The notes under the pieces are model-generated. The model was not told the DNA's origin, searched no databases, and saw only the letters and a list, made by a program, of their open reading frames with translations. Positions 1-29,785 of a stretch of DNA of 29,785 bases are shown piece after piece. Both the position numbers and the translations under genes were made by a program. This DNA is from a virus. The stretch lies in IMG/VR virus record IMGVR_UViG_3300038450_000036, positions 1-29,785 of that record; one strand, 5' to 3'. Position 1 is the stretch's first letter. Every line of letters starts with the position of its first letter.

Positions 1-180
1 TGCCTCAAGTCTTTTCGCTTTATGGCGTTGATACGATTCTCGTTTTTCTCGTTTTATCCGTGTTGGATTCCGTCGATTCCACTCGTATTGATATTCACGA
101 TGAGCCTGTCGGCAAAGCTCACATCGACATTTGTGATTGCAGTAGGCACCTTGCGTGCCATGTTTGATCTTAGGTGTCAT
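1..180 (-). CDS. HNH homing endonuclease-like protein, N-terminal part (runs off window)
   Basis: The first 60 codons of a minus-strand gene are visible; the 3' part lies outside the window. The start ATG (178-180) overlaps the stop of the 1249-codon gene by a few bases. The N-terminus reads KHGTQGAY followed by a C-x-C-x2-C cluster (HKCRCELCRQAHREY) and a Lys/Arg-rich stretch (NRRNPTRIKREKRE). The same arrangement (HG...Y...GCRCDECR.A.R.Y..W.R.N) opens the complete HNH protein at 8423-8968, so the two look like paralogues. The catalytic HNH motif is not in the window, so the assignment rests on this similarity. A free-standing homing endonuclease placed directly after a host gene fits the pattern seen elsewhere here. 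Confidence 0.6.
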   Translation of the reverse strand, partial: MTPKIKHGTQGAYCNHKCRCELCRQAHREYQYEWNRRNPTRIKREKRESYQRHKAKRLEA

Positions 181-3100
181 TGTGTTTGGTGTAGTTTTCC
201 TCATGCCATCCCACGGGTGAACCCTGCGCGATGCTCCACTCCATGCCGGGATCTTCCTTCTCCGGGTTCATACCGTGAATCGGGCATTTCAGCTTATCCC
301 ACTCACAAGTGCAACCCCGGTAGTTACCATCCGCGTCCATGGCGAATGACTTCTCGTTGGGAAGGTTGGGCGCGAGCATGTGTGAGTCCTGGTAAGCACG
401 ACTATCCGCCTCTTCTGCTCCGAACTTCTCGACGTTCGACCCAGGCGATCCAGTTGCAGTTACGACAGAGAACGCGGTATCCGATGGGGTATCCTTCTTT
501 GCGGAGGCGTCGATAAAGCGGATCGGATGAATCGGAATACTTGGTACCCTTTGCTCGATGGTGTTCCTTCCGTTCTTTGTATCCTCCACCATCGATGTGG
601 TCGAGGTCCAGAACAATGAATCTGTCCTCTCCGCACCCGGAGCATCGGTTGGTGTCGTCAGAGTAGTGGGCAATGATGTCTGCCCTGAGCTTGTCTCTAT
701 TGCGCTTACACTCTTCTTTATGGCATTCCTTGCAGGAGGAATATGGTCCTCCCTCCTTGCGAGGCCAGAAGTCATCGAATGACTTCTCGATTTTGCACTT
801 GCTACAGACCTTGCGTCGGTTCTTGTAGTCGGCTGTGATCTTACCCATCCTTCTAGTATATCATCTTGACTACTCCTACTGTCATACTCATCCGCACCTA
901 CCCTACCGAATGCCTGCGGAATACCACTCCACCCGGCGTCGGTGTGCCAGTCAGATTGCGGTGTATGAATCTTCGGCGCTGTTGGTTCCAGCGGTACTAC
1001 CTGTCCTCCACACATAGGGCATAGGCGGTCACGATCTAGTTCTATCTCGCGCCAGTCTTGTTCACAATCAGGGCATTCTGACATCGGTTGTTCACTAGCG
1101 GTTCGCCATGAGCGTGAACCGTCACCCTCGTTACCCTTGGGGACGAACGGGTTGTGAACCTCACAATGGGTACCCTCCCCACAGTGACATTCGTCGTCTG
1201 TGCGCTCTAGAGGGTTGCGTGGTGTGTAAGGTGCGCTCACGTCACCATGATCGGGAGTGGTACCCTCCCCTTCTGACTCACCCGGAGGCCAGAGTGTCTT
1301 GGGCCTCCATGAGTCTGAGGATTCACTCTTCATCCGCATCCACTCTTCCGGCGTGATGTAGTTGGGATCGGGGAACCCGGTGGCTGGTGCCATCTGCTGT
1401 TCCCATCGCTGCTTGAGTGACTGTGAAAGCGGGCTACCCGGAGCGTCCTTGCGATAAGGTGCTTGGAGTACCCCTCCGTTGTTGATCGCGTCCTTGATAT
1501 GCGGGCAGTGAGCCGCTGTTAGCTCGGCGCATCGGTCGTGCATAGCACCCCTGTCCACGATAGGTGACGACTGATCCGCACGCGCCCACGGGAGTAGGTC
1601 ATCGTGACCGTACTCGTCTGCGAACTCCTTGCGGGCTTTCACATCTACGAACACTTTGCCCTGGTCCACCGGCTCACCGCACAGTAGGCACAAGCTGTTC
1701 TCCCTCGCTTTTTTGGAACGGTCGGCGTGTACCATACCCCACCCTGAACCCTGCTCTGGCTCGTTGAGGTTCTTCTGTGTCCACGGCACCGGGCGCAACC
1801 CTAGCGTCGGGTGCTCCCCTAGCGGGCGAGGCATACCCTTCGGAGCTAGCCCTTTGTCCAAGATGTCGGCTGCGAGCCTGGGCCAGTCCACTATCGGGTA
1901 CTCGGATGCCACCTTCACCATTGACTCATAGTAGTCATGCGGCTGTGGGATCGTCTTGTTCTTCCAATCCCAATGCTCCTCGGCTGGTGTGTGAAGTTGT
2001 GGCTGCACTGCGTGAGGGACAGACATAGCCCGCGTGAGCGGGTCACGGTTCATCTCTTTGATCTGGTCAGCCGGGACGAACCACTTGTCCTTCTCGGTGG
2101 GGAATCCCCAATAGGAGGTACCCTCCTCGTAGGGAGTGCCGTACACTCCCTCGGGCTGGAACTCGATACCGAACACGTTCTGCCACTGAGGGTTGTCCTT
2201 CGGATGCGCAGGCTGTAGGCCGTGCTGCTGGATGCGTGCTCGTTCCTCTGTGGGTGCCATGTGCCACAACCCACCCTCGGGCAAGTCCTCAGACCTGAGC
2301 GTGTCGTAGAAGTCCTCGCGTGGGTAAGGGTACATCTCGCTCTCGCAGTTCGGGCAGAGCATCGCGTCTGAGTTTTCTCCACCATCGAACTCCGAATGGT
2401 TACACTCGGGGCAGACCCATTCACTGCGAGCAACCTTGCTGACCTTCTCACCCCTCTGGTAGATCGTTTTCCACCCCGGTACCTTGGTACGGTCCATCTC
2501 TTTCGTGTCACGGTTGTACTCAGTGTGCTCGCCCGGATCGCCCTGCTCGGATTCGCCGTCGTACTTGAAGCCGGGGTACTCCTTTTCAATGAGAGGCTTG
2601 GCCTCGTCGCTTAGCTCTGGCTCCCAATCCCCGAACGACCAGTAGACCTTTTTCTCGGTCTTGTTCACCCACATATCACCGTAGCTGCCATCCGCGTCAC
2701 CGAAGATGTCATCGAGCGTGCGATCCTCGCGAGCATCGCTCACGCTGGACTCTTCTGTCTCGAATGTGATGGTGGGCGGCGAGATACCATCTGGCAGGCT
2801 CGGGCCGTAGGCGATGGTGATGTGCGGTGAGTATTTGTCGCGAGTGTACTCCCCGACCTCTAGACCCCTATCCTCGGCCTTGTCCACTAGCGCTTCATGG
2901 TGGTCCTGTAGAGACTCACCCTCTACGAGCAGCACGATAGGGTGCAACCCTTCTTTGCTCTTTTCTTTGCTCGGAGGAAACTCCTTGATGCCCTTGACGG
3001 TGACCGCATGACGCTCATGAGTCCAGTCATCATCTCGATGCTCACCAGCACCTTCTCCCTGCAAGAACAACATGGTGATGTGATACTCATCCACATCCTC

Positions 3101-3919
3101 AAGCTCCGTGCCTTCGGGCCACTTCTGATCGTGTACCCATTGGTTTATCTCAACCCCGGCTTGGCTAGGAACACCTGCACCAATGTGCATCTCATCTTTC
3201 TTGAAACTACTCTCACGGAATCCTCCAAGGGGTTCCCCAAACTCTTTCGTTTCCCAATCATCTACCATTTCCCGATGCTCGGGCTTTGGCTCAACGTTAT
3301 GCTTGCCCAATACACCGTTGTAATCATCTGTATGATCAATGCTAACGTGAGGTAGGTTGTCGGGATCGCGCAATGAAAAGTACCGACCCTTCTCTCGTAT
3401 CGGTGCATTCCATGGAATCTCATGTAGGTTACCAACTAGAACAGGTTGACCCGACGCACGTTCAGTTCTTTCACCAAATTTCATCGGTTGACCACCCATG
3501 GTCACAAACTTTGCATAAGGTTGATACTCAGGATTTATGGTTTCAGCAATTCCTTCGTGACACTCGGGCCTAAAGCAGTTTCCCATCAACTCACCCTCGC
3601 GACGGAGGTCGCCTAGAGTCTGAGGTTCGCGGATAGTCCACCCGTTGCCAAAGTCATGTACGGGCACCGACATATCTGGCTGACCGTGTTCTTGCTCTAA
3701 CCCTTCCGCTCGACGTAGCTGCTGAGTTCGAGTTTCTGTCGCCATCTTAGTCTGCGTGGGCTCGGGGCTAAGCTTCTTGAGTCTCCACTGGTCGATGCGC
3801 TCATTCTGAATGGCCTTCACCCTTTGTTCCGTTGGATTGAGTGTGTACGCCCTCTCGGATGGAGTCATCTCGATGTCGCTCTTATCCCAAGCCGCCGCCT
3901 TAGCTTCGAGAGTCAGCAT
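170..3919 (-). CDS. Large modular protein: PcfJ-like, 2H phosphoesterase, ART-like and zinc-ribbon modules
   Basis: This 1249-codon ORF reads as a chain of modules. Residues 86-225 resemble PcfJ-like proteins (REGELMGNC, later FSLRD and VLGKHNVEPKPEH). Residues 244-385 look like a 2H phosphoesterase, with paired H-x-T motifs YHITM (His280) and PHITIAYGP (His366). A zinc ribbon follows (C503/C506, C522/C525), then an ADP-ribosyltransferase-like stretch (LWHMAP near 551, GLQP, GVYG). Residues 743-805 form another Cys/His cluster (CLLCGEPV ... MHDRCAEL ... HCPH). A further ribbon is at C949/C952 and C967/C970. Short VARSE (496-500), VASE (670-673) and TASE (940-943) linkers precede the later modules. 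Residues 1024-1173 are an out-of-frame shadow of the HNH gene at 402-848, so the final 69 codons may be translated separately from ATG 379, which has AGGACT upstream. The start at 3919 lacks a clear ribosome binding site. The context suggests a virion-associated protein; that role is inferred. Confidence 0.7.
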   Translation of the reverse strand: MLTLEAKAAAWDKSDIEMTPSERAYTLNPTEQRVKAIQNERIDQWRLKKLSPEPTQTKMATETRTQQLRRAEGLEQEHGQPDMSVPVHDFGNGWTIREPQTLGDLRREGELMGNCFRPECHEGIAETINPEYQPYAKFVTMGGQPMKFGERTERASGQPVLVGNLHEIPWNAPIREKGRYFSLRDPDNLPHVSIDHTDDYNGVLGKHNVEPKPEHREMVDDWETKEFGEPLGGFRESSFKKDEMHIGAGVPSQAGVEINQWVHDQKWPEGTELEDVDEYHITMLFLQGEGAGEHRDDDWTHERHAVTVKGIKEFPPSKEKSKEGLHPIVLLVEGESLQDHHEALVDKAEDRGLEVGEYTRDKYSPHITIAYGPSLPDGISPPTITFETEESSVSDAREDRTLDDIFGDADGSYGDMWVNKTEKKVYWSFGDWEPELSDEAKPLIEKEYPGFKYDGESEQGDPGEHTEYNRDTKEMDRTKVPGWKTIYQRGEKVSKVARSEWVCPECNHSEFDGGENSDAMLCPNCESEMYPYPREDFYDTLRSEDLPEGGLWHMAPTEERARIQQHGLQPAHPKDNPQWQNVFGIEFQPEGVYGTPYEEGTSYWGFPTEKDKWFVPADQIKEMNRDPLTRAMSVPHAVQPQLHTPAEEHWDWKNKTIPQPHDYYESMVKVASEYPIVDWPRLAADILDKGLAPKGMPRPLGEHPTLGLRPVPWTQKNLNEPEQGSGWGMVHADRSKKARENSLCLLCGEPVDQGKVFVDVKARKEFADEYGHDDLLPWARADQSSPIVDRGAMHDRCAELTAAHCPHIKDAINNGGVLQAPYRKDAPGSPLSQSLKQRWEQQMAPATGFPDPNYITPEEWMRMKSESSDSWRPKTLWPPGESEGEGTTPDHGDVSAPYTPRNPLERTDDECHCGEGTHCEVHNPFVPKGNEGDGSRSWRTASEQPMSECPDCEQDWREIELDRDRLCPMCGGQVVPLEPTAPKIHTPQSDWHTDAGWSGIPQAFGRVGADEYDSRSSQDDILEGWVRSQPTTRTDARSVASAKSRSHSMTSGLARREDHIPPARNAIKKSVSAIETSSGQTSLPTTLTTPTDAPGAERTDSLFWTSTTSMVEDTKNGRNTIEQRVPSIPIHPIRFIDASAKKDTPSDTAFSVVTATGSPGSNVEKFGAEEADSRAYQDSHMLAPNLPNEKSFAMDADGNYRGCTCEWDKLKCPIHGMNPEKEDPGMEWSIAQGSPVGWHEENYTKHNDT
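402..848 (-). CDS. HNH endonuclease nested inside the 1249-codon ORF
   Basis: The 148-aa product has an N-terminal zinc cluster (CSKCKIEKSF ... CKECHKEECK), a second pair (CSGCGED), the HNH core DLDHIDGGG and a closing RVLCRNCNW. This is the layout of phage HNH homing endonucleases. ATG 848 is preceded by AGAAGG, a reasonable ribosome binding site. The gene lies wholly within the larger ORF 170-3919, in a different frame. The larger frame stays open throughout, but its residues there have no protein-like features. No room for a group I intron is seen around it, so it is an ORF-only insertion. It would spread by cutting endonuclease-free alleles of its host gene (family knowledge). Confidence 0.82.
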   Translation of the reverse strand: MGKITADYKNRRKVCSKCKIEKSFDDFWPRKEGGPYSSCKECHKEECKRNRDKLRADIIAHYSDDTNRCSGCGEDRFIVLDLDHIDGGGYKERKEHHRAKGTKYSDSSDPLYRRLRKEGYPIGYRVLCRNCNWIAWVERREVRSRRGG

Positions 3920-3925
3920 AGGGTT

Positions 3926-4528
3926 TCAGTCGTGACGTATGATGGAAACGAACGTCTGTTTCGCGACGTTTTCGATGAGGCCAGTAGGGAGGCGGAAGTT
4001 ACCTGCGGAAGCTGATCCATATTTAGCTTTCAGTTTACCATACAGGACGGGGTAGGTCGCCTGCGCCACTTCCTGCCCGGAGCACGTCAGGAACCCCGTA
4101 GGAGGCGCTGCGGCTTCTCCACCGTAGAGCAACACAGTGCCGATGGGGACAAAGAAGCTCTGCTGGGCCAATACGAGGTCGGTGAGGGCAACGACTTCAT
4201 CCGCAACGTGTTCAACACCCCGACCCGTGATGGCGTCGAAGGTGTAGTTGGTGAGGGCGATGTTTGGTTCGCCGCCTTCTGCGGTGATGAGATATGGGCC
4301 TTCTTCGACCCATGCTTTGACCTGTCCGTTAGTGTCCGTGAGCAGTTTGTTCGAGATTTCCGCCCCGGACTCCGTTTCGTAGACTTTGATCGGGTTGCCA
4401 TCGCGTCGTTTGATTTCGACTTTGGCTTCATGGACAGGGACAACGACCTTGACCGCGACTTTTTCGACCGTTTCGACTTCAACGAGCGACTGGACGACTA
4501 TAGGGATTTGGACGCGAGATGCACTCAT
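3926..4528 (-). CDS. Tail fibre/collar-domain protein
   Basis: The C-terminal third of this 200-aa protein (about 126-195) matches the phage tail collar domain: PIGTVLLYGG, PTGFLTCSGQ, YPVLYGKLKAKYG and NFRLPTGL follow the family pattern of a PxGxxxxW-type opening, a CxG step and a final RLP. The N-terminal half is beta-rich with a possible carbohydrate- or adhesin-like repeat (EIKRRDGNPIKVYETESG, TDTNGQVKAWVEEGPY). It probably forms the tip or collar of a tail fibre for host recognition. Neighbours are the holin-like gene upstream and the large modular gene 6 bases downstream. ATG 4528 has no Shine-Dalgarno but is directly preceded by TAATAGACG, the box also found before 5025. Confidence 0.85.
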   Translation of the reverse strand: MSASRVQIPIVVQSLVEVETVEKVAVKVVVPVHEAKVEIKRRDGNPIKVYETESGAEISNKLLTDTNGQVKAWVEEGPYLITAEGGEPNIALTNYTFDAITGRGVEHVADEVVALTDLVLAQQSFFVPIGTVLLYGGEAAAPPTGFLTCSGQEVAQATYPVLYGKLKAKYGSASAGNFRLPTGLIENVAKQTFVSIIRHD

Positions 4529-4537
4529 CGTCTATTA
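4529..4537 (-). promoter_or_regulatory. TAATAGACG start-proximal box (copy 1)
   Basis: On the minus strand TAATAGACG abuts the ATG of the collar-domain gene. The 16-base string TAATAGACGATGAGTG is identical at the 5025 gene. No purine-rich ribosome binding site is present, so the box may be a -10-like element of a near-leaderless transcript or another initiation signal. The function is inferred. Confidence 0.4.
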
Positions 4538-4565
4538 CGTCCGAGAACCCCGGTGATTTGATCCC

Positions 4566-4679
4566 TCAGTGATGTTTGCGATGCCATAGGTCGGCTGCTA
4601 CCAGCATGGTCACGCCGTTGAATACAGCGAGTCCGAGTGGCGTTACAGTCAGTGAGAGGAATTCTCTGAGTAACTCATG
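4566..4679 (-). pseudogene. Small membrane-peptide frame without an in-frame start (frameshifted holin partner?)
   Basis: An open minus-strand frame here encodes HELLREFLSLTVTPLGLAV then FNGVTMLVAADLWHRKHH, a hydrophobic helix with a basic C-terminus, typical of small phage membrane proteins. It has no ATG, GTG or TTG near its beginning. An ATG at 4678 overlaps the stop of the preceding holin-like gene (ATGA) but lies in another frame and stops after nine codons. A -1 shift soon after that ATG, or a +1 shift at the end of the preceding gene, would produce the membrane helix. It could be a frameshifted gene, a programmed frameshift or a sequence error. Confidence 0.35.
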
Positions 4680-5025
4680 CGTGTCCTATCAAGCTGAGGA
4701 CCACATACAAGAGTGTGGCTATGGTCGCAAGCGCTGCGATCTGTCGTGTCTGTAGTCCAACAATGGCTTTTTTCTCTGCTGTCGCGGCATTGAGGCTGAT
4801 CTTGAGCGCTTCTAGCGCATCAGCCGTACGACCGATGGAGCCATTGATGATCTTGAAATGCTCGTCATATCCATCGAGACGTGCCTCAACAAGGGCTTCA
4901 TATCTCGCCCGCTTTTCAGCCGCCACGATTTCTCTATCGCGCTCTCCGGCAGCTAATACCCGTGCTCGTTCGACCCGCTCAAGCTCAAGTTGTGTTGCAA
5001 CATCCGCTACGTTTGACTCACTCAT
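4675..5025 (-). CDS. Coiled-coil protein with C-terminal membrane helix (holin/XhlA-like topology)
   Basis: This 116-aa protein has a long charged helical region (about 10-90, rich in Glu, Arg and Ala, for example LELERVERARVLAAGERDRE) followed by one hydrophobic C-terminal segment (ALATIATLLYVVLSLIGHA). That topology is shared by XhlA/BhlA-type phage proteins, which anchor in the membrane with the helix in the cytoplasm and act with holins and endolysins during lysis. No sequence-specific motif confirms this, so the holin role is inferred from topology and from the position beside tail genes. ATG 5025 lacks a Shine-Dalgarno and is preceded directly by AATAATAGACG. An open membrane-peptide frame (4566-4679) begins at its stop codon. 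Confidence 0.6.
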   Translation of the reverse strand: MSESNVADVATQLELERVERARVLAAGERDREIVAAEKRARYEALVEARLDGYDEHFKIINGSIGRTADALEALKISLNAATAEKKAIVGLQTRQIAALATIATLLYVVLSLIGHA

Positions 5026-5034
5026 CGTCTATTA
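5026..5034 (-). promoter_or_regulatory. TAATAGACG start-proximal box (copy 2)
   Basis: TAATAGACG abuts ATG 5025 on the minus strand, as at 4528. Here AATAAT differs from TATAAT only at the first base, and TTGAGC lies 18 nt upstream of it. A sigma70-type promoter giving a nearly leaderless mRNA is therefore possible, although the -10 box would end only 5 nt before the ATG. Confidence 0.4.
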
Positions 5035-5056
5035 TTGTGCGCTCGACGTACAAAGC

Positions 5057-5173
5057 TCAAGTGGCGTATAAAGCTAGGTCACTATGACAAGCGTACCTAC
5101 AGTCTCGGATGTCATCTTCAAGCGTCTTGGCGTCCTTGTGGACACGGGTGCCAGTAATGGCAACCCGCTTCAC
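5057..5173 (-). CDS. 38-aa ORF, Rossmann/SLOG-like N-terminal fragment
   Basis: A GTG (5171-5173) overlaps the stop of the upstream 85-aa gene (GTGA) and opens a 38-codon frame whose product begins MKRVAITGTRVHKDAKTLED. The VAITGTR stretch resembles the first strand and glycine turn of SLOG/YpsA-like nucleotide-binding proteins common in phages, which are normally well over 100 aa. If that is correct, this is a remnant or a truncated small protein. It fills most of the gap between 5025 and 5170. Part of its sequence (5146-5166) could also fold as a hairpin. Confidence 0.4.
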   Translation of the reverse strand: MKRVAITGTRVHKDAKTLEDDIRDCRYACHSDLALYAT

Positions 5174-5427
5174 TTCTTCGCTCGGTCCTTGAGGAACTTG
5201 AGAGCAGCGTCCTTGCTCTCGACCTTCTTCCAGCCGGTTTCCTTCCAGCCGTGGTCAGGTGGCCGTGCGATCCAGAAGCCAGATTGCACCCTCACACCGT
5301 TCTTGTACGTCCAGAACTCATGGAACTCGATGGTCCCAAGGATCTTGGTGTGCGCAGAGTGTTTGCCCGCTTTGGGCTTCTGCTCGCGGACGGTCCACCG
5401 TTGAGGGGCGACTTCTACTAGATACAC
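5170..5427 (-). CDS. Small hypothetical protein (85 aa)
   Basis: The family is not recognised. The product is rich in aromatic and basic residues (WTVREQKPKAGK, HEFWTYKNGVRVQSGFWIARP, HGWKETGWKKVESKDAALKFL) and looks like a compact beta-rich domain ending in a basic helix. It begins with GTG (5425-5427) one base after the stop of the 160-aa gene, so translational coupling is likely. No membrane segment or zinc motif is present. Confidence 0.6.
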   Translation of the reverse strand: MYLVEVAPQRWTVREQKPKAGKHSAHTKILGTIEFHEFWTYKNGVRVQSGFWIARPPDHGWKETGWKKVESKDAALKFLKDRAKK

Positions 5428-5428
5428 T

Positions 5429-5911
5429 CTAGGGCTGCCAGGACGTGCCGCGAGGCTGGTTGTCAGGATTGTCCGGGTCGAGCGGCCAGCACTCGTTGCG
5501 TAGGTCGTACGGGATCGGTAGACCTAGCTCTTTGAGCGCCCAATAGGTTGACAGCTTCGCCTCCTGCTGGACAAGAGTGCGAATGGCAAGCTCGTAGTTG
5601 TAGGCACGAATCTCTTGGAACTCGTCCAGGGAGACTACCTCGGAGCCGTCGATGGTGAGACTGATGTCCAAGTCGTCCTCGTCGTACTCGCAGGCGCACT
5701 CGTCGCAGTCGCAGTAGGCGGGAGCCTCATCTTCAACGTCCTCGCGAGTCGTGGCGAAGTAGTTGACTAGCTCCAACATGGTCTTGCTCTCTTCGTGGCG
5801 ACCGCACAGTTCATCGAACGCAGCGGTACCGGGCCTCTCCTGTTCGCAGGCATAGTCTAGAAGCTCTAGACGGTTCTCAAGGGTGGTTTTGATGTCTTGG
5901 ATAGCGGTCAT
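5429..5911 (-). CDS. Acidic Cys-rich hypothetical protein (160 aa)
   Basis: The family is not recognised. The N-terminal half is helical (TLENRLELLDYACEQE). An acidic central stretch holds closely spaced cysteines (YCDCDECACEYDEDDLD, about 67-83), a possible metal site or acidic linker. The C-terminal half is again helical with aromatic residues. ATG 5911 lies 6 nt after a strong -10/-35 pair (5918-5946), and AAGG also precedes it, so it could be made from a leaderless transcript or by normal initiation. It probably heads a small unit with the genes to its left. Confidence 0.65.
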   Translation of the reverse strand: MTAIQDIKTTLENRLELLDYACEQERPGTAAFDELCGRHEESKTMLELVNYFATTREDVEDEAPAYCDCDECACEYDEDDLDISLTIDGSEVVSLDEFQEIRAYNYELAIRTLVQQEAKLSTYWALKELGLPIPYDLRNECWPLDPDNPDNQPRGTSWQP

Positions 5912-5917
5912 AGCTGT

Positions 5918-5946
5918 ACCTTAGCAGGGGTTCCCGTGCTTGTCAA
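5918..5946 (-). promoter_or_regulatory. Sigma70-type promoter, leaderless arrangement
   Basis: On the minus strand TTGACA (5941-5946) is followed by a 17-nt spacer and TAAGGT (5918-5923), preceded by TGC (extended -10). Six bases (ACAGCT) then separate the -10 from ATG 5911, placing the expected transcription start on or beside the ATG. The same geometry occurs at 7190-7218. Confidence 0.55.
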
Positions 5947-6157
5947 GCTCAGGCGACATCTTGTTGCCGACCACGACGTGATAGCTGAGGATCGTGGCCT
6001 TGTTGACGTTGCCGCCGTTGCGGAAGTGTTCGCCCTTCTCGGTCGTGACCGTGAATGGGAGGTTCAGATGGCTCGCCGCCTCGATGGTCGCGATGACCTT
6101 GGCGATAGCATCGGCCCGACCACCTGTGGGCGAGAACTCATAGCGTCGATCCTCCAT
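5921..6157 (-). CDS. Small hypothetical protein (78 aa)
   Basis: The family is not recognised. The sequence (DRRYEFSPTGGRADAIAKVIATIEAASHL, then FTVTTEKGEHFRNGGNVNK and ILSYHVVVGNKM) suggests a small alpha/beta domain. ATG 6157 overlaps the stop of the Cys-rich ORF (TGATG), with GGAG upstream. Its 3' end carries the promoter of the next gene (TTGACA at 5941-5946). Confidence 0.65.
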   Translation of the reverse strand: MEDRRYEFSPTGGRADAIAKVIATIEAASHLNLPFTVTTEKGEHFRNGGNVNKATILSYHVVVGNKMSPELDKHGNPC

Positions 6158-6300
6158 CAGCTAGACTCCGCCACCAACTCGTTGAAGAACCGCGAGCGGA
6201 GGCCGGTGCCTCCACACGTCAGGCATGGGTGGCCGTCAAGCTCGTTGCGCGTGCCCTCGCAATCGCCGCAGACGTGTTCGCAGGAGTCCTTGGGAGCCAA
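6157..6300 (-). CDS. Cys-rich zinc-knuckle ORF, possibly a 5'-truncated gene
   Basis: This frame encodes CEHVCGDCEG and, 13 residues later, CLTCGGTG, a pair of C-x2-C-x-G-like knuckles as in DnaJ-type zinc fingers, then SRFFNELVAESS. No ATG or GTG lies near; a TTG at 6298-6300 with GAGACAGGG upstream is the nearest candidate start. Its 5' part overlaps the AP2 gene in another frame. The protein-like composition and the TGATG junction with the next gene argue that it is real. It may be the surviving 3' end of a gene interrupted when the AP2 ORF arrived. Confidence 0.4.
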   Translation of the reverse strand: MAPKDSCEHVCGDCEGTRNELDGHPCLTCGGTGLRSRFFNELVAESS

Positions 6301-6794
6301 CCCTGTCTCATGCCCGCAGATGTCAAGCGAGGATCTTCGCCTGTCTCGTAGAACGCTTCTGCCATGCGCTTCGCCTCGTCCAAGTCCTTGTACGAGCCAA
6401 GCCGTTTCTTGACACCATCCTTGTCGCGCACCTGGACGAACCATCGGTTACGCTTGCTGTTCCAACTGATACCCGTGATGCCGCTCTTGTTGTCGGGGTG
6501 AAGGCATCCCGACTGTTTGCGCACGGCGTGGCCCTTGAGAGCGATAGCTCGCGCTACCACGGGGTCGAGCTTTTCCTTGTGCCGTTTGACTCCGCGTGAA
6601 CGATCCGCGTTCGCCCGACGCTGAATGACCTTGCGCGGGATCGCCATCTGTAGACGGAAGTCACTGGCGGCTATCCCGGCGTCGGCTGCGTCCTCGTACA
6701 CACCCAAGTAGACGTGCTTGCCATCGACTTTGACGCTCGCGAGCCACTTGCCGTGAGTCTTACTCCACGTAACGCCTCGAAAGCCAGAACGCAT
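6219..6794 (-). CDS. Double AP2-domain DNA-binding protein (mobile-element type)
   Basis: The 191-aa product has two AP2-like domains. The first is at about 3-50 (GFRGVTWSKTHGKWLASV, KHVYLGVYEDAADAG). The second is at about 103-150 (SGITGISWNSKRNRWFVQV, KRLGSYKDLDEAKRMAEAF). A basic linker joins them. In phages AP2 domains usually accompany HNH nucleases in homing enzymes, but no HNH core is visible here. It could be a nuclease-less relic or a DNA-binding regulator. ATG 6794 overlaps the stop of the double-psi-barrel gene (TAATG) with GAGGGAG upstream. The last 40 residues are low in complexity and overlap the Cys-rich frame, so the original C-terminus may have been lost. Confidence 0.72.
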   Translation of the reverse strand: MRSGFRGVTWSKTHGKWLASVKVDGKHVYLGVYEDAADAGIAASDFRLQMAIPRKVIQRRANADRSRGVKRHKEKLDPVVARAIALKGHAVRKQSGCLHPDNKSGITGISWNSKRNRWFVQVRDKDGVKKRLGSYKDLDEAKRMAEAFYETGEDPRLTSAGMRQGWLPRTPANTSAAIARARATSLTATHA

Positions 6795-7183
6795 TATCCC
6801 AACTCCCTCGCAACTCCTACTGCGCCGGTCGGGTATCCCGCTTGGCTGAACCCCAACGCGCGTACGCCTTCGCCCGTGATGTCAATGGCCCGTCCTGTCC
6901 AGCTAGCCGGTCCCCAATCGCAGTGAAGCAGGCGGGCAGTGCGCCCATCGACCGTGACCTTGAACCAGTGGCCTAGAGTACGGTCGTCGCGGATGGCGAT
7001 GCAGGGCCGCTCGGTGGTCCCTCCATCTGCGGTCTGTCCTGGGCCTTCGGCGGGGTAGCCGAACGTCGATGTCGCCCCGGCTACCTCGAAAGAGGGCTGA
7101 CTCCGGTGGTGATGACGACGCGGTTTGGGCGCGTGGTGGAAGAACGGCGCGAACGCGACTGTGGCGATGAGCTTCACAAGCAT
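6794..7183 (-). CDS. Secreted RlpA/3D-like double-psi beta-barrel protein
   Basis: The N-terminus is short, basic and hydrophobic (MLVKLIATVAFAPFFHHA), like a signal or anchor, followed by a His/Arg-rich linker. The C-terminal part (GHWFKVTVDGRTARLLHCDWGP, then GRAIDITGEGVRALG) matches the pattern of RlpA/3D double-psi beta-barrel domains, where an invariant Asp lies in a D-x-GP motif and a GR-x-ID step follows. Such domains are found in murein-active enzymes, so a cell-wall role is likely. ATG 7183 lies 6 nt after a -10 box (7190-7195); an in-frame GTG at 7189 is a less likely start. The AP2 gene begins inside its stop codon. Confidence 0.65.
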   Translation of the reverse strand: MLVKLIATVAFAPFFHHAPKPRRHHHRSQPSFEVAGATSTFGYPAEGPGQTADGGTTERPCIAIRDDRTLGHWFKVTVDGRTARLLHCDWGPASWTGRAIDITGEGVRALGFSQAGYPTGAVGVARELG

Positions 7184-7186
7184 CCG

Positions 7187-7218
7187 CACAGAGTATCAAG
7201 CTCTGTGCAGGTTGTCAA
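7187..7218 (-). promoter_or_regulatory. Promoter with overlapping inverted repeat (candidate operator)
   Basis: On the minus strand TTGACA (7213-7218), a 17-nt spacer and TACTCT (7190-7195) form a sigma70-type promoter ending 6 nt before ATG 7183. A perfect 7-bp inverted repeat, CACAGAG-N7-CTCTGTG (7187-7207), covers the -10 and part of the spacer, where a repressor would block polymerase. The -35 overlaps the stop region of the SWIM-finger gene. Confidence 0.55.
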
Positions 7219-8429
7219 GTCCTTCGTGTCGTGGTGGCTGATCCGTAAGGTGGGATGTCCGGGCGAGCGATGAGGTCGGCGGGCCAGTGCCACGCCTTGA
7301 CCCCGTGCGGTTCGTTCGGCCCATTGTTGGCGGCAGGACCGGGGTAGTAGACTTCGACCAACCCCGTGCTCGGGTGGGTGCCTTCGACCTGGCCGATGCT
7401 GTTGGCTGGTACCGCCTTGGGATCGCCTCCGTTGAGGCCGACCCATTGGCCGATGTCGTCCTGCTTGAGTTGCACCATGTCGCCTTCATTGAACGGGGAC
7501 TTCTCCGCCGCTACGTGCGAGAAGGTACCCCCGGCGTTCTGGATCGGGTTGAGGGGCGACTGCGGCTTCTGACCGGGCACTGATACCGGGTTCATGGCGG
7601 GCATGTTCTCAGGATTGGCCGGGTACGGTGGCAGTGCGGGACTCGGTTCGGGAGCTTGGCCCGGAGGCATACCCTGGCCCACGGCCTGCGGTACCTGTGG
7701 AGGCTGCATGAGCATCGGTGACGCCCCTGGCGGGACCATCCCTCCTGCGCCGGGGTATTCACCCTGCTGGATGCGCTGGGCCGCTGGGCCTTCTGGCGTG
7801 CCTTCGGCGGTAGCTGGCTGTTCGGTCCACCCTTCCGGTATCTGTTCCATCTCCTGCGGCACTGATCGAGCCGCCCAATAGAGCGCGAGTACGTGCGCGC
7901 ACGGGCGACCCTCGAAGCGCTTCCACTGACGGGTGCGTCCCCACGCGAACTGACCCCAATCGCATTCGCAGTTCCACCGCGAGATGGATTCCGATTCCGG
8001 GTTGGCGTCCTTCTTGATGTTGACCTCGTAAGTGCCGTGGTCGCCTTCCACGATGCCCTGAATCTCGTCGGCGTGATTGGCCTGAACGTGAACTTTGCCC
8101 GACTGGATCAACCGAACCGCCTTGGACTCAACGTCTGAGTAGTCGGCGGTCTTGTGTTCATGGGTGAAAGTGAACATCTGGCGCTCTAGGCCGTGCTCCT
8201 CAAGCATGCCGCTCACGTACTGTTCAGCAAACCACTGATCGTCGTGGGAGCCACCCACCAGTTGAAGCGTGTAGAACCCCGGCTGAGGTTCGACCCAGGT
8301 AGCCGTGGTCGCACCTACCTTGGTGGTGTGCGGAGGCAGGTGAGGCAAGTCCGACCCGATGTACGAGCGAACGTAGTCCTCGAACCAGACCTCATCATCC
8401 TGGGTCATAGTGATCTTCCAATCTAGCAT
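7215..8429 (-). CDS. SWIM zinc-finger protein with Pro-rich linker and C-terminal SH3-like module
   Basis: The 404-aa protein has an N-terminal alpha/beta region (1-130) and then a SWIM finger: C154-x-C156 in WNCECDWGQ and C177-x-H179 in GRPCAHVLALYW, the family's CxCx(n)CxH pattern. SWIM domains bind DNA or protein partners. A long Pro/Gly/Gln-rich linker (about 200-300) leads to FSHVAAE (303-309) and a C-terminal module (GDMVQLKQDDIGQWV, then VEVYYPG) resembling KOW/SH3-type barrels. The VAAE linker matches the sites found between modules of neighbouring proteins. ATG 8429 has GGAAGAG six bases upstream, inside the end of the preceding HNH gene. A virion role is inferred from context. Confidence 0.7.
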   Translation of the reverse strand: MLDWKITMTQDDEVWFEDYVRSYIGSDLPHLPPHTTKVGATTATWVEPQPGFYTLQLVGGSHDDQWFAEQYVSGMLEEHGLERQMFTFTHEHKTADYSDVESKAVRLIQSGKVHVQANHADEIQGIVEGDHGTYEVNIKKDANPESESISRWNCECDWGQFAWGRTRQWKRFEGRPCAHVLALYWAARSVPQEMEQIPEGWTEQPATAEGTPEGPAAQRIQQGEYPGAGGMVPPGASPMLMQPPQVPQAVGQGMPPGQAPEPSPALPPYPANPENMPAMNPVSVPGQKPQSPLNPIQNAGGTFSHVAAEKSPFNEGDMVQLKQDDIGQWVGLNGGDPKAVPANSIGQVEGTHPSTGLVEVYYPGPAANNGPNEPHGVKAWHWPADLIARPDIPPYGSATTTRRT

Positions 8430-8968
8430 TTGTTGCTCTTCCGTCTATTACATGAAGGATGAGCAGGCTGCACATTGGCGTAGCAGTGCAAACCTTCCTT
8501 GCTCAAGGGTATCACATGGTCTACGTGAAACCACGCTTCGCCTTTCGCTATGCGTTCTAGCGCTTCGGGTGCGTTCTTGTCGATGAACTGCTCGCAGATT
8601 CCGCACATGCCGCCGTGCATCTCGTAGACCGTATCCCGTTCTACCTGCTCAATAAACGCATTGTGTTCGCGAGCACGACGAGTATTGCTGCTTCTATGAT
8701 TGTCAGCGCGAGCCTTCTCCGGGTTGTTAGTTGCCCATTTTCGTTTAGCCTTTAGATTCTGCTCACGGATGCGTTCACGGTTTTTGTCACAATAGCGTTT
8801 TTTGACTTCGTTCCTTCTTTTGCGATGGTTGGTTTCCCAACGCTTAGAGGACGCCCTCGCCTTGGTACGATTTTTACGTTGCCAATCACACTTATACACA
8901 CGATTTGCCTCTCGACACTCGTCGCAACGACATCCACTTACGTAGGTTCTGTATTCACCGTGGTTCAT
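8423..8968 (-). CDS. HNH homing endonuclease
   Basis: The 181-aa protein starts with a zinc cluster (GCRCDECREANRVY), continues through a Lys/Arg-rich helical region and ends with a McrA-type HNH domain: CGICEQF, HVDHVIPLSKEG and HPSCNRRKSNK. Catalytic His and Asn positions are intact. ATG 8968 lies inside the last codons of the upstream nucleotidyltransferase/GNAT gene, and its stop overlaps the SWIM gene start. The codons for CNRRKS contain TAATAGACGGAAGAGC, 14 of 16 bases identical to the box before 15091. The gene looks AT-richer than its neighbours, which fits mobility. The N-terminus is paralogous to the partial gene at 1-180. Confidence 0.88.
   Translation of the reverse strand: MNHGEYRTYVSGCRCDECREANRVYKCDWQRKNRTKARASSKRWETNHRKRRNEVKKRYCDKNRERIREQNLKAKRKWATNNPEKARADNHRSSNTRRAREHNAFIEQVERDTVYEMHGGMCGICEQFIDKNAPEALERIAKGEAWFHVDHVIPLSKEGLHCYANVQPAHPSCNRRKSNKC
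8442..8450 (-). promoter_or_regulatory. TAATAGACG box inside the HNH 3' end (copy 3)
   Basis: TAATAGACG occurs 12 bases upstream of the start of the SWIM gene, within the codons for the HNH active-site string CNRR. Either the endonuclease preserved a pre-existing upstream signal of its neighbour, or the other boxes derive from HNH 3' ends. Confidence 0.3.
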
Positions 8969-11039
8969 TGGATTCCGGTTCTATCGGAGGAATGCCCGAA
9001 TCCCTCACTGGAATATCTTCTTCGGCTACACTATCGTAGAGAGCGCGCTGATTTCCATTCCAAGCACGCTTGTATGCCTCATTCAAATCTTCATGGCTTT
9101 CCGTCACATCCAGCCACACATCGCCCTCTGCTATCCAAGCGCCCACGTATTTCCCAGGCTGAGATAGCTCGCGCAGGTGGTGCTGGATGTACGCTTCGAT
9201 GTCGTGCGGTGTCACCGTCTGCAACGAGATGCGTTCCTCGCTACTCTTGTCGGGCGCAAACCCGTAACGGGCTGTCGGCTCTTCGCCTGCGAGGTTGAGG
9301 GTAATACCACCTTCCATGACGCCGGTAAAGATGCGCTCCACCAGTTCGTGCAGTGAGGTAGACCCCATGTGATAGAACTCGTATTCAGTAAGTGGCTTGA
9401 GATCCTTTACAAACGTGGCAGGATTGTAACCTTCGTCACCCTGGTAGGCCCGCGCCCATTCTCGCCCGGAGTCTGAATACCCACCCATGTCGATAGGCTG
9501 GTCAGGGTAGTGCTCCTGTAGCTTGTCCATCATCCAGGTAGCGATCCCTTTGCGCTTGTATGGCTCATGCGTGCGTAGCATCAGCACACCCGGAGGGAAC
9601 GGGTTTTCTTCATCACCCGTAGTGTACTGTAGGTGGCCTACCTCGCCCTGAGTGGGGTGTATGGCGTGAAGTGTCGGCACCAAGAACTCACCACTATCGT
9701 CACCCTTCTCCATGGTGTGTTCGGGTTTGAGTTCGTTGATGAACTGCTCGTCGTACGGCATCGCCACAACCTGCCATGTGCTGAGCACGCGGTCGTGCTC
9801 GCCTAGCTCTTCTTCCAGGGATTTGATCGCCATTTTCAGAGGCAGGGCGTGCTTGTTACTCATCTGTGCCATTTCGCGGTATTCGCGGAGCAGGATTTCA
9901 AGTTCATCCCTTGGCCTTAGATCGCGTGCATGCCCGCCGTAGCCCGCCTGCTTATCCTGGCGTTCGAGAATGTCGAGCACGTTCTGCCCGTGGCCGAACC
10001 CTGGCTCTGCGGTGTTGAGTTCTTCCTGCCGACGCGAAGGTGCCATTTCGAGGCGAGGGTCGATGCTCTGAATCTGAGCTTGCTGCTGTGGGTTGAGGCT
10101 GCGCCCTGCGCCGAACTGCCACACTTTGCCCTCTTTGATCGCGAAGGCGCTGCCTGGTACTGTCTGTAGTCCCTGCGATTTTGCCTCCATGTTGTAGCGC
10201 ATGTGCGGAGGCTTCAAGTCCTTGGTCGGCCACGTCCACATTGAGCCGTCTGTGAATAGCAGACCCTTGCCTTCCGGGTGAATAGCCCGGTCGTATTCCA
10301 GGCGATGAGCAGAGGTCTTGGTAGAGGCGATGTACTCACCGCTCTCCTGTGCGATCTGTGGCAGGAGGCCACGCTGTGCGAGGAACTTGTAGACGATGTT
10401 GCTCTCGGCGGTGTCACCCTTCCCCGCCTGCATGTCACGCCTGCGACGACGGTGAATGGCGTGCCAGAAGTCCACCGCCTTTTTCGGCTCATAGCGCAGC
10501 AGTCGCTCCATCTTGTCAGCCATCTGCAACGCCCAGGAGTAGAAGCCATTCTCTTCTGACTCGATGTCGTGGATACGCTGCTTCTCGGGAGCCACGATCC
10601 ATTTGTTGTTGTCAATGTCGTATGCGCTGCGCAGCCCTGGTCGGTAGATGTCATGCGGCTTGACACCCTCGGGGATCACGAACGCCTGTAGAGGGTACGG
10701 GGTACCCGGCATGTAGTGCTCGTCAAGCTGTGACACCATGAGGCCGATCATCTCAGCCCTGCTCCACTCGGGGAACTTCTCACTGTCTACGAACAGGCTG
10801 ACATCCGCGTCACTGTCGTCGCTGTACTGGTAAGTGGTGAGCGAGCCAGTGAAACAGAGTGTGAGCCACTGCTCCGGGTTGGTGTAACCTGCCTGATCCA
10901 GCGTCGAGTAGATCGACTTCTTGATCCAGTGGGCGTGCTTCGGCTTGAGCACCGGGTGCCCTGAACCAGCTTTCTCCCACACGCGGGGATCAAGCGTGTC
11001 GTGGATCGGGTCTAGGACGTTAGCTACCTGGCTGAGCAT
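8955..11039 (-). CDS. Nucleotidyltransferase-fold plus GNAT multidomain protein
   Basis: From ATG 11039 the protein has 694 residues. Near residue 62 it has the nucleotidyltransferase signature FTGSLTTYQYSDDSDADVSL, with Gly-Ser and the metal-binding D-x-D. At about 415-530 lies a GNAT-like acetyltransferase segment (GVLMLRTHEPYKRKGIATWMMD, the acetyl-CoA loop). The C-terminal part (GGITLNLAGEEPTARYGF, VGAWIAEGDVWLDVTESHEDL, AYKRAWNGNQRALYD) has the look of a recurring phage module of unknown role. An upstream ATG at 11081 is possible, but 11039 has AGGAA ten bases before it and overlaps the CCA-type gene less. It may modify host tRNA or proteins; substrates cannot be inferred. Confidence 0.72.
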   Translation of the reverse strand: MLSQVANVLDPIHDTLDPRVWEKAGSGHPVLKPKHAHWIKKSIYSTLDQAGYTNPEQWLTLCFTGSLTTYQYSDDSDADVSLFVDSEKFPEWSRAEMIGLMVSQLDEHYMPGTPYPLQAFVIPEGVKPHDIYRPGLRSAYDIDNNKWIVAPEKQRIHDIESEENGFYSWALQMADKMERLLRYEPKKAVDFWHAIHRRRRRDMQAGKGDTAESNIVYKFLAQRGLLPQIAQESGEYIASTKTSAHRLEYDRAIHPEGKGLLFTDGSMWTWPTKDLKPPHMRYNMEAKSQGLQTVPGSAFAIKEGKVWQFGAGRSLNPQQQAQIQSIDPRLEMAPSRRQEELNTAEPGFGHGQNVLDILERQDKQAGYGGHARDLRPRDELEILLREYREMAQMSNKHALPLKMAIKSLEEELGEHDRVLSTWQVVAMPYDEQFINELKPEHTMEKGDDSGEFLVPTLHAIHPTQGEVGHLQYTTGDEENPFPPGVLMLRTHEPYKRKGIATWMMDKLQEHYPDQPIDMGGYSDSGREWARAYQGDEGYNPATFVKDLKPLTEYEFYHMGSTSLHELVERIFTGVMEGGITLNLAGEEPTARYGFAPDKSSEERISLQTVTPHDIEAYIQHHLRELSQPGKYVGAWIAEGDVWLDVTESHEDLNEAYKRAWNGNQRALYDSVAEEDIPVRDSGIPPIEPESNEPR

Positions 11040-13125
11040 CGGCGTATTCCTGAGCGCGCTGTAGGAGAGCTTCGCGGTCATTGAGTTTCGGATCGTCTAC
11101 CACGTCATCTGTTAGCTGGCGCAGAATGGTGCCGATCTGCGGGCCTGCCTTTATGCCAAGGCCCATAATGTCGTTACCGTTGACAGCTAGCGCGGACTGA
11201 GTGGTGGGAGCACCCTGCTGTCGCTCGTTTTCGATGAGTTGGCGCATCTGTTCCACATTGTCTGTGCTCTCGGTGCCCTTGCCCTCCCCATCGCATTCAC
11301 GCAGTGTGAGTAGGTCGTCGGCGTGCTGGCCGTTCTGCTGTAGGAACTTGCGTGCCCCCTTCGGTTTCTCGAAGTTGCCGAACATGTGGGCGTTGATGAG
11401 TGAGTGAATGCGGCGCATGTTCTCCACCGGGTAGTTGAAGGTCTGACGCAGGCGGGCCTCGGCCATGTTCGCGCCCAAGGCTGCGTGGTCCGCGCCCCAA
11501 TTCTCGGCACGCTGCCACTTACCCCCAGGAGCGAGTTCTGCGTCTAGGTGCTGCGGACGTGGGTAGTAGTGAGCCACACCGTGACCGTCGAACCACTGCG
11601 ACCCCGGCTTGCCGATGTCGTGAAGCAACGCAGCGAGGCGCATGTCAGGGTTAGGTGTGATTCGCGCCATGTTGTCGAGCACCTGTAGTGAGTGGTCGCC
11701 AAGGGAGTAGTTGTGGTGTGGATTGTGCTGGTCGAAGTCGTAGTTCTCCGCAAGCTCCGGGAATAGGTGGTGAAGCACGCCAGTTTCCTGCGCGAGTCGT
11801 ACCGCCCGTGCCGGGTTTGCGCTCACCATCAGTTTCTCTAGCTGGACCCGTAGGGCGTCCGGTGACTCATGGTCGAGCATGTGCGCGGATTCACCCATCT
11901 CGGCCCTCGTCTTCTCATCCGGCTCTAGGCCGAAGCGCGAGGTAGCGGTGAGCGCACGCATAAGCCTCGTCGGATCCTCCTTGAATGACTTCGGGTGAGT
12001 GGTGCGAAGCACGCCACGGCTGATGTCGCCTGAGCCGTCGAATGGGTCAATGAGTTGACCGCTGTTGAGGTCCACGGCCATGCTGTTCGCGGTGAAGTCA
12101 CGGCGTTCCAGATCCTTCTCGATAGGTAGGTTCGGGTCGGCGCTGATTTTCACATCAGCGCGTTTGCCACCCTCGTAGTCGTCTTTGCGTGGAAGCGCAA
12201 TCTCTACCTCTTTGCCGTGCGTGTGGTAGACGTAGATGCCGAACCTCGAACCGCGCATGTCAACCTGTCCAGGGAGTGACGTAAGGATTCGGTGAACCTC
12301 CTCGCTAGGTAGACCACCAACCAGCAAGTCAATGTCCTTGGGTTGACGTTGTAGGAGGGCATCGCGGACCGCACCGCCCACCACATATACGTGACCGCCA
12401 GCAGCACCAAGAGCTTGATACGCCTTCCACGCCGCAGGGTCAGCAGACGCGAGTGTGCGGATGTACTGCCCGACATCCTCCGATGCGAGCTTGACCTTCT
12501 TCTGTCCTGTGTTTTCATAGTCCACTCCTGTTACCTCCAACGTTGGATGACTCCAATACCACAATTGTACCATGTGGTAGTTCGTGTAGGGGATCGATGT
12601 TTTGGTCGTGATGACCATCTTGCCGCCAGGTTCATAGTAGCCCTCCACTATACCACCCGGCGTGAACTCGCCTTGCACGTCCGCTGTTTTCTGGCCGGGG
12701 TGCCCGACTTCGATTTCGTCTTTTTCGACATCGTAGACGAACGGGATCGGCGCTTGCAAGATGTCCTTGCCTTCCTGACCAGCGATCTTGAGCCATAGTC
12801 CCGGCTGTGCCTCAAGCAGTCCCACTCGGGATAGGAGGCGTTCCTCCTCCGGGCTGTCAGCACCGGCTTTGAGGCTCGGGAAGTGGAGCGCGATGCGACG
12901 GAGCATGGCCTCGTTCATGGCGTCCTCACGAACCGCTGAGTGAACCACGATGACTCTCGGCACGTCGCTGTCGAGCTTGACCACGCCGAAGCCGACAAGC
13001 TGTCCGTTGAGATAGCCGCCGTAGACCCGGAACTGCTTGTCGTTGAAGCCCCACCAGCCACCGTATTCGGCGTAGTCTGGTGCGCGAGCAGCCTCCTTGA
13101 CACTGGCGAGCGGCTGCACGGTCAT
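11020..13125 (-). CDS. CCA-adding enzyme/poly(A) polymerase-like protein with HD domain and extra N-terminal module
   Basis: The C-terminal ~485 residues form a class II tRNA nucleotidyltransferase: YVVGGAVRD (from residue 247), the metal site DID (264-266), RRDFTANSMAVD (341-352), LIDPFDG, LRTTHPKSFKEDPTR and ATSRFG. An HD phosphohydrolase domain follows (HNYSLGDHSLQV, LLHDIGKP with His502-Asp503). Such enzymes add or repair the tRNA 3' CCA. Residues 1-212 are extra and unrecognised (YGGWWGFNDKQFRVYGGY, later GIVEGYYEPGGKM), joined by KLASE (212-216). At 701 residues it is well above the roughly 400-480 typical of the family. ATG 13125 with AAGGA upstream is preferred over 13182, which would overlap the HNH gene. 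It may repair tRNAs damaged by host defence nucleases, or may be packaged; both are inference. Confidence 0.88.
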   Translation of the reverse strand: MTVQPLASVKEAARAPDYAEYGGWWGFNDKQFRVYGGYLNGQLVGFGVVKLDSDVPRVIVVHSAVREDAMNEAMLRRIALHFPSLKAGADSPEEERLLSRVGLLEAQPGLWLKIAGQEGKDILQAPIPFVYDVEKDEIEVGHPGQKTADVQGEFTPGGIVEGYYEPGGKMVITTKTSIPYTNYHMVQLWYWSHPTLEVTGVDYENTGQKKVKLASEDVGQYIRTLASADPAAWKAYQALGAAGGHVYVVGGAVRDALLQRQPKDIDLLVGGLPSEEVHRILTSLPGQVDMRGSRFGIYVYHTHGKEVEIALPRKDDYEGGKRADVKISADPNLPIEKDLERRDFTANSMAVDLNSGQLIDPFDGSGDISRGVLRTTHPKSFKEDPTRLMRALTATSRFGLEPDEKTRAEMGESAHMLDHESPDALRVQLEKLMVSANPARAVRLAQETGVLHHLFPELAENYDFDQHNPHHNYSLGDHSLQVLDNMARITPNPDMRLAALLHDIGKPGSQWFDGHGVAHYYPRPQHLDAELAPGGKWQRAENWGADHAALGANMAEARLRQTFNYPVENMRRIHSLINAHMFGNFEKPKGARKFLQQNGQHADDLLTLRECDGEGKGTESTDNVEQMRQLIENERQQGAPTTQSALAVNGNDIMGLGIKAGPQIGTILRQLTDDVVDDPKLNDREALLQRAQEYADAQPGS

Positions 13126-13132
13126 AGAGTCC

Positions 13133-13678
13133 TTACGGAAGCTCACTGAACCCACCCTCAACCTCGGAATGACAGTTGCCACAGAGCAGAATACACTTCT
13201 TTGCCTCTACCCGCGCTGCCTCAATTCCAGGTCCATGTTGATTCACATGAAACTCCTTTGTCGTACGATCCCGATGGTGGAAATGAAAAGCGCCCAGGTA
13301 TCTATCGTATCCGCAAATAACACACTTGCCCCCATGCTCCTTGACAAGCGTTTCCTTACGTCGTTTATTCCAATTGCGAGCGTGCATGCTAGCGCAAGAT
13401 TGGCAACGATAACGCATTGTCCCATCGCCTCGAAGAACGAACTTTCCAATGCCATGCCGCTTACATTCCCCCGTCGCCATACGCCCATCTTCGCTAATAT
13501 CCCAAATTGGCACACGACGGCCTGGACTACCGCCTTTGTAATGTCCGCGAATGAATCGCACAGGTTGTCCTTTGACATGACCCCTTGAAACGTTTGTCTT
13601 GGTTGCGATAGGAGCCATTTTCCCACAACCACACTCACATAAGCTATCCATAGTAATTACCGATGAGTTTCGTGTCAT
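13133..13678 (-). CDS. HNH homing endonuclease with N-terminal zinc finger
   Basis: The 181-aa protein opens with CECGCGKMAPIA, followed by a basic region, a second finger (CKRHGIGKFV ... YRCQSCASMHARNW) and a C-terminal HNH domain: CVICGYDRYLGAFHFHHRD, then KCILLCGNCHSEVEGGF. ATG 13678 begins 13 bases after the YunG-like gene; an internal ATG at residue 10 is preceded by GGTAATTAC and is an alternative. Its stop lies 7 bases before the start of the CCA-type gene, and that gene's ribosome binding site (AAGGA) is made by the HNH 3' end. Flanks share GTAAG and TATGAC, perhaps reflecting the insertion. The gene is visibly AT-richer than both neighbours. Confidence 0.88.
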   Translation of the reverse strand: MTRNSSVITMDSLCECGCGKMAPIATKTNVSRGHVKGQPVRFIRGHYKGGSPGRRVPIWDISEDGRMATGECKRHGIGKFVLRGDGTMRYRCQSCASMHARNWNKRRKETLVKEHGGKCVICGYDRYLGAFHFHHRDRTTKEFHVNQHGPGIEAARVEAKKCILLCGNCHSEVEGGFSELP

Positions 13679-13693
13679 AATATAGCCGGTTGC

Positions 13694-15091
13694 TTACTCC
13701 AACGGAGAACTTGAAGGTTCACTGTTCATCGGGCGTAGCTGTAGCGGCTCGTCCAGCCCTTCGATTGTCGGGAAGTGACCATCGTCCAGTTCACCATGAT
13801 CGTGCTCGTCGTCGTGTGAGTCCATGTGCATGACCCACTGCATGTAGTCGGGTAGGTGCTCTCCGCAGTGCGGGCATGTCAACTCACCCTGCGGAGTGCC
13901 TTCGTACTGTGATGGAACTTCACCCTTGTCAGGGTTGCCCTTGTCGTAGATGTCCAGAGTCTCTTTGTTCTTGAGCTTGTCCATCATGTTCCCGCCGCCA
14001 GGGAACTCGGCTATACGGTAGCCAAAGTCCCTTGCCCATTCCTCAAGTCCTTCTCGGACTCGGGAGCTAGTGCGCGGAAGGAAGACCTCACGTCCTCTAG
14101 TAGTAAATCGGCCAAGCGCGTGAAAGAACGGATGCTCACCAATCTGGACCCCGGCTTTCCATCCAAACCAGTAAGACTTCTTAGGGCCAAAGTCATCACC
14201 GAAGGATTCTCCGTTTCCTCGCACCAGTCCTCCCCATCCCCAACCCACACTCTTGCCGTATTCTTCGAGTCGCTTGGCGAGTCCGCGTATTGCGATGTTA
14301 CTCTCAGCACGCCAAATCGCTGTCCCTCCCGCAACGTTGACGACACCAGCGGCGCTAGGCCCACCGTCGTCCGCAGCGACACCGGAATGCTCTCGGAGTT
14401 CGTCGTGATTATGAAAAGGTGATACATGTAGCTGTCCGTTTCCAAAGAACCATCTGTACTCATGTTCGTCGGGAGCCTCCTGGGTTAGTAGTAGATCATT
14501 GAGTGCGTCATGGAAATACTTCTGGCTGTAGTCCTCCTCCTTCTGCGGCGTGTCTCCGGGGTAGGCGTCCCCTCCTAGTCCTGCGCCACCACCTGCCGCG
14601 TCAGCCGTTCGTGGTGGGAGCTTCTGCTCAAGGGCCAGATCCGCCCTCTTACCGAAGAGTGTCGCACGCGGATTTTCCGGATCTTCTTTCACCCGGAAGC
14701 CCTTGTAGAGCGGGTGATCTGCGCGTGTGTAAACGACCGGCCCAGGCCGGTGTTCTTGGTGATCCTGTGGTGGCTCCCACGGTTCGTCCTCGCCGTCCTG
14801 CGGGATCTGCGCCCGCTTGTCAGTAGGCTCGTAAGCGTACTGGTCCCCGGTGAGGTCGATGATGTACTGCTTGTCCGGTGAGGCCCAAAAGTAGTGGCCT
14901 CCCTTCTGCCCGACGTGTCCGCCTAGCTTGCCCTGTAGCCACTTGGATGTGACGTAGCACTGACCCGCAGCAGAGCACGGGTGGCCCTGAAAGTCAGGGT
15001 GCCGCGTGTCGTCCGCCCACGCCTGCTCTGCGGCGTTGCGGAAGTGCTGTAGTTTCTCTTGGCTGACGCTGTGTGGGTCGAATACGCTCAT
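13694..15091 (-). CDS. YunG-like papain-fold protein with phage module and C2H2 finger
   Basis: The N-terminal ~100 residues contain GQCYVTSKWLQGKLGG (Cys45), GGHYFW (His66) and IIDLTGDQY (Asp79), the order and spacing of the Cys-His-Asp triad of YunG-like papain-fold proteins. A central region (about 210-350: GQLHVSPFHNHDELREHSG, SAAGVVNVAGG, RGLAKRLEEYGKS) forms one or two further modules. A C2H2 zinc finger follows at C406/C409/H422/H426 (CPHCGEHL ... HMDSH). It could be a protease or transglutaminase-like enzyme delivered with the virion; the activity is inferred. ATG 15091 lacks a classical Shine-Dalgarno and is preceded by GGGGTAATAGATGG. Confidence 0.68.
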   Translation of the reverse strand: MSVFDPHSVSQEKLQHFRNAAEQAWADDTRHPDFQGHPCSAAGQCYVTSKWLQGKLGGHVGQKGGHYFWASPDKQYIIDLTGDQYAYEPTDKRAQIPQDGEDEPWEPPQDHQEHRPGPVVYTRADHPLYKGFRVKEDPENPRATLFGKRADLALEQKLPPRTADAAGGGAGLGGDAYPGDTPQKEEDYSQKYFHDALNDLLLTQEAPDEHEYRWFFGNGQLHVSPFHNHDELREHSGVAADDGGPSAAGVVNVAGGTAIWRAESNIAIRGLAKRLEEYGKSVGWGWGGLVRGNGESFGDDFGPKKSYWFGWKAGVQIGEHPFFHALGRFTTRGREVFLPRTSSRVREGLEEWARDFGYRIAEFPGGGNMMDKLKNKETLDIYDKGNPDKGEVPSQYEGTPQGELTCPHCGEHLPDYMQWVMHMDSHDDEHDHGELDDGHFPTIEGLDEPLQLRPMNSEPSSSPLE

Positions 15092-15101
15092 CCATCTATT
15101 A
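15092..15101 (-). promoter_or_regulatory. TAATAGATGG start-proximal box (copy 4)
   Basis: TAATAGATGG abuts ATG 15091 on the minus strand, in the 14-base gap after the PD-(D/E)XK-like gene. It resembles TAATAGACG before 4528 and 5025. GGGG just upstream could contribute a weak ribosome binding site. Confidence 0.35.
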
Positions 15102-15105
15102 CCCC

Positions 15106-15927
15106 TCAGAACGGTAGGTCGTCCTCAGCCACAGCAGGCGTGTTGCTTGTCGGGTTCATGAACGGGTTGTTGAACTTGACCCTCTCAAGCAAGTGGGTGC
15201 TGCCCTGCGAGCGGAATGAGGCCACCCCGCGAAGTTCGCGACCCTTGGAGTTCTGCCACGGCGTGAGGGGCATCTCTTTGACGTACACGTCGGCCTCGCT
15301 GGTGCGATAGTTGAGCAGCACCAGGATGCCCAGGATACCCTTGAGGCCCATTTCCTCGGCCTGCTTGTTCTTGGCTTCCTTCTCGTACGTGCGGCCTGGA
15401 ATGAAGCGGTGGTGGGTAGCGTCATAGCCGATGGTCTTGACCTCTAGACCCCATTCCTTCGTCGCGCCGTCAAGCGGTGAGGCTTCGGTAGCGCCGCCCT
15501 GGTGCCACCACACGATAGGTCCGTACCCTGGCAGGCTTCCCAGGTGCTCGATGACATCCTCCCCAATCTGAGCCTGCTCCTGCAAGCTCAAGCCGATGCG
15601 CGTGGTGCCGCCTGGACTGAATCCCGGCTTGTAAGTCTCTTCGGTCGGTTCGTAGCGTTCCTGCTGAAATTTGTCCTCGTTGTACTGAGCCTGCTCATCA
15701 CTGGCACCATGCCACGGAAGGTCTTCCATCAGGTCGTGTGACTGTTTGCACTTCGCATTCGGGCAGGTGTAGTAGCCGCCACCGTTCGCGACTACGGTCT
15801 GCTGTGTCTCGGGTGACAGGTGAAAGTTGCACTGCGGGTTGTAGCACTTCTTGTACCCGCCGTTGACAAGCGCTTCGGCTTCTTCGGGCGTCTGAGCTTT
15901 GACGCCGGATCCCGGTTCAAGTAGCAT
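15106..15927 (-). CDS. Zinc-ribbon protein with PD-(D/E)XK nuclease-like motif
   Basis: The 273-aa protein has an N-terminal zinc ribbon (C28-x4-C33 in CYNPQCNF and C55-x4-C60 in CPNAKC). The core then reads SPLDGATKEWGLEVKTIGYD, where Asp153, Glu162 and Lys164 fit a D-x(n)-E-x-K nuclease centre, followed by a helix with KQAEEMGLKG and a strand ILVLLNY. Similar motifs occur in nuclease domains of phage head-associated proteins. The C-terminus ends in an acidic tip (EDDLPF) like that of single-stranded-DNA-binding proteins, which recruits replication partners; here that may be coincidence. ATG 15927 lies inside the end of the 61-aa gene and lacks a clear ribosome binding site, implying coupling. 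Confidence 0.6.
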   Translation of the reverse strand: MLLEPGSGVKAQTPEEAEALVNGGYKKCYNPQCNFHLSPETQQTVVANGGGYYTCPNAKCKQSHDLMEDLPWHGASDEQAQYNEDKFQQERYEPTEETYKPGFSPGGTTRIGLSLQEQAQIGEDVIEHLGSLPGYGPIVWWHQGGATEASPLDGATKEWGLEVKTIGYDATHHRFIPGRTYEKEAKNKQAEEMGLKGILGILVLLNYRTSEADVYVKEMPLTPWQNSKGRELRGVASFRSQGSTHLLERVKFNNPFMNPTSNTPAVAEDDLPF

Positions 15928-16102
15928 GGCGGGCGACTGTCGCTTCTGCCGTACGAATCACAGGCTCGTCGCACCACTCACATACAGCCAAGGCTGGACC
16001 TTGGCGCACAGCAGGAAGAGCTACCAGATGGCGGACTGGCTGCTCTTTCTTCTTCTGACTGGCCTCACAGCACTCGCAGACTGCGCCTACGTCACTCGGC
16101 AT
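15917..16102 (-). CDS. Small Cys-rich protein (61 aa)
   Basis: The product has two Cys pairs, CECC near the N-terminus and CEWC around residue 41, suggesting one small zinc-binding domain. The family is not recognised. Its start overlaps the end of the 218-codon gene and its end overlaps the start of the PD-(D/E)XK-like gene, so it fits the tightly packed, coupled layout. Confidence 0.55.
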   Translation of the reverse strand: MPSDVGAVCECCEASQKKKEQPVRHLVALPAVRQGPALAVCEWCDEPVIRTAEATVARHAT

Positions 16103-16745
16103 TCTGGTTGTCCATCTGGTTCTTGATTAGCTTCTCTTGGAGAAGCGAGTCGTGGAGAAGTGTGAGTAGGTGACCGATGTGGCCCTGACAGATCAGCGCC
16201 CACTTTTCGTCCTCGGACTGCTGATAAATGGCCGGGTAAATGAGTCTCTGCCCATCTTTCTCATCCTCCTGCACCGTGATGACGACGAAGGCTTTCGCCT
16301 TACCAAGAGCCTCGATAGCCTCGGCGGTGATGTTGACCGGCGTGTCCTCCTCTGGCTCTGCGGGAACCTCGACTCCTGTCGGGGTAGGCACAGGGACGAC
16401 CTTAGCCGCCTCGGGCTGCGCCGTTTCTTGACCCAAGACCTCTTGGATGAACGCATCCGCCAAGCCTTTCAGTCTATTCACCTTGTCTGGATCTTTCTCT
16501 GGCATGTCTGCTCCCTCCACTAGATCGAAGTGCTCCTCCCAGGTCCAGCAGTTCTGTGCTCCGTTGTAGGACCAGTGGTCATGATCCCACTCTATCAGAA
16601 CTTGCGGGTACCCGTGCTCGTCGGCACGATGGTTGCGGACCCATCCCTCGTTGCCCGTGCATGAGAAGCCCTTGTAGAGAGCGGGATCGATCCCGTCCCT
16701 GAGCCTGACGCGCGAGTTGATCGGGATTCTGTACGTTGTGTCCAT
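16092..16745 (-). CDS. Hypothetical protein with N-terminal SH3/KOW-like domain
   Basis: The N-terminal ~80 residues (IPINSRVRLRDGIDPALY, GNEGWVRNHRADEHGYPQV, IEWDHDHWSYN, TWEEHFDLVE) read as a small SH3- or KOW-like barrel. A linker rich in Pro, Glu and Val follows (about 105-145), then a helical or alpha/beta C-terminal region (AIEALGKAKAFVVITVQEDE, HIGHLLTLLHDSLLQEKL). No enzyme motif is seen. ATG 16745 is preferred; a TTG directly before it is in frame. The upstream sequence GACATAATGGTTG, which includes the preceding gene's stop, resembles the boxes at 4528 and 5025. Confidence 0.6.
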   Translation of the reverse strand: MDTTYRIPINSRVRLRDGIDPALYKGFSCTGNEGWVRNHRADEHGYPQVLIEWDHDHWSYNGAQNCWTWEEHFDLVEGADMPEKDPDKVNRLKGLADAFIQEVLGQETAQPEAAKVVPVPTPTGVEVPAEPEEDTPVNITAEAIEALGKAKAFVVITVQEDEKDGQRLIYPAIYQQSEDEKWALICQGHIGHLLTLLHDSLLQEKLIKNQMDNQNAE

Positions 16746-16751
16746 CAACCA

Positions 16752-17111
16752 TTATGTCTCGGAAGTTTGATCCTTATCTGGCTCTGGTGCTGTCTCCTCT
16801 GCCTCAGCCTCAACCGGAGGTGGTGGTGTGAGTAGGTTGCCAATGCGTCCCAACGGCATCCTGACTTCACGCCCTGCACGCACTGCGGCCTGTCCAAGCG
16901 CGTTCGTGGTGCGGATGGAGAAGTGGCCGAAGAAGAACGCCGCTGCGCCTAGCTCCCATGAGGTAGCCAAGCCAAGGGCGATGCTTCCAAGCCAAAGGCT
17001 CGCGAGGGTCACGTCACACAGCCCGCCCCACACGAAGCCAAGTAGGTACTGCGTGAAGAAGGCCGGAAAGCCCTTGATGATGTCTCCGACTGATGGTTCG
17101 TTCTCGTTCAT
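16752..17111 (-). CDS. Small membrane protein (119 aa), holin candidate
   Basis: Residues about 15-65 contain two or three hydrophobic stretches (FFTQYLLGFVWGGLCDVTLASL, then GSIALGLATSWELGAAAFFFG). A basic segment (RAGREVRMPLGRIG) and a Pro/Glu-rich acidic tail (PPPPVEAEAEETAPEP) follow. The topology would suit a holin or another small inner-membrane protein, but no lysis gene adjoins it, so function is open. ATG 17111 has GAAAGG upstream and is chosen over longer upstream frames. Confidence 0.6.
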   Translation of the reverse strand: MNENEPSVGDIIKGFPAFFTQYLLGFVWGGLCDVTLASLWLGSIALGLATSWELGAAAFFFGHFSIRTTNALGQAAVRAGREVRMPLGRIGNLLTPPPPVEAEAEETAPEPDKDQTSET

Positions 17112-17121
17112 GTCTGCCTTT

Positions 17122-17400
17122 CTATCCTCGTAGGTATCTGTAGATGGAGTCTCGAAGGTCTGAGAGTTCGTCCCACAGTGAGCTTCGATGCTCGAAGGGT
17201 GGTGACTGCACGATGTCGTTGAGGACATTGTACCACGCCTCAAGCTCACGTTCGGAGGGTCCGTCGTACACGGCCTGCTTCTGAGGGAACGCCGTCGCTG
17301 GCTCGGGTAGGCTGACGCGCGGTGGAACCGGGTCGCCTATCGGCACTGGCGGGTTGTAGAAGGGACTTCCCGCGTGCCTGTGCGGGATGTGGTCACTCAT
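17122..17400 (-). CDS. Small hypothetical protein (92 aa)
   Basis: The family is not recognised. The N-terminal half is rich in Pro and His (IPHRHAGSPFYNPPVPIGDPV) and probably disordered. The C-terminal half is helical (SERELEAWYNVLNDIVQS, SLWDELSDLRDSIYRYLRG). The start overlaps the end of the 88-aa gene by several bases (ATGAGTGA). Confidence 0.6.
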   Translation of the reverse strand: MSDHIPHRHAGSPFYNPPVPIGDPVPPRVSLPEPATAFPQKQAVYDGPSERELEAWYNVLNDIVQSPPFEHRSSLWDELSDLRDSIYRYLRG

Positions 17401-17659
17401 TCTCTAGCTCGATTCCATCCTCGTCCTCGTCGTCAAGCAGACCCAGGTAGCCCGCGAGCATGATCTTCGAGCGATTGAGCCGACGAGACAACGCCGACTC
17501 CCTCGACGTAGGCGTGCTGTGACGGAACGCTTCGATCAAGTCCTCTGCCTGCGACTTGACGTGCGAGTCCGCGATCACCAGCAGCGCCTCATGCAAGTGG
17601 TGACGGATGACCGCTATTGGTTCCGTAGGGTCGGGAAGATTGTCCTCTGTTTCGCTCAT
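17393..17659 (-). CDS. Small acidic hypothetical protein (88 aa)
   Basis: The family is not recognised. The product is mostly helical (AVIRHHLHEALLVIADSHVK, SQAEDLIEAFRHS, SALSRRLNRSKIMLAGYLG) with an acidic tail (DDEDEDGIELENE). Its ATG overlaps the stop of the 67-aa gene (ATGA). Confidence 0.6.
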   Translation of the reverse strand: MSETEDNLPDPTEPIAVIRHHLHEALLVIADSHVKSQAEDLIEAFRHSTPTSRESALSRRLNRSKIMLAGYLGLLDDEDEDGIELENE

Positions 17660-17859
17660 GGCATCACATTCTCCGGCCAGCGTTCAGCCTGATGTTGTGC
17701 ATGTTCGTTATCCCGTTGCTCAGCCAAGCGGTGACGCTCAATTCTTGCCTCTCTGCCTGTCGCTATGTACTCGCCACCCTCGTCACGTACAAGGATAGGT
17801 TTCTCAGGACATATCCGGTTGAGATGCGACAACGGTTCTCCGCACCAACAAGTTCTCAT
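17656..17859 (-). CDS. Small protein with N-terminal Cys cluster (67 aa)
   Basis: The N-terminus CWCGEPLSHLNRIC could bind one zinc ion; the rest is charged and helical (REARIERHRLAEQRDNEHAQHQ). The family is not recognised. The start at 17859 has GAGG upstream, provided by the end of the HNH gene. Confidence 0.55.
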   Translation of the reverse strand: MRTCWCGEPLSHLNRICPEKPILVRDEGGEYIATGREARIERHRLAEQRDNEHAQHQAERWPENVMP

Positions 17860-17862
17860 GAC

Positions 17863-18273
17863 TCACCCTCGATACCGCTCAATGAGTTCATCAGCCCACT
17901 GTAGCAGATCCTCGACCCGTTGACCCTTGGGATGATTGGTCGTCCACAACTCAAGATTCTCGATGCGGTTGTCAGACCGATTACCCTTCTTGTGATGTAC
18001 TGTCTCGTCCGGAAGAAGTGCGCGACCAAGATGTTCTGCCATGACCAGCCGATGCTCAAGAATCTGACCCTTAGAATCCGCATTGGGATGACCATGAGCC
18101 TTGACTTCTCGGTATCCGTCTTTAGTGCTCCATCCTCCCGAACCGTCTGTAATCGGTTCTCGCCCGCGATGGAGAGGACGCCGCTTACGGCCCTTGATCT
18201 TCTGATAGTAGTGACCACTACACAGTCCCTTGCAACGAACGGGGTGATCGCATCCTGGAAATGAACACTCCAC
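17863..18273 (-). CDS. HNH homing endonuclease with actinophage-type zinc finger
   Basis: The 136-aa protein starts with a zinc finger (CSFPGCDHPVRCKGLCSGHY) and ends in an HNH core: LEHRLVMAEHLGR, ETVHHKKGNRSDNRIENLEL, with the catalytic His pair and Asn residues intact. This combination is frequent in HNH genes of actinobacterial phages. The start is GTG 18273. An ATG two bases upstream opens a shadow frame without HNH features. GTAATAT precedes the start. The gene separates the DUF6899-like gene from the 67-aa gene, and its end supplies the next ribosome binding site. Confidence 0.88.
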   Translation of the reverse strand: MECSFPGCDHPVRCKGLCSGHYYQKIKGRKRRPLHRGREPITDGSGGWSTKDGYREVKAHGHPNADSKGQILEHRLVMAEHLGRALLPDETVHHKKGNRSDNRIENLELWTTNHPKGQRVEDLLQWADELIERYRG

Positions 18274-18275
18274 AT

Positions 18276-18338
18276 ATATTACGCCGTAGAACCGAAGTGA
18301 AACCTAAAGGTTCGGTCGGATCCGGTAGATCGCTGTCA
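18276..18338 (-). other. Short gap with an 11-codon micro-ORF
   Basis: This gap before the HNH gene holds an ATG overlapping the preceding stop (TGATG) and reading MTAIYRIRPNL before a stop. One frame over, RFHFGSTA continues to TAA just before the HNH start. It may be the remains of a small gene disrupted near the HNH insertion point. A short inverted repeat (AACCT-AA-AGGTT on the plus strand) is also present. Confidence 0.2.
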
Positions 18339-18644
18339 TCAAAGGTATCCGTAGAAGTCGCCTCCGACATACTCGATCACCCCTCTTCCCCACACGTCGC
18401 CGTTCTCTTCGGCCTTCTTCTTCTCGTAGGGAGCCTCAACGCGCTCATTGAAGTCGCGCAGGGCACCCACCAGTGCAGCTTTGCACTCGGCAAGATCCTG
18501 GTAGTGAATCCCTCCCGTGCGGGAGAGCTTTTCGTCCAGGTACATCGCTAGCTGGCTAGTGACGCAGAAGGTAAGCTCTCCCACATTCTCAGGGATGCGA
18601 CCGTCTACCAACTCCTCCTTTATCTCCGGGGCTACGTAGGGCAT
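18339..18644 (-). CDS. DUF6899-like phage protein
   Basis: The 101-aa sequence starts MPYVAPEIKEEL, has GELTFCVTSQLAMYL in the middle and ends with RVEAPYEKKKAEENGDVWG. This matches a small, widespread phage family (opening MPY-[IV], GELxY-like, closing APYExxKxxENGDVY), for which no function is established. The start at 18644 overlaps the stop of the HNH gene (TGATG) with GAGG just upstream. Confidence 0.72.
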   Translation of the reverse strand: MPYVAPEIKEELVDGRIPENVGELTFCVTSQLAMYLDEKLSRTGGIHYQDLAECKAALVGALRDFNERVEAPYEKKKAEENGDVWGRGVIEYVGGDFYGYL

Positions 18645-18647
18645 CAG
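18640..18647. repeat. 8-bp direct repeat, downstream copy (HNH flank)
   Basis: CTGATGCC on the minus strand covers the HNH stop and the start of the DUF6899-like gene. The same eight bases lie across the HNH start (18945-18952), so the inserted ORF is framed by a direct repeat. Confidence 0.4.
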
Positions 18648-18949
18648 ACCAACCTCATCTCGTTATGACATAACCGACAAAGCCATTCAACGATCAGGGG
18701 TTGCGTATAGTCCGTATGATGACCCTCGATGACGCCCTTGCCAGGAAGGGGTTCATTATTCCAGCCCTCGTAACGACCACAATCTTCACAGACTGTTGGA
18801 CGAACTATCTCCCCTCTGCGAATAGCGCGATTCAGTATCACCCTAGCGCGCTCCCTCTCAGGGAAACGCTTCCTAGTGTTTCGCATATACTCGGCTACCT
18901 TCTCAGGGTTAGCCTTCATCCATCGTCTTTGGGAAGCTGTCTCTGGCAT
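18644..18949 (-). CDS. Small HNH endonuclease
   Basis: The 101-aa protein has a basic N-terminus (RRWMKANPEKVAEYMRNTRK) and a compact HNH domain: CEDCGRYEG, GVIEGHHTDYTQPLIVEWLC and RLCHNEMR, with paired Cys ligands. Both ends are TGATG junctions: it starts in the stop of the DUF4406-like gene, and its stop overlaps the start of the DUF6899-like gene. An 8-bp repeat (CTGATGCC) spans both junctions. It behaves as a self-contained homing cassette placed exactly between two genes. Confidence 0.85.
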   Translation of the reverse strand: MPETASQRRWMKANPEKVAEYMRNTRKRFPERERARVILNRAIRRGEIVRPTVCEDCGRYEGWNNEPLPGKGVIEGHHTDYTQPLIVEWLCRLCHNEMRLV

Positions 18950-18952
18950 CAG
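18945..18952. repeat. 8-bp direct repeat, upstream copy (HNH flank)
   Basis: CTGATGCC on the minus strand joins the end of the DUF4406-like gene to the start of the HNH gene and matches 18640-18647. Five of the eight bases are the TGATG junction itself, so the repeat is suggestive rather than conclusive. Confidence 0.4.
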
Positions 18953-19368
18953 TAGTTAGTCACTCCTAAAGGGACGCCGTGCGCCACCTGAATGTCTTTG
19001 GCTGCGACTGCGCGCAGGCTCGGGTAGTGGACAATCTCTAGGTTGCGCAAGCGACCGTAGAATGTCTCCAACCTCGCACCGCGTGAACGCTGCCATCCGG
19101 GTAGGACGCAGATTGCTTCGACGCCCTCCTTGTGGATCAGGAGCAAGTCTTCTGAGAGAAGTTCCTCCCAGGTCCGTCCGGTCGCTGACTCAGTACCCAA
19201 CGGGCACGCCATCAGTTTCGCGACCTCCTCGGGCCGGTTGAGGTCTACCGGCAGCACAACCTTCTTGCCCCTTGCGAGCAAGTCCTTCTCAGCGTCTAGG
19301 AACGCTGGAACGTTGTACTGCGGAATGTGACTCATTGGCCCTGCGACGTACAGTATGTTTGCTTTCAT
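18949..19368 (-). CDS. DUF4406-like nucleoside deoxyribosyltransferase-fold protein
   Basis: The 139-aa protein opens YVAGPMSHIPQYNVPAFLDAE, has TWEELLSEDLLLIH in the middle and ends its core with ICVLPGWQRSRGARLE. This is the layout of DUF4406 and the nucleoside 2-deoxyribosyltransferase superfamily, whose members move or hydrolyse the base of deoxynucleosides. The start has a perfect AGGAGG six bases upstream, overlapping the stop of the 44-aa membrane peptide. It is the second such fold in the cluster, so a role in nucleotide salvage or pool control is likely. Substrate specificity cannot be read from the sequence. Confidence 0.8.
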   Translation of the reverse strand: MKANILYVAGPMSHIPQYNVPAFLDAEKDLLARGKKVVLPVDLNRPEEVAKLMACPLGTESATGRTWEELLSEDLLLIHKEGVEAICVLPGWQRSRGARLETFYGRLRNLEIVHYPSLRAVAAKDIQVAHGVPLGVTNY

Positions 19369-19377
19369 GACTACCTC

Positions 19378-19512
19378 CTATAGTAGCAGGAGTGCGTTAG
19401 CGCACGCCAGCATGATTGTTGCAACGCCTACCTTGTAGTTGGCTTCCGTGAAGGCCACCACTCCGATCCCGGCGAACGCTACCACCGCGATGTACGTGAG
19501 TGCGATCCTCAC
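19378..19512 (-). CDS. 44-aa two-helix membrane peptide
   Basis: A GTG (19510-19512) overlapping the stop of the deoxyribosyltransferase gene opens a 44-codon frame. The product is two hydrophobic helices, RIALTYIAVVAFAGIGVVAF and VATIMLACANALLLL, joined by a short polar turn (TEANYK). Its TAG stop overlaps the AGGAGG of the next gene, so it fits the coupled layout and fills the only gap of the cluster. Such peptides can act as holin-like or membrane-anchor proteins; the role is unknown. Confidence 0.68.
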   Translation of the reverse strand: MRIALTYIAVVAFAGIGVVAFTEANYKVGVATIMLACANALLLL

Positions 19513-20069
19513 TGGTAGTCACCTACAAGTCTTACGAGCGCATCAGATAGAGTCTCCTCCACTTTCTCATGGGCCACGTAGTGAACCCATGGGCTGATGC
19601 GATTGCCACGCTCCACGAAGGCGTACACTGGACGCCCAATCGAGTTCGCGTACCAAATCTCCATCGATGTACCGGGGCTGCCGATGGTGCAGTCGGCCAA
19701 GACAGCCTGCGACCGTTTGATGTCGTTGAGGTCGCCTTCGACAATCTCCTCTGAGAGAGCAGCCATGTCGAGGTTGTCTCGGTCACGGAAGTCGGCCCGC
19801 ACGAACGGGTCCAGAACCTCCCATCCGTAGTCGTCCAGGTAGGTTGTTGCCACCTTGCGGTAGTTGTCCGCTGAAATGTGTCCTGCGAGATAGACGGTTG
19901 GTCTAGGATCGGCTGCTACGGCCTGTAGGTGCGGCACGTCTGAGGGTAGCACTTGGAACTGGAAGTCCCGTAGGTCGTCCTCAAGCCTCTCGCTCAACTG
20001 GCGCTCAATCTGCTCCCGCGTCATTCCGGGGAACCTCATGAATAGGTCGTGCTCCGCCTGGGTGCTCAT
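19509..20069 (-). CDS. Nucleoside 2-deoxyribosyltransferase-like protein
   Basis: From ATG 20069 the protein has 186 residues. After an N-terminal helical segment it shows PTVYLAGHIS (strand and loop near 58), DYGWEVLDPFVRADF, EIVEGDLNDIKRSQAVLADC and GTSMEIWYANSIGRPVYAF. The Asp of EGDLNDI and the Glu of SMEIWYA correspond to the catalytic acid residues of the family, which exchanges or hydrolyses the N-glycosidic bond of deoxynucleosides. The end (RISPWVHYVAHEKV) is typical of phage members. The start is fixed by AAGGAG and by the ATGA overlap with the MazG-like gene; an upstream frame to 20183 is disfavoured. Confidence 0.83.
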   Translation of the reverse strand: MSTQAEHDLFMRFPGMTREQIERQLSERLEDDLRDFQFQVLPSDVPHLQAVAADPRPTVYLAGHISADNYRKVATTYLDDYGWEVLDPFVRADFRDRDNLDMAALSEEIVEGDLNDIKRSQAVLADCTIGSPGTSMEIWYANSIGRPVYAFVERGNRISPWVHYVAHEKVEETLSDALVRLVGDYQ

Positions 20070-20422
20070 GCGTGCTCCTTGAGTTCGTTTTTCCTCTTCC
20101 GCTTCGCGAGCTTCGTGAGGTTCCTTTGCGCTACGTCGTCTAGTGTAGCACCAAGTTCCGTCGTGAGCAGAGCGAGGTACCACTGCACGTCGCCAAGCTC
20201 CTCAAGGATCTTCTCCCGCCGCTCGAACGTGATGATCCCATCGTTGCGGTACGCCTTCTTCAAGTCGTCCGCAACCTCCCCGGCCTCGCCTGTGAGTCCG
20301 AGAGCGCAGTAGACCACGCCAGGAATGCCTCCCGGCTCGCCTACGCCCTTGCCGTCGCCCTGTGAGAAGGTGCCCCATGTGGCAGTCTCCTCAGCCTTGC
20401 GCTGATACTCGTTGAGGTTCAT
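20066..20422 (-). CDS. MazG-like nucleotide pyrophosphohydrolase
   Basis: The 118-aa protein begins LNEYQRKAEETATWG and carries the MazG signature GLTGEAGEVADDLKKAY (Glu46, Glu49) followed by KILEELGDVQWYLALL (Glu75, Asp78), the E-x2-E ... E-x2-D set that binds magnesium. Family members hydrolyse (d)NTPs to monophosphates and pyrophosphate. In phages they sanitise or reshape nucleotide pools, or counter (p)ppGpp signalling. The start overlaps the previous stop (ATGA) with only a weak ribosome binding site, so coupling to the preceding gene is likely. It sits in a four-enzyme nucleotide block. Confidence 0.88.
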   Translation of the reverse strand: MNLNEYQRKAEETATWGTFSQGDGKGVGEPGGIPGVVYCALGLTGEAGEVADDLKKAYRNDGIITFERREKILEELGDVQWYLALLTTELGATLDDVAQRNLTKLAKRKRKNELKEHA

Positions 20423-20847
20423 AGTCGATCATCCGTTCCGATTTTCCGAATGGTGAACGCCAGGAGGCAGATGCAGTGCCATCCGGCGTGGGCCATGTGA
20501 TGCAGCCCTGAGTAGAGCGAGTGTCCCTCGTCGTCCGTCGAGTCGATCACTTGCTGCCACGCATCGTTGGGGTCCGCGCCCTGCTCGACCAACTCGTTGA
20601 CTACGCCTTCGCCGTCGCGTTCCTCCCCGGCCCAAAAGAGCAGTAGGTGCCGCTGTAGAGCGTCGTATGACGAACTCCACGTATAGCCGCTGAGGTAGTT
20701 GCCCCGACTGTACTTCTTGCGTCCATGTCCATAGACCTTGGCAATCTCCATGAGGGCTTTCGGACAAGCATCGCCTATCGATGCGAGCTTGAGTCCCTTT
20801 TCCCCTCCTGTGTCGGGGTCTACCCCGCGTACTTGATCACTCGCCAT
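20419..20847 (-). CDS. dATP/dGTP diphosphohydrolase-like protein (MazZ N-terminal-domain family)
   Basis: The 142-aa protein has the motifs of the family annotated as dATP/dGTP diphosphohydrolase N-terminal domain (formerly DUF5664): KVYGHGRKKYSRGNYLSG, YDALQRHLLLFWAGEERD and LHHMAHAGWHCICLL. His67, Glu75, Glu76 and Asp78, plus the HAGWH motif, are the likely metal-binding positions. Relatives include MazZ of 2-aminoadenine (Z-genome) phages, but many phages without Z-DNA also carry the family, so it is not proof of base modification. The start has AAAGG upstream and lies inside the end of the 66-aa gene. Confidence 0.75.
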   Translation of the reverse strand: MASDQVRGVDPDTGGEKGLKLASIGDACPKALMEIAKVYGHGRKKYSRGNYLSGYTWSSSYDALQRHLLLFWAGEERDGEGVVNELVEQGADPNDAWQQVIDSTDDEGHSLYSGLHHMAHAGWHCICLLAFTIRKIGTDDRL

Positions 20848-21037
20848 TCTCTTCTGCCTTTCTCTTCTCGTAGGATTGACGGCCCATGAAACGACCTGGC
20901 TCGTATTCTACCAGATCGCACTCTGACTTCCTGGCATGCTTGCGCCCGCAGCGTTTGCACCAGGCAACGCCACGGGGTTTCTTGCCCTCCATGGTGACAG
21001 GCGTGACCTCGAAGTCACCTGCTGGCTTGATGCCCAT
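20837..21037 (-). CDS. Small zinc-binding hypothetical protein (66 aa)
   Basis: The centre reads WCKRCGRKHARKSEC, a C-x2-C ... H ... C cluster typical of a small zinc finger, followed by an acidic stretch and YEKRKAEENGE. The family is not recognised. It starts one base after the previous stop and overlaps the next gene by 11 bases. An internal ATG (MEGKKPRGV) is an alternative start. Confidence 0.58.
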   Translation of the reverse strand: MGIKPAGDFEVTPVTMEGKKPRGVAWCKRCGRKHARKSECDLVEYEPGRFMGRQSYEKRKAEENGE

Positions 21038-21038
21038 C

Positions 21039-21230
21039 TCAGGTATCCGAGATGCTTAGCAGGACGTTCGGATGATGCTGCGCGACTCGGAGAGCCGCTT
21101 CCTCAAACTCCTCACGCGCGACGGGACTCAGAGTCTCACCAGTCGTGTCATACAGGACGATGCAGACGGCGTTCTTCTTCTGCTGGTACGTCTGCTCGTC
21201 AGCCTTCCTCTTCTTTGCTCTAGCGCCCAT
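21039..21230 (-). CDS. Small hypothetical protein (63 aa)
   Basis: The N-terminus is basic (MGARAKKRKADEQTYQQKK). A strand (NAVCIVLYD) and an amphipathic helix (SPVAREEFEEAALRVAQHH) follow, suggesting a compact alpha/beta fold. The family is not recognised. ATG 21230 has AAAGGG upstream and follows the only noncoding gap in this part, so it may be the first gene of the nucleotide block. Confidence 0.6.
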   Translation of the reverse strand: MGARAKKRKADEQTYQQKKNAVCIVLYDTTGETLSPVAREEFEEAALRVAQHHPNVLLSISDT

Positions 21231-21285
21231 GACGCCCTTTCGACTCTACTACGCTTTGTGGCCTTCCAGCCACCCGATGAACTAC

Positions 21286-21304
21286 ACTATAGCACCCTTG
21301 TCAA
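21286..21304 (-). promoter_or_regulatory. Candidate extended -10 promoter in the 78-base gap
   Basis: In the gap between the phosphoesterase and the 63-aa gene, the minus strand reads TTGACAAGGGTGCTATAGT. TGCTATAGT is an extended -10 match; the TTGACA lies only 7 nt upstream of TATAGT, too close to be its -35. A promoter for the downstream nucleotide genes is plausible but unproven. Confidence 0.35.
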
Positions 21305-21308
21305 GTGC

Positions 21309-22625
21309 TCAGCGGTACTGTTCGTCCCTCCACAGAAGAACGCCCTTGCCCTTCGTCTTGACGTAGGTTGCGTTCTCGATCCTGAACGTGCCATCGGCGT
21401 GAACGACCGCCGTGGAGAAGCCCTGTTGCCAGTCGGGAGCGACCGTGTAGTTCGGCCACTGCCTGCCCTTGTACGGCTTCTGATCGATTTTGCAGAGGCA
21501 GCCTGCCTCGGCAGCCGTCAGTGTCGTCGTGCCGCCGTCGATGTCGTGGCGAGTTTTGTAGATGAGTGACTGACGGTGGGTGTGACCCACGATGCAGGAG
21601 TAACCGAGGTAGTCGAGCGTAGCGAGAGCCGACACGCCTGATCCCTGTCGGGCGATCCAGCCGTGGCGCACAGCCAAGTGGTCGCTGAGGTTGATCTGCG
21701 CCATGTCATACGGACCCGAAGGATCTACGTACTCGATGCCCAACTCGTCCAAGCGAAGCAAGTGAGGGATCGAGAGCACGGGCGGGCCATCCTCGTCCGG
21801 GGTGTCCGCCTGCTTGACGCCGTAGAGCGACCGCACTGCTGGCTTGTCGAGCAGGATGTTGCGCATGCGCTCATCGTGGTTGCCTGCAAGTTTGCGGATG
21901 CGCGCATTCGGGGCAGCCTGACGTACGCCGCGTAGGTTGTCGTAGCCGGTCTGGATACACTCGTTGACCGTGGCTCCGTTCTCCGGGTCTAGCCTGTGAC
22001 GGCTGATGTCCGGAAAGTCCACAGTGTCACCGAGGCTGACAATCTCGTCGGGCTGGTTCTGTTCGAGCCAGCCGCAGAGTAGGTAGTGCAGGTTCTCGTC
22101 CGCGAACGGCTCCTGCTGGTCGCCTATGATGGCGACAAGGTGTGATCCCTCTGTCGGGAGACTGCGCTGCGGCGCTTTCCACCCATCGCTACGGGCCGGG
22201 AAGATGAACGAGTCCACGTTGCGCTTGAGGCGGAGCTTCGCCTGGTGGTACGTGACCGGACCCTCTTGGCTCGGGCCATCCCACTCGTTGATGACTGCGC
22301 CCTCGATGTCCCACTCGGCGGGATCAAGGCCACGTTCTTCAAGCATGGTGTCCGGGTCATCGAGCTTGACCCCGACCTGGCGGGGAGTCGTGACCTCTGC
22401 TGTGCCCTTCTCTACCTTCACGCCCGGTCGGAGTGGGGAGTTAGACGGCGGGGCTAGGCCGTTACGCTTGCGGAACCTCCGGATGGAGTCCTTGGTGGTG
22501 AGAACACCTTGGGTGCTGAGTGATGAAACGATGCTGCTGTTGGTCTTACCTGCGGCGATGTACTCTCGGACTAGCCTATGAACTTTCGGGTCGTCAAGAG
22601 GACTGACGTTACTGCTGTTACTCAT
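21309..22625 (-). CDS. Calcineurin-like phosphoesterase with N-terminal helix-turn-helix
   Basis: The 438-aa protein starts with a helix-turn-helix-like region (VREYIAAGKTNSSIVSSL, TKDSIRRFRKRNG). A metallophosphoesterase core follows: IGDQQEPFADENLH (a D-x-Q variant of the usual D-x-H), SLGDTVDFPDIS, KLAGNHDERM, AVRHGW and IVGHTHR, giving all five metal-site motifs. Phage members are thought to act on nucleic acids or nucleotides, and the substrate is unknown. ATG 22625 has AAAGGAGATAAC directly upstream, a strong ribosome binding site. The start overlaps the stop of the LAGLIDADG gene (ATGA), so the insertion left its expression signals intact. Confidence 0.88.
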   Translation of the reverse strand: MSNSSNVSPLDDPKVHRLVREYIAAGKTNSSIVSSLSTQGVLTTKDSIRRFRKRNGLAPPSNSPLRPGVKVEKGTAEVTTPRQVGVKLDDPDTMLEERGLDPAEWDIEGAVINEWDGPSQEGPVTYHQAKLRLKRNVDSFIFPARSDGWKAPQRSLPTEGSHLVAIIGDQQEPFADENLHYLLCGWLEQNQPDEIVSLGDTVDFPDISRHRLDPENGATVNECIQTGYDNLRGVRQAAPNARIRKLAGNHDERMRNILLDKPAVRSLYGVKQADTPDEDGPPVLSIPHLLRLDELGIEYVDPSGPYDMAQINLSDHLAVRHGWIARQGSGVSALATLDYLGYSCIVGHTHRQSLIYKTRHDIDGGTTTLTAAEAGCLCKIDQKPYKGRQWPNYTVAPDWQQGFSTAVVHADGTFRIENATYVKTKGKGVLLWRDEQYR

Positions 22626-23104
22626 GTTATCTCCTTTGTCGGGACTCGGTAACTCTGCTTCAATTCTTTCATGCGCTCGTAACAAGCCTTGCGATACGAA
22701 GCCTCCTCAATACTAACACGTCTACCCGACGTAGAGGTATGTTCGTGAAACTCTAGAGCCAAAGTAACTTGCTCCTGCTTGATGCGGACATACGGTTGTA
22801 TAGATTGCAAGAACGCTGCGGCCTGGTCGCGATACAAATCGAGGCGCTTGCAAACATTCAATTCACGCTTAGGCGAGGCGAGGTAGCCGCCATATGTACG
22901 CGCGAGGTCATCAATAATGCCATGATACGTGTTGGATACCTGCACATGCAGTCGGTAAGTGTGCAGAAGTGTTCCAATCGAAGTATGGTAAGGACTTCGA
23001 TTGATAGATACACAGCCCTCCCCATCGAAGAAACCAGCAAGATAAGCCAGTTCGTAAGACTGCTCAAACTTGCTGATCTTCTGACTTTGGCTCGGTTGAC
23101 TCAT
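22622..23104 (-). CDS. LAGLIDADG homing endonuclease (single motif)
   Basis: The 160-aa protein has one LAGLIDADG-type motif, LAYLAGFFDGEGCVSI, with Asp and Glu at the expected acidic positions, then the strand pattern YRLHVQVSNTYHGIIDDLA and later QSIQPYVRIKQEQVTLAL. Single-motif members act as homodimers that cut long asymmetric sites. ATG 23104 is chosen because AAAGGATGAGA precedes it; an in-frame ATG two codons earlier is too close to that site. It overlaps the portal gene by 41 bases and the phosphoesterase start by four. AAAGGA ... ATGAGT occurs at both its start and the next gene's start. The gene appears AT-richer than its neighbours. Confidence 0.9.
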   Translation of the reverse strand: MSQPSQSQKISKFEQSYELAYLAGFFDGEGCVSINRSPYHTSIGTLLHTYRLHVQVSNTYHGIIDDLARTYGGYLASPKRELNVCKRLDLYRDQAAAFLQSIQPYVRIKQEQVTLALEFHEHTSTSGRRVSIEEASYRKACYERMKELKQSYRVPTKEIT

Positions 23105-25796
23105 TCTCATCCTTTGGTAGTGGTATCTTGTTGGCCTTGAAATACGCCTTGCGGAGCTTGGCTTCTTCCTCGGGTGTTACACGAAGCGGCTTTTCCACCG
23201 GGTCAACGACAGTGTACTTCTTGTCAGTCGCGACCTTGTGCTTGATCCGTTTCTTGGAAGGTGTCTCGATGATGCGATCTGGCTCACCCTTTACTTTCCG
23301 TAGCTCCTGATTCGCCTTGAGTGTGAACTCAACTGGTGGCTCTACTTTAGCAGGCTCCGGCTCTGAATCCGGGGTGTTCGCGAGATATACCGCGACCTCC
23401 TCTGCAACCTTGTGCTGGTATGCTGCTGCATTCTTCGGCCATGCCTTGCTCAACGATAGCAGGGTACCACGGTCGATCTTGTCTAGCTCGTCCTCTGTGT
23501 TGTCGGCCACGTAGTCCACGAACGGGAGGCCCAGGTCGGGGTAGTCGGCCATGAACTGATCGAAGTCGCTGCCCTCGCGAGCACCGATGATCGGGTGGCC
23601 CTGGTTCGACGTGTTGTATTTCAGGCCAGGACGACGCTCGTTGCTCACCTGCGGGACGGTGCCTGCGGGACCAGGAGCCATCGGGCTAGCTGCCGGTGCT
23701 CCGCCGCCAGGAGGCGCGGTGCCCGGTCCTGAGCCAAGGCCAGGAGGCGGAGGCGGCATGTTGATGCCTCCACCACCGCCGCCAGGAGGTCCAAGTTCAG
23801 GCGGGCCACCGGCAGGACCAACTGATCCGGGCATGCCGCCTGGTTTCTGCTGCTGTGCTCCTGCCATGCCTCCACCGCCGCCTTCGGGCATACCCCCACC
23901 TGCGCCTGCTCCGTGGACTAGCACGGACTCAACCTCGGCCTTGAGGTCGAGCGGGATCGGGAGTCCCTGCGTGGCGAGAGCGATGTAGGTGTCGAGCTTC
24001 GCGCGCTGCTGAGCGATGGTCTGCTCCTTCAACTCGCGGTTGTACTGCAAGACCTTTTCGCGGTAGTTCCAGTCGATGCCGATGAGCAGATCCTCGTTCG
24101 GGATCGGGACGCCCATCTGACGGAGGGCCATGAGGAACTGACGCTCGGTAGCCTGGTCGCGCATGTCGAAGGTCGCGAACTTGAGGTCCGGGACCAGGAG
24201 CTTCTGTACCTCCTCGATGTGACGCTCACCTGTCTCCTCGTCGGTGATGGCGACTTTTTCCCAAATCGGGATGCGTGTGTCACCCTTTGTCTCGTAGTCG
24301 TAGTGGCCCTGCGCCTCAGCCACGACGAGAGCACGCTCGCGGTAGTGCTCCTTGAGCATGCCCTGGAACGTGCGGAGGATCTGGTTCATGAACTCGGCTT
24401 GTAGCGCGCTAGAGGCGTACGGCTGTGTGTTGCTGCCCGCTGAGAGCAGTGACGGGTTCACGCCGAACACCTGCATGAGCCTGCGCTCGATGCGGTCGAA
24501 GTCGTCGCCCAGGCGAGGCATCTGCTCGCGCCCGAACACGTTGGAAATCTCAAGGCCGAAGTGGTGGACCATGACGCGGAAGTCAGATGACAGCGCGATG
24601 TCGAGGTCGTCACGGACGGACTCAAGCTCTTCCGGGCCGGGGAGCCACGGCGGGAGGCCGTCGCCCATGTCCATGATCCCTAGCTTGGCGAGGATCAACG
24701 GCGAGTACAGACGCTCAGCGATGGCTTCCTGCGAGGCCATGAGCTTTTCCTCATGGAGCAAGGTTCGCATGCCGCGTAGAAGAATCGGGGTGCCGTGGTC
24801 GTCCCAATTGTTCATCTTGTTGGCGACGTGGCGCATCATCACCGGGCTGATCGGGATGTGTTCACCCTTGAGCAAGTACGGGATCAAGTCCTCGAAGTTC
24901 TCGCGCAGGAGGTAATACTCGCGAGCCGGGAGCTTGGTCTGTGCGATGCGCTTGAGGTAGTCGGGCGGAGCGATCTTCAACTGCTTGGAGTTGAGGAACG
25001 GGAAGTTGTTGATCACGATGTCCTCGGGGTTGATCAACTCCTCATGCTCCCACACGCCCAAGTCCTCATCAAAGGACGCGAGAGGGAACGCCTCTCCGAC
25101 GACCCAATACTCGCGACCGAGGCCAACGAGGAAGTCTTCGTATTTGAGGTTGTCGAGGAAGATCGACTCGTACACTTCTTTGAGCTTCGGATCCTTGCAC
25201 TCAAGCTCCATGCCGACGAGCGGGAAGCGGGTGAAGATGTCGATCAGGATCGGGACGAGGTAGTGGGTGGCGTAGTACAAGCGCAGCCACTTGTGGAGCT
25301 TGTGACGATGGCCTTCGTCCGCAACATTCCACGGCAGGCCGCTGATGTCCCAATACTCAAGCGGATCGTAGAAACGCGGGATGGCGTTGTAGGCATCGCC
25401 TCCTGTCGAGGTTCCGACGCCGGGGTTTCCACCGAAGTTGGATTGGTGGTCAACCGCTGACATGCGGTAGTGCTCACGACGGCTTGCGCCCAGGTGCGGG
25501 CTAGCTCCCTGGCTGCGATAGCTCATGCTGCGTTTGCTCTGCATGGCCTGCATCTTGGCCTGGTTCTCGCCCAGCATGTTCTTGACTGACGAATCGTAGT
25601 TGTCCTGCGTGATGCTGCGCCCAAGCCTGACTCCGAGGCGGTCTAGGTCATGCCCTGCCGCCTGTAGAAGCGCGTGATTCGTGTGAACTGCCTCGCCGTA
25701 AGACTGAGCAGCGCGTCCGCTGTGACGCGGAAGAGTCATCCCGTGTCTACGGAGTTTGTCTAGCTCTGCCCGTAGTAGTTGGTTCTCGTCAGCCAT
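23064..25796 (-). CDS. Phage portal protein
   Basis: The 910-aa protein has the course of a portal: a stem/wing region (YYATHYLVPILIDIFTRFPLVG, YEDFLVGLGREYWVVGEAFPL, EELINPEDIVI), the crown-proximal LYSPLILAKLG, and QVFGVNPSLLSAGSNTQPYA followed by a long helix (ALQAEFMNQILRTFQGMLKE). Portals form the dodecameric ring at the capsid vertex through which DNA enters and leaves. Residues about 625-715 are a Gly/Pro-rich linker, and a charged Lys/Glu-rich tail follows, making it longer than most portals. ATG 25796 is preferred over a TTG directly before it. GACGTAAGTATTG, not a Shine-Dalgarno, precedes the start. Confidence 0.85.
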   Translation of the reverse strand: MADENQLLRAELDKLRRHGMTLPRHSGRAAQSYGEAVHTNHALLQAAGHDLDRLGVRLGRSITQDNYDSSVKNMLGENQAKMQAMQSKRSMSYRSQGASPHLGASRREHYRMSAVDHQSNFGGNPGVGTSTGGDAYNAIPRFYDPLEYWDISGLPWNVADEGHRHKLHKWLRLYYATHYLVPILIDIFTRFPLVGMELECKDPKLKEVYESIFLDNLKYEDFLVGLGREYWVVGEAFPLASFDEDLGVWEHEELINPEDIVINNFPFLNSKQLKIAPPDYLKRIAQTKLPAREYYLLRENFEDLIPYLLKGEHIPISPVMMRHVANKMNNWDDHGTPILLRGMRTLLHEEKLMASQEAIAERLYSPLILAKLGIMDMGDGLPPWLPGPEELESVRDDLDIALSSDFRVMVHHFGLEISNVFGREQMPRLGDDFDRIERRLMQVFGVNPSLLSAGSNTQPYASSALQAEFMNQILRTFQGMLKEHYRERALVVAEAQGHYDYETKGDTRIPIWEKVAITDEETGERHIEEVQKLLVPDLKFATFDMRDQATERQFLMALRQMGVPIPNEDLLIGIDWNYREKVLQYNRELKEQTIAQQRAKLDTYIALATQGLPIPLDLKAEVESVLVHGAGAGGGMPEGGGGGMAGAQQQKPGGMPGSVGPAGGPPELGPPGGGGGGINMPPPPPGLGSGPGTAPPGGGAPAASPMAPGPAGTVPQVSNERRPGLKYNTSNQGHPIIGAREGSDFDQFMADYPDLGLPFVDYVADNTEDELDKIDRGTLLSLSKAWPKNAAAYQHKVAEEVAVYLANTPDSEPEPAKVEPPVEFTLKANQELRKVKGEPDRIIETPSKKRIKHKVATDKKYTVVDPVEKPLRVTPEEEAKLRKAYFKANKIPLPKDENESTEPKSEDQQV

Positions 25797-25840
25797 CAAT
25801 ACTTACGTCGTTGATTTGACCCCACTTGGAGCCTTCCCTA

Positions 25841-26911
25841 TTAGGATAGCAGCTTACGTACTTGGTCCACACGGGCCTGTGAAACGAAGCCGTGGGTGTA
25901 CTGTGTGAGGATGTCAGCTAGCGGATTCTCGGCGCTGGCTAGCTGATACATGTTCTGTGGAGTCCAGCCCTGCTGATGCTGCTGCTGTAGAGCCTGCTGA
26001 CCCTGCTCCGCAGCTTTCTGCCGAACCTCTTCTGGTGTTGCACCCTGCTGCACCGCGTACTGCAACTGTTCGTCAATGGCCGGGTTGCCTGTCTCGGCTC
26101 CCTGATAGCCCACGAAGGGTTCCGCAACTGGATGCTGTGGTACCAATCCCTCACCCTCTACCGCGTTCGGAGGCGTTGACGGACCACCTTCGGCGGGCGG
26201 TACAGTGGTACCAGGCGGGGTTGACACATCGGCTTCGCGGGAGGTTGGTTTGCTCAGAATTTCCTCAGTGGTGATGCCGCAGTTGTTGCAGGCCGGTCCC
26301 TGTAGCGTGCCCGCTCGACACTCGGGGCACTGAATCGGAGACATGTCGTTGAGTCGGCGGTCCTGCTGCTGGCGACGGTCCTGCTCGGCGCGAAGGACGC
26401 GCTGAATCTCCGTGGTGCTGTAGCCCATGTTCTTGCGTTCTTCTAGCTCGCGCTGATGGTTGGCCTCGTCCTCGTCTGTCCAAGGAACACGACGCTCGGG
26501 TTCCACGCGACGTTCGGGTCCGCGTTCTGGAAGCTCTCCGTAGCTCTTCTTCTCGTACGAAGGATCGTTACCCTTTTCGAGCGCGTCGAGAACGCTGTCC
26601 TGCGGATCCTGGTCCTTCTCGACCTCTGCCTCCTCCTCAGTCTCGTCCTTGCGCTTACCACCCCAAATCGAAGGTAGTCCTCCTGGCTGAGCGGGAGGTA
26701 CAGATTCCTTACCGCAGTTCGGGCACTGCTGGAAGTCATGACGCACCGGCTGTCCACAGTCGGGGCACGGGTAGACCTGGCCCCATGGGTTATCCTCCTT
26801 AGCAGGTAGAGCACCGCCAGGTGGAACACCCTGGCGCTGTTCCTCTAGTTCATGTGGTGCGTACCCGGTAGGGAAGACCGGAGCCGCCTCCTTCACGAAG
26901 CGGCGAGGCAT
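25841..26911 (-). CDS. Zinc-ribbon head-region protein (356 aa)
   Basis: The function is not recognised. The N-terminus MPRRFVKEAAPVFPTGYAPH resembles that of the neighbouring modular proteins. Two zinc ribbons are present, CPDCGQPV ... CPNCGKES (about 48-67) and CPECRAGT ... CNNCGITT (near 195-215). Between and after them are charged and Pro/Gln-rich disordered stretches. The C-terminus (MYQLASAENPLADILTQY, QARVDQVRKLLS) is a short helical module. Its start overlaps the previous stop (TAATG), and an in-frame GTG lies 12 bases upstream. Its end carries tandem TAA-TAG stops. It probably belongs to the head or portal vertex. Confidence 0.65.
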   Translation of the reverse strand: MPRRFVKEAAPVFPTGYAPHELEEQRQGVPPGGALPAKEDNPWGQVYPCPDCGQPVRHDFQQCPNCGKESVPPAQPGGLPSIWGGKRKDETEEEAEVEKDQDPQDSVLDALEKGNDPSYEKKSYGELPERGPERRVEPERRVPWTDEDEANHQRELEERKNMGYSTTEIQRVLRAEQDRRQQQDRRLNDMSPIQCPECRAGTLQGPACNNCGITTEEILSKPTSREADVSTPPGTTVPPAEGGPSTPPNAVEGEGLVPQHPVAEPFVGYQGAETGNPAIDEQLQYAVQQGATPEEVRQKAAEQGQQALQQQHQQGWTPQNMYQLASAENPLADILTQYTHGFVSQARVDQVRKLLS

Positions 26912-28665
26912 TACTGCACCCACTCAGCGGGGAAAGTCACGCCGCCCGGAGTAGCGTCCTGGGCACGAATGCCCGGAGGCAGGTCGCGCTCTAGAGTAGC
27001 GGCTCCGATGCCGTGGCACCACTCGCATCCTGCGCCTCGGCAGTTCGGGCAATCCTCGGGGCGGGGCGGAGCCGCAGGATCCACTCGCGGTGCGCGAGGG
27101 TCACGCCCGCTCGGGGCGTTGGGGTCCAAAGGAAAGGCGGCTGCCCAGCGCTGCTTAGCTAGCGCTGTGTTGGTGACCGGCTCGACCTGGCCGTCGTTGC
27201 CCCACTGGTCTGTGTGCGGAGCCTGCTCCTGGTTCGGGCCTGCGAAGCCTGCGTCATCGAAGTTCGTTGAGGTCGGTAGCTCCTGACTCTCGGTGACTGA
27301 CTCACCGATGCCCTTGACCTGATCCTTCACTGTCGTTTTGATGTTCTCGCGCGGGAGGACCACGGTCGGGTCCATGTGGACGGTCGGGTGCTTCTTGCTC
27401 GGCGGGTCAACGGACTCTAGGCTCCAACCTGTGTCACCGTCTTTGCGGGCCTCGCCCTTGTCGATAACCGGCGATGCTTTGTCAGATAGACCGGAATTGC
27501 CCTCGGCTTCTGATCCCTCGCCTAGTGACTGATCTGGTTTCTCGTACGAATCGTCGGCGTCAGCGCCCTCGGCAGCAACGCGACCTTCGTGCGGGTCGTA
27601 GTCACCGTGCGGGTCATAGCGTTCTGCCTCCTGGCTGTGCCATGCCGGTCCAGGGTTCTCGCACCATGGGCAACCCGGAACGGGACCGCTCTCGTAGTGA
27701 CGACCCGATAGGTGGTCGCCCTCCATTGAGCCGTCGTCGTAGTTGATCGGCTGCTCGGAGTCAAGGTACGCGAGTTCCTGGTCAGAGTTGCCGTAGCCGC
27801 CTGGGTAGAAGCTCTCCTTGGCTGCCCAACGGATGTGGCCTTTGCGCACGTTCTCTGCGAACTGCGCTTTCTCTTTCAGATCCTTGTCGCCAGTCTCCTC
27901 GGCGTGCTCAATCTCCGACTCAGGGATCTTCTCGCCCTCGGGTACGTGGAGCTTGCGATGGAGGTCACCAGGCTTCTTCACTGCATCCTGGATCCAGTGC
28001 TCCTTGTCCTTGGACTCACGCTCCTCTAGTTTCTTGCCACGGCACGGTCCGCAGACGCCTCCCTTGAGGAAGCCCTCGTTCTCGCACTCTGAGCACTGTC
28101 CCTTCTCGCCACCATCGGCGGTCCGGGTATCAGCCTCAGCTAAAAAAGAACTCTGCTTACCCCCGCAGCAAGAGCAATCGGTGCAGTCGCAATCGGCTGG
28201 GCAACAGCCCTTACCAGCGCACTCCTTGCAGTGACCAGCGGTCTTGACAGATGACTCGGAGTGCCAATCTGACATGTCGTCATCGTCGTCCTCCTCGTCT
28301 TTCTCGCTCTCGACAGGCTCAGGAGCCTCCTTGAGTGACTTCTCGTCCTCCTCGTCCTCGTCCTTGTCAGCTAGCTTGTAAGCTGCGGTGCGGTAGTGAG
28401 AGAAGATGGTGTTGGCGACGGGGGCATGTGGAACGCCGAACTCCTCAGCGGCCTCGCGGATCGTTGAGATGAACTCCTGCTGGACGAGCGAGTAACGCTC
28501 ATCGAATTCGGGACCGCTAGAGGCTGCCTTGAGCCAGGATCCGAGGGTGTTCTCAACTCGGGCAGACGCAGTGACAAGCGCCTTGCGCTGTGCTCGACGC
28601 TCCTCCTGCTGATCTGAGGCTAGTGACTCGAAGAGTCCGTATCCGTTGTAGTCAAAGTCACTCAT
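26911..28665 (-). CDS. Cys-rich modular head-region protein (584 aa)
   Basis: The N-terminal ~100 residues are helical (RVENTLGSWLKAASSG, EFISTIREAAEEFGVPH). An acidic linker leads to a very dense Cys cluster (CKECAGKGCCPADCDCTDC, then SCCGG, about 147-170) and a DnaJ-like knuckle (CSECENEGFL ... CGPCRGKK). A module with KPGDLHRKLHVPEGEKIP and KAQFAENVRKGH follows; this string recurs in phage head-region proteins with no known function. Later come CPWCENPG and CPNCRGAGCEWCHGIG. VAAE near 364 and RWAAKE near 280 resemble the linkers in the other modular proteins. ATG 28665 overlaps the upstream stop (TGATG); a GTG directly before it is in frame. No enzyme motif is visible. Confidence 0.65.
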   Translation of the reverse strand: MSDFDYNGYGLFESLASDQQEERRAQRKALVTASARVENTLGSWLKAASSGPEFDERYSLVQQEFISTIREAAEEFGVPHAPVANTIFSHYRTAAYKLADKDEDEEDEKSLKEAPEPVESEKDEEDDDDDMSDWHSESSVKTAGHCKECAGKGCCPADCDCTDCSCCGGKQSSFLAEADTRTADGGEKGQCSECENEGFLKGGVCGPCRGKKLEERESKDKEHWIQDAVKKPGDLHRKLHVPEGEKIPESEIEHAEETGDKDLKEKAQFAENVRKGHIRWAAKESFYPGGYGNSDQELAYLDSEQPINYDDGSMEGDHLSGRHYESGPVPGCPWCENPGPAWHSQEAERYDPHGDYDPHEGRVAAEGADADDSYEKPDQSLGEGSEAEGNSGLSDKASPVIDKGEARKDGDTGWSLESVDPPSKKHPTVHMDPTVVLPRENIKTTVKDQVKGIGESVTESQELPTSTNFDDAGFAGPNQEQAPHTDQWGNDGQVEPVTNTALAKQRWAAAFPLDPNAPSGRDPRAPRVDPAAPPRPEDCPNCRGAGCEWCHGIGAATLERDLPPGIRAQDATPGGVTFPAEWVQ

Positions 28666-29681
28666 CACATGAACAGCGACTCGTCGGGGAGGTTGTCGCT
28701 CTTCTCCTGCTCTACTTGCTTCTCTGCTGCGACACGGGCTGTGCGCTGGCGCTCTAGTAGCTCTTGGCGACGAGCAATCTCCGCTTTGGCGAGGAACTGC
28801 TTGCGATAGTCTTCGACAGCCTCACCAACAAGACCAGCGGTCTTGCTCTCGATGAAGGTCTGTGCTAGCTGTGCAGTGACGCCCTGGTCGGCAAGTGCCG
28901 CCGTGTCAACGTCCACCACGAACTGTCCCGGACCCTCTAGGAGTAGACGGTCGAAGTCTGTGGAGTCTGCTTCGCGGATCATGTCATCGATTGTCTCGTC
29001 CAGCCAGCTACCACCACGACCCACGCGCTCGTTGTAAGCGCCCTGGCCGAGAGAAGCCTGCTCGACAGCCGAAGCCTTGAACGGCTCGACCGGGATGAAG
29101 GATTCGTAGTCCGCCTGCTCCAAGTGGGCAAGCGCCTCGCGGATTTCGTTCTGCTCATGCTCTGCTGCGAGAGCGATGCCGTCAAGCCGCCTTGCGTCGG
29201 CTGCCGGTAGCTCATCGGTGCCCACGATAGCGGCGACCTTGGCGACAACGCCGTCTAGATCATGGAGCCTAGCAGATAGCGAGGTCTTGTCGCGACCGTA
29301 GTCGGCGTCGAGAGTCTTGGTGAGGTAGTCGAGAGCGCTTTCCGGCTCGCCGGTGCCTGCGGTCTTGGTGTACTTGCCCTCAAGACGTGTATCGTACTTG
29401 GCGATACGACCGTTCTCCCAACGCACCGTAATCTCGTCATCCCAAAGGCCCTTGACGTTGCCAAGGATTTCGCCTTTCAGCCCATTCGGGGTTTCGATGA
29501 AGCGGGCACTCTTGACCTCGGTTGCGTTGTCGTCCTCCTTGTCCTTCTTGACAAGGTTGTTGAGGTAGTCAACAGCCGTCTGCTCGACTGCGCTGTGTTC
29601 TGTTCCGTGCGTGATCAGGGTGTTGCCGTGAAAGGCAAAGATCGTGTCACCCTCATATACGTAGGTGGCGGAAAGTCTCAT
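28665..29681 (-). CDS. Hypothetical head-region protein (338 aa)
   Basis: The family is not recognised. The first ~110 residues are beta-rich (MRLSATYVYEGDTIFAFHGN, GEILGNVKGLWDDEITVRW, NGRIAKYDTRLEGKY) and may form a barrel. From KTAGTGEPESALDYL onward the protein is helical with long charged stretches (EHEQNEIREALAHLEQ, RRQELLERQRTARVAAEKQ). Position upstream of the portal suggests a role in the head or packaging, by context only. ATG 29681 overlaps the upstream stop (TGATG) and lacks a clear ribosome binding site. Confidence 0.62.
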   Translation of the reverse strand: MRLSATYVYEGDTIFAFHGNTLITHGTEHSAVEQTAVDYLNNLVKKDKEDDNATEVKSARFIETPNGLKGEILGNVKGLWDDEITVRWENGRIAKYDTRLEGKYTKTAGTGEPESALDYLTKTLDADYGRDKTSLSARLHDLDGVVAKVAAIVGTDELPAADARRLDGIALAAEHEQNEIREALAHLEQADYESFIPVEPFKASAVEQASLGQGAYNERVGRGGSWLDETIDDMIREADSTDFDRLLLEGPGQFVVDVDTAALADQGVTAQLAQTFIESKTAGLVGEAVEDYRKQFLAKAEIARRQELLERQRTARVAAEKQVEQEKSDNLPDESLFM

Positions 29682-29785
29682 CAGTTGTTATCGGCCCGAT
29701 CCAACTCTAAAGTACGTGTCTTACCATCTTGCCTTGTTCCGGTTGCGGCGGTTCCTGCCGCCTCCCAGCACTCCTCGGGCCGGAT
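29681..29785 (-). CDS. C-terminal end of an upstream gene (runs off window)
   Basis: The right edge holds an open minus-strand frame of 34 codons reading IRPEECWEAAGTAATGTR then QDGKTRTLELDRADNN, ending in TGA that overlaps the next start (TGATG). The amount visible is too small to identify. A packaging gene such as the large terminase would be expected near a portal, but nothing here proves it. Confidence 0.5.
   Translation of the reverse strand: MRPEECWEAAGTAATGTRQDGKTRTLELDRADNN

Follow-up and report, generated by a model that had tools for sequence, protein, structure and literature searches.

A phage gene that stays open in its own frame through a nested HNH endonuclease gene

How can a gene harbor a complete homing endonuclease gene in another reading frame and still be open from end to end? 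Three fates are known for homing endonucleases that reside within genes: they are spliced out with an intron or intein, they split the gene, or they take the place of its end. The locus studied here lies in a 29,785-nt tailed-phage fragment, termed the window (portal protein matching phrog_2833, 6e-149), whose main genes are encoded on the minus strand. An original prediction placed a 148-codon HNH gene inside a 1249-codon ORF in a different frame, with the outer frame uninterrupted, and both the ORF coordinates and our stop check agree with this: zero outer-frame stops are found across the nested gene (Table 1). The G+C content of the three codon positions agrees with the HNH frame within 848–402 and with the outer frame on either side.

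Besides a 2H-phosphoesterase-like domain, the outer gene encodes zinc-ribbon-like stretches and a C-terminal CTC..KLxCPxHG module. Since single-sequence AlphaFold2 models of the C-terminal part were uninformative (pLDDT 38, pTM 0.13), it is from composition that the segment encoded across the HNH gene appears probably unstructured. The C-terminus of the outer gene is shorter in the window than in a relative, G001, and its stop is overlapped (204..170) by an HNH-type gene at 1–204 on the minus strand, which is cut by the contig end and may be another insertion that has trimmed the end of the outer gene.

Table 1. Positions of the features discussed, in the window unless a relative's contig (L002 of G002, L035 of G001) is named.
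Feature	Position	Strand	Remarks
Outer gene	3919..170	-	ORF, 1249 codons (1249 aa)
2H-phosphoesterase-like domain, two HxT motifs	2730-3210 (outer residues ~236-397)	-	Weak 2H/RNA-ligase match, phrog_755, 6e-4
Left target-motif version, GADEYDSRSSQDD	898..860	-	Outer residues 1008-1020
11-mer GATGATATACT	855..865	-	Also at L002 6643-6653, just upstream of the G002 nested HNH gene
Putative read-through segment, outer frame	401..850	-	~150 residues, Ser/Thr/Pro-rich; missing at this site in G001 and G002
Nested HNH endonuclease gene	848..402	-	148 codons, +1 relative frame, phrog_2255 match
Right target-motif version, GAEEADSRAYQDS	421..383	-	Outer residues 1167-1179; overlaps last codons of the HNH gene
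C-terminal module of outer gene	173..382	-	Kept in frame in both relatives, G001 and G002
Homing-endonuclease-like genes (seven; HNH, AP2-type, LAGLIDADG-like)	1-204, 402-848, 6219-6794, 8423-8968, 13133-13678, 17863-18273, 22622-23110	-	
Outer-gene orthologues	P0002; L035 5878..10050		
G002 nested HNH_3 gene	L002 6656..7063		Pfam 1.5e-14; directly after the 2H domain

Homology searches identified the nested gene as a true member of the HNH endonuclease family, as its product matches phrog_2255 (HNH endonuclease, 3e-16) over residues 6–132 and tblastn retrieved HNH genes of Arthrobacter phages with E-values down to 1e-15; none of the Pfam HNH models reached its cut-off, and the single-sequence AlphaFold2 model was uninformative (pLDDT 52). 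Relatives of the HNH gene were found in 26 other viral loci, in none of which they are nested.

Conservation analysis of the outer gene yielded two relatives on viral contigs of about 168–170 kb, G001 and G002, whose outer genes have flanks syntenic with much of the window; G002 was picked up by outer-gene homology alone and not by the nested-HNH feature. Further searches of viral contigs, with the outer protein and by alignment, and of genome contigs gave these two only, and a scan of a phage collection returned no convincing orthologue. In G001, the outer gene is one 1390-codon ORF without a nested HNH gene. The window HNH gene is missing at this site in both relatives, a sporadic presence that it shares with free-standing phage HNH genes. 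The outcome named as refuting the original prediction, homologues in which the HNH-overlapping residues are conserved, was sought and not found: at this site the segment is absent from G001 as well as G002. The 2H-like domain of G002 (L002 6190–6645) has the anti-CBASS protein Acb1 as its best Pfam match (1.7e-4, below cut-off).

The insert is bordered by two similar strings in the outer frame. Our recount of GADEYDSRSSQDD and GAEEADSRAYQDS agrees with the original prediction in giving eight identical residues out of 13, six of the eight being encoded by different codons; a recent DNA duplication had been doubted on this ground, and the match of just 20 of the 39 bases bears this out. Instead, the strings are two codon-diverged versions, one on each side of the HNH gene, of a target motif that is single in the uninserted homologues: G001 carries the motif GADQSDTREYPDA once, its string reading HFGADQSDTREYPDARMM and lying directly before the CTC..KLDCPVHG module, and in G002 the corresponding string KTSADQADTREMPDQM likewise occurs once before this module. 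The two versions are spaced by 477 nt, so that the outer frame is kept. Scored against the relatives, the right copy (33) is closer to them than the left (27.5), and either copy may be the native one.

Chance resemblance of the two strings was ruled out by a random-pair test and a motif scan. With 25-residue flanks, none of 4000 random pairs of stretches from the same protein was as similar, and with longer flanks the fraction was 0.0015–0.003. When the three outer proteins were scanned with the G001/G002 motif, the window protein was matched at residues 1008 and 1167 only, and among 17630 stretches of other proteins a single one scored equally high. Another protein of the phage contains a similar string, GADADDSYEKPDQ, and the target motif may therefore be a recurrent linker element.

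Does the open outer frame reflect anything but chance? Upon synonymous re-coding of the window HNH gene with the phage's own codon usage, the outer frame remained open in 15–23% of the trials. Openness alone at this locus is thus unremarkable and compatible with chance (P 0.15–0.23). This leaves room for a recent neutral or harmful insertion, in which the frame would be open by accident in G+C-rich DNA, the C-terminal part dispensable, and the motif pair a coincidence or a recurrent linker. Two other homing-type genes also have an open alternative frame, a second HNH gene truncates the end of the same outer gene at 204..170, and the motif-like string elsewhere in the phage would fit as well. 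Against recency stand the diverged codons of the two motif versions, and against coincidence the flank similarity (P <0.003) and a second case in which an open frame, a kept frame and a flanking motif pair recur with unrelated parts.

This second case is found in G002, where an HNH_3 gene of another family is nested at a different position of the outer gene and in relative frame +2 instead of the +1 seen in the window. The outer ORF of G002 is open through the HNH_3 gene and continues in frame into the C-terminal modules. Here too, the endonuclease gene has a version of one motif on each side (SSVSSPRDD and STVSTPREE), and this motif is single in G001 (SSVSPPRED) and in the window (SSVSDARED); in other proteins, none of 17630 stretches scored equally high. 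The flank-to-flank similarity corresponds to P ~0.007 among random pairs with 25-residue flanks and to 0.025 with 45-residue flanks. Judged by family, site and frame, the G002 layout arose independently of that in the window.

Moreover, the HNH gene of G002 avoids stops in the outer frame: none is observed where about 5.8 are expected, with zero-stop probabilities of ~7e-5 when its own codons are permuted, 0.001 under host codon usage, and 0 of 30000 trials under HEG codon usage. Stretches of G002 host genes, used as a more lenient null, have this frame open in 3.4% of cases. Of 19 further homing-type genes from the window and G002, none has the G002-type frame open, each carrying 3–15 stops. 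None of these figures takes account of the frame being preserved as well, for which an insert has a one-in-three chance. We consequently regard a recent insertion with an accidentally open frame as improbable. An open alternative frame is also present at G002 49954..50361, but this locus is intergenic and precedes an RNase-H-like gene.

As nothing stops the ribosome, translation in the outer frame probably continues across the insert. The original prediction had left open whether the gene is split into two parts or read through; read-through is favored by the lack of an in-frame stop and by the stop avoidance in G002, and a split is not needed to explain the locus. In such a fission, the HNH gene would have divided the outer gene into two working pieces, with the C-terminal 70 residues restarted at the ATG at 379. 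This ATG and the upstream AGGACTCACAC are present as predicted, with AGGA located seven bases upstream, and split genes are a known outcome in T4-like phages (PMC2988022).

The window itself contains a true fission. The HNH gene 13678..13133 on the minus strand splits a gene (region 11020–15091) into ORFs of 465 and 720 aa, the latter including a tRNA nucleotidyltransferase domain, and the counterpart of this pair is one ORF in G002 (1149 aa) and G001 (1235 aa). The left piece ends with NSEPSSSPLE and a stop, whereas the right piece is in another frame and has a new start after AAGGACTCT-ATG, similar to the arrangement at 379; about five junction residues are found on both sides of this HNH gene. 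Here a stop and a new start separate the host parts, as in the phage genes-in-pieces. At the nested HNH gene they do not: the left piece lacks a stop, so that translation would in any case run on into the C-terminal module, the insert preserves the frame, and the parallel insert of G002 avoids stops. Fission of the outer gene is therefore unlikely in our view, and the ATG at 379 is a candidate internal start that could add internal initiation. Read-through and fission thus appear to occur side by side in one 30-kb window.

Removal of the insert from the RNA as an intron or from the protein as an intein was ruled out as extremely improbable. HNH genes are common in phage introns, e.g., in ICP1 (PMC10448857), but the HNH ORF takes up all except ~30 nt of the 477-nt unit, which leaves no room for an intron. 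An Rfam search of the window with E-values up to 1 gave zero matches, including none to a group I intron core, and the surroundings of the G002 insert gave a chance-level match only. No intein domain was found in the outer protein, and the HNH frame differs from that of the outer protein.

We therefore consider it fairly probable that the nested genes of the window and G002 are splice-less homing-endonuclease insertions in interdomain linkers that are tolerated through read-through of the host frame. According to this model, an HNH homing endonuclease gene that brings neither intron nor intein would have inserted into the linker of a multidomain phage gene. Because the insert preserves the outer frame (477 nt) and is free of stops in it, ribosomes would pass through, and the N-terminal domains would be connected to the C-terminal module via ~150 unrelated residues, a Ser/Thr/Pro-rich stretch that the host protein would tolerate in its linker. 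The endonuclease would be made from its own start inside the insert and would cut uninserted alleles in co-infected cells, where repair would copy the insert in; since the host gene survives, the insert could spread. The motif copies may derive from a diverged homologue of the target that the element brought along, as in fungal mitochondria (PMC3630166), or from an old duplication maintained in the protein sequence. Their different codons might also shield the insert ends from the element's own nuclease.

Several known systems resemble parts of this layout. Fungal mitochondrial mobile endonuclease ORFs (mORFs) with duplicated gene ends have been described in Allomyces atp6 and in Glomus atp6, atp9, cox2, and nad3, one mORF being in phase and without a stop (PMC3630166). 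As in these elements, an endonuclease gene in the window lies in a coding gene between two diverged versions of host sequence, and the same holds for G002. In the fungal cases, however, the duplication spans the complete C-terminal end, of which one copy takes over, and an in-phase mORF is possible. In the window, by contrast, the repeat amounts to only ~13 codons, the outer gene goes on beyond the insert, and the endonuclease is encoded in another frame. The phage genes-in-pieces, mobE in nrdA of Aeh1 and mobA in gene 60 of T4 (PMC2988022), likewise combine a homing endonuclease gene within a phage gene with a retained host function; there, the host gene is expressed as separate polypeptides, in contrast to the window, where the two parts have no stop between them. 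Free-standing phage HNH genes (phrog_2255, HNH_3) share family, sporadic presence, and a position next to or in host genes, but they usually reside between genes or in introns, whereas the window HNH gene is fully nested in another frame of a continuous gene.

A search of open-access literature for homing endonuclease genes that are nested, or read in an alternative frame, within a host gene whose own frame stays open found no description, so that the novelty of read-through nesting is provisional. If correct, read-through in another frame would be a further in-gene lifestyle of homing endonucleases, with selection on the host frame acting inside a selfish gene, and such genes would be expected in flexible linkers. 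It is possible, although doubtful, that a whole phage class of splice-less homing elements spares its host genes by overprinting, each with a nuclease gene kept stop-free in the host frame and a diverged copy of the target linker, so that the host protein would be read through with a disposable linker and the interrupted target would no longer be cut. Such loci also call for caution in annotation, as a gene caller that does not allow long overlaps will miss one of the two genes, the nuclease or the host.

The 11-mer GATGATATACT precedes the nested genes of both the window and G002, in the same outer-frame phase (DDIL), and TATACT has a single minus-strand occurrence in the window. The 11-mer is a possible −10 element ahead of the nested HNH genes; a full sigma-70 promoter was sought for the nested HNH gene and not found, and we treat a dedicated promoter as a lead only.

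The 30-kb window contains seven homing-endonuclease-like genes, while G002 has about 20 and G001 few. At the contig ends of G002 (L038 1–1929 and the end of L039), second copies of the N-terminal part of a 708-aa gene and of the C-terminal part of the tRNA nucleotidyltransferase were observed, which reflect either a tandem duplication or an assembly effect, and LAGLIDADG-like and HNH_3 genes lie between the duplicated parts.
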